From NCBI RefSeq assembly GCF_003663845.1, contig NZ_RCCA01000001.1, positions 3,596,001 through 3,660,000 of the forward strand: a stretch of DNA of 64,000 nucleotides. Direction: 5' to 3'. The notes below the pieces were generated by a model. That model worked only from the letters and a program-made list of their open reading frames with translations. It did not search any database and was not told the origin of the DNA. Shown one piece after another: positions 1-64,000 of the stretch. The position numbers were made by a program, and so were the translations under genes. Position 1 is the first letter of the stretch. Each line of letters opens with the position of its first letter. Source of the DNA: Chryseobacterium sp. 7. Lineage in GTDB: Bacteria > Bacteroidota > Bacteroidia > Flavobacteriales > Weeksellaceae.

Positions 1-501
1 ATAATAAATAATGAGTAAAGATTGTGGAATAATAAAAAAAAGAGGGCTTAATTTTAAAAATAAATCGGCTTTTTCGGTTAACTTAACAGTTAAATTTAAT
101 TTTGAAAAATCTGAAATAAAAGGGGTTGAAATAATGACTGCAATTAAAAGCAGAAAAATACTGGAAAATACTTTGTAGTTATATATTCTGTATATAATAA
201 TCAAAATAGGAATATACCATAAATAACTATTGTATGACCATAAAAATAAAACAAAAGGATATTGCCCTAGCGAAAATACTATTAGTCCTATTTTAAGAGT
301 TGCTTTAAAGTTAAAGTTAAAATTGGAGATGATGAATAAAGAATAACTGATAACTAAAATGAATATAACGCAATACATCATTTCTAAATATGCCTTTGTA
401 TAGTAAAAAAAGGCTGTGTAAAAAATAAGAATGCTTATTATAAATGCTATGATATATGTGATAAATTTTTTTTGTTTTGATATTAGATAAATATTACTCA
501 T
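1..501 (-). CDS. Membrane-anchored AraC-type regulator, N-terminal part only (cut by window edge)
   Basis: An uninterrupted reading frame of 167 codons runs from an ATG at 501 to the window edge with no stop. The product is almost entirely hydrophobic, with about five or six membrane helices in the part seen. Its layout, including an aromatic stretch followed by Trp-x-Ile-Pro-Ile, matches the membrane half of the complete regulator at 7014-8009. I infer that the missing C-terminus, beyond the left edge, carries an AraC-type helix-turn-helix. Without that domain it could be another small membrane protein. Confidence 0.55.
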   Translation of the reverse strand, partial: MSNIYLISKQKKFITYIIAFIISILIFYTAFFYYTKAYLEMMYCVIFILVISYSLFIISNFNFNFKATLKIGLIVFSLGQYPFVLFLWSYNSYLWYIPILIIIYRIYNYKVFSSIFLLLIAVIISTPFISDFSKLNLTVKLTEKADLFLKLSPLFFIIPQSLLIIYY

Positions 502-629
502 AATACTATTTGAAATAATAAGTAACTTTTATTGGATTTTACATCAGTGAAATTTTAAAATATCATTCTACTCAAATGGTGGATAAATATTATTCACAAT
601 GAAGGTTGGTTTATAATGCATTTTTATCT

Positions 630-1004
630 CTATCTCTTAACTTTTGGATAGATATTGCCTTCATAATATGTACTCGTAAATAATTTCTTCCATTTCGCAA
701 CAGTATTTCTGCTTAATTTAAAATGCTGTGCTAATTGGGTATTATTTAATTTATTTTTCTTTTGATAATCTAAAATTTCAAAAATACAAGATTGGTCATA
801 GGACCGAAGAGTTTGATTAAAATGTGCAGTCTCTTTATCAGAGTTTTCAGAAATTAACTCGTTAAGTTTGATAATATCTAAAATAGAAAGTTCTTCTTTT
901 TTTAGTATTGATTTACTTATATCTTTCTTTTCCGGGAATTTTTCAAGAATAATATCCCTGTAAATATTCTTATAGTTTGGCTGATCTCTTTTTTTCTTAT
1001 TCAT
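630..1004 (-). CDS. Small helix-turn-helix protein, family A
   Basis: A 124-residue basic protein of unknown function. The last 45 residues form a helix-turn-helix: a YQKKNKLNNTQLAQHF helix followed by KLSRNTVAKWKK as the recognition helix, which resembles transposase or recombinase DNA-binding domains. A clear paralogue lies at 3969-4289, sharing PNYKxxY near the start, SILDxIxLNxL in the middle and the C-terminal HTH. No catalytic transposase domain is present. It lies 115 nt downstream of the family B gene at 1119-1559 on the same strand, so the two may be cotranscribed. A role as transcriptional regulator is inferred. Confidence 0.7.
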   Translation of the reverse strand: MNKKKRDQPNYKNIYRDIILEKFPEKKDISKSILKKEELSILDIIKLNELISENSDKETAHFNQTLRSYDQSCIFEILDYQKKNKLNNTQLAQHFKLSRNTVAKWKKLFTSTYYEGNIYPKVKR

Positions 1005-1118
1005 CGTTCTGGCTGATTTCTAAGGTTGAAATTGTGTTTTAATAAAATAAAAAAATCATTTGTGTTTTCAAAATCCAGATACAGTATGAAATACACCAAA
1101 ATTATGTTGTATTATTCT

Positions 1119-1559
1119 TTAGGCCTGATTTTTACTGTATTTACTAAGCCATTTATACAGTGTAGTTTTAGGAATATTATATTCTTCAATTACCTGAGTT
1201 TTGGTTTTCGCACCGCTAGCTATAATTTCAAGAACATAATCTATAACTTCCTTGGAGTAAATATTTTTCCGAAACTGAGGTAATATTGTTGCTTTTGCCG
1301 GAGAGTCAGCCTTACCAGCCGCTGCTTGCGGAGCATATAGAATCAGGTGTTGGGAATACAGCCTGAAAAAATCATACTCAAGCAGTTTGCTCCACCGTAA
1401 TATAATTTCTGAGTCCAAACTTTTGGAAAGAAACATTTCTTTTATATCTTTTTCTGTGCAGTGTAAAAAATTACAGATACGGGAAGTCTGTATTTGTAAT
1501 TCTTCGGTTCTTTCTTTTATTAATGACCCTAAATGAATATTTTTAAAGTGATTACTCAT
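1119..1559 (-). CDS. Small protein with two DNA-binding regions, family B
   Basis: A 146-residue protein. Residues 1-60 look like a Xre-like helical domain. A strongly conserved segment LLEYDFFRLYSQHLILYAPQ follows, and the C-terminal 50 residues form a second HTH of transposase type ending in IPKTTLYKWLSKY. The paralogue at 9278-9712 shares all three parts. The linker between them is variable. Function is unknown; a regulator is more likely than a transposase because no catalytic domain exists. It lies upstream of the family A gene at 630-1004. Confidence 0.7.
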   Translation of the reverse strand: MSNHFKNIHLGSLIKERTEELQIQTSRICNFLHCTEKDIKEMFLSKSLDSEIILRWSKLLEYDFFRLYSQHLILYAPQAAAGKADSPAKATILPQFRKNIYSKEVIDYVLEIIASGAKTKTQVIEEYNIPKTTLYKWLSKYSKNQA

Positions 1560-1649
1560 ATCCGCTGAATTGTTGTGACAAAGTGATATTGATAAATAAT
1601 AGAATTTTCCGATGGGAATATCTTTAGAATAATATCTGTTTTAAAAATC

Positions 1650-1715
1650 TTCAGCCCAAGTAAAGGTTATATAATAAACTTATGAAAAATAACACATTGA
1701 TTAACCTGGGCTGAA
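1650..1715 (-). terminator. Long hairpin after the RCC1-repeat gene
   Basis: The arms TTCAGCCCA and TGGGCTGAA are separated by about 48 nt. On the minus strand the hairpin follows the stop codon of the gene ending at 1742 and ends in a short T-rich stretch. The large loop makes it a weak terminator candidate. Confidence 0.4.
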
Positions 1716-1741
1716 AATAAATTTAAAGACTTGTAATTTTC

Positions 1742-3283
1742 CTAATAGGTCACATTTGCCGGGCTGTTGATAGGATAGGTAACAGAGCCGCCTAAAGAGT
1801 TATAATATCCAATTCCAGAACCATATACCTTAGAACCGCCCTGCGTTGTTGCCGACCCGGAAATGATCAGCGAAGTATAATTTCCTAACGCGACCTCACC
1901 ATAAGTATATGTGGTAGGAACAATAGTACCTATAGTCATTTTGGTAAATGATGAACGGTTATTATTATCACCTACTCCTAGTACACTAATTCCGTTAGCT
2001 TGTCCTGTTGCATATATATTAAGCTTGGTAGAAACAACAGCTGCATTTTGTTCTATTGCTAAATCCATGATAGGATCTGTTCCATCCGTAAGTTTACCTG
2101 AAATGGTAATTTCTGTTGGAGAAAAGTTATTACTGGATCCCAATCCGATAGCCCCGGCAAGATTATATCCAAACCCATACAGTTTGTCTTTGCTGGTTAA
2201 GGCAAGGCCCTGATAGCCATCAACTACACAACGGATGATTTTTTCACCTGCCAATAAATTGAAATTAGCCGATACATCTGTTGGAGTCGCAATATCACCA
2301 TTTAAAGTAGCTGAAGCCAGATTTCTCAGTGTACTGTTACTATTTCCCCAAACATATAACTTACCATCGGAAGTTATGGCTACTCCCTGTCCAAAGTTTT
2401 CAGAACCATTAAAATCAACTACGGTTACCCCTGTGGTAGTTTTCAGGTTTTTGAAAAAAGGCAATACGGTAAATGCGGTTGTATTTCCGGTATTGGTTCC
2501 TAAACCGGTTCTGTAATTGGCATTTTGTCCTGCTGCATACAATAAACCATCATCTCCCAGTACAAGCGTATGTGAATTCCCGAAAGTTCTTACCCGTACA
2601 GCTTTAACTCCTGCAGGTAAAGGTACTTTGGAAACCATCGATACAGGATTGTATGGATAAGCACCATTGACAATTGAAAGCGGATCAAGCCCAAGAGATC
2701 CATAAGGATTGTATCCCCAGGCCCAAAGCTCTCCATTTTTTAGAACAGCCAAACCATTTGCGTAGCCCGCAGAAATATCCACTGCTGGTCTTGCTAAAAG
2801 AATACTGGGTTTATAAGGACCGTCTGCTTTTGCTAATGACCTAAGAGTTGAGTATCCCATTCCGTATACATAACTGTCTTCCCGACTGATAAAAAGGTTG
2901 TCAAAGTACAGATCACCTGCCGCAATTTTTAAGGCTGTAATAGGTACACCCGTATTGCCGCCACCTAAAATCTGATTGACTACAGACGATACACCGGCTT
3001 TGTCTAATAAGCAATCTGTCCAAGTTGCATCTCTCTTTAATTTTAAACATTTAGCCGTATTATCATAGACTACCGTAGCTTCTACCGGGGTTGTACTGGT
3101 TGGTGTTAAAGTAATTGATGCAGAGTCCACGATCGGCATTACCACTCCCATTTGTTTTGCAGAGTTAGTGTTTTTCATATGAAAAATCCCTTGTGGATCT
3201 GTGGTGTTTATACCCACCTGAGATTTTAGGCCTACAACACCGCCTAATAATAATGCTGGAAAAAAGAATTTTCTTACATTCAT
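1742..3283 (-). CDS. Secreted RCC1-repeat (beta-propeller) protein
   Basis: A 513-residue exported protein. Residues 1-21 are a signal peptide, followed by the QVGINTTDP start common to Bacteroidota surface proteins. From about residue 120 I count seven imperfect repeats of 45-55 residues with the RCC1 pattern (x-LYxWGxNxxGxLGLG), for example GELWAWGYNPYGSLGL and DKLYGFGYNLAGAIGLG, which suggests a seven-bladed propeller. There is no T9SS sorting domain at the C-terminus. The role is unknown; surface binding or adhesion is a guess. The gene appears monocistronic. Confidence 0.8.
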   Translation of the reverse strand: MNVRKFFFPALLLGGVVGLKSQVGINTTDPQGIFHMKNTNSAKQMGVVMPIVDSASITLTPTSTTPVEATVVYDNTAKCLKLKRDATWTDCLLDKAGVSSVVNQILGGGNTGVPITALKIAAGDLYFDNLFISREDSYVYGMGYSTLRSLAKADGPYKPSILLARPAVDISAGYANGLAVLKNGELWAWGYNPYGSLGLDPLSIVNGAYPYNPVSMVSKVPLPAGVKAVRVRTFGNSHTLVLGDDGLLYAAGQNANYRTGLGTNTGNTTAFTVLPFFKNLKTTTGVTVVDFNGSENFGQGVAITSDGKLYVWGNSNSTLRNLASATLNGDIATPTDVSANFNLLAGEKIIRCVVDGYQGLALTSKDKLYGFGYNLAGAIGLGSSNNFSPTEITISGKLTDGTDPIMDLAIEQNAAVVSTKLNIYATGQANGISVLGVGDNNNRSSFTKMTIGTIVPTTYTYGEVALGNYTSLIISGSATTQGGSKVYGSGIGYYNSLGGSVTYPINSPANVTY

Positions 3284-3968
3284 AATTTTTGTGTTTTTAA
3301 ATTGATTTTAATTTATATATGACAGTTTTGTCTATTTTTTGGGAGTGATAGAATTACCCGACAAAGTTATGGGGCACAAAAATAATTTTCACCACCTATT
3401 TTTCGTAGTGACTAATAATCATTACAACCAATTGATTATCAATGTTTTTTAATAATATTTTTTACCAGTGTTTTGTTTTATGTTTTATTTTATATGGATT
3501 TTGTTTTATTGAGTACCTGATATAACTTATGTTTTTAAGCTTTTTATTTAACAGAATAGGGTATACATCTTCTGTTATCACCAAAATACTCACCTTATTA
3601 TCTTCCCCATTTAAAATTTCCAAAACAATAGTAGCTACGGTATTTCCGGTTATAAAAAAATCAGTTAAAATCAAAAACAGTACTCTCAAAATCAAATCTT
3701 AACTCGCTGTCTATAGTTTCTATATAATCTGAAAAAATATTCAGTATACATTCAGCATCAAAATAGATTCCTAGTCAATTAAACACTTACAGTCCCTGTG
3801 GGTTTACACCAAACAAAATAACCATCTAATAATTAGATGGTTATTTTGTTTTAGTCAATTAGTTTCTTTTTTAAGATTCTACTTACCCCAGAATTGCTTA
3901 CTTAATAATAAGAGAATTAAGCCTATATGATTAATTTTGGTCATCGTAAGATATAATTACAAATAAAA
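3284..3968. other. AT-rich intergenic region without a convincing gene
   Basis: About 680 nt between the RCC1-repeat gene and the next HTH gene. It holds the probable promoter of the RCC1 gene close to 3300 and the strong hairpin at 3811-3851. A 77-codon frame at 3462-3695 starts only at TTG and resembles nothing I know, so I do not call it. Confidence 0.5.
3811..3851. terminator. Perfect 20-bp palindrome, bidirectional terminator
   Basis: Two 20-nt arms are perfectly complementary around a single central A. The outer ends are A-rich on the left and T-rich on the right, as in a bidirectional Rho-independent terminator. It lies between two minus-strand genes, so it would end the transcript of an upstream gene or serve antisense transcripts. 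Confidence 0.6.
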
Positions 3969-4289
3969 TTATTCCTTTACAAAAAAGGATTTCTTCCATT
4001 TAGTAATTGTATTACGACTTAATTTAAAATGCATTGCAGTTTGTATATTATTTAGTTTATTTTTCTTCTGATAACTAAGAATCTCCAAGACCGTTTTTTT
4101 ATCATATGATCTCAATTTTTGATTCGTGATTTCGTTATCTGTTTCAAATAAAAGTTTATTTAAAGTAATAACATCAAGAATGCTCATATATTCTTTATTT
4201 AAGATATTGCCACATAGCTCAATTTTACTTGGATATTTAGCAAGTACCATATCTGTATACATCTTTTTATAATTTGGTCCTTTTATCAT
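3969..4289 (-). CDS. Small helix-turn-helix protein, family A (second copy)
   Basis: A 106-residue paralogue of the protein at 630-1004. The conserved parts are PNYKKMY near the start, SILDVITLNKL in the middle, LRSYDKKTVLEILSYQKK, and the C-terminal HTH ending in KLSRNTITKWKK. It is slightly shorter at both ends. It lies 19 nt downstream of the small gene at 4309-4524 on the same strand, so the two probably form a transcript. Regulatory function is inferred only from the HTH. Confidence 0.65.
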   Translation of the reverse strand: MIKGPNYKKMYTDMVLAKYPSKIELCGNILNKEYMSILDVITLNKLLFETDNEITNQKLRSYDKKTVLEILSYQKKNKLNNIQTAMHFKLSRNTITKWKKSFFVKE

Positions 4290-4308
4290 AATTTATATAT
4301 TTAATTTT

Positions 4309-4524
4309 CTAAAACTTAATTCTTCCAAACCGTTTTACCGTTTTTACATTTTCTACAATCTCATTACTGAAATAGATAATGAGATATTTTTTCATCCCTA
4401 TCCAATTTGAACTCAAATAATAAGTCCATACATCCGCAGGGTAATGATTAAATTCACTGCCAAATTCCAATAATATCTCTTTTTTGTATAACCCTATTAA
4501 ATTTTGAAACTCTTTCACCTTCAT
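4309..4524 (-). CDS. Small hypothetical protein upstream of a family A gene
   Basis: A 71-residue protein with no family I recognise. It begins with an ATG, is amphipathic and contains several Trp and Tyr residues in the middle (DVWTYYLSSNWIG). No signal peptide is visible. Its closeness to the HTH gene at 3969 (19-nt gap) suggests cotranscription. It might be a remnant of a larger protein. Confidence 0.45.
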   Translation of the reverse strand: MKVKEFQNLIGLYKKEILLEFGSEFNHYPADVWTYYLSSNWIGMKKYLIIYFSNEIVENVKTVKRFGRIKF

Positions 4525-4563
4525 ATTCTTGATATTTTTAAACTCTCAGTTTCGGAGAAAATA

Positions 4564-4588
4564 AAGCCCGGCTAAAATTACCGGGCTT
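4564..4588 (-). terminator. Rho-independent terminator of the YCD-protein gene
   Basis: The stem AAGCCCGG / CCGGGCTT has a 9-nt loop and lies 41 nt beyond the stop codon of the minus-strand gene ending at 4629. On the minus strand it is followed by TTAT-rich sequence. Confidence 0.65.
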
Positions 4589-4628
4589 ATTATATTTGAA
4601 TGTGTAGTAATAGATTTGAAAATAAGAT

Positions 4629-6377
4629 TTACTTCACATACCATTGTATATACCTCCCCTCTCCGCTATTAAAAGAGTGTGGTCTCAAACTACCTGAAGC
4701 ACAAGTTACTGTACTAAAACTATTATCATCAGTAGTACACTTTCCAAAATGATGGTTCCCCTGAACTTCACCAAAATATCCGAACATATTGTTAAAGGTA
4801 TTTGCGTTTATAGAAGTACCGTCGGGTGCAACTATCATCCCGGAGATACGTCCTCCTGCATCCCAGTGAGAAGTATAGCCACTATTAATGTAAGGGCACG
4901 ATCTTCCTGCAGTAGCAACATTATTATAAGTAGCATTATTGGTACGGCCATCATAAACATATCCAAAAATCTTACCCGTAGTAGGAACATATGGATGCTC
5001 ACAAGTTGATGAGTTATTAACGATATAATCATACCCGGATGTTGGCTTTGCATTGAAAAAGTTATTATTACCCCAGCTATCATTCATATTGGTTGGGCTA
5101 TTGGTAATCTGAACCCTATAATCACCTAAAGTAGCGCTTTTGGAATTCTGCATTGCTGTAAGAGGTATTCTGTAGCTGGCATAATTCATTACTCCTGCTA
5201 AAGCTGTAACAACATTTTGCGGTGAGTTGGTAAATAAGGCAGCTCCTGTAGAATTCCCGGAAATATCCATAGAATTGGCAGCACCATAAATTCCGCCACC
5301 TGTATAAGCTGTCTTTTCAGAAAATGACCAAAGCAGGGTGTAACCACCATGAGTCATATCGCAATAGGTTTTAATAGGGGTAGCATCTGAAGAACCGGTT
5401 TTGATCCAATACTCCCCATCTGTTCTTTTACCAAGATTGTAAATATCCAAACATCTGTCTGCCGGATCTGCGAAAGTACCTTTGGTAGTATCAAATGTTA
5501 CAGAAAATGTACAGCTTTGTGAATTGGCACCATTAGTTGTAAAAGTATAAGTAAATACACCCGCACTTGTTGGAGTTCCGGAACCATGCAGGGTAATTGA
5601 AGTGCTTCCAGTGGTGATGGTTTCTGTATCTGTGAAATTAACTCCGTTATTAGATGAACTAATAATAGTTACCTGACCTCCTGTATCTACATTAGACAAA
5701 GGTATTGTAACCGTATTGGTAGCATAATCCAAAACAGTTTGTGCATTATAGGTTCCGTTTACAGTTGCACTCCCACAGGTAATACCATAACTGATCTGTG
5801 AACCGTTTACCGCTACAGTTACCGATGTACATGAAGTATCAATAATTCCATCATATTCAAAAGATACAGTATCTGTCTGAGGGCCTGCACTAGGAGCTCC
5901 GGAGCCAGCTAATGAAATGGTAAAGGTTCCCGCATTCGGAAATACTCCTGACTTTTCAAAATAATATCCGTTGGTTGTTTTTGCAATGATATGGTAGGTT
6001 CCGGCTGTTGTAACTGTAACCGGCATTGTGATATAATTACTAACGTTAAGGGAAGTACCTTGAGTATACGTTCCAAAAACCTTTATTTTACTACAGTCTA
6101 CAGTATAAACAGCCGGCTTGTATGTTCCACAGAGGCTTAGCCATGTTGCATTAGCCGCCTGATAATAATTATAACATTTTTCATCAGTATTGTAGATTGT
6201 CAAACCATCTTCTGTACTTGCCAAACCAGTGATAGCGTTTCTTTCCGCAGATGTTAAACGGGTTAGTAAAGTTCCTGTATTTTTATTTTTAGAAACAACT
6301 TCAAATGCAGATTTACTATTTGGATTACTTGTATTAATTCCCACTTGAGCATGCGCTTGAAAGGGAACTATCATCAT
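4629..6377 (-). CDS. Secreted fibrinogen-like YCD-domain protein with a frameshifted signal peptide
   Basis: A 582-residue surface protein. The frame as it stands starts at ATG-ATG and gives MMIVPFQAHAQVGINTS, which is only the end of a signal peptide. The missing part (KYILLIFI and a preceding Met) is encoded directly upstream, but the ATG at 6404-6406 is out of frame by one base because the A-run after it has five A instead of six. Residues 100-300 form repeated immunoglobulin-like units. From about residue 310 comes a fibrinogen-like domain with CLDIYNLGKRTDGEYWIKTG and YCDMTHGGYTLLWSF. There is no T9SS tail. It may be a pseudogene, a phase-off allele or a sequencing error. Confidence 0.75.
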   Translation of the reverse strand: MMIVPFQAHAQVGINTSNPNSKSAFEVVSKNKNTGTLLTRLTSAERNAITGLASTEDGLTIYNTDEKCYNYYQAANATWLSLCGTYKPAVYTVDCSKIKVFGTYTQGTSLNVSNYITMPVTVTTAGTYHIIAKTTNGYYFEKSGVFPNAGTFTISLAGSGAPSAGPQTDTVSFEYDGIIDTSCTSVTVAVNGSQISYGITCGSATVNGTYNAQTVLDYATNTVTIPLSNVDTGGQVTIISSSNNGVNFTDTETITTGSTSITLHGSGTPTSAGVFTYTFTTNGANSQSCTFSVTFDTTKGTFADPADRCLDIYNLGKRTDGEYWIKTGSSDATPIKTYCDMTHGGYTLLWSFSEKTAYTGGGIYGAANSMDISGNSTGAALFTNSPQNVVTALAGVMNYASYRIPLTAMQNSKSATLGDYRVQITNSPTNMNDSWGNNNFFNAKPTSGYDYIVNNSSTCEHPYVPTTGKIFGYVYDGRTNNATYNNVATAGRSCPYINSGYTSHWDAGGRISGMIVAPDGTSINANTFNNMFGYFGEVQGNHHFGKCTTDDNSFSTVTCASGSLRPHSFNSGEGRYIQWYVK

Positions 6378-7013
6378 TATGAAAATGAGTAATATATATT
6401 TTTCATTTTTTGTTTTTTTTATTTTAATTAATTTGTTACTGTCCGAAGAATAGACTATTAAATACTATTTTCTTAGTATAAGGAGGAGGTCTTGATAATG
6501 ACATTTTTGTTCTTGTCAAATGAATTTTGCATTTTATTTATAATGTATTTTACTATTAAGATTTAGTTGATAAAACAAAATTTAGAAATCTATGATCAGG
6601 GGGATTTTCTTACATGCAGAATCTATAATCGTCATTATTTATTTCCAGATATAATGTCATCTCTTAGACCCAAGCAAACAAATTGAAACAATCACATTAA
6701 AATAAATGAAAAAGTGATTATATTCAAATTATTTAAATGTAACCTTAAATTAATCTTAATAAAATCCAAGTAAATAAATTATTTAGCTAAAATAATTTTC
6801 AAAATAATTTTTAATGTTTATATCTTTGCAATACAATTTTTCAAACACAGTTTTTTTTCGAAAGACATATACAGGTGCAAATGTAGGCTGAAAAACAAAT
6901 CAAATAAATACAATATAAATCAAAAACCCTAAAATAACTTAAATTACACAAAGCATTAATATTCAGCAAACTACAAAAATCATTTAGTAGTAAATAACTT
7001 TCAAAATAACAAA
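6378..7013. other. Divergent intergenic region
   Basis: About 640 nt separate two diverging genes. It holds the frameshifted signal-peptide start of the left gene (6378-6406) and a TAnnTTTG element at 6821-6828 for the right gene. I see no further gene; a 60-codon minus-strand frame at 6841-7023 is not convincing. Confidence 0.5.
6821..6828 (+). promoter_or_regulatory. TAnnTTTG promoter element upstream of the membrane AraC regulator
   Basis: TATCTTTG fits the Bacteroidota -7 consensus. No good TTG lies 19-21 nt upstream, so it may need an activator. The resulting leader to the ATG at 7014 would be about 180 nt. Confidence 0.4.
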
Positions 7014-8009
7014 ATGACTGCAAAAAAAAATATAATTGATAATATTGACAGATTGAAAAGAGAATTATTAGATAAATATGTATTGTTAATGATAACCCTA
7101 TTAATTATCTATGCTTCCATTTTCTATTTATATTTGTATAACAAAACAGTTATCATATATTTAGTAAGTGGAATATGCTTTCTATCTTACGGGTATATTA
7201 TTGTAAGAAAAAGATATTCAATAAAATCAATTGTACATACATATTTAATAACAGCTCCTTTATATAATCTTTATATTATACTTTTTTTTTGGAAGAGTTC
7301 TGTTGCCAGTTTATGTTGGCTCATACCCATACCTTTAGGATCCCATATCTTCTTTCAAAAAAAACAAACAATAATTTATACCGGATATTTAATATTCTTA
7401 GTCATCATCATTTATCTTATTGCTGAAAATTTCTCTTTTAATTTTCAACAATATTCACAGTCACAGATCCTTATTACAGATATTTTACTTTTTGTATCCA
7501 ATATTCTGATAGTATGTCTATTAGTATATTATAAGGATTTGATTAGAAAACAGGAAATAAAATTAGAACTGGAAGGAAATAAAATAAACATCTCACCTTA
7601 CAAAGCAAAGAAAAGGGAAAAGCATCTGATAAACAACGATATAGATAGTGATTTTTTGGAAAATATTTTCAATAAAATTGATGAAAGCATGGAAAAAAAC
7701 TCGTTCTTCAAGGATAGCAAATTTAACCTTTCTTCATTAAGTGCTGCCTTACATATTAATCATCATTATATTTCAAAAGCAATTCACAATAAAGGATATT
7801 CTAATTTTAACAGCTATATCAACAACTACAGAGTTAATCACATTAAAAAATTATTAGACGAAGTTGACTTACAAAAGACAACATTGATGTATATTTATAC
7901 TGAAGCAGGGTTTTCTAATCAACCCACATTTAATCGTGTCTTTAAACAAATTGAAGGCATTACACCTTCTGATTATATTCAAAAGAAGATCAATGAAATC
8001 GGAAAATAA
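7014..8009 (+). CDS. Membrane-anchored AraC-family transcriptional regulator
   Basis: A 331-residue protein. Residues 20-180 form about six hydrophobic helices. A basic linker follows, and residues 215-331 form an AraC-type DNA-binding domain with two HTHs, seen in LSALHINHHYISKAI-like spacing and the closing signature AGFSNQPTFNRVFKQIEGITPSDY. Proteins of this layout in Flavobacteriia are thought to sense a membrane or envelope signal and act on nearby genes. The start is an ATG with a weak upstream region. The next gene downstream is separated by a terminator, so cotranscription is unlikely. Confidence 0.85.
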   Translation: MTAKKNIIDNIDRLKRELLDKYVLLMITLLIIYASIFYLYLYNKTVIIYLVSGICFLSYGYIIVRKRYSIKSIVHTYLITAPLYNLYIILFFWKSSVASLCWLIPIPLGSHIFFQKKQTIIYTGYLIFLVIIIYLIAENFSFNFQQYSQSQILITDILLFVSNILIVCLLVYYKDLIRKQEIKLELEGNKINISPYKAKKREKHLINNDIDSDFLENIFNKIDESMEKNSFFKDSKFNLSSLSAALHINHHYISKAIHNKGYSNFNSYINNYRVNHIKKLLDEVDLQKTTLMYIYTEAGFSNQPTFNRVFKQIEGITPSDYIQKKINEIGK

Positions 8010-8142
8010 TTACTACTCACTACAGACATACCATAAATCATTACCAACAACTTATGTAAACCACTCATATACAGATTGATAAAAATTAAATGATTTTACT
8101 GAATTTGATTGATATGTATATTTTCTGATTTATCTGAGAGCA

Positions 8143-8150
8143 TAACTTTG
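8143..8150 (+). promoter_or_regulatory. TAnnTTTG promoter element before the fatty acid hydroxylase gene
   Basis: TAACTTTG matches the -7 consensus and is followed at 8226-8259 by a hairpin. A transcript from here would be about 105 nt if it stopped at that hairpin. No clear -33 element is seen. Confidence 0.4.
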
Positions 8151-8225
8151 CAAGGAGAAATAAATTAATTTCTGGTAGTAAATCTGTAAACTATTAGCAT
8201 TTTCAGATTTATTATTATATTTTTT

Positions 8226-8263
8226 CGGAAAGAGCTATATTGAGTATCAGCTCTTTCCGTTTT
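8226..8263 (+). terminator. Strong hairpin plus T-run just before a start codon
   Basis: The arms CGGAAAGAGCT and AGCTCTTTCCG (11 bp, perfect) with a 12-nt loop are followed by TTTT. It ends 18 nt before the ATG at 8281. It may end the transcript of the regulator gene at 7014-8009, or attenuate a leader started at 8143-8150. Confidence 0.7.
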
Positions 8264-8280
8264 CACCAATGAAATAAGAT

Positions 8281-9039
8281 ATGAATCCAAAGGAAATAAT
8301 TAATGCATATTCAACTTCTATTTTTGAATACTTTTTTATAGCAGGTGCCTTCTATATAATCTGCTATAAGATATTCAGTAATGCGTTAAAAGAGTCTAAG
8401 ATTCAAAATAAAAATTTAAATAGTCGTGATATCAGGAGAGAGATTGCCAATTCACTACTCTCTACATTTATTATGTCATTAATAATTGTTACTGTTATTA
8501 CTACTGATTTGGTAAAATATACCAAATGGTATACAGATATCCATCAACATTCATTATGGTGGATACCGGTAGCTTTTATAATAAGTTTAGTAATTCATGA
8601 TACTTATTTTTATTGGCTGCACAGGTTGCTTCATATAAAAAGTATCTTTAAATATGCACATCTAACCCACCATAAATCAACAAACCCAACCCCATTTGCA
8701 TCCTATTCTTTCCATTTCCTGGAGGCCATTGGAGAAGCTCTTATTGTACCCATAATCATAATTCTACTCCCATTTCATCCGATAAGTTTATTACTATTTC
8801 TTGTCTCGTCTTTAATTATCAATGCATATGGGCATTTAGGTTATGAAATTGCTCCAAAGTGGTTTAGAAATTCTTTTCTATTTAATATCATAACCACATC
8901 CACTTATCATAATCTGCATCATTCTAAATTTAAAGGAAACTATGGGTTATATTTTAGATTTTGGGATAAAATGCTGGGTACAGAATATGAAAACTATGAA
9001 AACGTTTACAATGAAATTCAAAACAAAAGATTTCAATGA
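8281..9039 (+). CDS. Sterol desaturase / fatty acid hydroxylase superfamily membrane enzyme
   Basis: A 252-residue integral membrane protein with the eight-histidine di-iron pattern of the family: HDTYFYWLHRLLH near residues 115-127, HLTHH near 134-138, and TYHNLHHSKF near 213-222. Four to five membrane helices surround these motifs. The family inserts oxygen into lipid substrates (hydroxylation or desaturation) using O2; the substrate here is not deducible. The length is normal. It is a single gene preceded by a terminator-like hairpin. Confidence 0.85.
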   Translation: MNPKEIINAYSTSIFEYFFIAGAFYIICYKIFSNALKESKIQNKNLNSRDIRREIANSLLSTFIMSLIIVTVITTDLVKYTKWYTDIHQHSLWWIPVAFIISLVIHDTYFYWLHRLLHIKSIFKYAHLTHHKSTNPTPFASYSFHFLEAIGEALIVPIIIILLPFHPISLLLFLVSSLIINAYGHLGYEIAPKWFRNSFLFNIITTSTYHNLHHSKFKGNYGLYFRFWDKMLGTEYENYENVYNEIQNKRFQ

Positions 9040-9182
9040 ATATAACTACAGAAATTGTATTCAATATAAAAAAAGGATGGAAACTATAAGAGAATAATTA
9101 GATAAACGATTCTAAAAACACAATTCTATTCTGGTAAAGATTCTCATTTCTCAGATATGCAATTCTATCTTTATTATTTCTT

Positions 9183-9228
9183 CGGTGCAGGGTCCTTCCC
9201 TCAAAAATTAATCAAAAAACCTGCATCG
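9183..9228. repeat. Short inverted repeat upstream of a family B gene
   Basis: CGGTGCAGG and CCTGCATCG can pair over 9 bp with one wobble around a 28-nt loop. It lies 50 nt before the ATG at 9278. It may be a leader structure or the end of the preceding transcript. Confidence 0.35.
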
Positions 9229-9277
9229 GAGACAAAATATAAACACAACTATTTACATTTTATCGTATCAAGTCGTA

Positions 9278-9712
9278 ATGGAATATAAAAATATTAATAT
9301 CGGTGAATTAATAAAAAAAAGGGTTCAATATTTAGGTATTAATTCAGACCGGATATGTTCTTTCATGAAAATAAATGAAAAAGAAATCGAAGAGATGTAT
9401 CATCATAACAATATAGATACTGATGTACTTTTAAAATGGAGTAAGTTACTTGAATATGATTTTTTCAGGCTGTATAGCCAGCACTTAATTCTGTATGCTC
9501 CTCAAACCGCGGTAAAAAAACAGACCTTAAAAGAAGGACTTCCTCAATTTCGCAAAAATATATACACCAAAGAATTAATAGATTTTATTTTAGACTTGAT
9601 AAAAAGTGAAAAAAAAACAAAAACTGAAATTATAGTTGAATATCGCATTCCAAAAACAACTCTATACAAATGGATTGCGAAAGACGGTATGCTTAATAAT
9701 GATATTAATTGA
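9278..9712 (+). CDS. Small protein with two DNA-binding regions, family B (second copy)
   Basis: A 144-residue paralogue of the protein at 1119-1559. The N-terminal 60 residues are Xre-like. The shared core LLEYDFFRLYSQHLILYAPQ is identical in both. The C-terminal HTH reads IPKTTLYKWIAKD. Unlike the other copy, this one has no family A partner next to it. It is followed by a bidirectional terminator shared with katG. A regulatory role is inferred only from the two HTH regions. Confidence 0.7.
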   Translation: MEYKNINIGELIKKRVQYLGINSDRICSFMKINEKEIEEMYHHNNIDTDVLLKWSKLLEYDFFRLYSQHLILYAPQTAVKKQTLKEGLPQFRKNIYTKELIDFILDLIKSEKKTKTEIIVEYRIPKTTLYKWIAKDGMLNNDIN

Positions 9713-9735
9713 TACTGCATTTTAAATGTAAACAA

Positions 9736-9761
9736 AAAAGACAGCATCTCTGCTGTCTTTT
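9736..9761. terminator. Bidirectional terminator between convergent genes
   Basis: The stem AAAAGACAGCA / TGCTGTCTTTT (11 bp, perfect) has a 4-nt loop and A-rich and T-rich flanks. It lies between the plus-strand gene ending at 9712 and katG, which ends at 9781 on the minus strand. Confidence 0.85.
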
Positions 9762-9780
9762 CCATTTTTCATTTTATTTA

Positions 9781-12066
<2,286 letters not shown>

Positions 12067-12123
12067 TTATTTTATTTTTTATATTGATTAATACAGTTTA
12101 AATTCTCTGTTGTAATAACAAGA

Positions 12124-12154
12124 CAAACCTACAACGTTTGATCGATAAATACAA
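12124..12154 (-). promoter_or_regulatory. katG promoter
   Basis: On the minus strand TTG (12,154-12,152), a 20-nt spacer and TAGGTTTG (12,131-12,124) fit the Bacteroidota consensus TTG-N19-21-TAnnTTTG. The leader to the katG ATG would be about 57 nt. Confidence 0.6.
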
Positions 12155-12176
12155 TCTATTAATTTTTATTTCAACG

Positions 12177-12191
12177 ATAGTTAAAAACTAT
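12177..12191. promoter_or_regulatory. OxyR-type operator upstream of katG
   Basis: ATAGTTAAAAACTAT matches every fixed position of the classic OxyR half-pair ATAGnTnnnAnCTAT. It lies just upstream of the katG -33 element, where an activator would sit. Binding by an OxyR encoded elsewhere in the genome is inferred. Confidence 0.55.
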
Positions 12192-12510
12192 AAATAAATA
12201 TTTTTAACAGCATAAGAAATTGGATAAAATTGAGGTATTAAGTTAGTCATTTTTCAGATTAACTTCAATAAAAACAGCAGTATACCACGCAATTTAGAAT
12301 TACTCAACGTAAGAATTTGAGAAGGAAATAAGCCGGATGTTGAAGGAGGGAAATTTAATAGCATTATGAAAAATAACTTGATCATTTCTGAAAAAATATA
12401 CTATTTAAAGAATTTCTAAAAGAACTTCCAGCTTCCATCACCCAGATTCCATCATCCTCACTAAAAATAAATTAACTACCTTTATATTATACAAATATGA
12501 AACACCGGCT
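12192..12510. other. Intergenic region between katG and the haem-binding gene
   Basis: About 320 nt without a convincing gene. A degenerate promoter element, TACCTTTA, lies at 12,477-12,484 for the gene at 12,511. I see nothing else. Confidence 0.5.
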
Positions 12511-12978
12511 ATGAAAAAAATAATTGTTATCCTTCTTGTTGCATTTATCATCATTCAGTTTTTCCCGATTGATAAAACGAATCCGTCACCTACCCCAGGT
12601 ATGGATTTTATGAAGATTAAAAACACTCCGGAGAAAATTGCACGTACTCTTAGAACGTCATGCTATGACTGCCATTCCAATGAAACAAAATATCCCTGGT
12701 ATGCCAATATCTCCCCTACTTCGTGGTGGGTAAAAAATCATATTGATGAAGGCAGAAAACATCTTAATTTTTCTACCTTTGCAGTATATGAACCTAAGAG
12801 ACAGCTTCATAAACTGGAAGAATGTATAGAAATGGTTGAGAAAAAAGAAATGCCGCTTGAGTCTTATTATTTAGGGCATCAGGACGCCAAACTGTCTGAT
12901 GAACAGCGTGCAGATCTTATTCAATATTTCAAAAAAGTAAAAGAAGACACAGAGCGAGGAATCATGTTTAATAAGTAA
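12511..12978 (+). CDS. Haem-binding domain protein (periplasmic c-type cytochrome-like)
   Basis: A 155-residue exported protein. Residues 1-20 form an uncleaved or cleaved signal helix. The haem-attachment motif CYDCH lies near residue 51 and continues as SNETKYPWYANISPTSWWV, characteristic of the small haem-binding domain family of Bacteroidota. It probably carries one covalently bound haem on the outer face of the inner membrane. It is followed after 4 nt by a DCC-family gene, so the two are likely cotranscribed. The electron-transfer partner is not known. Confidence 0.85.
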   Translation: MKKIIVILLVAFIIIQFFPIDKTNPSPTPGMDFMKIKNTPEKIARTLRTSCYDCHSNETKYPWYANISPTSWWVKNHIDEGRKHLNFSTFAVYEPKRQLHKLEECIEMVEKKEMPLESYYLGHQDAKLSDEQRADLIQYFKKVKEDTERGIMFNK

Positions 12979-12982
12979 AGCG

Positions 12983-13393
12983 ATGGAAAACTGGGAAAAT
13001 AAACATATTGTATTTTTTGACGGAGATTGCGGAGTTTGCAATTTCTGGGTGCAGTGGATTTTGGAGCGGGACACAAAAGACCAATTTATGTTTGCTTCTC
13101 TTCAATCTGATTTTGGGCAGCAGTTTTTATCCGAAAGAGGATTAGAAACTAATGTCTTCAATACCATGTATCTGTGGAAACCGGGACGTTATTATCAGAT
13201 AAAATCTAAGGCTGTACTTGAAATTGCCAATTTACTGGGAGGAGTTTATAAACTTTCTTTTGTTGGGAAAATTTTTCCTGCATTCCTCAGTGACAAAATG
13301 TATGATGTTATTTCCAGAAACAGGATGAAACTGGCCAATCAGAAGTGTTATTTACCGGATCAGCATCAGAAGAAAAAGTTTATTCAGGTGTAA
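12983..13393 (+). CDS. DCC-family (DUF393) thiol-disulfide oxidoreductase-like protein
   Basis: A 136-residue cytoplasmic protein. The defining motif FFDGDCGVCN (DxxCxxC) lies near residues 12-21. The rest fits the DUF393 fold, with FASLQS and a long central helix. The family is named for its thioredoxin-like cysteine pair; its substrates are not known. It starts 4 nt after the haem-binding gene and probably shares its transcript. It ends before a long imperfect inverted repeat. Confidence 0.85.
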   Translation: MENWENKHIVFFDGDCGVCNFWVQWILERDTKDQFMFASLQSDFGQQFLSERGLETNVFNTMYLWKPGRYYQIKSKAVLEIANLLGGVYKLSFVGKIFPAFLSDKMYDVISRNRMKLANQKCYLPDQHQKKKFIQV

Positions 13394-13425
13394 TTATTCT
13401 GACAATTCATTTAACTTATAAAAAT

Positions 13426-13483
13426 GCCATTCCGTAAGAATTTCCTGCAATATTAATTTTTTGACAGGTTCCTACGGAATGAC
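13426..13483. terminator. Long imperfect inverted repeat between convergent genes
   Basis: GCCATTCCGTA pairs with TACGGAATGAC (one mismatch), and the inner parts TTTCCTG and CAGGTT extend the stem. It lies between convergent genes ending at 13,393 and 13,601. It is probably a terminator or a REP-like intergenic element. Confidence 0.5.
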
Positions 13484-13600
13484 AAATAAGACATATAGTT
13501 GTTTTTGTTTAATGTTTAATTAATGGAAATTAAACTGAAGAACAGTCTCTTACCAGCTTAATCAATTATCAATTATCAATTATTACCCATTGCTCATTAC

Positions 13601-15040
13601 TTATAAATTAAGCGACCATACAGAATAAGAATTCGGCGGACACTGGATTTTCACCCATTTGTCTCCCTGAGTAGTTGGATACCAGTTTGAATTTCCAGTA
13701 AAATCTTTGATCTGCTGGCTGCTCCAATTGGTTTCTATCCATCTTTCCTGCCAACTGGAGGAAGTGTTAATGTAAACAACAAGTCCGGGATTTCCATTAT
13801 ATCCGTTACGTCTTGCGATGTATTCGTCATTATCGGTATATAGAATGGAAGTTGTTCCGGTAGCTTTATTATTATGAATCCATATCAGATTATTCAGTTT
13901 CTCTTTATTTAACCATTCTTCATAATCTCTGTAGAAAATGGTAGGATAACCTTCATGGGTTAAGATATAGGCATATGCAGGCATCTTGTTGTAAATCACA
14001 TCTGTGTCATGATTGGCCACAAAGGTTACTGCTTTGTACGGATTTCTTTTCCACATCATATCATCATTCAGAGCATTTAAGTTTCCATTATCAAAAGCTT
14101 CATCCATTTTATAATAAGCGGCAAAATCAAATACGGAACTGTTGGCATTGTTTGCCCACCACTCCAGAGTATTTACGTTAGAATCCCATAGTTCTCCTAC
14201 AGAAAATCCTCCTACATTAGAATTCCATGCATTAACAACCCATGGGCCGAAACCTTTCACATAGTCGAATCTCCAGCCGTCAAATTTCATGACGTTTTTA
14301 TAATATTTTGCCACAGAATCGTCTCTTCCCCACAGCCAGTCCTGTACATAAGGGTTGGCATGGCACAAATCGGGAAACCCGCCAAAGGCCCCTTCATCAT
14401 TATTTCCGTAGGAATTTTTATAAAAATCATTATAACTTCTTGGAAATTTCCCTGATGCTACTCCTGAAAAATTAGTCCAGGTATTGGTACCTGTGTAAGG
14501 ATTGGCTTCAGATTGTCCGCCACTATTGTGATTAATTACAATATCAGCGTATACCTGCATATTTTCGGCATGTGCTTTGGTAATTAATGCTTCCAGTTCG
14601 GTTCTGGATCCGAAGCGGGTCTCTACGCTTCCATTCTGGTTAAAATTTCCAAAATCATAATAATCTGTAGGATCATACCCCATAGAATAAGCTCCGTTCT
14701 GTGCTTTTGATGCCGGTGGTAACCATACAGCACCAATTCCTGCATCAGACCAGGCTGTCAGCTTATCCTTAACGGTATTCCACCAGTTGCCTCCGTCCGG
14801 AACATCCCAATAGAAACCTTGCATAAGCACTCCTCCGCCCGGGCCGGATACAAATTTACCCTGCAGAGATCCGGATCCGTTTCCGGTACTGAAAGGGCGG
14901 CCGTCATGATGGGTTACATTCACGGTTTTGTTGTGAACCTCTTCCTGTTTGGAGGGTTCTGTCATCAATTCATCACTTGTACGGCATGAGCTTACTAATG
15001 CTAAAGCCAGTAGTGAAAGGAAAAAGTTAGTTTTTTTCAT
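13601..15040 (-). CDS. Secreted alpha-amylase (GH13) lipoprotein
   Basis: A 479-residue glycoside hydrolase. The signal peptide ends in a lipobox, VSSC at residues 16-19, so it is a lipoprotein. The GH13 motifs are in order: ADIVINHN (region I), GWRFDYVKG with the nucleophile Asp (region II), GELWDSN with the acid-base Glu (region III), and VANHDTD (region IV). A C-terminal beta-domain follows. It would cleave alpha-1,4-glucan outside the cytoplasm. It resembles the compact amylase subfamilies of plants and archaea more than the maltogenic ones. It stands alone, without a sus-type transporter nearby. Confidence 0.93.
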   Translation of the reverse strand: MKKTNFFLSLLALALVSSCRTSDELMTEPSKQEEVHNKTVNVTHHDGRPFSTGNGSGSLQGKFVSGPGGGVLMQGFYWDVPDGGNWWNTVKDKLTAWSDAGIGAVWLPPASKAQNGAYSMGYDPTDYYDFGNFNQNGSVETRFGSRTELEALITKAHAENMQVYADIVINHNSGGQSEANPYTGTNTWTNFSGVASGKFPRSYNDFYKNSYGNNDEGAFGGFPDLCHANPYVQDWLWGRDDSVAKYYKNVMKFDGWRFDYVKGFGPWVVNAWNSNVGGFSVGELWDSNVNTLEWWANNANSSVFDFAAYYKMDEAFDNGNLNALNDDMMWKRNPYKAVTFVANHDTDVIYNKMPAYAYILTHEGYPTIFYRDYEEWLNKEKLNNLIWIHNNKATGTTSILYTDNDEYIARRNGYNGNPGLVVYINTSSSWQERWIETNWSSQQIKDFTGNSNWYPTTQGDKWVKIQCPPNSYSVWSLNL

Positions 15041-15213
15041 CGTAATAATTAATTATCATTCTATTAAACAATATACAATTTTATTGAAAACAAATTCAAA
15101 CGACAGGGAAATATTTTAATTTTTCACAATAAATAAAGTAGAAAAGCATTTAGATTTTTCATTAAAAAATCATAAATTTTTAAGATTCTCGAAGTCATTT
15201 TTCTTTTAATGCA

Positions 15214-15221
15214 TATATTTG
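15214..15221 (+). promoter_or_regulatory. TAnnTTTG element directly before the DUF4290-murA operon
   Basis: TATATTTG ends only 6 nt before the ATG at 15,228. Transcription would start at or very near the start codon, implying a leaderless or almost leaderless message. Confidence 0.5.
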
Positions 15222-15227
15222 CATACT

Positions 15228-15893
15228 ATGGAATACAATACCCAAAAAACTCAGCTTCATATGCCGGAATATGGCAGAATAATACAACAGTTGGTTGAGC
15301 GCTGCAAAGAACTTCCTACCAAAGAGGAAAGGAACGAAATGGCTATGGCAATCATCGATTTTATGGGTCAGAGAAACCCACAACTTCGCGACGAAGAAAA
15401 TTATAAACATAAACTTTGGGACCATCTTTATATTCTTGCTAATCATGATCTGGATGTAGATTCTCCTTATCCGTTCCCCACTATGGAACAATTAGCAGAA
15501 AAACCTAAAAGAATGGAATATCCAAAACTTCAGGGTGACTTTAAGTTTTACGGAAAAAGTATTCTTCAATTGATAGAAAAAGCAATCGAACTGGAACAGG
15601 GTGATGAAAAAGAAGCCCTTATCGAAGTGATTGCCAACAATATGAAGAAATCTTATAATGTCTATAATAAAGAACATGTGACGGATGATGTAATTTTCCG
15701 CCACCTGAAAGAACTGTCTGAAAACAGGTTGGATCTTACAGGAATAGATTCTCTTGAGAAAAGTAAAATCTATTACACCAGCAATAACAACAACCGAAAT
15801 AACAACAATAACAACAACAGGAATAACAACAATAATAAAAATAACCAGCCTAATAAGAGAAGGCACAATAACAATCATAAAAACAGGAAATAA
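15228..15893 (+). CDS. DUF4290 protein with an asparagine-rich tail
   Basis: A 221-residue cytoplasmic protein. Residues 1-175 form a conserved alpha-helical domain found in Bacteroidota directly upstream of murA. Residues 180-215 are nearly all Asn with scattered Arg and Lys. I chose the ATG at 15,228 over the TTG at 15,219 because the promoter element overlaps the latter. The stop overlaps the murA start (TAATG), so translation is coupled. The function is unknown; the context suggests a link with cell-wall synthesis. Confidence 0.85.
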   Translation: MEYNTQKTQLHMPEYGRIIQQLVERCKELPTKEERNEMAMAIIDFMGQRNPQLRDEENYKHKLWDHLYILANHDLDVDSPYPFPTMEQLAEKPKRMEYPKLQGDFKFYGKSILQLIEKAIELEQGDEKEALIEVIANNMKKSYNVYNKEHVTDDVIFRHLKELSENRLDLTGIDSLEKSKIYYTSNNNNRNNNNNNNRNNNNNKNNQPNKRRHNNNHKNRK

Positions 15894-17200
15894 TGAGTGG
15901 AACATTTCAAATAAGAGGAGGAAAGAGACTGCATGGTGAAATCACTCCACAAGGAGCCAAAAACGAAGCTCTACAAATTTTATGTGCTGTTCTTCTGACG
16001 GACGAAGAAGTAAGAATAAAAAACATTCCGGATATTCATGATGTTAACAGACTGATTGAAATTCTTGGAGATTTTGGAGTAAAAATTACTAAAAACGGAC
16101 AGGGAGATTATACTTTCAAGGCAGATCAGGTTAATTTTGATTATATTAAATCTAACGAGTTCAAAAAAGACGGAGCAAAACTGCGTGGATCCATTATGCT
16201 GATGGGACCGATGCTTGCCCGTTACGGAGAAGCTTATATGCCAACTCCGGGTGGTGACAAAATCGGAAGAAGAAGATTAGATACCCACTTTCAGGGACTT
16301 GTAGAATTAGGTGCTGAATTCAATTATGACGAAGAAGAATATTTCTATTCTTTAAAAGCTAAAGAACTGAGAGGAAAATTCATTCTTCTGGAAGAAGCTT
16401 CTGTAACCGGAACTGCTAACATCGTAATGGCAGCAGCTTTAGCAAAAGGAAAAACAAGAATCTACAACGCAGCGTGCGAACCTTATCTTCAGCAATTATG
16501 CAAAATGCTGAATAGAATGGGAGCCAATATCTCAGGAATCGGATCTAACCTTCTTACGATTGAAGGAGTTGATTACCTTAGAGGAACGGAGCACACAATG
16601 CTTCCGGACATGGTAGAAATCGGATCCTGGATTGGTCTTGCAGCCATGACAAAATCTGAAATCACGATCAAAAATGTAAACTGGAACCAGCTTGGTGTCA
16701 TCCCGAATACATTCAGAAAATTAGGAATTCAGCTTGAGCAAAGTGGTGATGATATCTACATTCCTGCTCAGGAACATTATAAAATTCAGAAATTTATTGA
16801 TGGTTCAATCCTTACTATTTCTGATGCACCTTGGCCAGGATTTACACCGGATTTATTATCGATCATTTTAGTGGTGGCTACTCAGGCAAAAGGAAGTATT
16901 CTTGTTCACCAGAAAATGTTTGAATCCAGATTATTCTTTGTAGATAAATTAATCGATATGGGTGCTCAGATCATTTTATGTGATCCGCACAGAGCTACAG
17001 TAATCGGATTGAATCAGGAAGCTCCGTTAAGAGGAACAACAATGGTTTCCCCTGATATCAGAGCCGGAAATGCCCTTCTTATTGCAGCACTTTCTGCAGA
17101 AGGAAAATCTATTATCCACAATATCGAACAGATTGACAGAGGATATGAAAATATTGATGGAAGACTGAAGGCAATTGGTGCTGACATCGAAAGAATCTAA
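15893..17200 (+). CDS. murA: UDP-N-acetylglucosamine 1-carboxyvinyltransferase
   Basis: A 435-residue enzyme for the first committed step of peptidoglycan synthesis: transfer of enolpyruvate from phosphoenolpyruvate to UDP-GlcNAc. The start holds the KNEAL signature (residues 23-27). The mobile loop reads PTPGGDKIGRRRLD, so the position of the usual catalytic Cys is Asp122, the variant known to give intrinsic fosfomycin resistance in other bacteria. The length is normal. It overlaps DUF4290 by one base and is followed by a strong terminator. Confidence 0.96.
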   Translation: MSGTFQIRGGKRLHGEITPQGAKNEALQILCAVLLTDEEVRIKNIPDIHDVNRLIEILGDFGVKITKNGQGDYTFKADQVNFDYIKSNEFKKDGAKLRGSIMLMGPMLARYGEAYMPTPGGDKIGRRRLDTHFQGLVELGAEFNYDEEEYFYSLKAKELRGKFILLEEASVTGTANIVMAAALAKGKTRIYNAACEPYLQQLCKMLNRMGANISGIGSNLLTIEGVDYLRGTEHTMLPDMVEIGSWIGLAAMTKSEITIKNVNWNQLGVIPNTFRKLGIQLEQSGDDIYIPAQEHYKIQKFIDGSILTISDAPWPGFTPDLLSIILVVATQAKGSILVHQKMFESRLFFVDKLIDMGAQIILCDPHRATVIGLNQEAPLRGTTMVSPDIRAGNALLIAALSAEGKSIIHNIEQIDRGYENIDGRLKAIGADIERI

Positions 17201-17221
17201 AAATATTTTATTTAATGATAG

Positions 17222-17254
17222 AAAAGCGTTCAGAAGACTCTGAACGCTTTTTTG
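17222..17254 (+). terminator. Terminator of the DUF4290-murA operon
   Basis: The stem AAAAGCGTTCAGA / TCTGAACGCTTTT (13 bp, perfect) with a 4-nt loop is followed by further T. It lies 22 nt after the murA stop codon. Confidence 0.9.
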
Positions 17255-17261
17255 TTTAACC

Positions 17262-17309
17262 ACCCCGTCAAAAATTCTTTGAATTTTCGACACCCCTCCA
17301 GAGGAGGGG
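17262..17309. repeat. Intergenic double-hairpin repeat
   Basis: Two adjacent stems: GTCAAAAATTC / GAATTTTCGAC, then CCCCTCC / GGAGGGG with an AGA loop. I recognise this arrangement as a type of dispersed intergenic element in Chryseobacterium genomes; only one copy is present here. Confidence 0.5.
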
Positions 17310-17350
17310 AATTTTGTACCAATCGATTATCTGCTTTTAGTATAAAATAA

Positions 17351-17381
17351 AAAGTGCCCGGTACAAGGAACCGGACACTTT
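17351..17381 (-). terminator. Terminator of the NIL-domain gene
   Basis: AAAGTG-C-CCGGT pairs with ACCGG-A-CACTTT around a 7-nt loop, with one mismatch. The left side is A-rich, which gives a T-run on the minus strand after the gene ending at 17,409. Confidence 0.75.
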
Positions 17382-17408
17382 GAGTAATTAAAACTATATG
17401 AATCTCAC

Positions 17409-17720
17409 TTAAAAATATGTTCTGCAGGTATATTCTACCGTCGTATTGATAAGTTTATTTTTATTCAGATAGACTTCAAGCTGTTGAAAATCTTCTGAAT
17501 TGACATTAATATATAACTGTACTGAACCGAAACTGTATCCGTTCACATACTCCACATTAGCTGACAACACTCTATGACAGATGCCCAATTGATTGTAGAT
17601 GGTATTCATTAAATGCTCAAATTTCATTTTGCCATTCAACTCTATTTCCAATAACAATTCTTTCTTAGGCAGGTTTATTTTATTTTGTAAAACCTGCAGG
17701 CCGGGATTAGGTGTAATCAT
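17409..17720 (-). CDS. Stand-alone NIL-domain protein
   Basis: A 103-residue cytoplasmic protein. Residues 20-100 follow the NIL pattern seen at the C-terminus of MetN, the methionine ABC transporter ATPase: LLLEIELNG, then a helix, LGICHRVLSANVEYV, and FGSVQLYINV. In MetN this ACT-like domain binds methionine and inhibits transport. Here the domain stands alone and no transporter gene is adjacent. A ligand-sensing role is inferred. Its promoter lies inside a strong inverted repeat at 17,795-17,831. Confidence 0.65.
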   Translation of the reverse strand: MITPNPGLQVLQNKINLPKKELLLEIELNGKMKFEHLMNTIYNQLGICHRVLSANVEYVNGYSFGSVQLYINVNSEDFQQLEVYLNKNKLINTTVEYTCRTYF

Positions 17721-17782
17721 CGCTAAACATTTTTTGGTTAAACATTGTCAGATCATCTTGCGCTCTGCATGTAAATCTGTGA

Positions 17783-17831
17783 CAAAAATATAAAAAAATA
17801 TTAGTCCACCAAATTAGTAGACTAATATTTT
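17783..17831 (-). promoter_or_regulatory. Promoter within an inverted-repeat operator, NIL gene
   Basis: On the minus strand TTTG (17,813-17,810), a 19-nt spacer and TATTTTTG (17,790-17,783) form a consensus promoter. The -33 element lies in the centre of a perfect inverted repeat with 12-nt arms, AAAATATTAGTC and GACTAATATTTT (17,795-17,806 and 17,820-17,831). A repressor binding the arms would cover the promoter. Confidence 0.55.
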
Positions 17832-17849
17832 CAAAAATTTAACATAAAA

Positions 17850-17872
17850 AAAGAAGCCTGTTCAGCTTCTTT
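17850..17872 (-). terminator. Terminator of the YiiX-like gene
   Basis: AAAGAAGC / GCTTCTTT with a 7-nt loop and an A-run on the left (T-run on the minus strand), 8 nt after the gene ending at 17,880. Confidence 0.75.
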
Positions 17873-17879
17873 CAATATT

Positions 17880-18551
17880 TTAGAAATTTCCTACTCTTTC
17901 CAGTTTGTCAGAACCGGCAAGTCCATTAGGATTGCAACCTGGCTCACCTTCAGGGACTTTCAGGTTTTTCTTGTTGTAAAATTCTTCCCAGAAAGTGTTT
18001 GTTTTTCCTGTTTTCGGATCAATAAATGTCATGGGTTCCAATTTGAAAATATTTTCTGCCCGAAAAGCTCTTTCCACAAAATCTGAACAGTAATAAGAAC
18101 TTTCATCCAGAATATAGTTGAAATTGTAGGGTTTTCCCAACATCGAATTGGCCTTTGTAAGAGCATCAGGAATTGCTTTCTGATATTCCGGCTTTAAACG
18201 GTAAATGACCACTTCCTGCCCTTCTTCCTTCTGGCCTTTAATAAAATCTTTCAAATCCTGTTTCTGGGAACCACCTTTTGGAGCAGCGTGCAGAACAAAC
18301 ATCTTCCTACCCTCTTTTTCCAGAATTCCTATATGATCAAAAGAAGCTGCCTTTTGTTTTTGAGTTACATTATTAATCGCTCCGGAAAGGCCGGATTCTT
18401 TGGCTGTAACAAAAAGGAGATCTCCATTTTTGAGTTGTATTTTACCCGAATTATGATGACACTGAACCAGCAAAATCATTAAACATAACAAAATCCCAAA
18501 ACCAATAATTTCTTTGATTTTTTTGCTAAAAAATATTTTATATTCAGACAT
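17880..18551 (-). CDS. YiiX/YebB-like permuted papain-fold lipoprotein
   Basis: A 223-residue exported protein. A membrane helix ends in the lipobox LLVQC near residue 30. The circularly permuted NlpC/P60 fold shows GDLLFVTA near residue 43, the catalytic His in FDHIGIL near residue 91, and the catalytic Cys in YYCSDFVERAF near residue 159. The family is thought to cut amide bonds, possibly in lipids or peptidoglycan; the substrate is unknown. It stands alone between terminators. Confidence 0.8.
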   Translation of the reverse strand: MSEYKIFFSKKIKEIIGFGILLCLMILLVQCHHNSGKIQLKNGDLLFVTAKESGLSGAINNVTQKQKAASFDHIGILEKEGRKMFVLHAAPKGGSQKQDLKDFIKGQKEEGQEVVIYRLKPEYQKAIPDALTKANSMLGKPYNFNYILDESSYYCSDFVERAFRAENIFKLEPMTFIDPKTGKTNTFWEEFYNKKNLKVPEGEPGCNPNGLAGSDKLERVGNF

Positions 18552-18652
18552 TCCTTTCTATTTTCGGTGCCAAAATTACAAAATAGAATTCATTACATTT
18601 GTGGGAATATTGATCTATTCTTCACACCAACCCAAACATTTCCCAAACTCTT

Positions 18653-19357
18653 ATGCCACATATTTTATTAGTTGAAGACGATGACAGACTTTCTAAACTG
18701 ATTACAAAAGGATTTCAGGAAGCTGAATTTGAAGTCACTGTAGCATATGACGGAATCACAGGACTGAAGCTGGCGCTACAAAATCATTTTGATCTGGTTG
18801 TGACGGATGTTATATTACCCAAAAAAGACGGCCTGGAATTCTGTCATGAAATCAAAACCTTAAAACCTGATCTTCCGGTCATTATGCTTACTGCATTGGG
18901 AACTACAGATGATAAACTTGAAGGATTTGATGCCGGAGCGGATGATTATCTCACCAAACCTTTTGAAATGCGGGAACTGGTAGCCAGAATAAAAGTGCTT
19001 CTGAAACGTTTTTCACAACAGATCCATCAAAAAATTTCAGTTCTTAAATATGAAGGAATAGAAATGAATCTGGAACAGAAAACCGTGAATCGCGATCATA
19101 CTCCGATAAAATTGACGCCTAAAGAGTTTAATCTTTTAAAATTCATGCTGGAAAACGCTGAAAGGGTTCTTTCCAGAAGTGAAATTGCAGAGAAAGTATG
19201 GGAAACTCATTTTGATACCGGTACCAATTTTATTGATGTTTATATTAATTATCTCCGAAAGAAAATAGATAAAGATTTTGAAACCAAACTGATTCATACC
19301 AAAGCCGGCATGGGATTTATTCTGAAAAAAGACTACGAATCAGGCACTGTACAGTAA
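18653..19357 (+). CDS. OmpR-family response regulator
   Basis: A 234-residue two-domain regulator. The receiver domain (1-120) has the acidic pair EDDD at residues 8-11, the phospho-acceptor Asp in VVTDVILPKKDG near residue 52, and Lys in YLTKPFE near residue 104. The C-terminal winged helix carries LTPKEFNLLKFML and VDVYINYLRKKID-type residues. It is followed after 25 nt by its sensor kinase gene. The signal and targets are not evident; the gene starts about 100 nt from the divergent YiiX-like gene. Confidence 0.93.
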   Translation: MPHILLVEDDDRLSKLITKGFQEAEFEVTVAYDGITGLKLALQNHFDLVVTDVILPKKDGLEFCHEIKTLKPDLPVIMLTALGTTDDKLEGFDAGADDYLTKPFEMRELVARIKVLLKRFSQQIHQKISVLKYEGIEMNLEQKTVNRDHTPIKLTPKEFNLLKFMLENAERVLSRSEIAEKVWETHFDTGTNFIDVYINYLRKKIDKDFETKLIHTKAGMGFILKKDYESGTVQ

Positions 19358-19382
19358 TTATTACGATTAACTAAAAATCCGG

Positions 19383-20774
19383 ATGAAAATAAGAACCAGA
19401 CTTACGCTGCTTTTTACTCTAATCACTGCAATGCTGCTGGGCATTTACAGTGTTTCGATCTATTATTCATCCAAGGAAGCCAGAGAGAAATCTTTTTACA
19501 GCGAACTTCAGAATGAAGCGATTGCCAAAGCTGATTTATTTTTCCGAAGTTCACTTCCCGAACAGGAAATGCATAAACTTTATAAAAACAATACCAGAAC
19601 TCTTAATGAAGTTCAGGTTGCGATTTATGATGTAGATAAGAAGCTGGTGTACCACGATGATGCCAAAGTAGATTATGTAAAGGAAACTCCGGAAATGCTT
19701 TCTGAGATTTTTCAGAAGAAGAGAATTGATTTCTTTCTCAATGATCTTCAGGTAATCGGGATGGTATATCATTTCGAAGGAAAAACTTACGCGGTAACGG
19801 CTGCGGCATATGACCAATACGGATATGATTATCTGACTCACCTTCTTACCATCAGTATTATTTCATTTTTCATTATTCTGATTTTGATTTATCTGGCCGG
19901 AATATTTCTTTCCAAGAAAGCATTGAGCCCAGTCAGTGAAATGGTTACTCAGATTAAAAAAATTACAGCAGGAAAACTTCAGTTGCGCCTAAAAACAACA
20001 AAGGAAAAAGATGAACTAAATGAGCTTGCCCAAAATTTCAATGGAATGCTGGAAAGACTCGAAAATTCTTTTGATTCGCAAAAACATTTTGTTTCCAATA
20101 TCTCCCACGAATTAAGAACTCCTCTGGCCGCCATTATTACTGAGCTGGAACTGGCTTCTGCAAAAGATAAAACCAAAGAAGAATACAAGGAAACCATCCA
20201 ATATGCACTGGAAGATGCCCGAAATATGGTAACCCTTTCCAATAGTTTGATGGATCTTGCCAAAGCGAGCTATGATCCCAATGAGATCAGTTTTTCGGAA
20301 GTGCGTCTGGATGAAGTTCTTCTGGAATCTTATACTAAAATCACAAAAGAAAACCCAGGATATAAAGTTTCGCTAAACATAGAAGATTCAGTAGAAGAAC
20401 ATCAGCTTATTATTCAAGGCAATGAATACCTTCTTCAGGTTGCTTTTAATAATCTTATTGATAATGCCTGCAAATATTCACCGGAACATACCTGTTTGAT
20501 AGATATAAAAGCTAATTCAAAAATTCTTTTAATACATTTTACGAATACAGGAAATGTTATCAGTGAAGAGGATCTAAAGCATATCTTCGAGCCATTTTAC
20601 AGAAGCGAAACTTCAAAACAGGAAAAAGGTCACGGGATAGGATTATTTCTCACCGAAAAAATCATTCTGCTCCATCACGCAAAAATCAACGTTGAATCAG
20701 AACATAATAAAACTGTTTTTACAATAGTATTTGTGATAAATAAATTAATTGGTCAGAAACTTCATTCAAATTGA
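19383..20774 (+). CDS. Membrane sensor histidine kinase
   Basis: A 463-residue kinase. Two membrane helices (about residues 7-28 and 152-175) enclose a periplasmic sensor segment. A HAMP domain follows, then HisKA with the phosphorylated His in SNISHELRTPLAA near residue 241, and the ATPase with NNLIDNACKYS and GHGIGLFLTEK. It is the partner of the response regulator directly upstream. The periplasmic segment has no domain I recognise. Confidence 0.93.
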   Translation: MKIRTRLTLLFTLITAMLLGIYSVSIYYSSKEAREKSFYSELQNEAIAKADLFFRSSLPEQEMHKLYKNNTRTLNEVQVAIYDVDKKLVYHDDAKVDYVKETPEMLSEIFQKKRIDFFLNDLQVIGMVYHFEGKTYAVTAAAYDQYGYDYLTHLLTISIISFFIILILIYLAGIFLSKKALSPVSEMVTQIKKITAGKLQLRLKTTKEKDELNELAQNFNGMLERLENSFDSQKHFVSNISHELRTPLAAIITELELASAKDKTKEEYKETIQYALEDARNMVTLSNSLMDLAKASYDPNEISFSEVRLDEVLLESYTKITKENPGYKVSLNIEDSVEEHQLIIQGNEYLLQVAFNNLIDNACKYSPEHTCLIDIKANSKILLIHFTNTGNVISEEDLKHIFEPFYRSETSKQEKGHGIGLFLTEKIILLHHAKINVESEHNKTVFTIVFVINKLIGQKLHSN

Positions 20775-20824
20775 CTTGAACCTTAACCTTCTTAAAACCT
20801 TCATTTACTTAATGATTCGCTTCT

Positions 20825-21115
20825 CTAATCATGAGAAAGAGATTTTTTATTGAAAACAGTAGTTCCAATACTGGCCGCAATCACACAGGCAATAGAAATC
20901 CATTGTAAAAAAGATAATTCCTCAGCAAGAAAAACCAATCCGGAAAGTGCTGCAAATGCAGGTTCCAGACTCATCAGAATACTGAACGTTTTTGCCGGAA
21001 GTCTTTTCAAAGCCATTATTTCCAATGAAAAGGGCAATGCACTTGAAAGAATAGCCACGCCAAGCCCTTTTACGAAAATCGTTGGAGTAAGATTGAAAAC
21101 AGCGCCATCCCATAT
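20825..21115 (-). pseudogene. RhtA/EamA-type exporter, C-terminal fragment (disrupted by prophage)
   Basis: The frame encodes IW-DGAVFNL through LSSALPFSLEIMALKRLPAK and MSLEPAFAALSGLVFLAEE, matching the C-terminal third of RhtA-type (EamA) amino-acid exporters. Upstream of the Ile codon the frame runs into prophage DNA and a stop. The N-terminal two thirds lie at 50,768-51,352 in the same frame and end exactly at the same Ile-Trp. The rejoined gene would encode about 283 residues, the normal length for the family. On its own this fragment has only an internal GTG start and is probably not made. Confidence 0.9.
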
Positions 21116-21117
21116 GG
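21109..21117. other. attL core
   Basis: CCCATATGG, identical to 50,785-50,793. The core contains the palindrome CCATATGG, and the exporter frame can be rejoined across it. Confidence 0.8.
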
Positions 21118-21216
21118 CAAATTAAATAATTATATAAAATACTGATTATTAAACTTTTACAAACACAAACATAAAATAATCTGAAATTTATTTGAAATTT
21201 CAATTTTTAATTTTTA

Positions 21217-21540
21217 TTACTTTGGTGTTCTGGAATCTTTCCTTATCCACTCAATGCCTACTAAAGGATGGTCTTTTGTAAGGATTAAATCCGGTTTTAT
21301 AGGTTTTTTTAATACTATCTGTGTTTCCTGCTTTTTTCCGACTGAAATACCCCTTAAAACTATTTCAAAAGTCACCTGTTCGCCTACGTTCAGGAATCCT
21401 GCTCTGAATGCAAGCTTGTTGTAACAATACACATCTAGAACCTGCGATTTTTCAAAAGAGTTTATGCGAATGATTCTCTCTGTTAAACCATCCTTTTCTG
21501 TTTCTAAAAAAATCTTTAAAACTGTTCCGGATATTTGCAT
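21217..21540 (-). CDS. Small beta-rich protein at the attL end, possibly OB-fold
   Basis: A 107-residue protein. I start it at the ATG at 21,540 because longer starts add an implausible hydrophobic stretch. The pattern MQISGTVLKIFLETEKDG, then an alternating beta segment with VYCYNKLA and VGEQVTFEIVLRG, recalls DUF3127-type OB-fold proteins of phages, some of which may bind single-stranded DNA. This assignment is weak. It is transcribed towards attL and is the last gene of the element. Confidence 0.6.
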   Translation of the reverse strand: MQISGTVLKIFLETEKDGLTERIIRINSFEKSQVLDVYCYNKLAFRAGFLNVGEQVTFEIVLRGISVGKKQETQIVLKKPIKPDLILTKDHPLVGIEWIRKDSRTPK

Positions 21541-21663
21541 AATTAAATTTACAACTTTCCGGCAAAGCAAAATAAGTAAAGCGACAGAACTTGACGCATT
21601 AAAAAAGTTATCCACAAAAAATCCCCGGATTTCTCCGAGGATAAAAAATGAATTTAAAAATAA

Positions 21664-21701
21664 AAACGGACTATACATTAATATTGTTATATAGTCCGTT
21701 T
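21664..21701. terminator. Phage terminator of the CGGACT type
   Basis: AAACGGACTATA / TATAGTCCGTTT, 12 bp and perfect, with A-rich and T-rich flanks, so it can act in both directions. Its CGGACT core recurs in hairpins at 29,273 and 40,409. Confidence 0.75.
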
Positions 21702-21871
21702 GATGTTAAATTAGCTGCTTGTGCAAACTTTTCACAAATTAGTGAGAATATTTTACCATTTACTATTAAAATTTGTTTGTTTTTAATTATAATAGATTAT
21801 AGTGTTTTAATACGTCAAGTTTTGTCGCTGCCTAGCTTGATATTTGTTGAAAAGTAATAAAAGTTAAAATA

Positions 21872-21901
21872 TTGTTTTTTTGAACTAATTCACTACTTTT
21901 G
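21872..21901 (+). promoter_or_regulatory. Promoter of the first Panacea module
   Basis: TTG (21,872-21,874), a 19-nt spacer and TACTTTTG (21,894-21,901) fit the host consensus. The leader to the ATG at 21,955 would be about 50 nt. Confidence 0.6.
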
Positions 21902-21954
21902 CAAACTTTTTGCTTTTTGAGTAAATAATTGTATATTTAAAAAAAATAAATGCT

Positions 21955-22413
21955 ATGTATAACTGCTTTGATGTTGCAAAACAATTTCTAAAGTTAGCTA
22001 AAGAAGACGGAGAGGTCCTAGAGCCAATGAAGCTTCTTAAGCTTACTTATATTGCGCACGGTTGGTATCTTGGCTTTTACGATAAGCCTTTGATAAAAAA
22101 TAGTGTACAGGCTTGGAAATATGGCCCTGTAATACCCGAGTTATACCATGTCACTAAGCGTTTTGGCCACGGTAATGTAGATATTGAAATTGTTGATTTA
22201 TATTCAGAAAACAAACTATCTAACCAAGACAGGACTTTCTTAAAAACTATCTGGAACGCCTATAAAGGATTTACTGGACTACAACTTTCTACTAAAACAC
22301 ATATGGATAATACTCCGTGGAAAGAAGCTTATGACCCGAAAGTGTATCATAAAGTTATTACTAACGAAATAATTAAAGAGCATTACAAAAAACTAATTGA
22401 TGAGCGAAGATAA
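21955..22413 (+). CDS. Panacea-domain (DUF4065/SocA-like) antitoxin, module 1
   Basis: A 152-residue protein. Panacea signatures are PMKLLKLTYIAHGWYLGFY near residues 24-42 and AWKYGPVIPELYH near 53-65. The domain is known as a versatile antitoxin that neutralises many unrelated toxins and recurs in prophages. Its stop overlaps the start of the membrane protein gene at 22,400 by 14 nt, the usual tight coupling of toxin-antitoxin pairs. A second, divergent Panacea protein lies at 39,726-40,223. Confidence 0.85.
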   Translation: MYNCFDVAKQFLKLAKEDGEVLEPMKLLKLTYIAHGWYLGFYDKPLIKNSVQAWKYGPVIPELYHVTKRFGHGNVDIEIVDLYSENKLSNQDRTFLKTIWNAYKGFTGLQLSTKTHMDNTPWKEAYDPKVYHKVITNEIIKEHYKKLIDERR

Positions 22414-22954
22414 TACAACGCCAAACAACCATGAAAACCCAACTTCAGAAGAAGTAACCGAATTTTTTAATGAATTTAATCCGGAAGATGAAGCACCTGG
22501 AGAAGAGGAAATAAGTGAAGCTTCTGGAGAACTGATTGTCGATACAGATACTTCCACTGATTCTAGTAACTTTATTAAGCACGAGGAACTAAGATTAAAA
22601 GTTTTAGAGTTTAAACTCAAGAAAAAAACTCAACTAAAAGAAAGTCATTCAAAATTCAAGGATAAAAAAAACGAACGAAAACTGAGAAAAGAAAATGCTA
22701 AAAAAGCCTTTTGGTTCTCTAGCATATGGGCTGTATTTATTGCTTTTTTTATACTCTTACACGGCTTCAAAGATTTTAAGATACCTCTTATTTTTAAGAC
22801 CATACACTTACAATTTAAAATCACAGAAGCTGAGTTTATGTTTGTATGTGGAACACTTACAGCGTCCATTCTAATTTTCTACCTCACAGTAATAAAAAAT
22901 TTATTCCCCAACAAAATAGAAGACAAGCAGACATCGGAAAAAAAAGATAATTAA
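22400..22954 (+). CDS. Two-helix membrane protein, candidate toxin of Panacea module 1
   Basis: A 184-residue protein. The first 60 residues are acidic and low-complexity. A highly basic helical stretch follows (about 65-105), then two membrane helices near 108-128 and 145-165. I chose the ATG at 22,400 over an in-frame TTG one codon earlier. The family is not recognised. Its overlap with the Panacea gene suggests it is the toxin, perhaps acting on the membrane, as some Panacea-linked toxins do. It ends before a hairpin terminator. Confidence 0.7.
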   Translation: MSEDNTTPNNHENPTSEEVTEFFNEFNPEDEAPGEEEISEASGELIVDTDTSTDSSNFIKHEELRLKVLEFKLKKKTQLKESHSKFKDKKNERKLRKENAKKAFWFSSIWAVFIAFFILLHGFKDFKIPLIFKTIHLQFKITEAEFMFVCGTLTASILIFYLTVIKNLFPNKIEDKQTSEKKDN

Positions 22955-22955
22955 A

Positions 22956-22977
22956 GCCTCACTTAGAGGCAATTTTT
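22956..22977 (+). terminator. Short terminator after Panacea module 1
   Basis: GCCTC / GAGGC with a 5-nt loop followed by AATTTTTATTT, directly after the stop at 22,954 and before the convergent endolysin gene. Confidence 0.6.
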
Positions 22978-22979
22978 AT

Positions 22980-23450
22980 TTAGAATTTTTCCCAAGCAAA
23001 GTGCATCCAGTCATAATTCTTTTCACGTCCAAGGCTTACAAAACCATGCTTATAGAATATATCAATCATAGGCTTATATTCCGGACGTGCAAATCTAGCC
23101 GTTATGGCTGTTTCTTTTAATTTGTTCCTGGCTGGGTCAAGGTCAATAGCAAGTCCCCAGGCGTGCACGGAATAACATACCCCTCCTCTCTTTTGGCGGA
23201 AATTAAAACATCCACCGTACAAATCGATTCCAAGCTCCTTTAATCTTTCATATCCGTAAAATCCCAAAAGATCATTAAAAATCGCCTTTAATGGCTCAGC
23301 AATATCTTTATGGCAAGATATTTTTTTAACTGATTTTTCGACATCCCAAGCAATGCGCATTGGATATGGCAAATCAATGGTTACAAGATAGCCGGATCCT
23401 GTCTCATTTGGGAACCCGAATCTTTTAATATATTGTGATGTTGTTTTCAT
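22980..23450 (-). CDS. Phage endolysin, M15-type peptidase
   Basis: A 156-residue enzyme expected to cut the peptide part of peptidoglycan. The zinc-binding motifs are [12 protein letters not shown] near residues 91-102 and DWMHFAW near 146-152, in the order typical of L-Ala-D-Glu or D-Ala-D-Ala peptidases. No signal peptide is present, so release would need a holin. It is the last gene of the minus-strand lysis block, directly after three small membrane proteins. Confidence 0.88.
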
Positions 23451-23452
23451 TA

Positions 23453-23647
23453 TTAATCATCATTTTTTTCTTTTATATCCTTTTCTTCTTTTTTGATCTT
23501 TAACAAGTGAAGCCTTATCTGAAGAAAAAGTAAAATGCACCCTCCGATAAAAAGGATAGATTTTTCAACGGATTCAGTTGTTATAATACCGGCACCAGTA
23601 AATAGATATGTTAGCATGTTCATTGCTTTTTCTTTGATTTCTGCCAT
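23453..23647 (-). CDS. Small single-helix membrane protein of the lysis cassette
   Basis: A 64-residue protein with one or two hydrophobic stretches (about residues 12-44) and a strongly charged C-terminal tail ([15 protein letters not shown]). This layout is common for holins. It overlaps the upstream membrane gene by 28 nt and ends 2 nt before the endolysin start. Holin function is inferred from position and topology only. Confidence 0.7.
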
Positions 23648-23952
23648 TGTCTTTTTTCAATTAAAATAATACCTACGATACATACTGAAAAAGGTATTAT
23701 GGTGTACATTCTACTATATTCAAAATCAAAAAAGAATTTTAATACAACGTATATTAAAATACTTATAGATAGCGAAATACCTATTTTACGCACAACACTA
23801 CTCTTGTTTTGCCAGAAAAGTAATAGCAACGTTAAGTAATTCGCTATAAAATATAATCCACTCCAAATTTGATTATTTGGATCTCCTATTGTTGAATATA
23901 TCAAAGTAAAGATCATCAATAGTATTAATGGTATTTCGCTAGATCTTATCAT
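23620..23952 (-). CDS. Multi-helix membrane protein of the lysis cassette
   Basis: A 110-residue protein with about four membrane helices and a basic C-terminus ([11 protein letters not shown]). No family is recognised. It lies between two other small membrane proteins in the lysis block and could be a holin, an antiholin or a superinfection-exclusion protein. Confidence 0.7.
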   Translation of the reverse strand: MIRSSEIPLILLMIFTLIYSTIGDPNNQIWSGLYFIANYLTLLLLFWQNKSSVVRKIGISLSISILIYVVLKFFFDFEYSRMYTIIPFSVCIVGIILIEKRQWQKSKKKQ

Positions 23953-23953
23953 T

Positions 23954-24187
23954 TTAGAATCCTTTTCCGGGTGTTACAGCTCCATCGTCTTCCGCTAATC
24001 TTGACGTTACGGACCTATTATTATTTGTATTCCAGAATTTAGCAAGAATGACAGATCCTATTCCGTAAATTAATTTTACGGCATCTTCATTGTGAACTAA
24101 ATTCTCTACTATTTTAAACTGCTGGTCTAATGCAATAGATAGTACCCATCCGATTAACGCCCAATTTTTTGCGATAAACTTTTTCAT
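23954..24187 (-). CDS. Small holin-like protein
   Basis: A 77-residue protein with two weak membrane segments (about residues 8-22 and 38-52) joined by a charged turn, and a polar tail. It starts 2 nt downstream of the FISUMP gene and is cotranscribed with the lysis block. The topology suggests a phage holin, but I recognise no specific family. Confidence 0.65.
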   Translation of the reverse strand: MKKFIAKNWALIGWVLSIALDQQFKIVENLVHNEDAVKLIYGIGSVILAKFWNTNNNRSVTSRLAEDDGAVTPGKGF

Positions 24188-24189
24188 TT

Positions 24190-25104
24190 TTAATTATCAT
24201 TTTTTAGCAGAGTTTCTTTGTATACATTACCTTCGTTAGTAATCTTCACATAGTAAACCCCTTTATTCATAGATTCAATATTAACTGGCTCCGATTCGTT
24301 TAAACTCTTGCTCAGAATTGTATTACCTAGCATATCATATATTTCAACCTTACTACTATTTTTTAGCTTTAAAGAAAAACTACTTTTTGCCGGATTTGGA
24401 TATAAAATGTAACCTTTAGAAACTCTCTCTGTTTCGGTAGGATTTAGATACAGTCTATTTACTGAATCATCTTTAATACATCTTACATTACCACCTCTTG
24501 GCTTATACATTGAATTTACCTGTAATGATTTTGTAGAACCAGGTATCCCGCCTGACCAGTAGAAAACCAAGGCAGATACATAATTCAAATAGCCCAAAGA
24601 TGTAGTACTCCAATACATTCCGGAAGCATTATTTGAAGTCATTGTTCCTCCCACATTTTGAGTTCCTGCTGCAGGTAAGAAAAGAGAGTTATTAATCAGA
24701 ATACCGCTTGTATGTCTATTATATACATCGTATCCGTCCTCATAGAAGTTTCCAACCCATTGAACAGAGTTGTTGGCAATTATACCTTTCCATTCTGCAC
24801 CCGTTGGGATCCTATATCCAGAAGGGCACGGATCATTAGCTGTTTTTGTAGCATCACTCAAGGCATTATCAGGTGCTGAAACATTCCAATCAGTTGAAGT
24901 ATCTACTTTGTTGGAAGCTCCCCATTGAAACTTATCACCTTTAATTCCAAGCGAAGGGGTTGAAGCTGGCAAAGATGTATCTGCACCAATATTGTAATCA
25001 AGAAATGTCCTCAAATCACCAGGCGCTACATAAGCTTGTTGATTTTGTGAATTACCAGCAATGCTAATTAAGGATAGCATCAATCCTAAAAATAGATTTC
25101 TCAT
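24190..25104 (-). CDS. Phage-borne FISUMP-domain protein with a T9SS sorting tail
   Basis: A 304-residue protein. Residues 1-20 are a signal peptide. Residues 85-205 carry the FISUMP (C-type-lectin-like) pattern: DPCPSGYRIPTGAEW, GMYWSTTS and GGNVRCIKDD. The last 80 residues are a type A T9SS sorting domain with YILYPNPAKSSFSL, VEIYDMLGN and GVYYVKITNEG. It therefore should reach the host cell surface, not the virion. It lies between fibre and holin genes in one minus-strand transcript, so it may be lysogenic cargo, or a receptor-blocking protein. Confidence 0.85.
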   Translation of the reverse strand: MRNLFLGLMLSLISIAGNSQNQQAYVAPGDLRTFLDYNIGADTSLPASTPSLGIKGDKFQWGASNKVDTSTDWNVSAPDNALSDATKTANDPCPSGYRIPTGAEWKGIIANNSVQWVGNFYEDGYDVYNRHTSGILINNSLFLPAAGTQNVGGTMTSNNASGMYWSTTSLGYLNYVSALVFYWSGGIPGSTKSLQVNSMYKPRGGNVRCIKDDSVNRLYLNPTETERVSKGYILYPNPAKSSFSLKLKNSSKVEIYDMLGNTILSKSLNESEPVNIESMNKGVYYVKITNEGNVYKETLLKNDN

Positions 25105-25116
25105 TTTGTTAAAATT

Positions 25117-26799
25117 TTAATTATTATTATTTCTAAGAATGTTTACTATTCTATAAGCAGTAAGCGATTTTGCACCACTTCTAAGTCTTAGCGTATATCC
25201 AGCAGTATTATCAGATGTTTTCACAGCAAAAAACCTAAATGATAATCTTTGATTGGTTGCGGCAACTCCATCTATGTTAATTCCCTTAATATCCTGATCA
25301 ATAACCACTCCGCTAGGATTAACAATTGAAGCCTCTAAAGTACCGTCAGCACCGCCCCCAGCGTATGAAACTTCAAGTACTATTCTAAAAATATTTAAAT
25401 TTTTGTCTGATGTATCTAAAATATTTCCTGCAGCAGATATTAATTCTGATACCGTAGCACCTGTTTTAGAAGCTAATGTATTCACTACCCAAGTAGAACT
25501 AGTATTAAGATTAATATCTACAGTAGTATTAGTATTTAAAGCACCTAAAGAAGCACCTGAATTCGTTAGTAAAATCGTTGATATAGGATTAGTCAATATA
25601 TCACCGCTTCCAAGTAAAGAAGTACCGTTTATAGTTTTTATATTCGTTCCTGAAGTTAGTAATGTTTGTTTAGGTCTCATATTACCTATGAAATCCATAT
25701 CTGAAACTACTCTTCTAACAATCTTGGTTGAACTTGCTCCTCCATCTCCATTATCTACTCCTAATAATGTAACCATGACTCCTGCAATATCATTGTTCCA
25801 TATAGGAGATGCGTTTGACGCCTTTGGAATAAGAATGCTAGTTACAAAACCATTTTTAATAACGTTAGATAAAGTTGAAGTTGTTTGATTTAATCCGTCC
25901 GTTTGAGTTGTAATGTTTTGAGCTAGCAGTTGAGCAGAATGTATTCTGACCTCAAATAATGGAAGAGAAGGGGCTGCTTGACCATAAGTATATGATACTC
26001 TCAAGATATAGTTTGTGGCATCTTGAGTATAATCTATTATTTTTATAGATGGTATTACTCCTCCCGCTGTAGTTAAACTTGTTTTATCTTCCCACCCAAA
26101 AGTACCATCTGGCTTTGCTATAATCTGCTTCGTATAAGTTGAGTCACCTTGTAATGCCGTAGCTTTAATACCTGCTACCGTAATAGTATTGGTTGTTACA
26201 GGATTTCTTGTTGTTACTGTTTGCAGGGTGTCAGCTTCACCAGGAGTCATATCTATATAAGCGCTTCCAGACCATCTATAAATTTTATTAGTATCTAAAG
26301 CCAAATATATTTTTCCAGATTCACCAGGAACAGGAAAAGCTGCTAAATTAACTCCCTCAATTACATCATCAACATAACTCGGAAGCTGTGAAGCCGGAAC
26401 TTTTCCACCAACTAAATCTGCTTTGTTCAACAAATCAGATTCCTGCGCAAAAGGATCAGGGCTCTGGTTTTTAAATGCGGCCAAGTCATATGCAGAAGGA
26501 TCAAATGTGCCGCCTCCTCCACTTGATCCTGGCTTAAAATTTACCCATCCCTCAGAAACTAAAAAATCAATTGCAACCTTCGGATCACTACTTATAGAAC
26601 CTCCATTGTATAACAAAGAATCTAACGGTCCTGAGTATATTACATCAGTTACATTAAGAACATAAACGACATATTTATTAGCCCCTGCTATTAGTTCATT
26701 TTTTATTTTTATCCCTGCTTGTGATAGGTAAACAGTATTTCCATTATTCCCAATCACATATTTAGCACCGCTACTTGTTTTTCCTATTTCAAATGCCAT
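25117..26799 (-). CDS. Tail fibre-like structural protein
   Basis: A 560-residue protein. The N-terminal 100 residues are beta-rich and end in a Gly-rich hinge. Residues 125-195 hold the module common in phage fibres (GKVPASQLPSYVDDVIE, then GKIYLALDTNKIYRWSGSAY). The C-terminal 300 residues are long beta-strands with Thr- and Asn-rich stretches, as in fibre shafts and tips. It lies directly upstream of the FISUMP gene in the minus-strand transcript and follows the 700-residue tail protein. Confidence 0.8.
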   Translation of the reverse strand: MAFEIGKTSSGAKYVIGNNGNTVYLSQAGIKIKNELIAGANKYVVYVLNVTDVIYSGPLDSLLYNGGSISSDPKVAIDFLVSEGWVNFKPGSSGGGGTFDPSAYDLAAFKNQSPDPFAQESDLLNKADLVGGKVPASQLPSYVDDVIEGVNLAAFPVPGESGKIYLALDTNKIYRWSGSAYIDMTPGEADTLQTVTTRNPVTTNTITVAGIKATALQGDSTYTKQIIAKPDGTFGWEDKTSLTTAGGVIPSIKIIDYTQDATNYILRVSYTYGQAAPSLPLFEVRIHSAQLLAQNITTQTDGLNQTTSTLSNVIKNGFVTSILIPKASNASPIWNNDIAGVMVTLLGVDNGDGGASSTKIVRRVVSDMDFIGNMRPKQTLLTSGTNIKTINGTSLLGSGDILTNPISTILLTNSGASLGALNTNTTVDINLNTSSTWVVNTLASKTGATVSELISAAGNILDTSDKNLNIFRIVLEVSYAGGGADGTLEASIVNPSGVVIDQDIKGINIDGVAATNQRLSFRFFAVKTSDNTAGYTLRLRSGAKSLTAYRIVNILRNNNN

Positions 26800-26808
26800 A
26801 TTTTATTA

Positions 26809-28911
26809 TTAAATACAATTATACGTTTGTGATACTCCAGTTATCTGTCCAGTTACTGGGTTTACATCATAAATAACATTACCGCCTGGTAATCCTGCAA
26901 ATCTTATCCATCTAATTCCATTACTATTAAACCCAGAAGCACCTCCGCTATCGAAAGACGACAAATAACCTGGCGTTGCAGGAGTAACACCGTCCATTAA
27001 AAATATAAATGGATTTGATGAAGGATGTCCGGATAACTTTACCTCTTTAGTCCATTGATTTCCGGTATAACAAATACTACTACCTATAACATTGGGGTCT
27101 ATTGGGCTGGAATATCCGGCTGGGATTGCTTGCACTGGATTATATTCAATGTAATTACAGGTATCTAACGCATTTATATATCCATCAATAACATTTCCAT
27201 TTAGTCTTACTATTGGAGTTCCTATAAATGCGCAAAAATCAACCGTTGGATTTTGAATATCCCCTACAAGCTCCGAAAAAGCCTTATAAACACCATATTG
27301 AGGTGATCCTTGTATGGGCTCTTTGCATCCGAAATACTCTATCTCAAGCAAATCTGTTGGCTGGAAAGTAAATACATTTATGTAATGAAACTTACACTCA
27401 GGCGTATTAAAAGAATAGACGTATTGCCTTAATACATTAGTATATGTTTTATTATTATAAATATCCGTTATTTCTACTCTTAAATAATACCAACCGGGTG
27501 TATTTATTTGGGTAAAAAATATAGTATTCGGAGTCGGATTAGTATTTCCGTCAATCCAATTTATTCCATCTGTACTATATTGAGATTTTGCAGTATTAAA
27601 AACAGACGATCCACTTGTTATTTTATAGATAGCAAGATTACTACTTGCAGTAACACTTCTCAATATTTTTGTTCCATCGGGCCATGTAAGATCACTTTCG
27701 ATTTCAATGTCTGCTAATTCCAGAACATTAGGCAAATTCGGATCTGTAATATCATTTGATATTTGCAATGAGTTTTCAAAAACATCAGCGAAAATTTTAA
27801 TTGTTAAAACATCACCTGGCACAAAGCTATTGGTTGGAATAAAACTGGTATTAATAATTGATGATGGGAATAATACAGAACTAGTCAAGCTACTTTCTAA
27901 AATTCCATTCCTAAATAATTGACCAATATTTACAACCCCATCTTTAACCTTAACAGCATGATTGAATTCAAATCTGAATCGAATACCTATAGATGTTAAA
28001 GTATTAAAGTCAATAATTTGGTTATTTTCGTCAATAGGTACAAAACTAGGATTGACAACAGAATCTATATTGTAATATATTTTTTTTACGAATGGTTTTG
28101 TGTTGTCAAAAATATTCGTCGAATCTAATGTGATATTATTTCCGTCATTATCTAGAACATTTACAACCTTCAATACTCCGGTTGCATTTTTATCAGTCCT
28201 TTCAATTTTCTCACTTAATGATTTTTGTATTCCATCTATAAAAAATAGATTATTCCTTCCAGCATTCTCTATAAAATTCAATATATTATTGTCGCAATCA
28301 GATGCTATTTCATAAGTTGTCACAAAATCAGAATAAGATTCTTTTACTTTTTTTGAAGAAACGCCACCTATACGATTATGTTCTAATTCTAATTCAACAG
28401 ATGTTTCTCCTAAACAATAAGCCGGAATAGTAGTATGAAACCAACAATTTTCATCATCAAAAGGGAATCGGTTAATACTATATGAATGCCTGGACGACAG
28501 AGTAATATATTTTCTTCCTAAGCCATCGCTGCTATCAACAAATTTAACCTCATTACTTACAAGTATTTCGTTGCCTGTATCCTTAATCACTAGTCTACCG
28601 CATAAAAACTCATCACATTTAAAAGTAATACAGCTTATTTTTTCATTATATAAATCAAAAATAGCTGACAATGGATAGTCGTTGTTTCCAGACCTTAAAT
28701 AAAGCTTTAGTCCTATTGTTGAGATTGCATTACCCCAATTACTAGGAATAGGGAAGCGATGAATAGCGTTTATCTCCAATTGGTAAGCATTTAAGAAATG
28801 AATATCTGCTCTTTTACCCCAAAAAACAGTATTTTCGGGATTATTCATATCAGTAAGGTAGCTTTCATTTGGGTAAAACCTTACAGGTGATAAATAAGGA
28901 AACATTTGCAT
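26809..28911 (-). CDS. Large phage tail or baseplate protein
   Basis: A 700-residue protein rich in beta-strands, Asn and Ile, without signal peptide or membrane helices. It lies between the 1010-residue tail protein and the fibre protein, which places it in the distal tail. No specific family is recognised; the C-terminal half has fibronectin-like segments (WYYLRVEITD and similar). It has its own promoter of the phage late type, which ends almost at the start codon; the second Met, at residue 3, is an alternative start. Confidence 0.7.
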   Translation of the reverse strand: MQMFPYLSPVRFYPNESYLTDMNNPENTVFWGKRADIHFLNAYQLEINAIHRFPIPSNWGNAISTIGLKLYLRSGNNDYPLSAIFDLYNEKISCITFKCDEFLCGRLVIKDTGNEILVSNEVKFVDSSDGLGRKYITLSSRHSYSINRFPFDDENCWFHTTIPAYCLGETSVELELEHNRIGGVSSKKVKESYSDFVTTYEIASDCDNNILNFIENAGRNNLFFIDGIQKSLSEKIERTDKNATGVLKVVNVLDNDGNNITLDSTNIFDNTKPFVKKIYYNIDSVVNPSFVPIDENNQIIDFNTLTSIGIRFRFEFNHAVKVKDGVVNIGQLFRNGILESSLTSSVLFPSSIINTSFIPTNSFVPGDVLTIKIFADVFENSLQISNDITDPNLPNVLELADIEIESDLTWPDGTKILRSVTASSNLAIYKITSGSSVFNTAKSQYSTDGINWIDGNTNPTPNTIFFTQINTPGWYYLRVEITDIYNNKTYTNVLRQYVYSFNTPECKFHYINVFTFQPTDLLEIEYFGCKEPIQGSPQYGVYKAFSELVGDIQNPTVDFCAFIGTPIVRLNGNVIDGYINALDTCNYIEYNPVQAIPAGYSSPIDPNVIGSSICYTGNQWTKEVKLSGHPSSNPFIFLMDGVTPATPGYLSSFDSGGASGFNSNGIRWIRFAGLPGGNVIYDVNPVTGQITGVSQTYNCI

Positions 28912-28915
28912 GAAA

Positions 28916-28955
28916 CAAAAATATTTTACAAATGTTTAACTGTTTATCCTGAAAA
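28916..28955 (-). promoter_or_regulatory. Phage late-type promoter 2
   Basis: On the minus strand the 18-mer TTTTCAGGATAAACAGTT (28,955-28,938) is followed after exactly 14 nt by TATTTTTG (28,923-28,916). The same 18-mer and spacing occur before the portal gene. The -33 region has no TTG but overlaps the end of the 18-mer, which suggests an activator site. Confidence 0.6.
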
Positions 28956-29309
28956 CAAATAAAACTAAAGCTTATTTTTTATATTATTAGTAATCAGAAA
29001 TGTAGTAATATACTACTCAAAAAAAACGAGCAAATAGGCATTAATACTATTAATTTAGTCTTTATACAAATTAATAAAACATATGGCATGGTATATATTT
29101 TTATTCTTTAATTTGTGATTGACAAAAGCAGTCAGAAGTAGTATTTTGTTTTTTTTTCACATTTACCATTAAAGTATTTTTTGTATAATTTATAATGTAT
29201 GCCATTTACTATTAGTTAAACAAATTTTTCCCCTCATGCATATATTATAAATTGCTTTCTTCAAATACTTTCCGGACTGTCTAGTTTTAATTAGCAGTCC
29301 GTTTTTATT
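28956..29309. other. Phage intergenic region, mostly featureless
   Basis: About 350 nt of AT-rich sequence between two tail genes. It ends with the CGGACTG hairpin at 29,273-29,301. I see no gene in either strand. Confidence 0.5.
29273..29307 (+). terminator. Phage hairpin of the CGGACT type
   Basis: CGGACTG / CAGTCCG with a 15-nt loop followed by TTTTTATTTT on the plus strand. It lies just after the stop of the minus-strand tail gene ending at 29,310, so in that direction it acts without a T-run. Confidence 0.55.
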
Positions 29310-32300
29310 TTATAATGTAATAGATTCGGGATATGTTGCATACCAAGGAATATATATCGGAGGATTAATTTCTATAACTTCACCAGATGAAGAATATATT
29401 TTTACCTGGCAGAATAAACTATCTGCTCCATTCCAATCCCTAGAACCAATATATTTAGAAGGGTCCATGAATGCGTAAACCCATTGATGGTTAATTGTTA
29501 CTGAAGAGCTCGGAGTAATGTCTAAAGTCTCGGTTATATCTGACCATATATTTTCACCAATAGCATGGAATTTTCCCCTTACCTCTATTTTTGTAATGAA
29601 AGATCCATCATATGTTGTTATTTGAAGGTCTTTTATTTTCGTCTGACCTATTCCATGACTACCACTATCTCTCTTGTATATAGTCTGTGTGGTAGCACCT
29701 GGGTTCAAAACATTTATACTGGAACCGTTGCTATCACCAGTATACTTAAGTATATTAGATTCTAAAGTATTACCTTCCGAGTCGGTTAAAACAGCTTTAT
29801 AACTATGAATCTTATTGGTTACTGAATCGCTGAAAGTATTATTGATAGTATTGCTTGTAAACAATAACCAATCACCGTCATTAATTTTTTTATAAATTTC
29901 TACACTTACAACATTACTTTTCAAATCTGAAACCTGCACAAAAATATTATATGTACATTGATTTTGTAAACAGAATTTATCATCAGTACCCCCGTAAAGA
30001 TCATTCCATCTTAACCTAATATAAGGTACTTGGCTCTGAATATTACTTTTTATCTTTCCGGCAATTTCTAATTCATTATCCTTGTTATAGTACTTTATAC
30101 TGCCGTTTCCGAATGGATAAATCTTTATAATTTCATCATGAAGTTTTACAGAGACATAGCCCCTGGATGTTTCACGATTGAAAGAACCTGACTCTAATTT
30201 CCCATACCTCCAATTATTCATGAAACTCATATACTCATAGAATGTTACTCCGCTTAATCTAACTGTCTGCATGCCATTGGTAAAGAAAGAATTTCTTTGA
30301 GATCTCATTGCTCCTAAAGTTACATTATCCTCAAGGGTTATTTCTCCACGAATGCCAAATCCGTACAATTCAGGTTTTGTTTCAATTTTCACCTTTCCAT
30401 TATTTTTATACTTCAATGTCTTCAAAAGCTCGGTATCTTTTTTCTTTTCAAGCATTCCGGAAAAGAAAGGATACCATCTTGCAAGTTGATATTTTGGATT
30501 ATGAAGTAAATTTGAGCTAGTATTTGGATTTAAAACATTTATAGCTGTTATAAATCCCTCATCAGCCAATCCTACACGACTTTTTATTACTGAAGAAGTA
30601 AATCTGTATTCAATTTCTGCAAAACCTTCACCTGTCTCAATATTATTGGTTTTATTAAGTTTTATTTTAGTAGGGGTAATTTCTAAAATTTTATAAGTGC
30701 CCTGGTTTAGGCTACTGTTTATAATAGATAAGTTTTGATTCGGTACAATTGGTATTGTATCCCATCCCTGCTCATATTGCTGAATCCATAAGAAACCACC
30801 ACTATTAAAATGCTTTAGCTTTTTAAATGTTCCACGATCAGTAAATCCTTCTTTTTCAATGCAATCTATCAATATAGTGTCATCATCGTTATTATTTGTT
30901 GATGATGAATTATCCAATATTAGTTCTTGGATCTTTTTTTCATCAATAATTAGTTCACTCTGAAGATCTAAAGTTTTTCCCTTTGATACAATAGGCGTCT
31001 GAACCTCCGTATAAGTATTGAAATTTTTTATATCATCTTGCCTTTGTGTTGAGTACTTCTTACTTCCTGTTTTTATGCTATTGTAGCAAAGGTCATTATC
31101 ATTAGAAAAAAATGTCTCTTCCTCTATAAAATCCTTATCCGTAAAGTCGTAACTTTCTACATCTTTAAACCAATATTGTAAGTCTTCAACAACAATTTTA
31201 CCATTGTACACATCATATCCAAGACCTAATAATTTTGAAGCGCCTTTTTCAAACAATGTCTCAAAACTTACCTCTAATTTCTTTTGCCCTAAAAAATGAT
31301 TGAATACCTTACCTCTTAAAAACTGGCCGGTAGTGATATATTGATGATTGAAAATACCAGTTGACAAAACATTACTTTCTATCCTGATTCCATTGTCGGT
31401 AATATTTTCACTTACCTTATCTATAGCGTCTTTTAAATTTACCCATTCAACCCTACGTGATGGAGGTGCGGCATTGATACTTGCTTTAATGGAAAATGAA
31501 GTATTTTTAATGAAAAAAGTACATTCCTGATCAAAAATATAATCACTATCATTTTTTATCATGATACGAATGTGCTCATCTCTATTTAATGTAGTCAAAA
31601 TATTTGGAAAATTAGCTTTAGTTAGTATTAGTTCGCTATTTTCTGCATTTCCTGTGGCATTCGGATGTTTTGAAATATCCAATTCAGCCCAATTAAATCC
31701 ATTTTCATTATTAACTTCACTAGACATTATAACCTCTTCTGATAGCATTTGATAATTATTCCTATTATTACCTATTCCCTTAATAAGATACATGGTAAAA
31801 GGCTTTGCACTGTTATCCTCTATTCTTCTCGATCTGAATATAAGATTTGATATGGTTATAGTAATATCATTATAATCACCATCAGCATACAGCATAGTTC
31901 CCCATTCTTCATCTAATACCATATCGTTATTTTTATAAGGTATAATCGATTTTACTTTACTTCCAAAATGCTCATAATATGCGCCTAACTGACTGTCATC
32001 ACTTCTGCGCATTCTGGGGAAATATGGGTTTGTAGGAAAAAATAACGGACCATAATTATTTTCATAATAAAGCAGATCGTCTTTATCATAAAAACCGTCA
32101 TAAAACCAGAAGCTTTCCAATGTCCTATCACTTTCTTTATATATACCTTCAGTTGGCTCTATAGGAGAAATATCTTTATTATCAATATTTTTAGTGGCAA
32201 ATAAATCTATAGGCTTGTCTTTTCTTGCATAGAACTTGTTTTGACTCTCCCTTTTCTTTACCTCAAACTCAATATATTTACCGCTTTTACCATATCGCTG

Positions 32301-32342
32301 AACATACTTATTAAAGTTGATCTCATAATCTTCATTTAACAA
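29310..32342 (-). CDS. Large tail hub-like structural protein
   Basis: A 1010-residue protein, the largest of the element. Residues 270-420 (around RRVEWVNLKDAIDKV and LLGLGYDVYNGKIVVEDLQYW) resemble the hub proteins of Bacteroidota phage tails. The C-terminal 250 residues have repeated beta-sandwich segments such as VSVEIYKKINDGDWLLF, which suggest carbohydrate or receptor contact. It follows the 193-residue neck or tube-like gene after 2 nt. The exact role is uncertain. Confidence 0.7.
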   Translation of the reverse strand: MLNEDYEINFNKYVQRYGKSGKYIEFEVKKRESQNKFYARKDKPIDLFATKNIDNKDISPIEPTEGIYKESDRTLESFWFYDGFYDKDDLLYYENNYGPLFFPTNPYFPRMRRSDDSQLGAYYEHFGSKVKSIIPYKNNDMVLDEEWGTMLYADGDYNDITITISNLIFRSRRIEDNSAKPFTMYLIKGIGNNRNNYQMLSEEVIMSSEVNNENGFNWAELDISKHPNATGNAENSELILTKANFPNILTTLNRDEHIRIMIKNDSDYIFDQECTFFIKNTSFSIKASINAAPPSRRVEWVNLKDAIDKVSENITDNGIRIESNVLSTGIFNHQYITTGQFLRGKVFNHFLGQKKLEVSFETLFEKGASKLLGLGYDVYNGKIVVEDLQYWFKDVESYDFTDKDFIEEETFFSNDNDLCYNSIKTGSKKYSTQRQDDIKNFNTYTEVQTPIVSKGKTLDLQSELIIDEKKIQELILDNSSSTNNNDDDTILIDCIEKEGFTDRGTFKKLKHFNSGGFLWIQQYEQGWDTIPIVPNQNLSIINSSLNQGTYKILEITPTKIKLNKTNNIETGEGFAEIEYRFTSSVIKSRVGLADEGFITAINVLNPNTSSNLLHNPKYQLARWYPFFSGMLEKKKDTELLKTLKYKNNGKVKIETKPELYGFGIRGEITLEDNVTLGAMRSQRNSFFTNGMQTVRLSGVTFYEYMSFMNNWRYGKLESGSFNRETSRGYVSVKLHDEIIKIYPFGNGSIKYYNKDNELEIAGKIKSNIQSQVPYIRLRWNDLYGGTDDKFCLQNQCTYNIFVQVSDLKSNVVSVEIYKKINDGDWLLFTSNTINNTFSDSVTNKIHSYKAVLTDSEGNTLESNILKYTGDSNGSSINVLNPGATTQTIYKRDSGSHGIGQTKIKDLQITTYDGSFITKIEVRGKFHAIGENIWSDITETLDITPSSSVTINHQWVYAFMDPSKYIGSRDWNGADSLFCQVKIYSSSGEVIEINPPIYIPWYATYPESITL

Positions 32343-32344
32343 GT

Positions 32345-32926
32345 CTAAAGCGTCACATCTCTGAAATCTATTTCAGTAGATTCAATATTTGCAGATTCTC
32401 TCTGCCAAGAGTTCGTAGCAATATATTTCAATTGAACCCCCAGTCCCGAACCTGCCATATCAGCTCCGGTTCTAACTTTGTAGAGCTTTTCAAGGAATGA
32501 AGCTTCATAAAGCCCATAAGCCCCATTTTTCTTCCTCTTTACGATAACAGTTCCATCTTCCATCACAAGGCCAACTCCATATCCTTTAAGATCATATAGT
32601 TTTGCGATTTCATTCTGAAAACATACACCCTGATTCCACATAAGATTCCAGCCTTTGATTCCTCCTCCTACGAAGATGTCTTCCTGGAATGTATTAGAAG
32701 CATATTGCGGATCTTTGTCAGCATCTTCGATACTATCGTGATTTGGAAAGAACATAAGCTTTCCGGCTTTGATATAATCGGATATTTGTTGTAGAGTTGT
32801 TGATTTTGAAAACTCAACATCCATTGTACCAATAAAAAAGTTCACTACCTTTTTATTGCCACAAAACAAACCACCTAACGACACTTTTTTAAGTGTCACA
32901 TCACATGAATTTTCTATAAATGACAT
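32345..32926 (-). CDS. Phage structural protein, tube- or neck-like
   Basis: A 193-residue protein without signal or membrane segments. It has beta-strand segments (VTLKKVSLGGLFCG, GYGVGLVMEDGTVIVKRKK) and a central helical part. It lies between the 203-residue protein and the large tail protein, the usual place of tail-tube genes in long-tailed phages; but no tape-measure gene follows. I therefore call it only structural. Confidence 0.6.
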   Translation of the reverse strand: MSFIENSCDVTLKKVSLGGLFCGNKKVVNFFIGTMDVEFSKSTTLQQISDYIKAGKLMFFPNHDSIEDADKDPQYASNTFQEDIFVGGGIKGWNLMWNQGVCFQNEIAKLYDLKGYGVGLVMEDGTVIVKRKKNGAYGLYEASFLEKLYKVRTGADMAGSGLGVQLKYIATNSWQRESANIESTEIDFRDVTL

Positions 32927-32927
32927 A

Positions 32928-33539
32928 TTAATTACAATTTTTTAATTCGTTAATTTTTTCCTGATCAATACACCCTGTATTGAATTCAATTTTCATCTGA
33001 AAGTATAATACATCAAGCAGATAAACATATTTACTATTGGTTCCGGATTCGTTATTTTCACGCATATTATCAGATATATTCTGATTATATAAATAGCGAC
33101 CAATTTCATTAAGGCTTACTGCGGAATTCTGCCTTAAGTATTCTACAAAACTATTAGCAATTTCAGCCAGCTTTACTTCTGTAGTTTTTGCTCTTGTAAT
33201 ATTTGACACATTATTTATTGTGTCAACTCCGAAAAACATCTCAATATCACCGCTAATAATACCATTAGACTTCATATCAATTCCTTTAGGATAATGAAAC
33301 CATAGTATTGGATATACTCTTCCGGTTTTGTTGGCTACTTTATTTCCTGATTCATCATACTCCCATCCAGTTTTAAAGGCATTTTCCTCTTTCCTTTTGC
33401 GGATAATATGTTGGTTGAACTCCTTTTCATCACCTCCGTAACCATAATTTAAAACTGTTCCCGGAAATACTCCAGATGGATCAAAGTCTTTAATCAAAGC
33501 AAGTGTATATAGGTTATATGGTAAAAATTGGCTTAACAT
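32928..33539 (-). CDS. Phage neck or tail-completion protein
   Basis: A 203-residue protein. A first half with many charged residues (KEFNQHIIRKRKEENAFKTGWEYDE) is followed by a helical part and a beta-rich end (KYVYLLDVLYFQMKIEF). It starts at the base where the upstream connector gene stops, showing translational coupling. The position between connector and tube-like gene suggests a head-tail joining or tail-completion role. No family is firmly recognised. Confidence 0.6.
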   Translation of the reverse strand: MLSQFLPYNLYTLALIKDFDPSGVFPGTVLNYGYGGDEKEFNQHIIRKRKEENAFKTGWEYDESGNKVANKTGRVYPILWFHYPKGIDMKSNGIISGDIEMFFGVDTINNVSNITRAKTTEVKLAEIANSFVEYLRQNSAVSLNEIGRYLYNQNISDNMRENNESGTNSKYVYLLDVLYFQMKIEFNTGCIDQEKINELKNCN

Positions 33540-34237
33540 TATATGCTCCAGTAGTTTTTCGTTATATCTTTACAGGTGAGATCTTTATTTGGGGACCAAT
33601 TTGGAAATAAGTCTGAATGATCACGCAAAAAGGTGAACAATGAAACTTTGCTTTGCTGTGAGCAATGCTTTGTTTTTGTTACAAAACTATTCCATGCCAT
33701 GTGCTCCTTTACAATACTGCTGCTAGGAAGCGTATTCTTTGCCTTCACAATAGTTTCTCCGGTTATAGTTGTGCTGCTTCTCAATTCAATGAGGAAGAAA
33801 TAATACACGTAGTCAATGATCAAAGAAGTATAGAAACCTCTTCCATTAGGATATTTGTAATCTCTGTAAATATTTTCCACCAGAAGACCTTCCCAATGTT
33901 TGTCACAATTACCGCCATTACATCCACAATTACAACCTCCGAAATTTAACCCTATAGTATTAGGCAAATTATTATTATATTGGTATTTATGCCCATAAAC
34001 AAGATATTTCCACCTGTCATCTGCATTATCTTTCACTTTAAACCTTTCCTCGATTGCATCAAACTCCATATTTGCTTTTAAATCATCATACAGGCATTCA
34101 CCCAATACGTTAGATAGGCATTCGGATTCTTTCTCTATCAATAACTGATAAAAATCGTCTCTTTGACAAAGCCCTGCTATATCAGGAACTTGTCTGCTGT
34201 ACAAATTAAAGTCTGATGCTACGAGTAAGTTTGCCAT
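33539..34237 (-). CDS. Head-tail connector-like protein with a cysteine cluster
   Basis: A 232-residue, mainly helical protein directly after the capsid block. Its helical start (QRDDFYQLLIEKESECLSNV) and length fit connector proteins of the gp6 type. Residues around 102-113 hold an unusual cluster, GGCNCGCNGGNC followed by DKHW, which could bind a metal. It overlaps the next gene at its stop codon. Connector function is inferred from position. Confidence 0.65.
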   Translation of the reverse strand: MANLLVASDFNLYSRQVPDIAGLCQRDDFYQLLIEKESECLSNVLGECLYDDLKANMEFDAIEERFKVKDNADDRWKYLVYGHKYQYNNNLPNTIGLNFGGCNCGCNGGNCDKHWEGLLVENIYRDYKYPNGRGFYTSLIIDYVYYFFLIELRSSTTITGETIVKAKNTLPSSSIVKEHMAWNSFVTKTKHCSQQSKVSLFTFLRDHSDLFPNWSPNKDLTCKDITKNYWSI

Positions 34238-34239
34238 CG

Positions 34240-34515
34240 TTATTTTTTAATTTCGGTTGCTTTCTTTCTCATTTCTGAGTACGGATCATCTTCCGAACCT
34301 TTTACAAATTTTCCAGGATATTTGGCAGATAAAGATTCGAATAAGAATTCTCCCATGGTGTAAGCTTTACCTGTTACATAATCCCCTACATTTTCGGTCA
34401 CTGTTACAGAAATTTTCTTAGTGGCATTGAAAGTTTTTTCTTCCTGTCCTGCTTTTTCAGTAAGTTCCTGAACGGCTAATTTTTCAACTGTTTCTGGTGA
34501 TTTTTTTTCTGCCAT
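34240..34515 (-). CDS. Small phage protein after the capsid gene
   Basis: A 91-residue protein. A charged helical N-terminus (EKLAVQELTEKAGQEEKTF) is followed by a beta segment KKISVTVTENVGDYVTGKAYTMGE. It lies 10 nt after the major capsid gene and 2 nt before the connector gene. It could be a decoration or capsid-associated protein. No family is recognised. Confidence 0.65.
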   Translation of the reverse strand: MAEKKSPETVEKLAVQELTEKAGQEEKTFNATKKISVTVTENVGDYVTGKAYTMGEFLFESLSAKYPGKFVKGSEDDPYSEMRKKATEIKK

Positions 34516-34525
34516 TTTATTAATA

Positions 34526-35890
34526 TTAAAGGGTTAATGATGCTTTTACGTTAGTGAACGTATCTTCTACGATAGTTAACGCTCTGTTTTCCGGTAGATA
34601 AGCTATGAAGTACATTACAAGCTCGGATGTCCAGATATTTCTATCAATACCTGCGTTAGCTTCAGGCGTGTTGCCTAATGCGTCATAATAATCCAACTCA
34701 CCGTTAATACCTACTCTTAATTCAGAGAAGTCACCTAACTGGAATGTATCATACGTTAGTGATTCGTCAAGTTCATACTGGATTTTGAAACCAGCGAAAT
34801 TCAAATAAGAAGATCCATTCTCTGTAGTCACCATTGCAATGGAATTACCATTCTGGTGGTTATAGTTTCCGGTAGTATCTTTATTTGTTACAAGATCAAA
34901 CCAAGTAACCTCATTGAATCGGATAAGCTTTGGCATCACGCCATTGAGTCTTTTGTATGAAGCAATTGATGCAGCAATACAGTCGTACTTATTAGCATTC
35001 GCAATAGGCGTTAGATTAGGTACTGGTGTATAAGGTACTGCAACCTCCGTGATTTTCTTTAGAACTTCTTTTGGAAGATTCTCATCAAGTAATCTGGCAA
35101 TCTTTTGGCGGATTCTGTTTGCAATAGCCGGGAACCATTTTCTTAAGAAGGTTGTAGTTCTCCAAAGAATTGCAACATGGCTAATGTCTTCAGTCTGTAC
35201 CGACCCGCTGTATCTAGCGTATGGTTTTAATTCACATTCCTTTAAAACCTTGAAATCTGCAACTACGTTATCATTCCACATTTTAACCTGCACGCCTCTT
35301 AGGTCTTCTAATGTCACATGGTCCATAATCATAGATACAGGCCTTGGCTTTTCAAAGTAACCAACAAAATAAGCGAAAAGAGACTTAAATCCTTCGCCTA
35401 AAGACGTTGAACCGTTTGTTGGATATGTAGCAGCATCTACGTCGTTTACGGTTAAAGTGTCTAAACTATCAAATGCTTTAATTACAACCCCTGGTCTTCC
35501 ACCTTTCAATACTTTGAATTCAGCTTCTTTGTATCCTTTTTCCTCTTCATCACCAAGATTCAAACCTTTATATCCATGATCTTTGAAAACCTCTGCAACT
35601 TTTCCGATGAATCCCTTTAATGTTCCTTTAGCTGGAGCATTAGACAAAGACTGTTGCACTAAAGCTTTTAGATTTTCCTCAGCCTTGTCTACCAATTCTT
35701 TGATGGTAGCAGCGTCTTTTTCCTCTGCTTCGTCAAGTTTAGTTTTTAATGTTTCAAGATCCTCCTCCTGCTTTTCTATTTTAGCGGTCATAGCGGTCTC
35801 GTGCGCTGTCTTTTCTTTAAGATATGCCGTTTGCTCTTCTGGTGTCATTTTCTCCACCTCTTCGGCACTCTTGTAAACAAACTTTTTCAT
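34526..35890 (-). CDS. Major capsid protein, HK97-type
   Basis: A 454-residue protein. Residues 1-80 are a highly charged coiled coil, which fits the fused scaffolding (delta) domain that the prohead protease removes. Residues 110-454 fit an HK97-fold capsid: a glycine-rich N-arm, a long spine-helix region around residues 250-270 (LRKWFPAIANRIRQKIARLL), and an A-domain with ELRVGINGELDYYDALGNT. It lies after the protease gene in the typical order portal, protease, capsid. Confidence 0.85.
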   Translation of the reverse strand: MKKFVYKSAEEVEKMTPEEQTAYLKEKTAHETAMTAKIEKQEEDLETLKTKLDEAEEKDAATIKELVDKAEENLKALVQQSLSNAPAKGTLKGFIGKVAEVFKDHGYKGLNLGDEEEKGYKEAEFKVLKGGRPGVVIKAFDSLDTLTVNDVDAATYPTNGSTSLGEGFKSLFAYFVGYFEKPRPVSMIMDHVTLEDLRGVQVKMWNDNVVADFKVLKECELKPYARYSGSVQTEDISHVAILWRTTTFLRKWFPAIANRIRQKIARLLDENLPKEVLKKITEVAVPYTPVPNLTPIANANKYDCIAASIASYKRLNGVMPKLIRFNEVTWFDLVTNKDTTGNYNHQNGNSIAMVTTENGSSYLNFAGFKIQYELDESLTYDTFQLGDFSELRVGINGELDYYDALGNTPEANAGIDRNIWTSELVMYFIAYLPENRALTIVEDTFTNVKASLTL

Positions 35891-35902
35891 TTTTAAATGA
35901 GT

Positions 35903-36811
35903 TTAAATTAATAATCTGTTAATACGCTGAGTGCTGTTAGGCGGCTCCTCTTCTGTTTTATGTTTTGGAGTGGGTTCCCCCGGCTCACTTTTTTCGTTTG
36001 GCACTGTCATAGTGACAATATTACTAGCTCGTAGAACCGGACTTAGATGATCCAGTTTAGCTTCAGATATAGCGAAGAATAATCCGTCTTCTTCAGCCTG
36101 ATCTTGATTACCGAGTTTATTAATATATTTATCCCAAGTCGTATTATAATCCGCGAAGTCCGGATCATCTGATTTCATGGCTATTTGATACTTTTGATAA
36201 ATCATTCCTACGCTGTATTGATCTACCTTATTTTCAAGAACCATATCATAAAGCTTGCTATGATCTTTTTGACGATATACAGCATCAGCCCATAATACCC
36301 TTGTTTTGCCTTCTTTGTTAACTCCCAGGTCTCGCCAGTATACATCCTTTTCTTTTACCGATTCCAAGTATCCAGCAATGGCGCTGAATGTTTTTTCATG
36401 ATCTGCGATAAAAAAAGTTTTGGAAAAATCTCCGTTTTTATCTGAAATAGACTTTTTAAAAGTGTTGCCAACGTGTACATCTTGATGGCTGTCATACCAA
36501 TAGTAAGTATTACCGATTACACCTCTTTTAATTATTCCATTTTCAAGATCGTCGGTATTACGAGTAATCAAAGCTTTTTCAATTCCGAAATCTTCACCAG
36601 AGAATTTTTTAAAACGCTCTTCGATCTGAAGTAATGAAAAGTCCTTGTATTTATTTTCAATGGTATTGGTAAACTTAACAGGCATTTCAGTTCTTCTGGC
36701 TTTCAGTATTTCAGCCTCGACAGCTTCACGGCTACCACTCTTTAAGATAAACTCTTGAAGATCTTTTTTATCCCGGATAATTCCCTCTTTTAAAACGATT
36801 TGCCTTTTCAT
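35903..36811 (-). CDS. Prohead maturation protease (HK97 U35-type)
   Basis: A 302-residue protein. Residues 110-230 show the prohead-protease pattern: YYWYDSHQDVHVGNTF, the catalytic His in FIADHEKTF near residue 151, the catalytic Ser in DQYSVGMIYQK near 200, and a following EAKLDHLSPVLRAS near 250. It would cut the scaffold part from the capsid protein and mature the shell. The C-terminal 40 residues are Pro- and Glu-rich. It overlaps the small upstream gene (ATGA). Confidence 0.75.
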   Translation of the reverse strand: MKRQIVLKEGIIRDKKDLQEFILKSGSREAVEAEILKARRTEMPVKFTNTIENKYKDFSLLQIEERFKKFSGEDFGIEKALITRNTDDLENGIIKRGVIGNTYYWYDSHQDVHVGNTFKKSISDKNGDFSKTFFIADHEKTFSAIAGYLESVKEKDVYWRDLGVNKEGKTRVLWADAVYRQKDHSKLYDMVLENKVDQYSVGMIYQKYQIAMKSDDPDFADYNTTWDKYINKLGNQDQAEEDGLFFAISEAKLDHLSPVLRASNIVTMTVPNEKSEPGEPTPKHKTEEEPPNSTQRINRLLI

Positions 36812-36945
36812 TTTCTCACTACATTTTTATCGTTAATAGCCTTGTCTTTTTTATCTTTGGCTGTTTTTGCTATTTTATTCAGGTAAGTAGACTTTTCCTC
36901 TTTACTCATTACCTTCATTGCATTATGATCTACCTTAATACTCAT
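36808..36945 (-). CDS. Very small basic phage protein between portal and protease
   Basis: A 45-residue protein, very rich in Lys (MSKEEKSTYLNKIAKTAK in the middle). Its TGA stop overlaps the ATG of the protease gene, and it starts 6 nt after the portal stop codon, so it fits the translation-coupled chain of this operon. The role is unknown; a scaffold helper or DNA-binding role is possible. Confidence 0.55.
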   Translation of the reverse strand: MSIKVDHNAMKVMSKEEKSTYLNKIAKTAKDKKDKAINDKNVVRK

Positions 36946-36950
36946 ATCTA

Positions 36951-38333
36951 TTATTTTTGATCATTTTCCCAATCCTTGTAAATTCCATTCTGAATATTAT
37001 TGAACTGGCTTTGTGAAATCTCACCATTAGCGAGCATTGTTCTCAATTCAAGCAGCTGCATAGACTGATACTCCAATTCAATTTTTTTCTTCTCTATTTC
37101 GCTCTTTTCATCATCATGCTTCTGCTTTTTATAGAAGCTCATTTGTGAAAAATCGAATTTAACTTTCTTTCTTTGTTTGTCGTATCCGTAAAAAGACTCG
37201 AATGACCTGGCTATATTTGCAGACAAAGGAACTATTACTGAGTCATACCATTCTTTTATCTCATTGGAATAGTTATCATATTTTGCCTGTGAGCGATAAG
37301 CGTGTGGGATCTGGAATAAATCAAATATCTTTTCTTCGCTCTCCCTTTTGTCTTTGCTTAAATCTTGTTCGTTTATCGACTGCATAAGATTCACGGCATC
37401 AAGCCCAACCTCTGAGACAAGAATATTCCTAACGTTTGAGTTAAGCTTATCTTCGATAACATCTTTATGTGTCACATGTCCATTTACGGAGTTGATTGGA
37501 TCTGTAAGGTTTTTTCCTGAAAAGCCATTAGCGTTATTCTCCGGACGCTTAGGACTCACAATAATGTTCCCGAAAAGAGACTGAAACCATTTAATAATAT
37601 CATCAGCTCTCTGGATGTGCTCTATATCCTTTGCGACCGCCCAAAGTCGGCTTTTGCCTTTAATAGGGTTTTCAGGATCAGAATTGTCGTAAAAAGGAAT
37701 TAAGAATTTATACTCTGTGGATCCATTGAATAAAGCAGTCGAGTAATGAACCTTAGCGACCTTATTGCCCTTTAAAACTTCATTAGAGAAATCAGTACTT
37801 ACATCGTCAGGATTAAGTAACCAAAATTCAGTTTTATCATTAAGGTATTTTGCTGCAATGGTTCTATAAGTTTTTTCCTGAGAACTAAATCCATATGAAT
37901 CTGTAATAGTCTGTTTGGCTATTTCCTGAGGTAGAACAAAACAATAGCCACCAGCATAATAAAAGCGGGCAAACTGTTTATAAAACTCTTCTCTTGTCTG
38001 GAATTCATTTGGATTATTTAAAATACTGGATAGAGGATCGTTGTCTAATTTTTTACCATTAGAGTCCTCAACATAGATTACTCCCGAATTTAAAGCCTGA
38101 CCTATTCTGTCTACAGCTATGTTAATAGCGGTTATTTTGTAAGAAAGCTCTATAGCATTATTTTCTTTTAATGGAGTAACATGAGTAGAACCACTAAACC
38201 GCTCATAGGCATTTAAAAGATAATCCCTGGCAGAAAAGCGGTCATTGATCACGGTAGTATTATTCTCTACTCCCTTGATCGTTTTAAACCAATTGCCATT
38301 AAAAAATTCAGTAAACCTATTTGCCATATGCAT
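36951..38333 (-). CDS. Phage portal protein, HK97-type
   Basis: A 460-residue protein. The portal pattern includes ISYKITAINIAVDRIGQALN near residue 65, DPLSSILNNPNEFQTREEFYKQF near 100 and a wing region with IEHIQRADDIIKWFQSLFG near 230. The C-terminal part is helical and Gln- and Lys-rich. It forms the ring through which DNA enters the head. It is the first gene of the late minus-strand block and follows a late-type promoter almost without leader; the second Met (residue 3) may be the start. Confidence 0.85.
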   Translation of the reverse strand: MHMANRFTEFFNGNWFKTIKGVENNTTVINDRFSARDYLLNAYERFSGSTHVTPLKENNAIELSYKITAINIAVDRIGQALNSGVIYVEDSNGKKLDNDPLSSILNNPNEFQTREEFYKQFARFYYAGGYCFVLPQEIAKQTITDSYGFSSQEKTYRTIAAKYLNDKTEFWLLNPDDVSTDFSNEVLKGNKVAKVHYSTALFNGSTEYKFLIPFYDNSDPENPIKGKSRLWAVAKDIEHIQRADDIIKWFQSLFGNIIVSPKRPENNANGFSGKNLTDPINSVNGHVTHKDVIEDKLNSNVRNILVSEVGLDAVNLMQSINEQDLSKDKRESEEKIFDLFQIPHAYRSQAKYDNYSNEIKEWYDSVIVPLSANIARSFESFYGYDKQRKKVKFDFSQMSFYKKQKHDDEKSEIEKKKIELEYQSMQLLELRTMLANGEISQSQFNNIQNGIYKDWENDQK

Positions 38334-38344
38334 CTACTACATAG

Positions 38345-38384
38345 CAAAAGTATTTCTGTTTTTTTCAACTGTTTATCCTGAAAA
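38345..38384 (-). promoter_or_regulatory. Phage late-type promoter 1
   Basis: On the minus strand TTTTCAGGATAAACAGTT (38,384-38,367), 14 nt, then TACTTTTG (38,352-38,345). The motif and spacing are identical to the promoter at 28,916-28,955. It would drive portal, protease, capsid and downstream genes. Confidence 0.65.
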
Positions 38385-38404
38385 ATAAAAACAGTGATAA
38401 ATAA

Positions 38405-38435
38405 TTGCTGAATAAAATACAATTATATAAATTTG
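38405..38435 (+). promoter_or_regulatory. Promoter of hicAB
   Basis: TTG (38,405-38,407), a 20-nt spacer and TAAATTTG (38,428-38,435) fit the host consensus. The hicA ATG lies 22 nt downstream. Confidence 0.6.
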
Positions 38436-38457
38436 CTTCTTAATGTTGTAGGGATCT

Positions 38458-38634
38458 ATGAAGTCAAGGCAATTACACCGTATGGTAAAGAAAAGCGGGT
38501 GGCTTCACATTAGAACTGATGGAAGCCATTACATTTATGAGAAGAACGGCAAAACTTACCCTGTTCCATTTCATGGTTCAAAGGAAGTAGGTAAGGGTCT
38601 TGAAAAAAAGATCATCAAGGAGATGGGGCTTTAA
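38458..38634 (+). CDS. hicA: HicA-family mRNA interferase toxin
   Basis: A 58-residue toxin that cuts mRNA. The family pattern is complete: MKSRQLHRMVKKSGW at the start, the catalytic His in RTDGSHYIYEK near residue 24, and PVPFHGSKEVGKGLEKKII at the end. The length is normal. It is followed after 50 nt by hicB on the same strand, the usual order. It sits between the divergent late promoter and the second Panacea module. Confidence 0.88.
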   Translation: MKSRQLHRMVKKSGWLHIRTDGSHYIYEKNGKTYPVPFHGSKEVGKGLEKKIIKEMGL

Positions 38635-38684
38635 TTAGCCCCTTGTTTTAAAACTTGATTAATAAATAATCAAAATTTGTACTT

Positions 38685-38912
38685 ATGTGTACTATAAAAG
38701 TTATAATTGAAAAAACCCCGGATTGGTATAATTCTTATGCGGAAAATGTAGAGGGTTTATATGGAGGTGGGAAAACTGTAGAGGAAGCTAAAAGCTCTAT
38801 TATAAAGTCCATCAAATTACTTAAAAAATATAACGATAATGAAAATGTGCCCAATATCTTAAAAGGCAAATATGAAATAGTATTTTACCTTGATAATGAT
38901 ATAATAAACTAA
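38685..38912 (+). CDS. hicB: HicB-family antitoxin, short form without DNA-binding domain
   Basis: A 75-residue antitoxin. The RNase-H-like core is present: KVIIEKTPDWYNSYAENVEG, GKTVEEAKSSIIKSIKLLKK and LKGKYEIVFYLD. Bacteroidota HicB proteins usually go on with about 60 residues carrying a helix-turn-helix; here the frame stops after DNDIIN. I find no remainder in other frames. It should still bind HicA but may not repress its own promoter. Confidence 0.85.
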   Translation: MCTIKVIIEKTPDWYNSYAENVEGLYGGGKTVEEAKSSIIKSIKLLKKYNDNENVPNILKGKYEIVFYLDNDIIN

Positions 38913-38952
38913 AAATCAATTGTCCGCATAGATTTAACTACATTATTAAATT

Positions 38953-38978
38953 AGCCACTCTTTACAGGGTGGCTTTAT
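38953..38978 (+). terminator. Terminator of hicAB
   Basis: AGCCACTC / GGGTGGCT with one wobble and a 6-nt loop, followed by TTATTATAT. It lies 40 nt after hicB. Confidence 0.65.
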
Positions 38979-38989
38979 TATATAAAAAT

Positions 38990-39008
38990 CCCCAGCAATT
39001 TGCCGGGG
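38990..39008 (-). terminator. Terminator of the small gene at 39,036
   Basis: CCCC-A-GCA pairs with TGC-C-GGGG around a 3-nt loop (one mismatch), with an A-run on the left that reads as T on the minus strand. Confidence 0.6.
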
Positions 39009-39035
39009 TAAGTAATTTTAATATTTTAAACTATA

Positions 39036-39272
39036 CTATTTCATGCCGCTTTCAATATCCATTTTTTTGATGTATTTATAAATATCTGTGCCTGGCTTGA
39101 ATGTTATAACTATAGAGTCCTCATCTTCGTACACATCGACATTTTTCTTGCTGATCTCCATTTCTATATCCCAACCTAAAAACTGGCCATCTTTATCGTA
39201 CTTTTGGCTTGTGTGTTCATAATAACAATGTTCATTGTCTTCAGTTAAAAATAGTGTTGATTTTGTGCTCAT
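39036..39272 (-). CDS. Small acidic phage protein
   Basis: A 78-residue protein, beta-rich and acidic (KKNVDVYEDEDSIVITFKPG). No family is recognised and there is no signal or membrane segment. It lies 17 nt downstream of the candidate toxin of the second Panacea module and may belong to the same transcript. It could be an additional immunity or anti-defence protein. Confidence 0.5.
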   Translation of the reverse strand: MSTKSTLFLTEDNEHCYYEHTSQKYDKDGQFLGWDIEMEISKKNVDVYEDEDSIVITFKPGTDIYKYIKKMDIESGMK

Positions 39273-39289
39273 ATTATTTTTTTATCTAT

Positions 39290-39733
39290 TTAATTACTCG
39301 TCACTCTTTTGGTAAGCCAAAATTTATGGGTTTTATCAAGAAAAACAACATAAAATGTATCATAAACTATATGTCCAATAACAACAGCGGCACCGTTTAT
39401 ATGTATCCTTGCCCATTGAGCATCAGGAGGTACGTGCGCAGGAAAATTAAACATAGTTTTATCTTTACTTGGAAAATTACCATAAACAGAAAATTTACTT
39501 CCGTCGACTTGCTCTAATAATGGCTTACAACAGTAACCAGATAAGGTTTCTAATAATTTAGATAATAAACCTACACTTTGCCAATCTTTATATGTAGAGC
39601 CAAACTTTTGAGAAGTGTCCAGGAATTGAAAAGAAACTTTAAAATTACTTGATGTATCACGAACAGATTTTTTTGTTTCTAAAGTTTCTTTAATAATAGA
39701 TGTAGGCTTTTTTTTAGAAAAAGATTTAGCCAT
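39290..39733 (-). CDS. Candidate soluble toxin of Panacea module 2
   Basis: A 147-residue protein. The N-terminal 30 residues are basic and Ser-rich; the rest is a compact alpha-beta domain ending in WARIHINGAAVVIGHIVYD and FYVVFLDKTHKFW, a pattern that recalls small toxins of unknown activity. It overlaps the Panacea gene by 8 nt. No homology with the membrane partner of module 1 is visible. The toxin role is inferred from this coupling. Confidence 0.7.
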   Translation of the reverse strand: MAKSFSKKKPTSIIKETLETKKSVRDTSSNFKVSFQFLDTSQKFGSTYKDWQSVGLLSKLLETLSGYCCKPLLEQVDGSKFSVYGNFPSKDKTMFNFPAHVPPDAQWARIHINGAAVVIGHIVYDTFYVVFLDKTHKFWLTKRVTSN

Positions 39734-40223
39734 TTAACTCAGCTTTATAAAACTGTTTCATAGACTCTTTTTTAATAAAAACATCACATTTTTCACCTGG
39801 AGAGAAACCTACTCTTGCTTCAATCCATGGGAACTCCCTGTGTGTAGCATTTTCTAAGTCTAAACCAGTCCAAGTTGATAGCTCGTCTAGTACATTTTTT
39901 AAAATATCTTTTTGGTCAGTAGTCAATGCTTGTTCTACTATATTTTCAGGGTTATAAGTGCTTTTATCAAAAGTTTTATTAATGTCAGAATATAATATAG
40001 ATTTATCCTTAAGATCATTATAAATATCTCTACATACAGGGCCGTGTACCCAAGCTTCAAAATTTTCATTAATTAATTCTTCATCAAAGTAAGCTAAGTG
40101 GTATGCATCGCAATAGTATACTAATTTTTGCAATTTAAGATGTGACATACAGCCATATTTTTGAAGAATAAAATCCGCTAATAGGGTAGCTTTTATTTTT
40201 CCTAAATTCTTGATATTTTCCAT
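39726..40223 (-). CDS. Panacea-domain antitoxin, module 2
   Basis: A 165-residue protein. Signatures are MSHLKLQKLVYYCDAYHLAYF near the start and AWVHGPVCRDIYNDL near residue 58, which align with those of the protein at 21,955-22,413, although the overall similarity is low. It is the first gene of a minus-strand pair with the candidate toxin at 39,290. A TACTTTTG element lies upstream at 40,298-40,305. Confidence 0.85.
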   Translation of the reverse strand: MENIKNLGKIKATLLADFILQKYGCMSHLKLQKLVYYCDAYHLAYFDEELINENFEAWVHGPVCRDIYNDLKDKSILYSDINKTFDKSTYNPENIVEQALTTDQKDILKNVLDELSTWTGLDLENATHREFPWIEARVGFSPGEKCDVFIKKESMKQFYKAELNG

Positions 40224-40408
40224 TGTGATTTTTTAGATTTTACTATTACGAATTAGTATTTATTTTAAAATACATTTTACACACAATTAATATATTACAA
40301 AAGTACATAAACTTTTTTACAAAGAAATATTTTTAATTATTTGTGTGTTAATTATAAAACAAATATATATCACCGCAACGACAAAACTCGTCGTATTAAA
40401 AATAAAAA

Positions 40409-40433
40409 CGGACTCCTTAAAACAGTGAGTCCG
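40409..40433 (-). terminator. Phage terminator of the CGGACT type
   Basis: CGGACTC / GAGTCCG around an 11-nt loop, with an A-run on the left that reads as T on the minus strand, after the lipoprotein gene ending at 40,457. Confidence 0.7.
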
Positions 40434-40456
40434 ATTTATATTAAAGTTAGTTTATT

Positions 40457-40960
40457 TTACATTTTTTTAAGATAATAATTAATGTTATAAGGGGTATAAA
40501 GCGTTCCATTTCCCCTAATAAGCTTATAGTCATATTTGCTTTTATCTGATTTTGTATTTCTATATAAACGCAATCCACTAGGCCACCCATATTGCCAAAT
40601 GTAGTCATATTTTATACTAATAATACTATCAGGACTTGAAGGCGAGTATTTCCACTGACCATAAGTGCCAGTCATGATATTATCTTTGCATGGATTTAAA
40701 GTAGGTTTATTTTCAACAAAAGTCTTATCAGTCTTAAATTCAATAGTCCAATTTGACATACAACCAGACGACACCGTGAAAGTATTATTCGGGTTATTTG
40801 CATCGCTTGAAGCATAAACCCTATATTTACCCACAATACCAAATAAATCAGAATTCGTTGTTTGGCTTTGATTATTGTTATTAATTTTAGGTTCATCATC
40901 GCTACTCCCACAAGAGAACGCAACAGCCAAAGGAATAAATAGTAATAAAAGTTTTTTCAT
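40457..40960 (-). CDS. Phage-borne lipoprotein of unknown function
   Basis: A 167-residue lipoprotein with signal peptide and lipobox AFSC (residues 14-17), an Asn- and Gln-rich linker, and a compact beta domain with WTIEFKTDKTFVEN and TGTYGQWKYSPSSP, resembling lipocalin-like lipoproteins of Bacteroidota. Its start overlaps the stop of the upstream secreted-protein gene (ATGA). It lies with the regulators, not with the virion genes, so expression during lysogeny is likely. Superinfection exclusion is a possible role. Confidence 0.75.
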   Translation of the reverse strand: MKKLLLLFIPLAVAFSCGSSDDEPKINNNNQSQTTNSDLFGIVGKYRVYASSDANNPNNTFTVSSGCMSNWTIEFKTDKTFVENKPTLNPCKDNIMTGTYGQWKYSPSSPDSIISIKYDYIWQYGWPSGLRLYRNTKSDKSKYDYKLIRGNGTLYTPYNINYYLKKM

Positions 40961-41508
40961 TTGAGTTTTAATTCTTCAATTTTATTTTTTGCATCATTAA
41001 ATGCCGTATCAAGACTTACAACATCATTTATGAATAACGTATTGTCTGAACCGTACTTTTCTAATTTTAAGAACCAGATTTTTTTTGATCTGTCTACATA
41101 ATACCCAACTTGGAAACCATCAACTGTAATGAATTTATTTTCAATATAATCAGGATTTGCAGTTGTGTCTTTTTCAGATTGCAATTGTAACTCCTTTAAA
41201 GCTTTTATGACTTCTAATAAATCACTATATTCTATTGAAGCAGCACTATTTGCATATTTACCATCTTTTACGATTTGATAGAAATATGAAGTATTAGACC
41301 CTGACGTTATTTTTCTAATTTTAGTTTCAGCATCTGAATATGATGTTTTTAAAGGCGGAAGCCTAGTATCCGTAAACTTTATAATTGAACCTGTTTTTGA
41401 AGTGAATAAGTCCATTTTGGTTTTTAGTTGCACTTCATCTTTTTTGATTTCTTGTGCTTTAAAAGGCAAGCTCGCAGTAATAATTAATACTAATAAAAGT
41501 TTTCTCAT
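40957..41508 (-). CDS. Phage-borne secreted protein
   Basis: A 183-residue exported protein. I start it at the ATG at 41,508, since it gives a good signal peptide (MRKLLLVLIITASLPFKAQ); a longer start at 41,553 adds 15 residues of no use. The mature part is mixed alpha-beta with no family I know. It is coupled by an ATGA overlap with the lipoprotein gene at 40,457. The two would act together in the periplasm or outer membrane. Confidence 0.75.
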   Translation of the reverse strand: MRKLLLVLIITASLPFKAQEIKKDEVQLKTKMDLFTSKTGSIIKFTDTRLPPLKTSYSDAETKIRKITSGSNTSYFYQIVKDGKYANSAASIEYSDLLEVIKALKELQLQSEKDTTANPDYIENKFITVDGFQVGYYVDRSKKIWFLKLEKYGSDNTLFINDVVSLDTAFNDAKNKIEELKLK

Positions 41509-41623
41509 TTGTAAAATTTCCCGCAAAGAAAAGTAAAATTTCACATACCACATTACGGGTTTCCATAATTTGTAAAAAGACTAAATTAATAGTGCATATA
41601 CCTAGTTGTTAGGCTACTACTTC

Positions 41624-41869
41624 TTACCTCTTCCTTATACCCAGCCACTCTTCGGTTTTTGGATCGTAAAAGTGCGCATATTGAGAACCTGGTTCTAATA
41701 ATTCATGAATATCGCATTGCAGTATTTCTGCGATTTCTTTTAATGTATCTAGTTTGGCAGTTTTTAATTTTTTGTAAAGCGCAACATAGGATATACCTAA
41801 TTTACTAGATATATCTTCAAGGCTATATCCCTTCAGTTTAGCAACTTCTTTTATTCTTAATATTTCCAT
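41624..41869 (-). CDS. Small Xre-family HTH regulator
   Basis: An 81-residue regulator. An HTH of the Xre type lies at residues 8-60: AKLKGYSLEDISSKLGISYVALYKKL with a following DTLKEIAEILQCDIHELL. The C-terminus has YDPKTEEWLGI. It is transcribed away from the antirepressor block and starts 4 nt after its own -7 element, so its message is leaderless. It could be a Cro-like protein. Confidence 0.85.
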   Translation of the reverse strand: MEILRIKEVAKLKGYSLEDISSKLGISYVALYKKLKTAKLDTLKEIAEILQCDIHELLEPGSQYAHFYDPKTEEWLGIRKR

Positions 41870-41873
41870 AATG

Positions 41874-41906
41874 CAAATATATATGTTTTCTTTAATTCAA
41901 TACAAA
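41874..41906 (-). promoter_or_regulatory. Leaderless promoter of the Xre regulator
   Basis: On the minus strand TTTG (41,906-41,903), a 21-nt spacer and TATATTTG (41,881-41,874). The ATG at 41,869 follows after 4 nt. Confidence 0.65.
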
Positions 41907-41990
41907 TACTATTAACAAAAACATATATAAAATTTTTACACCTGTAAATCAATAACTTAAATGAAAACATTAAATAAAACGTAAATACTA

Positions 41991-42023
41991 TTTGTTTTAT
42001 ATTAACCTTTTAGTATATATTTG
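41991..42023 (+). promoter_or_regulatory. Promoter of the rightward antirepressor block
   Basis: TTTG (41,991-41,994), a 21-nt spacer and TATATTTG (42,016-42,023). Together with the promoter at 41,874-41,906 it forms a divergent pair over 110 nt. Confidence 0.65.
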
Positions 42024-42044
42024 TATCATCAAAAACAAACAAAG

Positions 42045-42263
42045 ATGACAACAATATCATTACAAAGAGCAGAGAAGATAGCAAGAAACATTAACGCAAT
42101 GGATACTGAGTATCATAGATGTGATGACAGTAGATCTTGGAAGTTCTGGAACAACTTGGAGAAAGTCTTGAAAAGAAAGTTATCCGAGTTATCGAGTGAA
42201 GATATTGAAGTGATCAAGCCATTATTAAATCCTACAGAAGCAAAATTTTTTAACCTAATATAA
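42045..42263 (+). CDS. Small phage protein at the head of the antirepressor block
   Basis: A 72-residue, strongly charged helical protein. I start it at the ATG at 42,045, 22 nt after the -7 element, not at the TTG within the promoter. No family is recognised. It is the first gene of a rightward block that continues with a DUF2693-like and a Rha/KilAC gene. Confidence 0.6.
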   Translation: MTTISLQRAEKIARNINAMDTEYHRCDDSRSWKFWNNLEKVLKRKLSELSSEDIEVIKPLLNPTEAKFFNLI

Positions 42264-42271
42264 TTACAGAT

Positions 42272-42586
42272 ATGAAAACGATTTTATCCACCATTATGCG
42301 CAACGCTTGGAAATTTTTTAGAACAACCGGAGAAGCTTTTGCGGAATGTTTGAAGAAGGCTTGGAAGCTTTACCACCTTACAGAGAAGATGAAGAAAGGA
42401 ATTGTGAAGTTTTACTTCCAGAAGGTAGACGGAAGCATAAGGGAAGCATGGGGAACACTTAAGGCTGATCTTATCCCGGCCAGTGAATCATCAGACAGCA
42501 ACCGTAAGCAAAATGATACCGTTCAGGTTTACTATGACACCGAGGTACAGGCGTTCCGTTCATTTAAGAAATTAAACTTGGTATAA
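42272..42586 (+). CDS. DUF2693 (WYL_2, SH3-like) phage protein
   Basis: A 104-residue protein. The C-terminal 60 residues match the pattern of this family: VKFYFQKVDGSIREAWGTL, a polar loop, then VQVYYDTEVQAFRSFKKLNL. The fold is a small beta-barrel that in related proteins binds nucleic acid or ligand. The N-terminal 40 residues are helical. It starts 8 nt after the previous gene and ends 2 nt before a longer frame with a degenerate copy of the same motif. Confidence 0.75.
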   Translation: MKTILSTIMRNAWKFFRTTGEAFAECLKKAWKLYHLTEKMKKGIVKFYFQKVDGSIREAWGTLKADLIPASESSDSNRKQNDTVQVYYDTEVQAFRSFKKLNLV

Positions 42587-42720
42587 ATATGAAAAGAGCA
42601 ATACATAAAATTTTAAAATTCAGGAGGTCTGTATCTTTTATTTTCACAGAAGCAACGATAACGGAAACATGGATTTTGTTCGGGACATTTAAATTTTCAA
42701 CAATAAAAAATAAATATATC

Positions 42721-43440
42721 ATGACAGAATTAGTATTTAAAAATGATGGCAACATAGTAACGAACTCGCTGTTGGTTGCCGATAGGTTTGAAAAGGAACA
42801 TAAGAACGTGTTAAGAGATATTGAAAATCTCGTGGCTCAAAATTCAGCCGCCAAATCTTTCTTCCAAGAAAGCTATTATGAAAACAGAGGTAAGCAATAT
42901 CCCATGTTCATAATGAACCGGGACGGCTTTAGTTTGCTTGTTATGGGTTTCACTGGTAAAAAGGCGTTGGATTTCAAATTGGAGTATATAGAAGCTTTTA
43001 ACAAGATGGAGAAGAGTTTACTGCAGCAGTCGCAATACCATGTTCCCGGATCTTTTGCCGAAGCTTTGAAACTAGCATACCAACAGGCAGAGCAGATAGA
43101 ACTACAATCTAATGAGCTTAAGAAACAAGCTCCGAAGGTTCAGTACTTTGATAACGTATTGCAGAGCGAGAGTACGTACAATACTAACCAGATAGCAAAG
43201 GAATTGGGCATGAGTGCCGTTACATTAAACCGTATGCTATGTGACATGCACGTACAGTACAAGCAGAATGGAACTTGGCTATTATACAGCAAACATCAGA
43301 ACAAAGGATATACTAAAACCAAAACCCATTCTTACACTGATACTTCCGGGAGCACAAAAACGTCAATGCAAACCGTCTGGACGGAGAAAGGAAGATTATT
43401 TATTCATGACATAATTAAAGACAACGAGAAAATAGCTTAA
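42721..43440 (+). CDS. Rha-family phage regulator with KilAC antirepressor domain
   Basis: A 239-residue protein. Residues 1-95 fit Rha (ADRFEKEHKNVLRDIENL and FIMNRDGFSLLVMGFTGKKA). Residues 150-239 fit the KilAC domain (NTNQIAKELGMSAVTLNRML and TWLLYSK). I prefer the ATG at 42,721, where the Rha domain begins. A longer frame from 42,589 adds 44 residues that look like a broken copy of the preceding DUF2693 protein. It probably counteracts the repressor or modifies host functions during induction. Confidence 0.85.
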   Translation: MTELVFKNDGNIVTNSLLVADRFEKEHKNVLRDIENLVAQNSAAKSFFQESYYENRGKQYPMFIMNRDGFSLLVMGFTGKKALDFKLEYIEAFNKMEKSLLQQSQYHVPGSFAEALKLAYQQAEQIELQSNELKKQAPKVQYFDNVLQSESTYNTNQIAKELGMSAVTLNRMLCDMHVQYKQNGTWLLYSKHQNKGYTKTKTHSYTDTSGSTKTSMQTVWTEKGRLFIHDIIKDNEKIA

Positions 43441-43468
43441 TTAAACCAACATTTTAAAAATAAAAGAT

Positions 43469-43819
43469 ATGAGCACAACAAACATACCATCGCTAACCGC
43501 AAAAGAACAGGGAATCATTAATATTATTTCAGATAGCATATTATATAATAGGATATATGATGGCATGCGTGTTATTCTTAACGCCTTTAATCCTCTCCAG
43601 TCTGATCCGTGTGACATTGAGATCAACTACAAGGGTGTTGAAAACGCTTTAATGATTATGGATATAGAAGATGAAGACTTAAAAGAAAATCTAGAGCTTT
43701 TATATGAAAAAAATATATTCAGCAGAACTCTCGAAAACGCCTACCAGCTAGCCCTTTCCATATACTTTGAATGGCTAAAGTATATCAAGGATTTCTATAT
43801 AACTAAAAAAACAGCATAA
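43469..43819 (+). CDS. Hypothetical phage protein in the antirepressor block
   Basis: A 116-residue acidic helical protein with no family I recognise. It follows the KilAC gene after 28 nt and probably shares its transcript. Its stop codon abuts the operator-like palindrome at 43,819-43,835, which separates it from the next antirepressor. Confidence 0.65.
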   Translation: MSTTNIPSLTAKEQGIINIISDSILYNRIYDGMRVILNAFNPLQSDPCDIEINYKGVENALMIMDIEDEDLKENLELLYEKNIFSRTLENAYQLALSIYFEWLKYIKDFYITKKTA

Positions 43820-43835
43820 CAACCTTTTTGGTTGT
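43819..43835. promoter_or_regulatory. CI-type operator O1
   Basis: ACAACCTTTTTGGTTGT, a perfect 6-bp palindrome with a 5-nt T spacer. It is identical to O2 at 47,079 and covers the -33 region of the promoter at 43,832-43,861. Confidence 0.65.
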
Positions 43836-43861
43836 TTATATCAACAATGTTTGTATATTTG
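43832..43861 (+). promoter_or_regulatory. Promoter of the leader RNA and AntA antirepressor
   Basis: TTG (43,832-43,834), a 19-nt spacer and TATATTTG (43,854-43,861). The -33 element lies inside operator O1. Transcription would start near 43,867, at the foot of the structured leader. Confidence 0.65.
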
Positions 43862-43863
43862 TA

Positions 43864-43976
43864 GTGTCGACTACATACAGCTAAATAGAAATATTTAACT
43901 TCATCATATAAGCCACTTTAAGGGTTACACTTTTTCAGTATGTGTGTCGACAACCCCTTATTGTGGCTTTTTTAAT
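43864..43976 (+). ncRNA. Structured leader RNA with pseudoknot topology before the antirepressor
   Basis: Two long stems interleave. Stem A pairs 43,865-43,878 with 43,938-43,952 (14 bp, one bulge, one wobble). Stem B pairs 43,910-43,924 with 43,955-43,969 (7 plus 6 bp around a 2x2 internal loop) and is followed by TTTTTT, so it is a terminator hairpin. The second arm of A lies in the loop of B. The two stems therefore either form an H-type pseudoknot or exclude each other. It may be an attenuator for the antirepressor or an independent small RNA. Confidence 0.6.
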
Positions 43977-44001
43977 TGAAATAATTTTAAACAATACATA
44001 A

Positions 44002-44637
44002 ATGAACGAACTGATTAAAATCACGGAACACAACGGTAACAAAGCCGTTTCCGCAAGAGAATTACACAGCTACTTAGAAAGTAAGCAGGATTTTTCAAAC
44101 TGGATTAAAAACAGGATTAATAAGTATGGATTTATTGAAAATCAAGACTTTCAGCGTTTCGATAAAATTATTGAAACGGGTGGACGATTGATAGAATACG
44201 CTTTAACAATCGACTGTGCTAAAGAGTTGTCAATGGTTGAGGGCAATGAAAAAGGTAAGGAGGCTAGGAAATATTTTATTGATGTGGAAAAAGCGCACAA
44301 CAATAATTTAGCTACTTTTTATAATGATCCATTCATTCAATTAAGAATGAGTCAAATTCAGCAGCAACAGCAAATCCAGGCTTTGGAATCAAAAGTCAAT
44401 ATGATCGAGGCTAAAACGACCACCAGACCAGATTATTTTTCCGTTATGGGTTATGCAATTATGAATAAGGTTACAGTTGGGTTAAGAATGGCAGCAAGTA
44501 TAGGAAAAAAAGCTTCAAGCATATGTAAGAAGAATGGTTTTCCGACAGATGAAGTTCCTGATCCAAGGTTTGGTAGAGTCAAATTATACCCAAGTAGTGT
44601 TCTTGATAAGATATTTAGCGAAACTATATTCTCATAA
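44002..44637 (+). CDS. AntA/AntB-family antirepressor
   Basis: A 211-residue protein. Residues 1-90 are the AntA domain: KAVSARELHSYLESKQDFSNW and YALTIDCAKELSMVEGNEKG. A Gln-rich coiled coil follows near residue 115, then a C-terminal domain with SVMGYAIMNKV and a DNA-binding-like helix. Proteins of this type inactivate phage repressors and trigger lytic growth. The start lies 26 nt after the T-run of the leader, so read-through of that hairpin would control it. Confidence 0.88.
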   Translation: MNELIKITEHNGNKAVSARELHSYLESKQDFSNWIKNRINKYGFIENQDFQRFDKIIETGGRLIEYALTIDCAKELSMVEGNEKGKEARKYFIDVEKAHNNNLATFYNDPFIQLRMSQIQQQQQIQALESKVNMIEAKTTTRPDYFSVMGYAIMNKVTVGLRMAASIGKKASSICKKNGFPTDEVPDPRFGRVKLYPSSVLDKIFSETIFS

Positions 44638-44653
44638 AAATATTTATAACTTA

Positions 44654-44682
44654 CAACCCGCTCATATAGAGTGGTTTTTTTT
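44654..44682 (+). terminator. Terminator of the antirepressor gene
   Basis: AACC-C-GCTC / GAGTGGTT around a short ATATA loop (one bulge, one wobble), followed by TTTTTTTG. Confidence 0.65.
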
Positions 44683-44699
44683 GTTTTTATAAACGAAAA

Positions 44700-44720
44700 A
44701 GCCTTCGTTGAATGAAGGCT
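44700..44720 (-). terminator. Terminator of the leftward early operon
   Basis: AGCCTTC / GAAGGCT with a 7-nt loop. The A-run to its left reads as T on the minus strand, after the gene ending at 44,775. Confidence 0.7.
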
Positions 44721-44774
44721 AAAACACAATTATAGAGAAGTATAGTTATAATACTTCACTGCAAATATATAAAT

Positions 44775-45047
44775 TTAAATTTTCAGAATACATTTTTTAT
44801 ACTTCAAATACATTTTTACCATTGTCAACGGCTTACCAAGGCCGTTTTTAAGTTTGTCGCATACCTCAGGATATACCAAAAATCCTTTCTTGTTCATCTT
44901 AAAAATAGAAAGATACAACCCATCCTCCCGCAATTCAAATTCGTGGTTTTTAATCAGATCTTTCATGAATCCATCCACCTTTTCATTAGATTTTAAGGAG
45001 GCATATTTACACACCCAACTTTTAACTTTTTCAATAATACTATTCAT
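44775..45047 (-). CDS. Hypothetical protein downstream of terS
   Basis: A 90-residue basic protein with no family I recognise; it resembles neither a terminase nor a replication protein. Its start overlaps the end of terS by 8 nt, so it belongs to the same operon. It is where the large terminase gene would normally be found. Confidence 0.6.
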   Translation of the reverse strand: MNSIIEKVKSWVCKYASLKSNEKVDGFMKDLIKNHEFELREDGLYLSIFKMNKKGFLVYPEVCDKLKNGLGKPLTMVKMYLKYKKCILKI

Positions 45048-45531
45048 TCTTTTTTGCCTTTTCTGTTAATAATCGTAATGTCTCTAATTCTTCATCAGTT
45101 AGTTTTGAGTAGTCTAATGTAGAAGGCTTTTCCTCTGGCTCATTATCTTGCTTATCTCTCCAGGCTTTTGATTTTCTATTCTTCAACCAAAATATAGCGC
45201 TTGTTGGGTCCGGTGGATACACCTTTCTAATAGCAACTCTTTTAATGTCACCTTCAATAACTTTTATTTCTTCTGAGTCATGTTCGAACCCTAAGGCCCT
45301 CTGATATAGTCGGTCTGCTACATTTGCATCTGCATATTCCTTGCCTTCTTTTATGGACTCAAAAAAGTTAGGGTACTCTAACTTCCAATTGTTAATAGTC
45401 GTTTCGGTCACTTCAAAAAAATCAGCAATGTCTTTATCCGTTGAACCGAGCAGGCAAAGTTTACGAACCTGTTCATTATATTCTTCTTTATACTTTGTGG
45501 GCGCTCCGTCTTTTATTTTCACCTTCTTCAT
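45040..45531 (-). CDS. terS: Terminase small subunit
   Basis: A 163-residue protein. The family start is clear: GAPTKYKEEYNEQVRKLC, then an HTH with DIADFFEVTETTINNWK near residues 36-52, and the closing segment PPDPTSAIFWLKNRKSKAWRDK near 110-130. It recognises the packaging site on phage DNA. The C-terminal tail is acidic. It starts 5 nt after the gene with the TerL nuclease-like domain, an inverted order compared with most phages. Confidence 0.88.
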   Translation of the reverse strand: MKKVKIKDGAPTKYKEEYNEQVRKLCLLGSTDKDIADFFEVTETTINNWKLEYPNFFESIKEGKEYADANVADRLYQRALGFEHDSEEIKVIEGDIKRVAIRKVYPPDPTSAIFWLKNRKSKAWRDKQDNEPEEKPSTLDYSKLTDEELETLRLLTEKAKKNE

Positions 45532-45536
45532 CTATT

Positions 45537-46415
45537 TTAATTTTTATAACCAACATTAAAGCTTACATCCGTTACGATAAAAGGATATTGAGCCTGTAAA
45601 AAGTCTAATGCATATGTAACCACATCCTCTATGCCATCATCATAATTTTTATGAGGAGCAAAAGGGAATTGTTTTATATGTGCTATTGCGTCTTGGTATT
45701 CCGGGTTTGGATGATCTTCGAACCAATGAAGGAACTTAAAGATATGCCTTACAGACTTTATTCTCTCAAGCTTATTGTTTGATTGGTATCTTGGTTTTAA
45801 ATTATAAATTTTATATGTTAAATCGTTGTCTATGTATGATTGATTACTGTTGCTTTCTACGTAATTCTGAGAGGTTTTATAATCTTTAGTCTTTTGTATT
45901 AACTTACCCTCGTTGGCGTGCAGGCTATTCTTATTGTATACCACATCAACAGCGTATGCCTTTCCTTGCTTAATACCCAAGAATAAAGTAGCATAAGAGT
46001 CTTCTCCCGTGTCTTTAAGGTCAGTAAATGAAAATGTAGCCTCGTAATTATCGTTAGCTTCCCTAGTCATTGTCACCCCATCATAGTACATAATCTCATC
46101 CTGAGAAGCTACGGCTTTTTGCAAAAACTGAGGGTCAAACTTATTTCCAGCTTTTCGCTTTTCATTCACAAGAACGGTACTATTCATTCTTATTGGGTCG
46201 AATAATTCATTTACGTAGAATTCTTTTAGTTCTTTTGGGCGTACATCTTCCGTAAGCATAGCCGGAAGTATTACATCTTCATATTGATTTGATGCAAATT
46301 TTGGCTCTTCGTAATACTTACCATGGAACAGATAGTCTGTGTAAACAGAGGAATCGTGTACATTCCAGAATATCAATAACGCCACCAGAGCAACTAAAAA
46401 AAGATCTATTATCAT
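45537..46415 (-). CDS. TerL nuclease-domain-like protein without ATPase domain
   Basis: A 292-residue protein. Residues 125-290 fit the RNase-H-like nuclease of large terminases: SFTDLKDTGEDSYATLFLGI with the first acidic residues, AYAVDVVYNK, NYVESNSNQSYID with the central Glu, and YDDGIEDVVTYALDFL with the last Asp. The N-terminal ATPase with Walker motifs, usually about 250 residues, is absent; a hydrophobic helix (residues 3-18) and about 85 unknown residues take its place. The upstream gene ends in a clean stop 12 nt before its ATG, so this is not a simple frameshift. Confidence 0.7.
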   Translation of the reverse strand: MIIDLFLVALVALLIFWNVHDSSVYTDYLFHGKYYEEPKFASNQYEDVILPAMLTEDVRPKELKEFYVNELFDPIRMNSTVLVNEKRKAGNKFDPQFLQKAVASQDEIMYYDGVTMTREANDNYEATFSFTDLKDTGEDSYATLFLGIKQGKAYAVDVVYNKNSLHANEGKLIQKTKDYKTSQNYVESNSNQSYIDNDLTYKIYNLKPRYQSNNKLERIKSVRHIFKFLHWFEDHPNPEYQDAIAHIKQFPFAPHKNYDDGIEDVVTYALDFLQAQYPFIVTDVSFNVGYKN

Positions 46416-46427
46416 TATTTGTAGGTT

Positions 46428-46703
46428 TTATTTTCTTATCCAGTCTTTGTATTCTTCTACTGAGTACTTGTGGAATTTACTCTGATTACCTCTCCCGGAT
46501 TTACCCTTATGTGATCTTCTAAGTGGACAATCTATATTTCGAAGATCCTTCTTGATTTTTTCAACACTGATTTGCAAGTATTCCGAAATCTCTTTTATTG
46601 TAGGGTCTTGAATGTCTGACCAAAATGACCTGTTAAAATATTTCTCTGCCCAACTATCCGGAACTAATACATAGCCTTTAGGAATAATGAATTCAGTTTC
46701 CAT
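46428..46703 (-). CDS. Small HTH protein of the early operon
   Basis: A 91-residue protein. An HTH of excisionase or MerR type is visible (TIKEISEYLQISVEKIKKDL, then YSVEEYKDWI). It lies between another small regulator (1-nt gap) and the TerL-nuclease-like gene (12-nt gap). It could be a regulator or an excisionase. Confidence 0.65.
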   Translation of the reverse strand: METEFIIPKGYVLVPDSWAEKYFNRSFWSDIQDPTIKEISEYLQISVEKIKKDLRNIDCPLRRSHKGKSGRGNQSKFHKYSVEEYKDWIRK

Positions 46704-46704
46704 A

Positions 46705-46980
46705 TCAAATGCAGTCTAAGATTTGTTTGATGTACTTTTTGCCTTTTTTCGCATCCTTAATCTTATTGTCAGCGTTTACATCTGCCTTCTGCATTAATCT
46801 GATGATCGCTTTTTTATTATCGTCAGATATATTGTTACGTCTCAATCTTACATCTCTAATTGTTGATAAACTAACTGAAGTCTCAGTTGATACATCTGCC
46901 ATATCCTTTGGTGAAGTGAAGTCTCTAAGAAATTTTGAAAGATCTTCACATATAGGCTTTCCACTTTGTAATACTTCCAT
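46705..46980 (-). CDS. Small HTH-like protein, first gene of the early operon
   Basis: A 91-residue protein with an Xre-like helical core (DMADVSTETSVSLSTIRDVR) and a basic C-terminus. It is the first gene after the repressor-controlled promoter at 47,072-47,102, with a leader of about 85 nt. The function is not known; Cro-like or early regulator is possible. Confidence 0.65.
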   Translation of the reverse strand: MEVLQSGKPICEDLSKFLRDFTSPKDMADVSTETSVSLSTIRDVRLRRNNISDDNKKAIIRLMQKADVNADNKIKDAKKGKKYIKQILDCI

Positions 46981-47071
46981 ACATTTTTTGTTTTAAATAA
47001 ATTATCGTGTTTTTACTATTTTTTTAAACAACATCTTTTAGCTAACTTTGCATCGTGCTGTAATAATGATA

Positions 47072-47102
47072 CAAATATACAACCTTTTTGGTTGTTTACA
47101 AA
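47072..47102 (-). promoter_or_regulatory. Early leftward phage promoter
   Basis: On the minus strand TTTG (47,102-47,099), a 19-nt spacer and TATATTTG (47,079-47,072). Operator O2 fills the spacer, so a bound repressor would block it. Confidence 0.7.
47079..47095. promoter_or_regulatory. CI-type operator O2
   Basis: ACAACCTTTTTGGTTGT, identical over all 17 positions to O1 at 43,819. It lies between the -7 and -33 elements of the early promoter. Confidence 0.7.
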
Positions 47103-47110
47103 TTTAAAAC

Positions 47111-47127
47111 ACAACTTTTACGGTTGT
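47111..47127. promoter_or_regulatory. CI-type operator O3 (imperfect)
   Basis: ACAACTTTTACGGTTGT, differing from O2 in 3 of 17 positions. Its centre is 32 bp from that of O2, three helical turns, which favours cooperative binding. Confidence 0.6.
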
Positions 47128-47168
47128 TTTAATTAACTTTCTGAAAACCAGATAGAAAAATTTTATTC

Positions 47169-47612
47169 ATGACATCAGAAGAATTTGACAATAAGTGTGA
47201 TTTTTACTTAGCAGAAGTCTACAAAAGCACATCAGGACTATATTCACTACCGAGAATAGTGGAAAATAATAAAGAGATTCAAGTAATGAAATACTTGGTC
47301 CAACAGAATTTAGTCATAGATGTAAACATGGAATTTTATAGGATTACACAGTTTGGTAGACAAGTTTATGAAATTGGAGGTTGGCTTAAATATTTACAAT
47401 TTCAAAAGGAAGAAACCGAAGAGAAAAAGAATAAAGAAAAAAAAGAATATGAAAAATTAAAGCACGAATTAGAATTAGTTCAGAAAACTTTAGAGGACTA
47501 TGATAAAACAAAAAAAGATGTAAAAGCATCCTTAAAAGTATCTATTTGGTCTGTTATCATCGCAGCATTAGCGCTATTAGGCTTAATAATACAGATAATC
47601 CTGACAGTATAA
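47169..47612 (+). CDS. Coiled-coil protein with C-terminal membrane anchor
   Basis: A 147-residue protein. Residues 1-70 look like a small winged helix (IVENNKEIQVMKYLVQQNLV, then FYRITQFGRQVYEIGG). Residues 75-120 form a charged coiled coil, and residues 125-146 a membrane helix. Similar tail-anchored proteins occur in prophages; the function is unknown. Its 3' end overlaps the convergent gene at 47,557 by 56 nt. It starts 42 nt after operator O3 and may be under the repressor as well. Confidence 0.7.
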   Translation: MTSEEFDNKCDFYLAEVYKSTSGLYSLPRIVENNKEIQVMKYLVQQNLVIDVNMEFYRITQFGRQVYEIGGWLKYLQFQKEETEEKKNKEKKEYEKLKHELELVQKTLEDYDKTKKDVKASLKVSIWSVIIAALALLGLIIQIILTV

Positions 47613-47913
47613 TAGAAAGAATGATCAAACTGTGACAAAAAACATTCTCTTCTTTTAGATCCAGCTTTGAAAGGCGCAGATCATGTTTTAAAATGCATTG
47701 ACTTTTCTCTAATGATTCAATACGCTCTTCAATAATGGTTAATCTATTAGTATATGCTTGTTTATCTTTTTCGTAAAAATATTTAGAATCAAAGATTTCG
47801 GTTTTATTAAATAAAATCTCTTTCCAAAGACTTTCTAATTGTGTTTTACAAAATAAAGATGAGCAAAATGATTTATATTTTTTGAACTTCTTTTTCTTAA
47901 TTTTTTCATTCAT
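47557..47913 (-). CDS. Coiled-coil protein with C-terminal membrane anchor, convergent
   Basis: A 118-residue protein. A very basic start (NEKIKKKKFKKYK) is followed by a helical part with a coiled coil and a C-terminal membrane helix near residues 95-116. Its end overlaps the end of the gene at 47,169 on the opposite strand; both encode membrane helices in the overlap. The promoter at 47,932-47,961 with operator O4 lies upstream, so the phage repressor probably controls it. It could be an exclusion or lysogeny protein. Confidence 0.6.
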   Translation of the reverse strand: MNEKIKKKKFKKYKSFCSSLFCKTQLESLWKEILFNKTEIFDSKYFYEKDKQAYTNRLTIIEERIESLEKSQCILKHDLRLSKLDLKEENVFCHSLIILSIILSGLSVLLSLIALMLR

Positions 47914-47931
47914 AACAAATTAATTTTAAAG

Positions 47932-47961
47932 CAAATATATGAAAGAAAAAACAAACAACAA
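47932..47961 (-). promoter_or_regulatory. Promoter of the 47,557-47,913 gene
   Basis: On the minus strand TTG (47,961-47,959), a 19-nt spacer and TATATTTG (47,939-47,932). It overlaps the start of the repressor gene and operator O4. Confidence 0.55.
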
Positions 47962-48682
47962 CCAAAAAGGTAGTTACCTAAGAAGGTTTTTAGAATTAAA
48001 TTCAATTACACCTAAAATGGTTCAAGATGCTTTAGGCGTTTCTCAACAATATGTTTCAGCCATAATTAATGGATCTAAAAGCATAGGAAAAGGTACAGCT
48101 AAAAAATTAAATGAATTATACGGTGCTGATGAATATAAATTATTATTTGGAGAAGGATCAATGCTTAACGAGCCTGAAAAAAAAGACAATATAAAATTAG
48201 TATCTCCTGATAATATAGATAAACTACCAAGCAATAGAAAAACATTTGATACGCCAATTGAAATTCAAACTATACCTGTATATGATTCAACTGCTACACT
48301 GGGGCTTGTAGAAGTTTTTAATGGTTCTGAAACGGGAAATATATTAAGTTATATTAGTATTCCCAACCTACCAAAAAGTGACGGTGCTATTTTTATGACA
48401 GGAGATTCAATGTATCCTTTGCTAAAGTCAGGAGATATTGTTGCTTTAAAGATAATTAATAGGCTTGACATTATTTATGGTGAAATGTATTATGTTGAAT
48501 ATTTAGGAGAAGATGAATATAGTGAGTTTAAAGTAATAAAATATGTAAAGAAATCTGAATTAGGAAAAGACTATATTCAATTAGCTTCATATAATCAGCA
48601 TCATGAACCTAAAGACATTTTGCTTTCTAAAATAAAAACAATTGCAATCGTAAACGCTTCAGTAAGATATAATAGACTTTGA
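47939..48682 (+). CDS. CI-like phage repressor (Xre plus S24 domain)
   Basis: A 247-residue repressor. Residues 12-70 form an Xre HTH (MVQDALGVSQQYVSAIINGSK). Residues 120-245 form the LexA/CI S24 domain with the Ser nucleophile in MTGDSMYPLLKSGDIVAL near residue 160 and the Lys in EFKVIKYVKK near 202, so RecA-stimulated self-cleavage is possible. I see no obvious Ala-Gly cleavage site. It probably binds the four ACAACC-N5-GGTTGT sites and keeps the prophage silent. Confidence 0.9.
   Translation: MKEKTNNNQKGSYLRRFLELNSITPKMVQDALGVSQQYVSAIINGSKSIGKGTAKKLNELYGADEYKLLFGEGSMLNEPEKKDNIKLVSPDNIDKLPSNRKTFDTPIEIQTIPVYDSTATLGLVEVFNGSETGNILSYISIPNLPKSDGAIFMTGDSMYPLLKSGDIVALKIINRLDIIYGEMYYVEYLGEDEYSEFKVIKYVKKSELGKDYIQLASYNQHHEPKDILLSKIKTIAIVNASVRYNRL
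47958..47974. promoter_or_regulatory. CI-type operator O4 (imperfect)
   Basis: ACAACCAAAAAGGTAGT, an imperfect palindrome of the same type within codons 7-12 of the repressor gene. It covers the -33 element of the leftward promoter at 47,932. Confidence 0.5.
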
Positions 48683-48710
48683 TTAAAAAATCACTTTAAA
48701 ATATATAATT

Positions 48711-48848
48711 ATGAGTAATCAAAATGAAAATCCAAAAGAACCAAAAGCACGAATTACCAATCCAGTAACATCAGCCGAAGCAGTAACAAAGAATCAAAAA
48801 CCAGTTAATAACGACAAAGGAAACAACGGGACAAGCAAGGAGAAATAA
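48711..48848 (+). CDS. Very small hydrophilic protein after the repressor
   Basis: A 45-residue protein rich in Asn, Lys and Glu, starting 28 nt after the repressor stop and possibly cotranscribed. It has an ATG start and no recognised domain. Its 3' half overlaps the end of the convergent membrane protein gene (48,771-48,848). It may be real or a chance frame. Confidence 0.4.
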   Translation: MSNQNENPKEPKARITNPVTSAEAVTKNQKPVNNDKGNNGTSKEK

Positions 48849-49346
48849 TAGATTTTTCAATGCTTTTTCGTTATTGAGAGATCGTATTTCGTTGTTTATT
48901 GTGTTCTGGTCGATCTTATATTGTATGTGCTCCAAAGAATTTATGACATAATTAATGTACTGTTCGTTTTCATCAAAGTCATTATCAATAAATTCTTTGG
49001 TTGCTATATTTTTAGGAAGCTCTCCGGATACGAATACCTTATAATGACCTATATTTTTATAAAGAAAATAAATACTCCTCAATAAAACGGGTATGCATAA
49101 AACTGCTGACAAAAACACAAATTCAAATAAACTACAGCCTTCGTTTAGTTTATTCAAAATATAAACTAACAATGCGATTGATCCTGGGGCAATTAAAGCA
49201 ATAAGCTTGTTTGATTTTTCTGAAATTGTTTTGGAGCTATCAACTGTTTCATTAAGATATTTTTCTGACTGTGAAAGCAAAAAATTAGCTGAATCTTTCG
49301 TTAGCTTATCCCACATTACAACATCAAACTTCCATATATTTTCCAT
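48771..49346 (-). CDS. Phage-borne membrane protein
   Basis: A 191-residue protein with a helical, polar start, two membrane helices near residues 48-92, a cytoplasmic part, and a third membrane helix at the very end. The layout resembles SLATT-type or abortive-infection membrane proteins, but I recognise no family. It lies between repressor and integrase, a usual site for lysogenic cargo. Confidence 0.65.
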   Translation of the reverse strand: MENIWKFDVVMWDKLTKDSANFLLSQSEKYLNETVDSSKTISEKSNKLIALIAPGSIALLVYILNKLNEGCSLFEFVFLSAVLCIPVLLRSIYFLYKNIGHYKVFVSGELPKNIATKEFIDNDFDENEQYINYVINSLEHIQYKIDQNTINNEIRSLNNEKALKNLLFLLACPVVSFVVINWFLILCYCFG

Positions 49347-49419
49347 GCTAAAAGATTTGCCTGTAAATTTACAAAAATTACAATAGTGTATTTAGATAAA
49401 AAAAATGACGCATAAAATA

Positions 49420-50616
49420 TTACTTAATTTCATTCATCCAGTCTAAGAAAACAGCATCAATTATTTTTCTGTGCACCTCATCTTTTACATGGTCGGGGTA
49501 TTTACCTTCATATATAGAATGTACATCCCCATGAGAATGCCCAGTTAATTCCATGATAATATCACGGCTTAAAAGTAGCTGCTTCCCTATATTGATAAAA
49601 GTATACCTGGGGGTTTTGGTTGAAACATACGAATCAATACCTATACCTTTTATCCACCTTCTTATTTTATGCATATAAGAGTCTCTAAACTGAAATCTTT
49701 CTTTTTCCAGTTGATGAATTGGGATCAAGTAACCGCTATCATCTTTGTATTTTTCTAAAATCACCCAGGCATGCGGAAATACGTAATTATTAATCACTTC
49801 ATGGGTTCCCCCTTTGAATCTCTCAAAAACTATCCTCCCATTTTTTACATGATCATAAGTTAAATTTTTAAGGTCAATATAATCGATTCCTCCGAGCAAA
49901 AAACAAAGAATAAAGAAATCATAAAATTTATGCTTGTAGTCAAATTTAACAATAGATCTCATTTCATCAATAGAAAGATATTTATCTATTGTTGGGGTTG
50001 ATTTTGGGTATATTCCATCAAAAGGATCATATGAATCTTCCGGTACATACAGCCTTCTTTTTCTAGCTTCTTTCATTACTGACTTCATTGTTTTTAAATA
50101 CAATATCATTGTATTATTTGAAACCGCTTTTTTTCCTGTTTTAGTTTTTTTAGAAAAGTGAAACTCTTTATACCTGACTAAAAAATCGTAAGTAATTTCT
50201 TTGAAAAGAACATCTGACTTAAATGAGGTCAAAGCCTTTAATCTATCTTCATAAGCCTTTGCATTTCCTTTGCTTCCAGTATTTTTTATTTCATCAATAT
50301 ATTTTTCCCAGAATTTCACAAGGGAATCAGGATTGCCATTTAATATAAAATTCTTTATTTCCTCAGAAGACATTAATGTCCTCCTTTCAAGAATTTTGTT
50401 AATTTTCATATTGGTTTTGTGGACAAACTCCATTAGACCATAATACAACGGATGCGAATTCTTTGGTATATTTTTCTGATCATTCCAATCTTCAGGCATG
50501 GAATAATACCCAGTAACCGGGTACTGCCTATCAGTTTTACTTACAAAAATACTTATGATAACCGGATGCCCTTTTTTTCTTAACTTGCTTTTGTCGAGTT
50601 TTATTTCTATTTCCAT
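49420..50616 (-). CDS. int: Tyrosine integrase
   Basis: A 398-residue recombinase. Residues 1-90 are an arm-binding domain, 95-200 a SAM-like core-binding domain, and 215-395 the catalytic domain. The position of the usual first catalytic Arg is in LLGGIDYIDL and has no Arg; the second motif is TPRYTFINIG, then LTGHSHGDVHSIYEGKYP with the catalytic Tyr. I start it at 50,616 (MEIEIKLDKSKLRKKG) because ten preceding residues lie in a region of short direct repeats. It lies next to attR. Confidence 0.9.
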   Translation of the reverse strand: MEIEIKLDKSKLRKKGHPVIISIFVSKTDRQYPVTGYYSMPEDWNDQKNIPKNSHPLYYGLMEFVHKTNMKINKILERRTLMSSEEIKNFILNGNPDSLVKFWEKYIDEIKNTGSKGNAKAYEDRLKALTSFKSDVLFKEITYDFLVRYKEFHFSKKTKTGKKAVSNNTMILYLKTMKSVMKEARKRRLYVPEDSYDPFDGIYPKSTPTIDKYLSIDEMRSIVKFDYKHKFYDFFILCFLLGGIDYIDLKNLTYDHVKNGRIVFERFKGGTHEVINNYVFPHAWVILEKYKDDSGYLIPIHQLEKERFQFRDSYMHKIRRWIKGIGIDSYVSTKTPRYTFINIGKQLLLSRDIIMELTGHSHGDVHSIYEGKYPDHVKDEVHRKIIDAVFLDWMNEIK

Positions 50617-50618
50617 TT

Positions 50619-50640
50619 GAAAAATGTCTGAAAAATGTCT
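50619..50640. repeat. Tandem 11-bp direct repeat before the integrase gene
   Basis: Two consecutive copies of GAAAAATGTCT, directly upstream of the integrase start codon. They may bind integrase, an excision factor or a regulator. Confidence 0.35.
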
Positions 50641-50767
50641 GAACAAAATTACTATTTTATACCTGTTTTATATATAATTTAAATAGATTATTTTACAACT
50701 AAGAATTAATAAACACACCAAATACACCCTATACATGCGGTTCAGAACAATTCACAAGCAATATTCT

Positions 50768-51352
50768 TTATATTATCACTTTTCCCCATATGGTAAAAGG
50801 AATAATCACAAGACTGGCAAATATCATCCCTGTAGTAACGGCATCTTTTCCATCCATTATTTTGGAAACCTTACCGCCCATTACGATATACACTGCCCAG
50901 AACATCCCTGCCAGAAAGGCAAGTCCAAGACCTATTAAATCAACATGATCATTATGCCACGGAACAATCAGCAGAATTCCCAAACAAGCCAATAGTGCCC
51001 ATATAACATCAAGCAGTTTACGGGACAAAGCTAAAGCAAGAAACAAAGGTCCTGCAAATTCCACCGTAACCGCCAGTCCCAAAGGAATTCTTTGAATAGC
51101 CATATAAAAAATAAGATTCATTGCGGCCAGCCCAACTCCGTACATGGCGCAATATTTCCATTTCTGACTGTTAAACTGTAAAAATTTTGGACGGTTAATC
51201 AATGTAAGCAAAACAGCTGAAAGTACAATTCTTAAAGTAACCGTACCAATAGCTCCAATAGCCGGAAAAAGCTGCTTCGCAATAGAAGCACCTCCCTGCA
51301 CACAGATAATCGCTAAAAGCGTAGCTGGTATTGCTATGTTTGATTTTTTCAT
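50768..51352 (-). pseudogene. RhtA/EamA-type exporter, N-terminal fragment (disrupted by prophage)
   Basis: A 194-residue truncated protein. It starts at the ATG at 51,352 (MKKSNIAIPATLLAIICVQG) and contains about seven membrane helices of the EamA fold, with GLAVTVEFAGPLFLALALSRK and GMFWAVYIVMGGKV. After Ile-Trp at residue 189 only five codons of prophage DNA follow before a stop. The remaining 94 residues are at 20,825-21,115. RhtA-type proteins export threonine, homoserine or similar amino acids; the host should lack this activity while the prophage is present. Confidence 0.9.
50785..50793. other. attR core
   Basis: CCCATATGG, identical to attL at 21,109-21,117. The exporter frame to its right continues the frame that is left of attL. 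Confidence 0.8.
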
Positions 51353-51586
51353 TTCAAAAATATAGATTTCAAAAGGTTTTGGAAGAAGTTCCGGGATTAA
51401 ACAATCTCTTATCTCACATGACAAATCGTGAGAAATATTATTTAAAAATTATCCGTTCCAAATGTATTGAAATTTTATGTTTTATAATGGGTACAGATTC
51501 CATATAAATTTTCGCACAGATTTTCTCTAATGATTTCCTAATAACATTCTAAAGCTTTTCTAACGGTAAAAAAAGGAGGTCATTTC

Positions 51587-51594
51587 TACTTTTG
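51587..51594 (+). promoter_or_regulatory. TAnnTTTG element upstream of the MgtC gene
   Basis: TACTTTTG matches the -7 consensus. The leader to the ATG at 51,713 would be about 110 nt. I see no clear riboswitch in it. Confidence 0.5.
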
Positions 51595-51712
51595 CACAGT
51601 AAAAAATAAAGCATATGGACTCAGATCCTTACAGTAATTATCAATCTTAAAAGCTTTAGTTGTACTCCCTTTTCCCGTACAGCTGAAAAGCTTTATAAAA
51701 ACAGGAAAAGTT

Positions 51713-52195
51713 ATGAATACATTTGAATTTACCCTACGCCTCCTTACAGCATTGGCTCTGGGTGCCAGCATTGGCTTCGAAAGACAGTGGCGTAAAAAAA
51801 ATGCAGGCCTTCGCACTAATACTCTGGTATGTATCGGCTCTGCAGCCTTCGTATTAATTGCCATCAGAATAGGTGGTGATGCCGCCGGAAGAATTACCTC
51901 ATATATTGTCAGTGGCATCGGTTTCCTGGGTGGTGGTGTTATCATGAAAGACGGCCTTACCGTAAGAGGGCTCAATACTGCAGCCACATTATGGTGTTCC
52001 GCAGCAATAGGCGCATTATGTGCTCTGGGATATCCCATAGAAGCACTCATTACCGTCTTCTTCATTGTCTCTACCAATATATTTTTGAGACCCTCTCTAT
52101 CCTCACAAAAAGAAGCCAGGAGCAAAAAGCTGTTCAGTACCAAGAAAAGCAATCCAAAAAAAATAAAAATCAGCAATAGCACTCAATTGTATTAA
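51713..52195 (+). CDS. MgtC/SapB-family membrane protein
   Basis: A 160-residue protein. The family core is present: LALGASIGFERQWRKKNAGLRTN near residue 12, and GIGFLGGGVIMKDGLTVRGLNTAAT with the conserved Gly and Asp near residue 65-90. Four membrane helices precede a basic tail. MgtC proteins help survival in low magnesium or inhibit the F-type ATPase. The metal efflux operon follows after 4 nt, so cotranscription is likely. Confidence 0.88.
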   Translation: MNTFEFTLRLLTALALGASIGFERQWRKKNAGLRTNTLVCIGSAAFVLIAIRIGGDAAGRITSYIVSGIGFLGGGVIMKDGLTVRGLNTAATLWCSAAIGALCALGYPIEALITVFFIVSTNIFLRPSLSSQKEARSKKLFSTKKSNPKKIKISNSTQLY

Positions 52196-52199
52196 GATC

Positions 52200-53300
52200 A
52201 TGAAAAAAGTAATCTTAAGTAGTATTATTCTCTTTGCAGTTTCCTGTAAAGACAATACACCTCAGCAGAACAAAGAACAAGAAATAATAGCCCGCGGTGA
52301 TGCGATCACAGTTCCGGAAAACCATCCTGTTTTCAAAAAAATCAAAACGCAGGTCGTTACCGAACAGGAACACAGTGATGGAGTGGTTTCAGCAGGAACA
52401 ATTCAGGCCATTCCCAATCATTATGCGGAAATTGCCAGCCCTTTTTCCGGAAGAATTACAAGATCGTTTATTCAGCTTGGACAAAATGTTTCTGCCGGAA
52501 GCCCACTTTTTGAAATCCTTTCCTCAGATTATTTTTCGGTTCAAAAGGATTATACAGATGCACTGAATGATGTACAGCTTGCAGAAAAAAATTACAGACG
52601 CCAGCAGGATCTTGTCAAGCATGGAGTAGGTATTCAGAAAGAACTGGATGAAGCGGAAACCGATTTTAAAAATAAAAAAACATCCCTATCCAATGCTTCT
52701 TCTGCCTTAAAAGTCTATAACAGTAAAGGCGGAGGCATAGGAAGCCCCCTTATTGTAAGAGCTCCCATTAGCGGAGAAATTATTTCCAACAAAATTGTAA
52801 ACGGCCAGTATCTGAAAGAAGATGACGATCCGGTAATGATCATCGCAGAATTATCAAAAGTCTGGATTTCCGGTGATGTAAAAGAAAAAGACATCCGTTT
52901 TGTCAATAAAGGAGATCAGGTTTCTGTAAAAATAAGTGCCTATCCTGACAGGAATATTACCGGAAAAGTATACCACATCAATGAAATTGTAGACGAAGAT
53001 ACCCGAAGTATAAAAGTCCTTATTGAATGTGATAACCCGGATAGAAAATTAAAACCAGGCATGTATGCTACCGTTAATTTTTCAACAACTCCTGAAAAAA
53101 CGGTTATGATTCCCGTAACCGCTCTGATGCAACAGGACAATTCCCAGTATGTATGGGTAAAAACAGGTAAGAGTCAATATGCAAAACGCTCTGTAACAAC
53201 AGGAGAAACTGATCAGAAAACAGTAAGAATTATATCAGGCTTACAACCCGGAGAACCCATCATGACTGAAGGAGGAATTTATATGCTGGATGCAAAATAA
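52200..53300 (+). CDS. Periplasmic adaptor of a heavy-metal RND efflux system
   Basis: A 366-residue membrane-fusion lipoprotein (lipobox VSC near residue 16). The lipoyl half-motifs are AEIASPFSGRITRSF near residue 79 and GSPLIVRAPISGEIISN near 178, separated by a coiled-coil hairpin of about 70 residues. It fits CusB/CzcB. It links the inner-membrane pump with the outer-membrane channel. It precedes the pump gene after 15 nt. Confidence 0.9.
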   Translation: MKKVILSSIILFAVSCKDNTPQQNKEQEIIARGDAITVPENHPVFKKIKTQVVTEQEHSDGVVSAGTIQAIPNHYAEIASPFSGRITRSFIQLGQNVSAGSPLFEILSSDYFSVQKDYTDALNDVQLAEKNYRRQQDLVKHGVGIQKELDEAETDFKNKKTSLSNASSALKVYNSKGGGIGSPLIVRAPISGEIISNKIVNGQYLKEDDDPVMIIAELSKVWISGDVKEKDIRFVNKGDQVSVKISAYPDRNITGKVYHINEIVDEDTRSIKVLIECDNPDRKLKPGMYATVNFSTTPEKTVMIPVTALMQQDNSQYVWVKTGKSQYAKRSVTTGETDQKTVRIISGLQPGEPIMTEGGIYMLDAK

Positions 53301-53315
53301 TGTAAATGAAAAACA

Positions 53316-56300
53316 ATGAAGAAATTACTAACAATCTCTATACAGAAGAGATGGCTGATGCTTGCCCTTTTCCTTTTACTGGGATTCTTCGGGTATTATT
53401 CCTGGACCAGATTATCCATAGAAGCTTATCCCGATATTGCCGATGTTACTTCTCAGGTGGTAACACAGGTTCCGGGACTGGCCGCTGAAGAGGTAGAACA
53501 GCAAATTACCATTCCTTTGGAAAGATCTCTGAACGGTCTTCCGGGAATGCATGTGATGCGAAGCAAAAGTACCTTCGGACTTTCCATTATTACTATGGTT
53601 TTTGATGATGGTATAGATGATTACTGGGCAAGACAGCGTATCCAGGAAAGGCTGACGGAGGTGGAACTTCCTTATGGTGCACAACCGGGATTAGATCCCC
53701 TCACCTCTCCTATCGGCGAAGTGTACCGTTATATTATTGAAAGTAACAACCACAGTCTGCGGGAACTTACGGATTTACAGAAATTCGTGATTATTCCCCG
53801 TATTAAACAGGTTTCAGGAATTGCTGATGTAACCAATTTTGGGGGAATTACCACTCAGTTTCAGATTGAGCTGGATCCACATAAACTTGAACAATATGGA
53901 CTATCTCTGTCAGAAGTCACCGAAACGATCTCCAAAAACAATGTGAGTGCCGGAGGAAGTATGCTTCCCCGCGGAAATCTTGCGTATGTCATCCGAGGAA
54001 TAGGTTTGGTAAAAGACTTGGATGATCTTGGAAAAATTGTGGTAAAAACACAAAATGGCGTCCCTGTTTTTCTGAATGATGTAGGAACATTGAAATATGG
54101 AAATCTGGAAAGAAAAGGAATTCTTGGTTACACAGACCGAAAACGAAATTATTCTGAAAGTGTGGAAGGAATTGTTCTTTTACTGAGAGGTCAAAATCCT
54201 TCGCAAGTTTTGGACGGAGTACATGAAGCAATTGAAGAACTCAATAATGAAATACTTCCTTCAGGAGTAAAAATCCATCCTTTTCTGGATAGAACAGACC
54301 TTGTAAAAACAACACTTACCACAGTTTCCCATACGCTTACCGAAGGAATTGTATTGGTTATTATTGTGTTGATTGTATTTCTTGGAAGCTGGCGTGGTGC
54401 ATTATTAGTGGCTATTACCATTCCGCTTTCTTTGTTATTTGCTTTTATATTAATGCATTTCACCAATATTCCCGCCAATCTGCTTTCACTGGGAGCGATT
54501 GATTTTGGAATTATTGTAGACGGAGCCATCGTCATGCTGGAAACTATTCTGAAGAAAAGAGAAGAAAACTCTGAAGAAACACTGGAAGAAAAGACCATTA
54601 CCCAAAGAGTGATTGAGGTAGCAAAACCTATTTTCTTTTCTACCATCATTATCATTACCGCTTATCTGCCCTTATTCGCTTTTGAAAGAGTAGAAAAAAA
54701 ATTATTTACCCCCATGGCTTTCACTGTAGGATATGCACTGTTGGGAGCACTTGCTGTAGCATTGCTTCTGATTCCCGGATTGGCTTATGTGATTTATAGA
54801 AAACCACAAAAGATCTATCACAATAAATGGCTGGAAAAATTAAGCACAGCTTATGGAAAAAGCATTGAAAAAATAATGCAGACTCCCAAAAGAGTTATCA
54901 TTCCTATTGCGCTGGTCCTGATATCTGCCGGAATTCTTTCATACAATGTAGGAAAAGACTTCCTTCCGGATCTTGATGAAGGTTCTATATGGCTGCAGGT
55001 ACAGCTGCCACCCGGAATTTCTTTAGCCCAATCAAAAGAAATGAGTGATACTTTACGTGCCCGTACTTTAAAACATCCTGAAATTACTTATATGATGGTT
55101 CAGGCTGGCCGAAATGATGACGGTACCGACCCATGGACAGCTTCCCATTTTGAAGTTTCAGTAGGGATAAAACCTTACAGCGAATGGCCATCAGGAAAAA
55201 CAAAATCAGACCTCATCAAAGAACTGGCAGCAGATTACAAAGACATGCCGGGATTCACCGTAGGGTTTTCACAGCCTATGATTGACGGAGTAATGGATAA
55301 AATCTCAGGAGCCCACAGTGAACTGGTGGTAAAAGTCTATGGGGAAGATTTTAAAGAAACCAGACGAATTGCAGAAAATGTATTGTCAACTTTAAATAAA
55401 ATTCCGGGTTCTGCAGACCTTGCCATTGATCAGGAACCGCCATTACCTCAACTGCAGATTATTGCCAACAGAGACAAAATTGCTCAGTATGGTTTGAATG
55501 TATCAGATGTTGCCGATCTTATTGAAGTCGCTTTGGGAGGGAAAGCCATTTCCCAGATCTTTATTGGCAATAAGGTATATGATATTTCATGCCGTTATAC
55601 AGAAGACAGTCGTGATACTCCTGATAAAATCGGAAATCTAATGCTCACCTCAGCTTCAGGAGCAAAAATCCCTTTATCACAGGTAGCAGAAGTGAAACTG
55701 AGCACCGGAGAAAGCACCATTACCCGAGAAATGAATAAACGACATCTTACGGTAAAGCTGAATCTTAGAGGAACCGATCTTTCTTCTTTCCTGAAAAATG
55801 CACAGGATAAAATTGAAAAAGATATTAAATACGATCATGAAAAATACCAGATTAAATGGGGCGGACAGTTTGAAAATCAAAACAGAGCCTATTCCAGACT
55901 GGCATTTATTGTTCCGTTGGCGCTAGCGATTATGTTCTTACTATTATATGGTGCATTTGGAGATTTCAGACAGGCTTTGGTTTTGATGTCTATTGTTCCA
56001 CTGGCATTATTTGGTGGAATGCTCGCACTCAATATAAGAGGTATGTCTCTGAATGTCTCTTCAGCAGTAGGATTCATCGCTCTCTTTGGAGTTGCCATCC
56101 AGAACGGGGTTATTATGATTTCTCATATCAACGATCTGCGTAAGAAAGGATACGAACTGAAACAGGCTGCTATTAAAGGTGCAAAAGACCGCTTCAGACC
56201 TGTACTAATGACCGCAACAGTTGCTGTAATCGGACTTTTCCCTGCATCACTGGCCACAGGAATCGGTTCTGATGTGCAGCGTCCACTGGCAACCGTAATC

Positions 56301-56411
56301 GTATATGGGCTGATGTTCTCTACTATTTTAACCCTATTCGTGCTGCCTGCTATTTATTTTATGGCTGAACGCCGAAACGAAAAACAAAATTTAGAATCAA
56401 ATGAAAATTAA
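53316..56411 (+). CDS. CusA/CzcA-family heavy-metal RND efflux pump
   Basis: A 1031-residue proton-driven pump with twelve membrane helices and two large periplasmic loops. In helix 4 the motif GAIDFGIIVDGAIVMLE carries the acidic residues typical of heavy-metal RND pumps. The N-terminus (WLMLALFLLLGFFGYYSW) and the PDIADVTSQVVTQVPGLAAEEVE segment are also typical. The metal (Cu, Ag, Zn, Co or Cd) cannot be told from these motifs. It overlaps the channel gene by 11 nt. Confidence 0.95.
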   Translation: MKKLLTISIQKRWLMLALFLLLGFFGYYSWTRLSIEAYPDIADVTSQVVTQVPGLAAEEVEQQITIPLERSLNGLPGMHVMRSKSTFGLSIITMVFDDGIDDYWARQRIQERLTEVELPYGAQPGLDPLTSPIGEVYRYIIESNNHSLRELTDLQKFVIIPRIKQVSGIADVTNFGGITTQFQIELDPHKLEQYGLSLSEVTETISKNNVSAGGSMLPRGNLAYVIRGIGLVKDLDDLGKIVVKTQNGVPVFLNDVGTLKYGNLERKGILGYTDRKRNYSESVEGIVLLLRGQNPSQVLDGVHEAIEELNNEILPSGVKIHPFLDRTDLVKTTLTTVSHTLTEGIVLVIIVLIVFLGSWRGALLVAITIPLSLLFAFILMHFTNIPANLLSLGAIDFGIIVDGAIVMLETILKKREENSEETLEEKTITQRVIEVAKPIFFSTIIIITAYLPLFAFERVEKKLFTPMAFTVGYALLGALAVALLLIPGLAYVIYRKPQKIYHNKWLEKLSTAYGKSIEKIMQTPKRVIIPIALVLISAGILSYNVGKDFLPDLDEGSIWLQVQLPPGISLAQSKEMSDTLRARTLKHPEITYMMVQAGRNDDGTDPWTASHFEVSVGIKPYSEWPSGKTKSDLIKELAADYKDMPGFTVGFSQPMIDGVMDKISGAHSELVVKVYGEDFKETRRIAENVLSTLNKIPGSADLAIDQEPPLPQLQIIANRDKIAQYGLNVSDVADLIEVALGGKAISQIFIGNKVYDISCRYTEDSRDTPDKIGNLMLTSASGAKIPLSQVAEVKLSTGESTITREMNKRHLTVKLNLRGTDLSSFLKNAQDKIEKDIKYDHEKYQIKWGGQFENQNRAYSRLAFIVPLALAIMFLLLYGAFGDFRQALVLMSIVPLALFGGMLALNIRGMSLNVSSAVGFIALFGVAIQNGVIMISHINDLRKKGYELKQAAIKGAKDRFRPVLMTATVAVIGLFPASLATGIGSDVQRPLATVIVYGLMFSTILTLFVLPAIYFMAERRNEKQNLESNEN

Positions 56412-57666
56412 AGTTCAAATTATCATATTATCTGTAATATTATTCAGCATTACAGAGATAAAGGCGCAGGAAAAAGAGCTTTTACCATTTGAAGAATACC
56501 TGAGTCTTGTTGGAAATAAAAACCTGGGTTACGCTTCTCAGAAATATAATGTAAGTATGGCTGAAGCAGCTATCCAGACGGCTAATATGTTTCCTGATCC
56601 ACAACTGGAAATGGAAACCACCAATAACGGAGTGAAGCAGAATATGGGGTATGTCTACGGAGCCTCCATCGGCTGGACGCTTGAATTGGGTGGAAAAAGA
56701 AAAGCCCGAGTTAATCTTGCCAAAAACCAGTCTGAACTGAGCAAGATACAATTGCAGGATTTTTTCAGAAATCTCCGTGCGGATGCCAGTTTAGGATATA
56801 TTGAGGCTTTAAAATTTAAAGCTTTGCTTGATGTACAGCAGGATTCTTATAAAAATATGCAGCAGCTGGCAAAATCCGACAGTATCCGCTACAAATTGGG
56901 AACTATAACATTAGTCACTTCTAAACAGAGTAAGCTGGAAGCAGCTTCTTTACTTAATGAAGTATATCAGGCAGAAAGTGCAGAACAGCAGGCGATCACC
57001 GGTTTATCTGTATTTCTTGGAGACAGCAGAATGACAGGCAGAGATGTTGCCGGAGATTTTAATACCTTCAACAGAGATTTCAGCATTGATGATCTGATTC
57101 TTCAGGCCTTGAATGAAAGAGCAGATTTATTGGCAGCCAAACAAAATACGGAGGTTGCCAAAAGCCAAATCAATCTTGAAAAAGCCAATCGTATCATCGA
57201 CTTGGGAATCAGCGCCGGAGCAGAACGACATACTGAAGCTACCAACGAAATTGCGCCTTCCCCAACTGTAAATGCTGTAAAAATGGGGATCAGTATTCCC
57301 TTAAAGTTTTCCAACAGGAGAAATGCAGGATTGAAGATTGCTGAAATAGCCCATTCTCAGGCAGAGGTTGAATACAAGCAGATTGAACAAAGCATAAAAG
57401 CTGAAGTAATGCAGGCGTATCAACAATATACAGCGACGCAGAAACAACTCAAACAATTCCATAACGGAATGCTTTCTGAAGCACAAAGTATTCTGGAAGG
57501 AATTACTTACAGCTACAAAAGAGGTGAAAGCTCTATTCTTGAAGTGCTGAATGCCCAGAGAACCTATAACAATATACGAAAAGATTATTATCAGGCGCTT
57601 GCCGATAATGCTGCTGCTTTGATTGAGCTTGAACGTAAAGCGGGAATCTGGGATATTCATTTTTAG
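56401..57666 (+). CDS. TolC-family outer-membrane efflux channel
   Basis: A 421-residue exported protein with signal peptide (cleavage after IKAQ). It is almost fully helical, with two related halves of about 180 residues, as in TolC/CzcC: NLGYASQKYNVSMAEAAIQTA starts the first, and RADLLAAKQNTEVAKSQI the second. It ends the efflux operon and overlaps the pump gene. It should carry the metal through the outer membrane. Confidence 0.9.
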   Translation: MKIKVQIIILSVILFSITEIKAQEKELLPFEEYLSLVGNKNLGYASQKYNVSMAEAAIQTANMFPDPQLEMETTNNGVKQNMGYVYGASIGWTLELGGKRKARVNLAKNQSELSKIQLQDFFRNLRADASLGYIEALKFKALLDVQQDSYKNMQQLAKSDSIRYKLGTITLVTSKQSKLEAASLLNEVYQAESAEQQAITGLSVFLGDSRMTGRDVAGDFNTFNRDFSIDDLILQALNERADLLAAKQNTEVAKSQINLEKANRIIDLGISAGAERHTEATNEIAPSPTVNAVKMGISIPLKFSNRRNAGLKIAEIAHSQAEVEYKQIEQSIKAEVMQAYQQYTATQKQLKQFHNGMLSEAQSILEGITYSYKRGESSILEVLNAQRTYNNIRKDYYQALADNAAALIELERKAGIWDIHF

Positions 57667-57744
57667 GAGGGAAGAAGGTAGCTGGAGGAAGGAGGGCTAT
57701 GGAAGCCGGTGGATGGATGAAAATCATTTTATTAATTTGGCAAC

Positions 57745-57871
57745 TATATACAATTTTACAGCATTGTCATTCTGACGAAGGAAGAATCCCATGTAAAGCC
57801 TAGATTCTTCATTTCACTACGTTACATTCAGAATGACAGAGGGCAGCAGGATTAATGTAAAATTGTATATA
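57745..57871. repeat. Nested inverted repeat of 127 nt (REP/MITE-like)
   Basis: Outer arms of 16 nt, TATATACAATTTTACA and TGTAAAATTGTATATA, are perfectly complementary. Inside are GTCATTCTGA (57,766) and TCAGAATGAC (57,828), and further in GAAGAATC and GATTCTTC. The GTCATTCTGA...GAAGAATC type recurs as dispersed element in Chryseobacterium genomes. No open frame is present. Confidence 0.65.
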
Positions 57872-57977
57872 AATATCAATAATTTTTAAAAACTCAAAAA
57901 ATTATCATCAAATGGCAATCAATAAATCTAAAAACACAAATATAACTTCCAGCTTCAAGTCTTCCCGCCTCCAGCAT

Positions 57978-58016
57978 AAAAAAGCCCGGAAATCTAGTAG
58001 ATTTCCGGGCTTTTTT
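57978..58016. terminator. Perfect bidirectional terminator
   Basis: Arms of 18 nt with the core AAGCCCGGAAATCT / AGATTTCCGGGCTT, a 3-nt loop, A-run to the left and T-run to the right. It separates the efflux operon from the convergent DUF1801 gene. Confidence 0.9.
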
Positions 58017-58470
58017 ATCTCTTATACTGCGATTCATAAATTTTGATCCAGTCCTCTGCAGTCATTTTTTTACTGAGTTCAGCGATCAGTTCAAAAGGAA
58101 TATCTTCTGTTTTTTTGAACCGGACACAGGATTTTCCCATATCCAGTTTCTTTTTGGAATGTTTAGGATATTCCGCTACAAACCAGTCCAAAAGTTCCGG
58201 CGTGGAATACAGTCCCATATGATACAATGCTATAAAATTCTTCTGAGAAGCCAGATTGATAAATGGCAGCGGTGTTCCGGGTGCGCAGTGATATCCGGCA
58301 GGATATGTTGACAAAGGAACTACCCAGCCTATCATCCCGTAATTCGTAGCTTCTTCGAAACCTTTCGGGAGATTATCATTCACCGTATCGTAAAGTTCTT
58401 TGAAAGCTTCCTGTCTTTCTTCGGGAATCTTGGAGATATAATCTTCTATGGAAACTGACTGAATCTGCAT
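58015..58470 (-). CDS. DUF1801-family protein
   Basis: A 151-residue cytoplasmic protein. The family pattern is visible: ISKIPEERQEAFKELYDTV near the start, FEEATNYGMIGWVVPLSTYP near residue 38, NFIALYHMGLYS near 78, and KSCVRFKKTEDIPFELI near 112. The fold binds small ligands in related proteins, but the function is unknown. It stands alone. Confidence 0.85.
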   Translation of the reverse strand: MQIQSVSIEDYISKIPEERQEAFKELYDTVNDNLPKGFEEATNYGMIGWVVPLSTYPAGYHCAPGTPLPFINLASQKNFIALYHMGLYSTPELLDWFVAEYPKHSKKKLDMGKSCVRFKKTEDIPFELIAELSKKMTAEDWIKIYESQYKR

Positions 58471-58494
58471 ATTGTATTTTTTTCTAAAATACGA

Positions 58495-59916
58495 TTATTT
58501 TATAAAATTGTACACATTGAACATCTGAACATCTTTGCTGCTCTTTTGAAGGAACATCATTTTGTTCACATTCGGAACGTACTGAATCATATTTCCGTCT
58601 GCAAAACCGTAGTTCTGAAAGAAATTTCTTCCTTTATAATCAAGGCTTACTTCCTGAGGTTTCAGATTCGCGAAATCAAAAACTTTCATAGAAAATCCTG
58701 TATTTCCAAATGCTCCTTTAGGATAGAATGCAGAAATATAAAGCTTGTCTCCCGCTTCAACCAGATGAATTCTTTTTCCTGTAGAAGTTCCTGCCGCAAC
58801 AAATTGCTTTACATCTCCTTCTTTACCAAACTTGATCAGCATTCCCGCATCCAATGAATAAACAGGATCAGGGAAACGGTTCATTGTTGTAGGCATCGGT
58901 CTTGTTACAGTTTCCTGCTGAACAGCCATTAAAACCTCATCCCCTTTTACAATGGTTTTGATCACCTTCACATCGTTCATATCTTTGCTTCCAGCTAAGT
59001 TGGTATTACTGATTACCGCTTTTCCAGACTTCATATCATAATACATTACCGTTCCGAAAGTACTTGATCCAACAGTAACTGTTGCATTTTTTCTTCCAAA
59101 AGTCACCAGATAATCATTGTCATTTTTACTGAATGCGTATAATTTTTCAGGAATATATTTATCATCAAACGGAAGGTCTTTATCTTCCGTATTGGAAACA
59201 AGCTCCAGTTTATAAGATTCTTTCCATCCCGCAGCTTTACGTAAAACAACAATTTTAGCTGAGTTGGTTAATGTCAGAGACTTTTCAACATAATCACTGC
59301 TTAATGTGATTTCTTTGTTCCAAACCGGAGTAAGTGTTCTCAGATCCAATACCAGAACATCATTCACATTCTCTGTTTTTTTGTTGGCAAATCTGTCATT
59401 GAAGATCGCAGCATATTTCCCGTTTTCTGAGAAAAGAACATAAGTTGTTCCTGATCTGTTGGTAGATTCAATGCTGTATTTTGCAATACTTTTTGTCGTA
59501 AATGTTCCTTCCTTTCTGCTGAAAACATGTTGAAAAACTTCTTTTCTGTTTTCTTTTCCGAAATATTCTTCCGTAAATGCTATAAATTTATCATCATCTA
59601 TCTGCTGTGATCCAAGATAATTGTGAAGCACACCGTTTGTTTTATTGGCATAATCTTTTACATAAGTATCTACAAGACTTCCATTCTGATCCAGTTTTCT
59701 CATCAGTAGTTTCTTATGAGGAAAAACATTTCTCATCAATCCGTCAATATTGATCGCGCTGAACATGTAAGAATTGTAATCATCTGCCAATACCAGTTTA
59801 TCATCAGTTTCAAGATTGGCATCTACGGTGAATTTTGTTCCTTCAGTCACTTTCGTCTGTGCATAAGAGTACACAGAAGCTGTAATTAAAGCCGAAGCAA
59901 TAATCTGTTTAATCAT
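58495..59916 (-). CDS. Secreted protein of unknown function, propeller-like
   Basis: A 473-residue protein with a signal peptide (MIKQIIASALITASVYSYAQ). The mature part has repeated beta-segments with alternating charges (LVLADDYNSYMFSAI, FIAFTEEYFGKENR, YAAIFNDRF), as in beta-propellers. No catalytic motif is visible. It follows the gene at 59,927 after 10 nt and is probably cotranscribed with it. Confidence 0.75.
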   Translation of the reverse strand: MIKQIIASALITASVYSYAQTKVTEGTKFTVDANLETDDKLVLADDYNSYMFSAINIDGLMRNVFPHKKLLMRKLDQNGSLVDTYVKDYANKTNGVLHNYLGSQQIDDDKFIAFTEEYFGKENRKEVFQHVFSRKEGTFTTKSIAKYSIESTNRSGTTYVLFSENGKYAAIFNDRFANKKTENVNDVLVLDLRTLTPVWNKEITLSSDYVEKSLTLTNSAKIVVLRKAAGWKESYKLELVSNTEDKDLPFDDKYIPEKLYAFSKNDNDYLVTFGRKNATVTVGSSTFGTVMYYDMKSGKAVISNTNLAGSKDMNDVKVIKTIVKGDEVLMAVQQETVTRPMPTTMNRFPDPVYSLDAGMLIKFGKEGDVKQFVAAGTSTGKRIHLVEAGDKLYISAFYPKGAFGNTGFSMKVFDFANLKPQEVSLDYKGRNFFQNYGFADGNMIQYVPNVNKMMFLQKSSKDVQMFNVYNFIK

Positions 59917-59926
59917 ATTGTTTTCT

Positions 59927-61111
59927 TTAGTTATTATAAATTTTTTCTTCTAATCTTTTCAGTTCAAGATTAGCATCGTAGGATAATTTGATATCTACCA
60001 GATGTTCCTGTAATTCATTTAAATATTTTTCTGCTTCCTGGTAATTTCCTAAAGCGATATTTAATCTGATCAGGTTAAAATAAAGGTACTCTCCTATCTT
60101 TTGATTGTAAAGCGCTTTTTTGTCGTTATAATTTATTTTTGTTAAAGCACTTTTCCAAAGATCGATTCCTTTCTGCATATTTTCCATGGCCACTTTATTC
60201 GGTGGATAATCCGATTTGGCCTGAAGTTTTTTCAGATTGGTTGTAACGTAGATATAGGCTTTCTCCAGATCATCATATTCCCCTTTATTTTTTACAGTTG
60301 CTAATGCCACTGTGGAATTGATGGTCTGATACCCGAAATTTTCATTAATGATATTTCTTGTACGGTCTATCGTTCTCTGAAGATATCTTTTCTCCTGGGC
60401 ATTCAGATTAATTTCATTGGTTGGAACGCTTGCTACTTCAGCAAAATCTGAGAAATAGGTTTTATCCAGTTTTACGGCTCCACCTTGTTTCGCAATAATT
60501 CGTGTTGGCTGGTTGGCGAAAGTTTTCCCCTGATTATCCTGAAAATTCGTTCTCTCCATTTCAATAACAATGTCAAGATAATTTCCACCTTTTGAAAAAC
60601 CAATTACATCTATTTGAGAAGCCAGAATTTTATTATCCACAATTAAAGCATCTCTCAGATCAGGCTGCTGGTAAACCGGTGTTGGAGGAATGTTAAGGAT
60701 AGGTCTTGAAGGAAGTCTCAGCGTAGGAGCTCCATTGGTTGCTGCAATTTTTTCAACAGCCGATAATTTGCTGTATTCGGCAGATTCCAGTTTATATTTT
60801 TCCTGAAGTTTCTTCACCTCAGCATCATAATCTTTTAATCTTTCCTGGTGTTCATATTTCGCATTTTCAACATTCGTCTGATAATTATCAACCTTTCTCT
60901 GATAATCTTCTTTCGACAATCTCACTACATCATCTTTGGTGATATTATAAGGCGATTTTACTGTAACCGTATACGTTCTGCTGGAAAGTTCCGTAGGAAA
61001 AACGGGTTCTTTTAAAAGCTGAAAACTGATCGTTTCTTTATCAATTCTCTGAGCTTGCGAAAATTCGGAATAAAATAATGGTATTAAAAAAAGCAGTTTA
61101 AGTTTATTCAT
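59927..61111 (-). CDS. Secreted TPR-like protein of unknown function
   Basis: A 394-residue exported protein. I start it at the ATG at 61,111, which gives the signal peptide MNKLKLLFLIPLFYSEFSQAQ and lies 20 nt after a TACATTTG element. Residues 65-110 form a charged coiled coil, and the last 110 residues helical pairs of TPR type (YFNLIRLNIALGNYQEAEKY). It forms an operon with the gene at 58,495. Confidence 0.75.
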   Translation of the reverse strand: MNKLKLLFLIPLFYSEFSQAQRIDKETISFQLLKEPVFPTELSSRTYTVTVKSPYNITKDDVVRLSKEDYQRKVDNYQTNVENAKYEHQERLKDYDAEVKKLQEKYKLESAEYSKLSAVEKIAATNGAPTLRLPSRPILNIPPTPVYQQPDLRDALIVDNKILASQIDVIGFSKGGNYLDIVIEMERTNFQDNQGKTFANQPTRIIAKQGGAVKLDKTYFSDFAEVASVPTNEINLNAQEKRYLQRTIDRTRNIINENFGYQTINSTVALATVKNKGEYDDLEKAYIYVTTNLKKLQAKSDYPPNKVAMENMQKGIDLWKSALTKINYNDKKALYNQKIGEYLYFNLIRLNIALGNYQEAEKYLNELQEHLVDIKLSYDANLELKRLEEKIYNN

Positions 61112-61130
61112 AGTGTCATAGTTTCCGGTG

Positions 61131-61138
61131 CAAATGTA
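61131..61138 (-). promoter_or_regulatory. TAnnTTTG element of the 59,927-58,495 operon
   Basis: On the minus strand TACATTTG lies 20 nt before the chosen ATG at 61,111 and supports that start. A -33 TTG is not clear. Confidence 0.5.
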
Positions 61139-61254
61139 TAATAATTTCATCAACATTTTTGAATAATATTTTGTCCAGTTATTATTTAATCTGAGCATAA
61201 AAAAGGCAGTCACACGAATGCGGCTGCCTACAGAAATTATTAACTCAAAAAATT

Positions 61255-63837
61255 TTATTTTTTAATGGCTTTTACTGTTGATTTTGAACCATCTTTAAAG
61301 TTCATTGTCACTAAGTATAAACCAGAATTCAATTCTCCTAACTGAAGTTCCGTAGTTGGATTATCAATAGTTTTCACTACTCTTCCTGCTACATCTGTAA
61401 CCGTTACAGATTTCACATCTTTAATATCAGCCAAATGCAGAACATCTTTGAAAGGGTTAGGATATACAGTGATTTCTTTTTTCTTCACAGATGTTTCAGC
61501 AGTTGATAAATTGGACTGTGTAAGCGAAAAATCATCAAATCCCATATAATACGGAGCTGTTGTTGTATTTAAAGTTTTAATTCCAAATGAATAATCACCG
61601 GTAGACGTTGGCGTATAAGAAACGGTAACTTTATTATAAGCAGTACTGTTACTTCCCCCTGCAGCTGTTTGATCAGCCGTAATAAATGTTGTTAAACTGG
61701 TTGCTCCGGTCACTGTCTGTCCGTTGTTTACCAATACTTCATTCTGCCAACCTGCATAGCCATCTCCTACCCAATAGAATGAAAATTCATATGACGTTCC
61801 CGCAGTTAAAGTAAATGTAGGTGTCCATAAATAAGCAGCATTGGTATATGGATAATAAATCGTCAGATAATTAGGTGCAGATTTAGGATCATTATATCCT
61901 TGCTGAGAAGCATTTGCTGACGTAAAATTATTTGTAGATGAACTTCCTCCCGGAGTTTGTTTCCAGCAATTTGGAATAATCGCAGAACCTGTAGTAGCCA
62001 TTGCATCAAAATTTTCGCTCCAAGGAAGTGTAGTTATCGGAACACAAAGTGTTGTAAACTGTGTAGAGGTAGCACTCCATATACTCTTATCAGATGCACT
62101 ACAGCTGGATCTCACCCATACATAATATGTAGTAGATGGCTGCAGCCCACCTAATGGCGCAGAAACAGCAGCAGAAGTTACAGATACAGAGTTCGCAGCA
62201 TTCAAAACTGTAGTAGCATCAGGCGCTGTATTCGTTGTGCTGTAATATACTTCATATCCGCTTGCAGGAACTGAAGAAGGAGCCGTCCAGCCTATTGCTG
62301 CTGAATTTGCGGTAACGTTTGATGATGTAACTGCAGTTGGCTCAAAACAGGAAGGAATATTCTGAACGGTAATATTATCAATATAAATAGAACGGGAAGT
62401 ACCTCCTAAACCATGTTTAAAGGCTAACTGCAAATCAGAACCCGCAGGAATATTTACCGTATACTGTGTGTGGGTAGTTGTCAAAGCAATAGGAGAACCT
62501 ATTTGTGTAAAAGATGCCGGATCTGCAGGGTTTGAAAGCGTCCCCACTAATAATGTATAATTACTTCCGCCGCTTTTTGCATAAAATCTTACACGTTTGG
62601 TACCATCGGAAAGGTTTGTAGTAGGAGGTGCAACTAACATCTGGCTACCCGTAGTAGCACTTGAATTAGTCATATAATAAGCATTGGGTGCTGAATAATT
62701 ATTTGATGTCGTTACATATCCATAACCTGCAAATGATGCACTTTCCAGATATGACCAGCAGCTTGGGGCATTAGTATTTGAAGTAGAACCAACACTTGTC
62801 GTATCAAAATTTTCTGTGTATGGAACCGTGAAAGTAGAACAAGCTGTTTTAAATGTTCCTGCAAAAGACCATACACTCTGGCCGGTTGCAGTGTTACAGT
62901 TGGATCTTACCCAATAATAATAGGTTGTATTTGAATTAAGACCTCCTATTGTTGTGCTTGTACCTGTTACTCCCGGATAAGTAGGAGTTACCGAACCAGC
63001 AGGTGTTGTATTGGAAGTACTGTGATATACATCATAACTTGCCGCATTGGTTGGAGCTGTCCAGGAAACTAAAGCTGAGTTAGCTGTGATCCCTGAAACC
63101 GCCTGCAATGTTGGAGGCACACAGTCTGAGTATACATCTGCTGAAAAAGCAAAAATATTAGGATACCCTGCGCCACTTGCTTTGGTTACTGCTACACTCT
63201 GTATTGGTTTTGCCTGGTTTGCAGCATCTATAGCTAATGGGGTCTGGTAAAGTCTCGGATCTGTAGTACTGGATTCCAGAGCATCTGAACTTCTTTTGAT
63301 CCTTCCTATTCCCTGTACGGCAAAATTGGCTCCTCCATACCAGTCAGATAGACTTATATTGGAAAATACCTGGCTGCTGCCATCAGAAAAATTGACGGTT
63401 ACATTCACTACGGATGTTCCACTACCACTGGTAGAGAGCATATACAGGGTAAAAGCAGGTTTAGGAGTAGTAAAAGTAAGCGTTCCGCTATCATTTGCAG
63501 CGGCTAACCTTAATGCATTATTTCCACTTAAATTTCCTAAAATATAGCTCAATCCCGGTGTTCCGGCAACGACAGAATTAATAATTCCATCAGTTGGAAG
63601 ACCATAAGTAAGGGGTGTACTTGTAGAGGTCAGTTGAAAATCTTTCGCTACAAAAGCGTAAGAAACTCCGTCTACATCATTGTTTGTGGAAACTAATGAG
63701 GAACCTATTCCGTTTGCAATTACATCTGCCGTATAGCCTGAAGCAACCGGCATAGTTTGATAATTTTGAGCCATCATTACACTGGCTGAGAAGAGAGCGA
63801 TGGCGGGCACCACTCTAGAAAATAAATTTATTGCCAT
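61255..63837 (-). CDS. Large surface protein with fibronectin-III domains and T9SS tail
   Basis: An 860-residue exported protein. I start it at the ATG at 63,837 (signal peptide MAINLFSRVVPAIALFSASV). Residues 30-230 are a beta domain. Two fibronectin-III domains follow (ANSALVSWTAPTNAASYDVY and ANSAAIGWTAPSSVPASGYE), each succeeded by a jelly-roll domain of MAM or cleaved-adhesin type (PYTENFDT and PWSENFDA). The last 80 residues are a type A T9SS sorting domain (VYPNPFKDVLHLADI and GLYLVTMNFKDGS). It probably sits on the cell surface and binds glycans or proteins. Confidence 0.88.
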   Translation of the reverse strand: MAINLFSRVVPAIALFSASVMMAQNYQTMPVASGYTADVIANGIGSSLVSTNNDVDGVSYAFVAKDFQLTSTSTPLTYGLPTDGIINSVVAGTPGLSYILGNLSGNNALRLAAANDSGTLTFTTPKPAFTLYMLSTSGSGTSVVNVTVNFSDGSSQVFSNISLSDWYGGANFAVQGIGRIKRSSDALESSTTDPRLYQTPLAIDAANQAKPIQSVAVTKASGAGYPNIFAFSADVYSDCVPPTLQAVSGITANSALVSWTAPTNAASYDVYHSTSNTTPAGSVTPTYPGVTGTSTTIGGLNSNTTYYYWVRSNCNTATGQSVWSFAGTFKTACSTFTVPYTENFDTTSVGSTSNTNAPSCWSYLESASFAGYGYVTTSNNYSAPNAYYMTNSSATTGSQMLVAPPTTNLSDGTKRVRFYAKSGGSNYTLLVGTLSNPADPASFTQIGSPIALTTTHTQYTVNIPAGSDLQLAFKHGLGGTSRSIYIDNITVQNIPSCFEPTAVTSSNVTANSAAIGWTAPSSVPASGYEVYYSTTNTAPDATTVLNAANSVSVTSAAVSAPLGGLQPSTTYYVWVRSSCSASDKSIWSATSTQFTTLCVPITTLPWSENFDAMATTGSAIIPNCWKQTPGGSSSTNNFTSANASQQGYNDPKSAPNYLTIYYPYTNAAYLWTPTFTLTAGTSYEFSFYWVGDGYAGWQNEVLVNNGQTVTGATSLTTFITADQTAAGGSNSTAYNKVTVSYTPTSTGDYSFGIKTLNTTTAPYYMGFDDFSLTQSNLSTAETSVKKKEITVYPNPFKDVLHLADIKDVKSVTVTDVAGRVVKTIDNPTTELQLGELNSGLYLVTMNFKDGSKSTVKAIKK

Positions 63838-64000
63838 TTTGATCACATTTGTGGCGAAATTTAGGAAAAATAACAATACAAAAAAGTTATTTTTAAAAAT
63901 AATTTAAAATATTTTCAATCAGAGTTAAATATCAGCATTTGTAAATTTAAAAAATTACGAAAGATTAAAGAATATTGGTCTGCTTCTTATTCATCCTTAA
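63838..64000. other. Right-edge intergenic sequence
   Basis: Upstream region of the surface protein gene. A degenerate -7 element (TAAATTTC on the minus strand) lies near 63,858-63,865. No gene is visible up to the window edge. Confidence 0.4.

Follow-up and report, generated by a model that had tools for sequence, protein, structure and literature searches.

Putative late promoters in temperate phages of Bacteroidota combine a host-type -7 box with an upstream element private to each phage

Two sites in a prophage of the 64,000-nucleotide stretch analysed here (the window) are likely to be late promoters of a temperate phage, each carrying an upstream element that would be read by a phage-encoded protein acting with the host sigma factor. 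Exact copies of the 18-mer TTTTCAGGATAAACAGTT lie at 28938-28955 and 38367-38384, both on the (-) strand, and at both sites the gap between the 18-mer and a TAnnTTTG box is exactly 14 nt. The sequence-only reading had drawn attention to these two copies and their identical spacing, an observation that holds, as both are exact and are the only exact copies in the whole 5.09 Mb genome, where the next best match has 2 mismatches. Within the window the third-best match has 3 mismatches, and the 3 matches with at most 3 mismatches compare with 0.24 expected, a count reached in 0/100 shuffles. When the 53 TAnnTTTG boxes of the prophage were compared all against all, these sites formed the single 18/18 pair, and 20 shuffles of the comparison gave 0 pairs. 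The features are as follows.

38364..38384 (-): P1 upstream element (18-mer at 38367-38384; block equivalent to -43..-24 at 38364-38383)
38345..38352 (-): P1 -7 box, TACTTTTG
36951..38333 (-): portal protein (PF04860, 1.4e-15), encoded directly after P1; ATG 11 nt past the box
29310..38333 (-): late operon 1, with portal, protease-like protein (302 aa), protein in the major-capsid position (454 aa), head genes and a 1010-aa virion protein
28935..28955 (-): P2 upstream element (18-mer at 28938-28955; block equivalent to -43..-24 at 28935-28954)
28916..28923 (-): P2 -7 box, TATTTTTG
26809..28911 (-): 700-aa late gene (g700), after P2; ATG 4 nt past the box; related to the ~290-aa post-P2 gene of nine other prophages
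22980..28911 (-): late operon 2, with proteins of 700, 560 and 304 aa, small membrane proteins and an M15 peptidase (endolysin-like)
45537..46415 (-): truncated TerL that keeps just the nuclease half and seems to be joined to the start of a small membrane protein
47072..47102 (-): early promoter of 46705-46980, listed as a comparison; TTTG-N19-TATATTTG, with dyads of the form ACAACC..GGTTGT

The two sites had been read as preceding a portal gene and a tail gene; the former is borne out by the PF04860 match, and the designation of g700 as a tail gene comes from its position and its homology to the ~290-aa family, the family libraries having yielded no name for it. The short distances from box to ATG fit the spacing of 4-5 nt between box and start mapped in F. 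johnsoniae (PMC6847099), in agreement with the earlier suggestion that the messages are leaderless or nearly so, as is predicted here.

A phage-specific element at a fixed distance from the box, before several late operons, was found in the window prophage and in nine relatives. A scan of 19 prophage regions gave an asymmetric element pair in the window and in four same-genus prophages recruited via the portal (G122, G041:C12, G124 and G087:C16), and in all five one element lies directly before the portal gene and the other before the g293/g700 gene. Five more prophages (G162, G182, G073, G138 and G070) were recruited solely through a NUMOD4 protein, described below, as a prediction test, and in 5/5 the pair occupies the corresponding two gene positions, with a third copy in G070 before the operon holding terL; the pair in G138 (a 14-mer) falls short of the 15/18 cut-off and came to light in a directed comparison. 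Each region holds just 2 copies of its element (3 in G070), the next best match having 5 mismatches (4 in G138), and a total of 5 pairs came out of 200 shuffled regions. In G070, G138, G162 and G182, the P1 element is present even though the portal, protease and capsid genes have no detectable homology to those of the other phages. A host control of 10 joined 40 kb stretches gave 4 pairs, which resemble coding repeats or one self-complementary match. Set aside were tandem-duplicate pairs in G054 and G041:C12, the 21 pairs of G070 (the 8 listed all stem from a single tandem array that lies away from the late genes) and one flanking duplicate in G041:C1. Palindromic pairs near boxes in G041:C1 and G232 were treated separately, as another type of pair. 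The scan gave no pair in eight fragments with distant NUMOD4 homologues (L145, L147, L149, L150, L152, L156, L157 and L161), nor in the L141, L142 and L144 fragments, which contain P1 alone. The P1 and P2 elements of L141 and L142 are the same as those of G122 and were not counted, and L144/G714, with an imperfect P2 box (TAATTTTA), was excluded from the 20 promoters of the ten prophages.

The sequence of the element is private to each phage. Over the ~20 nt at -43..-24, similarity was 18.8/20 within a phage and 11.0/20 between phages (0/200,000 permutations), and P1 equals P2 over -42..-24 in 7-10 of the 10 prophages per position (mean 9.15 over -44..-25), compared with means of 3.6 and 4.1 in the flanks of the element (10 prophages). 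In a leave-one-out motif fit, eight of the nine relatives were matched by at most 7/2839 boxes and G070 fitted weakly (49/2839), and the window's two elements were equalled or exceeded by 144 and 189 of the 2839 background boxes, a misfit to the other nine. The 18-mer itself is likewise not conserved in related prophages: in viral_contigs its exact sequence occurs only in its own contig and in two stretches of unrelated contigs, and in genome_contigs there were 0 matches to the exact 40-mer. The sequence-only reading had named a lack of such conservation as the outcome that would tell against its phage-specific late promoter class, and, as worded, this is what the two collections returned; what survives of that class is its architecture, a host -7 box with a private upstream element, seen in the nine others. 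A 40-bp pattern with at most 3 mismatches had matches in 32 of 320 family genomes; of 29 non-window loci inspected, 28 lie inside open frames of at least 100 aa and 16 represent a single host sequence that is repeated. Portal relatives comprised 7 matches including self in the 320 family genomes, self alone in 395 class genomes and one distant match in phage records. In G166 a decayed relic retains part of a portal gene, and upstream of this remnant, in frame with it, lies a 40-mer (11/18 plus box). A score of 11/18 is reached by 25/2850 boxes, including the 2 window sites and 6 pattern-chosen loci, and the relic, which is off the shared motif (297/2839 boxes), was given little weight as support.

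The TAnnTTTG -7 box, the criterion for the primary sigma factor of Bacteroidota, is present at 20/20 putative promoters with predicted starts, in a scan that itself required TAnnTTTG for most of them. A TTG at a spacing of 17-23 from the box was found in 0/20 late promoters (10 prophages), both window sites included. The missing -33 TTG noted earlier is thus real, but as an argument for a phage activator it is weak, because TTG is rare at host boxes as well (at 18-21 in just 15/89) and because, as reported in PMC6847099, the -33 motif of F. johnsoniae promoters stands out far less clearly than their -7 box.

In all nine relatives (9/9) the terminase genes are preceded by a gene for a NUMOD4 protein of ~180 aa, which has the I-HmuI fold and a C-terminal HTH (against I-HmuI, PDB 1u3e: profile E 8e-28, Foldseek E 5e-8). 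With I-HmuI-like HNH homing endonucleases it shares the fold and the NUMOD4 motif; it differs from these enzymes in its lost nuclease residues, in the place of its gene upstream of terminase in nine phages and in the matching private sites found in two promoters. The residues named catalytic in I-HmuI are D74, H75 and N96 (PMC12724721). Positions aligned to H56, D74 and N96 are altered in 10/10 compared NUMOD4 proteins and that aligned to H75 in 9/10, and H56 and H75 are retained in 6/6 compared homologues. Judged as an HNH homing endonuclease, the protein has the fold and lacks an intact D74/H75/N96, and this loss of active-site residues makes cutting unlikely. The only non-structural genes common to the nine are NUMOD4 and terL, the remaining shared genes looking like virion genes. 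No significant correlation was found across phages between similarity of the candidate activator and similarity of the element (rho 0.16, 4062/20000), the g293 control behaving likewise, and outside the genus the protein was found in 0/119 order genomes at E 1e-25, in a search without a positive control. We infer that the element serves an activator, with the NUMOD4 protein as its binder, this disarmed homing endonuclease being the best candidate for the switch protein in the relatives.

The window prophage has no NUMOD4 gene (best remnant match E 0.46, i.e. none), and neither has G000. Its TerL, with the nuclease half only, signals a defective prophage, and the window phage is dormant and probably defective. 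Together with the missing NUMOD4 gene and the elements that depart from the shared motif, the half-TerL suggests that the window phage has possibly lost its own activator, and the gene of the binder may have gone with the deletion that took half of TerL. The HTH proteins of the window (46428-46703, 46705-46980 and 41624-41869) belong to no family suggesting a late activator. Small HTH proteins had been put forward for testing as binders of the 18-mer, a role for which those of the window are not the best candidates, since the relatives point to a nuclease-dead NUMOD4/HNH-like protein that is absent from the window.

That the two window copies are a functionless repeat, left by chance or recombination, is barely credible: no other genome in genome_contigs has an exact match to the 18-mer plus box, as might be expected of such a repeat, but the copies stand at an equal distance from the same box, form the sole 18/18 pair among 53 boxes and occupy gene positions matched in nine other prophages. 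The element could instead be an operator through which a phage repressor silences otherwise normal host-type late promoters in the lysogen. Its position at -43..-24 is also compatible with a repressor site, the box alone might suffice given the poorly evident -33 motif of F. johnsoniae (PMC6847099), and palindromic pairs do occur near boxes in two other prophages (G041:C1 and G232). However, in 9/10 elements the dyad symmetry does not exceed that of shuffles, and the symmetry of the tenth, in G138, is reached by 47/1000, in a test that detected both palindromic controls; for the window element, 400/1000 shuffles were equally symmetric, so the dyad expected of a repressor operator is not seen. 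The early region of the window, moreover, has its own dyads, which differ in sequence from the late element, and a repressor site appears improbable.

It is also conceivable, if rather doubtful, that the NUMOD4/HNH-like protein has nothing to do with the element, being either a nuclease of packaging or a selfish homing endonuclease encoded near the terminase, and that another protein of the late module reads the element. Terminase-adjacent HNH nucleases are described as frequent and active in packaging (PMC5304195), and the window carries the element without NUMOD4. The gene moreover occurs, in nine regions, solely where g1067 and g293 are present as well (these two stand alone in the window), so element and gene could both just travel with the tail module. 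The changes at the I-HmuI-aligned residues nevertheless argue against cutting, and the other shared genes are virion-like genes and terL.

Under the activator reading, which we favour, host RNA polymerase carrying the primary sigma factor would read the TAnnTTTG box, and a phage-encoded protein bound to the ~20-nt element would recruit the polymerase or keep it there, such that the head and tail operons would start together with leaders absent or very short. The earlier proposal of a phage activator working with host sigma stands as to what looks like a late class with a host -7 box and a phage-specific element, and that element would more probably serve activation than repression. For a family of temperate phages of Bacteroidota, the chances seem about even that a nuclease-dead, I-HmuI-like NUMOD4-HTH protein, acting with the host sigma on a private ~20-nt asymmetric site that replaces the -33 region, activates the head and tail operons, and that the window prophage kept the promoters and lost or exchanged the switch protein.

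At T4 middle promoters (MotA/AsiA), a host -10-type box is kept and the -35 element gives way to a phage-specific box near -30 that a phage protein recognises. The present promoters similarly keep the host box beside a phage-specific upstream element, but here the ~20-nt element is private to each phage, the genes are late rather than middle and the host sigma is of the Bacteroidota type. In Mu (Mor/C) and P2 (Ogr), phage activators bind dyad sites upstream of -10-only promoters and switch on several morphogenesis operons in parallel. The parallel control proposed here would be alike, whereas the elements found here are asymmetric and the candidate protein belongs to the I-HmuI/NUMOD4 family. 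WhiA is a relative of the LAGLIDADG proteins. It is a homing-endonuclease relative acting as a transcription regulator (PMC3781837, PMC11701221) and is present across Gram-positive bacteria and Mollicutes; a regulator from homing-endonuclease kin would be common to both cases, although WhiA is not a phage HNH protein. A described late switch for Bacteroidota phages was not found in the literature searched. The nine prophages provide ready pairs of promoter and candidate activator with differing elements, which makes the proposal directly testable. If true, it would add a domesticated HNH homing endonuclease as a phage activator, offer Bacteroidota promoters that may be orthogonal to one another, and account for how head modules lacking detectable homology can be swapped yet stay under unchanged control.

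The window prophage of Chryseobacterium sp. 7 carries an 18-mer that a sequence-only reading had placed, 14 nt ahead of a TAnnTTTG box, upstream of both the portal gene (promoter P1) and a 700-residue gene (promoter P2), and had interpreted as part of a phage-specific late promoter served by a phage activator. Both sites are present, and the 18-mer is exact at each:

28938-28955, minus strand: 18-mer, P2 copy, exact match
38367-38384, minus strand: 18-mer, P1 copy, exact match

No further exact copy exists in the 5.09 Mb genome. The prophage has 53 TAnnTTTG boxes; in a pairwise comparison of the sequences upstream of them, the two sites formed the sole 18/18 pair, and 20 shuffles yielded none. 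The operon behind P1 begins with portal (PF04860) and reaches a 1010-aa virion protein (phrog_15220), and that behind P2 runs from the 700-aa gene to an M15 peptidase. In contrast to P1 and P2, the promoter before 46705-46980 reads TTTG-N19-TATATTTG and is accompanied by dyads. This early promoter (47072-47131) bears two dyads (ACAACCGTAAAAGTTGT and ACAACCAAAAAGGTTGT), which are probably repressor operators; related sequence also lies near boxes at ~43854 (plus strand) and 47939 (minus strand). Elsewhere in the prophage, two small ORFs between P1 and the upstream genes (38458-38912, plus strand) resemble a HicA/HicB pair by eye, a SocA/Panacea antitoxin-domain protein adjoins a 147-aa protein (phrog_8366; 39290-40223, minus strand), possibly as a toxin-antitoxin pair, and the opposite strand at 42272-44637 (plus) encodes a WYL_2 protein, a Rha/KilAC antirepressor and an AntA antirepressor.

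The 18-mer itself is not kept in related prophages; what recurs is the design. As close relatives of the window phage are scarce, prophages of the same genus were gathered through Pfam portal and TerL, and 19 regions, including the window and distant relatives, were scanned for elements in the same unbiased way as the window. The window and four other prophages (genome:contig G122:C9, G041:C12, G124:C1 and G087:C16) each carry one asymmetric element repeated at constant spacing from two TAnnTTTG boxes, the first immediately upstream of portal and the second between a ~1000-aa gene and a relative of the 700-aa gene. The G122 elements are also present in the virus records behind loci L141 and L142, and the L144 record shows the element at P1 and P2 alike, its second box being imperfect. 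Twelve of the 19 regions lacked an element pair (G054 had a tandem duplicate only), and ten 40 kb host stretches gave four pairs, apparently coding repeats or a self-complementary match. Palindromic pairs were found in G041:C1 and G232. The former (GTTTAACAATGTTAAAC; L080:18918, L081:1705), located ~10 nt upstream of each of two TAnnTTTG boxes in late position around terS-terL, is a second kind of late element within the genus; the latter (ACGTACATTGTAC) precedes boxes at 36333 and 54280 (both minus strand) of a prophage with related head genes (joined L113-L025-L114).

The four element-bearing relatives encode a ~180-aa protein upstream of terS and terL, with a NUMOD4 motif in 4/4 (E 1e-9 to 1e-11) and a weak HTH_3 match in one. 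An alignment search with these proteins across 173 genomes of the genus returned nine strong matches, all at 190 bits or above (next match 79 bits), five of them new. If protein and element belong together, the five new phages should carry the promoter pair, and all do: G162, G182 and G073 by the unbiased scan, G138 by directed comparison (14-mer), and G070 with three element copies, one before the terL-containing operon. Linkage of the pair to the NUMOD4 gene is thus observed in 9/9 phages, in addition to the sites, their spacing, repetition and recurrence, and the protein is absent from all 12 regions without pairs. Against a link between protein and element, the divergence of the two across phages showed no significant correlation. 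Because the protein occurs only in regions that also have 293-aa and 1067-aa genes, its association with the element is confounded by linkage to the tail module. Those two genes are found in all nine phages and the window, and a tape-measure-sized gene in all nine; the nine plus L144 share a 296-aa gene, two tail-region genes of 149-264 aa (fragments aside), TerL and the NUMOD4 protein. Head genes in four of the nine have no detectable homology to the rest, and the element stands at P1 nonetheless.

With the box counted as -12 to -5 (numbering of PMC6847099), P1 and P2 carry the same base in 7-10 of ten phages at each position from -42 to -24, and agreement drops just outside (mean 3.6/10 upstream, 4.1/10 in the spacer). 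Elements share 18.8/20 positions within a phage versus 11.0 between phages, a difference reached by 0 of 200,000 permutations. Two copies were found per region (three in G070), the next-best site having five mismatches (four in G138), and 200 shuffles of element-bearing regions gave five pairs in total. Dyad symmetry was not above shuffles in 9/10 elements, with G138 at 47/1000. TAnnTTTG is found in 20/20 promoters, the box being required by the scan for most. The start codon lies 3-4 nt past the box at P2 in six of ten phages and 11-27 nt past it at P1 in all ten; the suggestion that the messages are leaderless therefore applies to many of these promoters, not to all.

Some findings count against an activator of this kind, above all in the window prophage. 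The NUMOD4 protein was not found in the window or its genome, and the window element does not match the profile built from the other nine, with 144 and 189 of 2839 background boxes scoring equally high. Elements of eight of the nine relatives fit one another (at most 7 of 2839), and that of G070 fits weakly (49 of 2839). The window TerL is without the N-terminal half found in a relative from G166:

45537-46415, minus strand: TerL, nuclease half only, compared with full-length TerL of G166:C39

The full-length protein (538 aa; L020:9785-11401) is 90% identical over the common part, and the fragment is apparently fused to the start of a membrane protein. G166:C13 and C39 (L079, L020) are themselves decayed relics that have lost most phage genes, both keeping terL, terS and a 90-aa gene. 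Where other prophages have several kb of tape measure and tail-assembly genes, no tape-measure-sized or tail-assembly genes lie at 32345-29310, between the 193-aa and 1010-aa genes. With its TerL halved and this gene missing, the window prophage is probably defective, and its own activator may have been lost, exchanged or become too diverged.

By profile match and predicted fold, the NUMOD4 protein is related to the homing endonuclease I-HmuI (E 8e-28 against PDB profiles; AlphaFold model of mean pLDDT 82.6, Foldseek E 5e-8 to 1u3e). The catalytic residues of I-HmuI are D74, H75 and N96 (PMC12724721). In the ten late-module proteins (the nine and L144), D74, N96 and H56 are altered in 10/10 and H75 in 9/10, G073 retaining it; six compared homologues retain H56 and H75 in 6/6 and N96 in 5/6. 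The G041:C12 prophage encodes an intact NUMOD4-HNH paralogue (L095:11785-12333) besides its disarmed copy.

We read P1 and P2 as late promoters: a phage protein would occupy positions -43 to -24 and, once bound, take the place of the weak -33 contact made by the host sigma factor; binding, activation and timing are what we infer here. The main alternatives are that the element mediates repression, the opposite sign of control, and that the NUMOD4 protein has a packaging or selfish role, for which the adjacency of HNH genes to terminase speaks (PMC5304195). Among the papers searched, none was found to describe a late switch of the kind proposed here.

Promoters dependent on phage activators include those of T4 MotA, Mu Mor/C and P2 Ogr, and P1 and P2 resemble them in being proposed to work through such a protein. 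They differ from those systems in their long, asymmetric element, of which each phage has its own version, and in the candidate activator, a disarmed homing endonuclease. WhiA provides a precedent for a homing-endonuclease relative acting as a transcription regulator (PMC3781837, PMC11701221).

Follow-up and report, generated by a model that had tools for sequence, protein, structure and literature searches.

A prophage of Chryseobacterium sp. 7 carries four palindromic sites that we consider, at a probability of roughly 0.8, to be operators of its own HTH-S24 repressor (47939-48682), acting in a lysogeny switch with roles at an antirepressor promoter (P_ant), at the early leftward promoter (P_early) and at a site within the repressor gene itself (O3). 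All coordinates (Table 1) refer to the window, by which we mean the whole 64-kb stretch of DNA analyzed.

Table 1. Predicted features of the switch region, in window coordinates.
Feature	Position	Strand	Basis or remark
Operator at antirepressor promoter, perfect	43819-43835	+	Right arm supplies the -33 TTG
P_ant, TTG-N19-TATATTTG	43832-43861	+	Exact window match; predicted start ~43866
Antirepressor leader RNA	43866-43978	+	Terminator-like hairpin; loop complementary to the first 14 bases of the RNA
AntA-domain antirepressor, 211 aa	44002-44637	+	Pfam AntA 4.2e-25; PHROG anti-repressor 2.5e-38
First gene of leftward early operon, 91 aa, cro-like position	46705-46980	-	tblastn relatives
P_early, leftward, TTG-N19-TATATTTG	47072-47101	-	Exact window match
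O1, perfect operator	47079-47095		In P_early spacer; one base in common with the -7 box
O2, operator	47111-47127		32 bp from O1; upstream of P_early, over presumed rightward promoter
Possible -7 box TAACTTTC of rightward repressor-side promoter	47134-47141	+	Weak; comparison only
Orphan ORF, 147 aa, C-terminal hydrophobic segment	47169-47612	+	Between O2 and repressor in this prophage only
Orphan ORF, 118 aa, C-terminal hydrophobic segment	47557-47913	-	Predicted to be driven by promoter at 47961-47932
Leftward promoter, TTG-N19-TATATTTG	47932-47961	-	-7 box overlaps repressor start codon
Repressor, HTH_3 + Peptidase_S24, 247 aa	47939-48682	+	Pfam, PHROG
O3, operator within repressor codons 7-12	47958-47974		Kept at +16 to +19 in 6/6 clade members

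Near-perfect palindromes overlap three promoters

The original prediction placed perfect copies of ACAACC-N5-GGTTGT at P_ant and O1 and imperfect ones at O2 and O3, and a rescan of the window returned the same coordinates and mismatch counts: the perfect copies agree in all 17 bases (ACAACCTTTTTGGTTGT), and the other two carry one mismatch each. Four matches at no more than one mismatch compare with 0.02 expected in the 64-kb window, a count that none of 100 shuffled windows reached. A scan allowing three mismatches found 22 sites against 18.4 expected, and with no enrichment at that threshold only near-perfect copies are meaningful.

Exact matches to TTG-N19-TATATTTG occur three times in the window (0.15 expected by chance; 0 of 100 shuffles reach three), and each carries an operator site. 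The overlap with the -33 region of the antirepressor leader promoter is as it had been described, and so is the early leftward arrangement, with one site in the promoter spacer and a second 32 bp off (O1/O2). A further site had been assigned to the promoter beside the repressor gene; it does overlap a promoter, but the site is intragenic, and the promoter is predicted to drive ORF 47557-47913, not the repressor. Repeated palindromes overlapping the early and other lytic promoters are a property of CI-type circuits. The predicted start of P_ant follows the published placement of the -7 box at -12 to -5 from the start (PMC9723704). No convincing promoter for the repressor itself was identified in this prophage; rightward promoters were compared at 16 of the 18 operator-scored loci (L038 and L039 omitted), and a sigma-70 promoter scan was uninformative for this phylum. 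A phage search gave no relatives of either orphan ORF; none were found for the 147-aa ORF in viral contigs apart from this prophage, nor for the 118-aa ORF among 172 further genomes from the genus.

Two of the inverted repeats have terminator-like scores on the minus strand, but a role as weak terminators of transcription or as RNA hairpins, instead of operators, is extremely unlikely, as the repeats sit within promoters and a coding sequence and their spacing of 31 to 32 bp is kept in six prophages.

Many copies of the motif outside the prophage, which had been named as counterevidence to the original prediction, were not found: at no more than one mismatch, the 5.09-Mb genome holds 8 places, 4 of them in this prophage and the remainder scattered single copies, each overlapping ORFs. 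This distribution bears on the possibility that the sites serve a host regulator, for example, a Bacteroidetes SOS repressor. Noncanonical S24 SOS repressors with N5-spaced palindromes are described for the host phylum (PMC8565304), and the genome itself encodes a second S24 protein (L023). A host SOS regulon, however, would spread over repair genes, whereas half of the places lie in the prophage, and neither of the SOS motifs published there, CTAA-N5-TTAG and GGA-N5-TCC, falls on the four sites, making a host regulator very unlikely.

Operator sequence tracks the DNA-binding domain of the repressor

The repressor combines, as expected of a CI-type protein, an HTH with a multimerization/S24 domain (Pfam HTH_3, 1.8e-8; Peptidase_S24, 3.9e-9; both above cut-off), and matches the PHROG transcriptional repressor at 5.1e-20. 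Of the positions that bear on RecA-stimulated self-cleavage, another CI-type property, Ser157 and Lys201 lie in invariant alignment columns, and what we take, from LexA, to be the likely cleavage position is Leu-Gly in the window, L033, L034, and L036 and Ala-Gly in five others (L037-L041). A PDB sequence search for the repressor returned weak HTH matches only, and an AlphaFold model built on a four-row alignment was confident in the HTH part only (block-mean pLDDT 75-89 over residues 11-70; below 50 in the S24 part) and was not used.

All six members of the HTH clade (the window, L042, L043, L047, L048, and L081) have an O1/O2 pair 31 to 32 bp apart and an intragenic O3, with L162 and L042 (G019) taken once and L060 and L079, nearly identical to L043, also taken once. 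No site at one mismatch or fewer was found at nine loci whose proteins are related in the S24 part and have another N terminus (L033-L041, with L035 and L036 yielding one and the same match), and at the same threshold the motif is absent from the more distant HTH relatives L075-L078 (34-48% identity). More broadly, at 14 of 18 loci the sequence adjoining the P_early -7 box is repeated 30 to 32 bp off, and it differs between HTH types. This scoring left out L035 (same match as L036), copies of L043 (L060, L074, and L079), of L047 (L080) and of L042 (L015), and, as distant or partial, L017, L044, and L019-L025; at L038 and L039 a single site was counted as both O2 and intragenic, and E-values for O2 err on the optimistic side, O1 and O2 having been picked for the highest joint score.

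A search of viral DNA for paired sites, made without regard to protein, returned 8 contigs (counted as returned), 6 of which encode this HTH, one being this prophage; one of the remaining two has its pair in a very long ORF, and the other has no such HTH in the stretch examined. None of 24 contigs with a single 17-mer only encode this HTH in the stretch examined. Pairs of a second motif, ATAACY-N5-RGTTAT, were present on 29 contigs, of which only 2 encode an HTH relative in the stretch examined, so a wider reading of the operator code is weak. Operator specificity that tracks the DNA-binding domain is a further CI-type property, and these comparisons, in which the operator follows the HTH domain and not S24 and the pair search recovers mostly HTH-encoding contigs, give good support to the original prediction that the sites belong to the repressor at 47939-48682. 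The HTH sequence appears to set the operator sequence.

In lambda-type switches, Cro and CI share operators, and the first gene under P_early stands in Cro's expected place. Its 91-aa product has no match in Pfam or PHROG, and in other prophages its relatives found by tblastn are oriented divergently from the repressor. The sites could then serve this cro-like protein, and the S24 repressor could either bind elsewhere or use them too, but operator sequence tracks the repressor HTH, and at L033 and L036 the cro-like proteins are 75-80% identical over 64 residues, yet O1/O2 differ beside different repressor HTHs. We regard this assignment as quite improbable and retain the repressor as the likely ligand of the sites.

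A conserved site within the repressor gene

O3 begins 19 bases past the A of the repressor ATG. The neighboring leftward promoter is absent in 5 of the 6 HTH-clade members, while O3 itself is kept in all 6, so that self-limitation of the repressor is probably the older role of this site.

The antirepressor and its leader

A repressor operator lies within P_ant, as on an antirepressor promoter of phage P1, and the promoter overlap suggests that the repressor silences its own antirepressor. Among the antirepressor upstream regions listed, this operator was found in this prophage alone: at P_ant of four other leader-bearing prophages (G145, L131, G175, and G150), a search for each one's own operator gave only 11 to 12 matches of 17, and G144, also leader-bearing, had no nearby repressor by BLAST. 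Nine records of relatives yielded no AntA; 7 of them are viral and possibly incomplete. Judged from these upstream regions, the proposed control of the antirepressor by the repressor is specific to this prophage; the four others that share its leader gave no sign of it.

Occurrence in one prophage would fit a reading in which only O1, O2, and O3 are functional and the P_ant site, recently acquired, regulates nothing. We consider this unlikely, as the site repeats all 17 bases of O1 and lies over the -33 element of a promoter whose N19 spacing matches that of the other two, and chance would supply 0.02 sites of this quality across the window. A regulatory role of the P_ant site remains our preferred reading.

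A conserved RNA element forms the antirepressor leader and precedes at least four unlike gene types, namely, the phage regulatory families AntA, Rha, and P63C and one unassigned. An Rfam cmscan up to E = 5 returned only InvR, at 20 bits against a gathering score of 60, and nothing credible; a match to a known RNA family, as would be expected of a P1 c4-type antisense RNA, was not found. Covariation in the leader pseudoknot across 4 sequences amounted to one double change, equaled in 124 of 500 shuffles and not significant by this test. We tentatively suggest that the antirepressor may be double-locked, by the operator at its promoter and by pairing of the 5' end of the leader RNA with the hairpin loop, and that the leader may be a mobile cis-element of Chryseobacterium-type prophages.

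Proposed circuit and implications

In the lysogen, a repressor dimer would occupy O1 within P_early together with O2, which covers the presumed rightward promoter, turning early transcription off. The repressor would also cover the -33 elements of P_ant, so that the AntA antirepressor stays off, and of the promoter for orphan ORF 47557-47913, and when abundant would limit transcription of its own gene from O3, through a roadblock or looping to O1/O2. A drop in repressor activity would open P_ant; should AntA then inactivate this repressor in the usual manner of antirepressors, the drop would reinforce itself and the lysis switch would be sharp.

We found no prophage repressor with mapped operators in Flavobacteriia described in the open-access literature. 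The comparison suggests a reading rule, in which the 17 bases adjoining the P_early CAAATATA box, together with a partner 30 to 32 bp off, mark the likely operator (14/18 loci). If the rule is true, immunity groups of Chryseobacterium-type prophages would be predictable from sequence, which is directly testable. These loci also offer natural material for how S24 repressors change their motif, a question that PMC8565304 raises for Bacteroidetes SOS repressors.

Comparison with known systems

The prophage switch is real but of a classical type. At lambda OR, three neighboring operators lie between the early and repressor-side promoters, an arrangement like that of O1 and O2; here, in contrast, there are two sites, 31 to 32 bp apart, at Bacteroidota promoters (TAnnTTTG), plus one inside the repressor gene. 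Divergent promoters and a CI with three operators (OR, OL, and OD) are described for the lactococcal phage TP901-1 (PMC7250872), where the antirepressor is MOR, whereas here a separate AntA gene 3 kb off has its own operator. For O3, an analogy only is provided by the LacI auxiliary operator O3, from which, according to PMC3711431, the repressor limits its own transcription by roadblock. Noncanonical LexA proteins of Bacteroidetes share the HTH_3 + S24 architecture and N5-spaced palindromes but control a host regulon through other half-sites, in two conserved motif groups, and phage repressor capture is discussed as an origin (PMC8565304). A repressor that silences its own antirepressor is already known from phage P1, for which PMC8546580 describes inhibition of P1coi by C1 and a second antirepressor, Ant1/2, controlled by c4 RNA. 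The present prophage resembles P1 in the dispersed operators of one repressor, with one on the promoter of an antirepressor (coi in P1), and differs in having four palindromes where P1 has 22 asymmetric 17-mer operators (same source).

Probable operators and promoters of the repressor circuit

The original prediction of four palindromic operators overlying three promoters is correct in substance: the four sites and the repressor, a protein with HTH_3 and Peptidase_S24 domains, would form a classical repressor circuit. Two things extend beyond that circuit: the association of HTH with operator seen across relatives, and the RNA leader of the antirepressor. A motif scan confirmed the positions of all four palindromes, which are the sole matches to ACAACC-N5-GGTTGT at ≤1 mismatch in 64 kb (0.02 expected; four matches reached in 0/100 shuffles), two of them being identical at 17/17 bases. 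Across the 5.09-Mb genome the same threshold gave eight places, these four and four others that are single, dispersed and each overlap ORFs. Searches of open-access papers turned up no mapped prophage operators from Flavobacteriia.

TTG is the -33 element of flavobacterial promoters. An exact search for TTG-N19-TATATTTG gave three matches in the window, and a site is present in each. The operator occupies the spacer of P_early, the leftward early promoter, while at P_ant, the promoter of the AntA antirepressor, and at the promoter of the second orphan ORF, an operator arm forms the -33 TTG. The flavobacterial -7 box is given as TAnnTTTG at -12 to -5 (PMC9723704). O2 lies 32 bp from O1, immediately upstream of P_early; downstream of O2 a TA-rich block with a TTGATTTTCA-like end is often present (by eye, in 16 displayed loci), which we very tentatively take as a rightward promoter region.

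Features of the immunity region and leader copies (window positions unless another locus is named)
Feature	Position	Strand	Remark
Operator at P_ant	43819-43835		
O1	47079-47095		
O2	47111-47127		
O3	47958-47974		
P_ant	43832-43861	+	TTG-N19-TATATTTG, carries site
P_early	47072-47101	-	TTG-N19-TATATTTG, carries site
Promoter of second orphan ORF	47932-47961	-	TTG-N19-TATATTTG, carries site
AntA antirepressor gene	44002-44637	+	domain match
First orphan ORF	47169-47612	+	between O2 and O3
Second orphan ORF	47557-47913	-	between O2 and O3
Repressor	47939-48682	+	HTH_3 and Peptidase_S24
Leader copy	43866-43978		
Leader copy	L132 1452-1570		
Leader copy	L131 12796-12909		
Leader copy	L134 1491-1608		
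Leader copy	L138 1501-1619		
Leader copy	L126 3963-4079		

Probable operators accompany the HTH half of the repressor

Relatives of the repressor split by which half resembles it. Nine loci (L033-L041, of which L035 and L036 yield the same match) have the S24 half in common and different N-termini, and no site at ≤1 mismatch was found in any of them. Five (L042, L043, L047, L048 and L081) have the HTH half in common, at 53-63% identity to that of the window for four of them (the HTHs of L048 and L043 are 48% identical), and S24 sequence is absent from four of the five, which are short proteins. In the window and all five of these relatives (6/6), the O1/O2 pair is present at a spacing of 31-32 bp, with O1 abutting a CAAATATA -7 box; the third site begins 16-19 bases inside the repressor gene.

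Searching by the 17-letter DNA sequence alone retrieved L047, L048 and L060. A stricter DNA-only viral scan, requiring two sites 10-18 bases apart, returned eight contigs, six of which encode the HTH, this prophage included; of the other two, one has the pair within a very long ORF and one lacks such an HTH in the examined stretch. Contigs with a single 17-mer encoded the HTH in 0/24 cases within the stretch examined.

More generally, 14 of 18 loci repeat, at a distance of 30-32 bp and in similar form, the 17 bases that follow the P_early -7 box, and the repeated sequence varies with HTH type. The E-values are optimistic, as the best of a few offsets was taken for each score. L075, L076 and L077 hold an ATAACY-N5-RGTTAT-like sequence at the operator position; in L037 it is a TAGAAAACTTTCTA palindrome and in L034 ATACTACATTATGTAGTAT. 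This layout is the pattern that would be expected of immunity modules swapping DNA-binding domain and operators jointly. A scan for ATAACY pairs argues against extending the rule: of the 29 contigs returned, only two have an HTH relative.

The C-terminal halves of the short S24-less repressors L042, L047 and L081 contain a common IKNKPHDEQM stretch, and the L126 regulator, which has another HTH, carries the variant IKNLPHDKQM. At the likely S24 cleavage site, which we take to be Leu121-Gly122 (48299-48304), the window shares Leu-Gly with L033, L034 and L036, and L037-L041 have Ala-Gly; the Leu-Gly version may resist RecA-stimulated cleavage.

O3 had been assigned to the promoter beside the repressor gene; it does lie there, as the -33 region of the leftward promoter of the second orphan ORF, and it also forms repressor codons 7-12. 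Because O3 is kept in 6/6 HTH-clade members and no CAAATATA promoter was seen at O3 in the five relatives, its older role would more likely be control of the repressor's own transcription. The O2-O3 start-to-start distance is 847 bp in the window versus 179-199 bp in relatives, with two orphan ORFs intervening, which we read as an insertion that placed a promoter under a pre-existing operator. These ORFs are convergent, each with a C-terminal hydrophobic segment, within the immunity region, and are possible exclusion genes.

Leader RNA and proposed control of the antirepressor

The P_ant transcript has an inferred start near 43866, and the loop of a terminator-like hairpin (43910-43969) is complementary to its first 14 bases (43866-43879). 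Such a match between the loop and the initial 14-16 bases of the inferred transcript was present in 6/6 prophages (window, G144, L131, G150, G175 and G145); shuffles of the 5' 16-mer reached equal stability in 0 to 3 of 500. The G145 hairpin (L126 3972-4031) has an inverted loop relative to other copies and weaker pairing; differences in its 5' strand preserve some of the complementarity. Strict pattern and covariance-model searches of 320 genomes gave strong scores in five, the other ten reported having E 0.0017 or worse. The gene behind the leader encodes AntA in the window and G144, P63C in L131 and G150 (the latter assigned via protein identity to that of L131), Rha in G145 and a protein without assigned family in G175. 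A further copy of the leader, in L129, has no gene of these kinds after it on the same strand. The leader matched no Rfam family and its pair count in four sequences was not significant; for its mode of action, the candidates that suggest themselves are attenuation and a small RNA.

A second antirepressor-type gene with Rha and KilAC domains (42589-43440), upstream of the AntA gene, has no operator of the ACAACC-N5-GGTTGT type. A AACAAAATTGTT-like palindrome lies upstream of the antirepressor promoter in L131, L157, L126 and L154; it is possibly an attachment site, since the L131 copy immediately follows the integrase gene.

Nine records from relatives gave no match to the AntA query, which does match the prophage's own genome and 21 others among 320. 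P_ant compared with the prophage's own early operator gives at best 11-12/17 in four prophages that have the same leader with other genes or arrangement, versus 17/17 in the window. As AntA or a P_ant operator was not found in the compared relatives and prophages, the presumed silencing of AntA by the repressor appears to be wiring particular to this prophage. There is precedent in P1, where C1 is described as repressing the promoter of the antirepressor coi (PMC8546580), that is, a repressor silencing its own antirepressor's promoter.

Follow-up and report, generated by a model that had tools for sequence, protein, structure and literature searches.

The window, by which we mean the whole 64,000-nucleotide stretch of Chryseobacterium sp. 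7 DNA that was analysed, encodes an AntA-type antirepressor preceded by a leader (43862-44001) that fills the interval between a Bacteroidota-type promoter and the antirepressor gene. The features of this locus are as follows:

43819-43835, over the -33 region: operator-like palindrome ACAACC-TTTTT-GGTTGT, found by a pattern search of both strands and also as an inverted repeat
43832-43861, + strand: Bacteroidota-type promoter, TTG-N19-TATATTTG, with the -7 box at 43854-43861, read in the sequence
43865-43878, + strand: A, 5' arm, TGTCGACTACATAC, at or just past the inferred transcription start
43910-43924, + strand: B5', 5' arm of the terminator hairpin, AAGCCAC-TT-TAAGGG, near-invariant among relatives
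43938-43952, + strand: A', GTATGTGTGTCGACA, antisense copy of A within the loop of B, with U43945 bulged
43955-43969, + strand: B3', 3' arm of the terminator hairpin, CCCTTA-TT-GTGGCTT
43968-43973, + strand: U-tract of the predicted intrinsic terminator, T6, read in the sequence
44002-44637, + strand: antirepressor gene with an AntA domain (PF08346, E 4e-25) and a match to phrog_5817 (anti-repressor Ant, PHROGs; E 3e-38)

The promoter was called with the Bacteroidota promoter consensus. The transcription start inferred from the promoter box (about 43866-43868) falls within the 5' arm of A, so the first 1-3 bases of this arm may remain untranscribed.

The only other copy of the ACAACC-N5-GGTTGT palindrome in the window, found by a pattern search of both strands, is located at 47079-47095, where it adjoins a second TATATTTG box that reads leftwards in the early region, about 0.8 kb from a gene for an S24/HTH repressor (47939-48682). 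Because the palindrome over the -33 region recurs beside this early-region box and near the repressor gene, the leader promoter and the early region are likely to share one repressor. The first-pass annotation had placed the leader between a repressor-controlled promoter and an antirepressor, and both the palindrome shared with the early region and the downstream AntA gene agree with this setting. The segment at 47079-47127, between divergent early genes, contains the palindrome ACAACCTTTTTGGTTGT and, 15 bases further, a variant, ACAACTTTTACGGTTGT. Just 5' of the AntA leader lies a second antirepressor-type gene (42589-43440; Rha N-terminal and KilAC C-terminal domains), and a small ORF (43469-43819) is found between the two.

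Stem A consists of 14 bp, including one G-U pair and one bulge (U43945), with a predicted duplex energy of -17.3 kcal/mol, and stem B of 13 bp, interrupted by a UU/UU internal loop and followed by U6 (predicted, -21.2 kcal/mol); the G+C-containing hairpin and the U-tract make B a predicted intrinsic terminator. The order of the elements is A, B, A', B', with A' entirely inside the loop of B, and the interleaved arrangement reported in the first-pass annotation is thus confirmed in the sequence. Before B3' is made, the A:A' pairing is predicted with P = 0.99, and once B3' is present, the nested minimum is B. Of the two forms suggested previously, an antiterminator/terminator pair and an H-type pseudoknot, the former fits this predicted order; an isolated pseudoknot does not fit the recurrence of the layout, often with a third copy, that is described below. 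Termination at B may release an RNA of about 105 nt.

The leader could be an ordinary terminator of an upstream operon that happens to be complementary to a nearby sequence, given that B alone would pass for a plain intrinsic terminator and that, within the window, the match between A and A' is a 1 in 100 event: when the A arm was dinucleotide-shuffled 1000 times, 10 of the shuffled arms paired equally well with the remaining leader, and the folding z-score of the leader is -2.7. Far more telling than either of these values is a scan of both strands for the layout itself, namely a TAnnTTT(G/A) box followed by A and a terminator with A' in the loop. The scan yielded exactly one match in the 64-kb window, the AntA leader, no matches in 400 kb of host chromosome (20 stretches of 20 kb each) and 24 matches (about 14 distinct) in antirepressor-phage loci, compared to 0-2 in three-fold shuffled copies. 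The rate among these loci should not be read as that of an unbiased survey because most were picked by antirepressor protein similarity and some (L167 and part of the Riemerella set) by leader similarity. Together with the covariation presented below, these counts make chance complementarity hardly credible. Further copies of A in the window, sought as trans targets, were not above chance.

Four other genomes of the genus, as well as viral contigs, contain a conserved element B; the loci include records named Chryseobacterium indologenes and C. sediminis. The genes behind it differ: AntA in L005, Rha in L003, a P63C-domain protein in L002 and L028, and another protein in L004. Given this conservation in front of different genes, the leader appears to move as a module with exchangeable antirepressor genes. 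Stem A shows compensatory changes, G-C to A-U in L005 and U-A to C-G in the window, and an alignment of the five leaders of this type contains two compensatory pairs (16 of 500 shuffles); with five aligned sequences, the covariation of the window type, taken by itself, can be considered modest. The L003 leader (L003:1400-1620) is peculiar: its element B has a perfect 17-bp stem and a loop that is flipped with respect to the gene, and it is this flipped loop that the 5' arm matches (GATGTATC/GATACATC), which looks like a hairpin-mediated inversion with subsequent compensation.

Two candidate explanations of these loci were rejected. A leader peptide encoded by the loop (MYDVSTPL..., present in L002, L028 and L004) is not preserved in the window. 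A recombination or attachment site, suggested by the inverted loop of L003 and by an integrase adjoining the L028 copy, was dismissed because the pairing of stem A is preserved and antirepressor genes of various kinds have the element at their 5' end. In L002:565-1635 and L003:838-1600, the leader and a solitary antirepressor-like gene (P63C or Rha, respectively) are embedded among seemingly chromosomal genes, the neighbours being TonB-like/NUDIX and methyltransferase genes, with no phage genes visible in the 3 kb examined.

A covariance model of element B (R1) produced convincing matches in five genomes of the genus and none beyond; hence, the wider set of leaders was sought through the antirepressor proteins. 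No real match was obtained when collections of phages and plasmids were searched with the sequence of the window leader, and searches with the AntA or the C-terminal domain across the class gave few. The same layout with unrelated sequence was identified in a contig from an isolate genome (L092), four metagenomic contigs (L104, L116, L138 and L139), a faecal phage (L155), Tenacibaculum phage Gundel_1 (L153) and Flavobacterium phage FL-1 (L167), as well as in Riemerella phages (L152, L154, L157, L162, L163 and others); FL-1 was reached via a Riemerella leader and the other distant leaders, apart from part of the Riemerella set, by protein search. Upstream of the other leaders of the set, there is a TAnnTTTG or TAnnTTTA box; in the distant leaders, the box ahead of A is TAnnTTTG, and the hairpin with A' in its loop is succeeded by a T-rich tract. 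The downstream genes are mostly antirepressors with AntA, Rha/ANT or P63C domains; those of L004 and FL-1 received no such assignment. The layout is common, not universal, as no leader was seen directly upstream of the match in L087/L095, L089, L093, L111-L115, L137 and L146. One record in which the leader and antirepressor are the same as in Riemerella phages PT03 and PT15, OQ791282.1 (H28, H72), is labelled Shigella phage Henu10; its scores and coordinates are identical to those of PT15, and the host label may be wrong.

The Riemerella type includes a third copy, S. In these leaders, A is complementary to A' over 15 nt, and S, which comprises the first start codon's UG and the letters after it, is complementary to A' over 12-13 nt. 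There are nine different A sequences, each with its complement (14-15 of 15 positions) in the hairpin loop. A loose pattern (promoter end, 103-133 nt, ACAGCACC), run on the viral contigs, 320 genomes of the family and the collected loci, separated two classes: 10 A/A' pairs, representing these nine A sequences, that match at 14-15 of 15 positions and all carry S (12/12) at the start codon, and 36 pairs that match at 3-9 of 15, the chance level. A single phage, CRP34, has two leaders with different A/A'/S triples (L160 and L162). Tandem leaders with different triples also occur in L110 (2187-2740), where the short ORF behind the first leader runs on into its own terminator, suggestive of a decayed copy. 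S is present, as one or two blocks, in L092, L104, L116, L138 and L139 as well. It was not found in the window, L002, L004, L005, Gundel_1 or FL-1, so that the window, the other Chryseobacterium-type leaders and the last two phages would represent a reduced, A-B[A'] type.

The covariation by which the first-pass annotation proposed to check the leader is there, both in the compensatory changes of the window type and in the Riemerella type, where stem A is 100% paired in eight distinct aligned sequences and 11 of the 15 pairs have changed on both sides; none of 500 shuffles reaches any of the measures, and sliding the alignment by one column destroys the pairing. RNA pairing would predict that the remaining deviations are compatible with G-U pairs, as observed: both deviations in the fixed 15-nt arms (L219 and L245) are, as are the 2-4 deviations in the longer helices of L116, L138 and L139, which count less as these helices were extended with G-U pairs allowed. 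The A:A' pairing is therefore strongly supported as judged from the sequences. It is very improbable that A, A' and S are instead repeats acting at the DNA level, as three sites for a phage-specific regulator or as recombination sites. Three copies near a promoter can resemble operators, and the loop of B is inverted in L003; however, the 15-nt sites are not internally symmetric, the middle one of the three copies is in every case inverted and located in a terminator loop, the counted deviations are of the G-U kind, and A of L003 again matches the flipped loop.

The predicted energies differ between cognate and non-cognate partners: A:A' pairing amounts to about -17 kcal/mol in the window and -21 to -31 kcal/mol in the other leaders, and A':S to -13 to -20 kcal/mol, with A' predicted to pair more weakly, and mostly much more weakly, with a non-cognate A or S; the closest cases involve similar sequences, such as PT33 and L110a. 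Alternatively, the leader could switch in cis only, as a terminator/antiterminator pair or a pseudoknot whose timing is set by the speed of transcription, by ribosomes or by a ligand. The predicted order of folding, A:A' first and B later, is what such a switch would need, and A, B and A' are sufficient for it in the window type. It would leave unexplained, however, why A, A' and S change jointly between phages and between the two CRP34 leaders; because they do, specificity towards other RNAs fits better, and we regard an exclusively cis-acting switch as quite unlikely.

In L092, L104, L116 and L138, A is followed by an early terminator whose alternative hairpin shares bases with the 3' end of A; binding of A' to A would therefore be expected to release this terminator. 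The same early terminator could yield a short A RNA devoid of A', which is relevant for an alternative of opposite polarity. The antirepressor (anrP) mRNA of Gifsy-1, produced by read-through from the leader, is activated by the short leader RNA, IsrK, with alternative pairing, the reverse of the polarity in a C4-like model (PMC4825925). By analogy, a short leader RNA would bind A' of the read-through mRNA in trans, free the start region and turn the antirepressor on; the near identity of A and S in the S-bearing types is compatible with displacement of S from A' by A. Such activation seems unlikely, however: there is no early terminator in the window type or in the Riemerella type, where the terminated RNA carries A and A' together, and the window type has no S to free. 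Beyond the activating role of the short RNA, IsrK/anrP also differs from the Bacteroidota leaders in the coupling of translation through orf45 and in the phylum of the host.

Taking these lines of evidence together, we consider it probable that the leader attenuates the antirepressor as a self-complementary antisense element, similar in design to C4 of P1/P7 and CI of P4. A would be the 5' end of the transcript, and A' would be presented in the loop of terminator hairpin B. In a lone nascent transcript, A:A' would form before B3' is made and hinder B, such that RNA polymerase would reach the antirepressor gene. In a lysogen, leader RNA with a free A', left from termination at B, would bind A of the new transcript; the A' of that transcript would then stay unpaired, B would form, and transcription would stop. 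In the S-bearing types (Riemerella and several metagenomic phages), the free A' would also block translation at the start codon. The antirepressor would thus be off in lysogens, and immunity would be specific to each A/A' pair. Transcription, termination at B, trans action, the direction of control and immunity are all parts of the model that we infer. Its weak point is the origin of free A' from an RNA that also carries A: because intramolecular pairing of A' with A is possible, processing or an internal promoter would be needed to give a free antisense RNA.

C4 RNA is processed by RNase P and folds into three stem-loops with loops a' and b' (PMC5320573); it is listed for Proteobacteria and their phages (PMC2864571). 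In the P1 record, the immI locus consists, in order, of operator Oc4 (C1 operator) with the promoter, a1, b1, C4, a2, b2, icd and ant1, and we found exact complements of a1/a2 and b2 within the C4 sequence; the parts of the RNA are a closing stem, an inner hairpin and a loop with a' and b'. The Riemerella order (promoter, A, hairpin with A' in the loop, S at the start of a small ORF, AntA gene) matches that of P1 part by part, the downstream gene is an antirepressor, and the pairing sequences differ between phages, as in the heteroimmunity of P1 and P7 (PMC5320573, PMC12197685). A counterpart of the upstream target (a1 b1) is provided by the A:A' pairing in the window and its relatives. The downstream target (a2 b2, in the ant ribosome-binding region) has a counterpart in the Riemerella type, L092, L104, L116, L138 and L139; none was found in the window, L002, L004, L005, L153 or L167. 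Several features are unlike C4: the Bacteroidota antisense copy is 12-21 nt long, either uninterrupted or split into two blocks, the hairpin itself is a predicted intrinsic terminator, A is located at the 5' end of the transcript, S is at or over the start codon and is missing from the window type, and the predicted folds of the leaders seem to differ from the three-stem fold. The C4 family (RF01695) had no match in the window, L092, L104, L116, L004, L005, L028 or 11 further leaders, nor, at E<=10, in 10 whole records. The best reading of this comparison is that the leader would work like C4 and CI without being C4.

The P4 system (seqA - CI/seqB - seqC) likewise has upstream and downstream targets complementary to one RNA and acts by premature termination (PMC4825925), and terminator B suggests the same for the Bacteroidota leader. 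Unlike the latter, P4 CI controls replication genes rather than an antirepressor; its sequence was compared here via Rfam. In a quick search for helices in the P4 imm segment, seqA, seqB and seqC did not stand out. The sar RNA of P22 does not come from a leader; it is transcribed within the ant region, from the opposite strand. Like the putative free A' RNA of the S-bearing types, sar is a small RNA that blocks antirepressor translation (PMC12197685).

A more general proposition, which we advance tentatively, is that temperate phages of Bacteroidota might widely employ a fast-diverging antisense leader RNA as an immunity determinant, with the A/A'/S sequences as a barcode for each phage and leader; the terminator hairpin would present the antisense, so that one element would both attenuate transcription and block antirepressor translation in trans. 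To our knowledge, little is known about how Bacteroidota prophages, such as those of gut Bacteroidales, Riemerella and Chryseobacterium, set the lysogeny decision, and no description of such a leader switch in this phylum was found in the literature searched, which included few subscription journals. If the proposal is correct, RNA immunity of the C4/CI type gains a counterpart with unrelated sequence in a phylum other than Proteobacteria, such immunity can be recognized by a simple layout scan, about 15 letters predict which phages are mutually immune, and the A/A' pairs are ready-made orthogonal RNA switches.

Searches of Rfam at the gathering and permissive thresholds gave nothing convincing for the leaders examined. 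Some of the collected records contain other candidate RNA elements. At L023:708 (- strand), the layout recurs, with TGCCAGGT and its partner GCCTGGCA in the loop of terminator AAAGACCTAC/GTAGGTCTTTTTTT and no 50-aa ORF behind it, possibly representing a stand-alone sRNA, and at L023 11000-11068, there is a copy of element B without a nearby A arm. A sub-threshold match to the DUF3800-VIII RNA (34.8 of 40.2 bits, E 0.01) is located about 85 bases 5' of the Riemerella leader promoter (L152:857-922, L154:767-832 and L157:494-559, - strand), and L005:3045-3124 (- strand) shows a sub-threshold match to the Bacteroidetes FopS sRNA family (41.3 of 56 bits, E 0.006).
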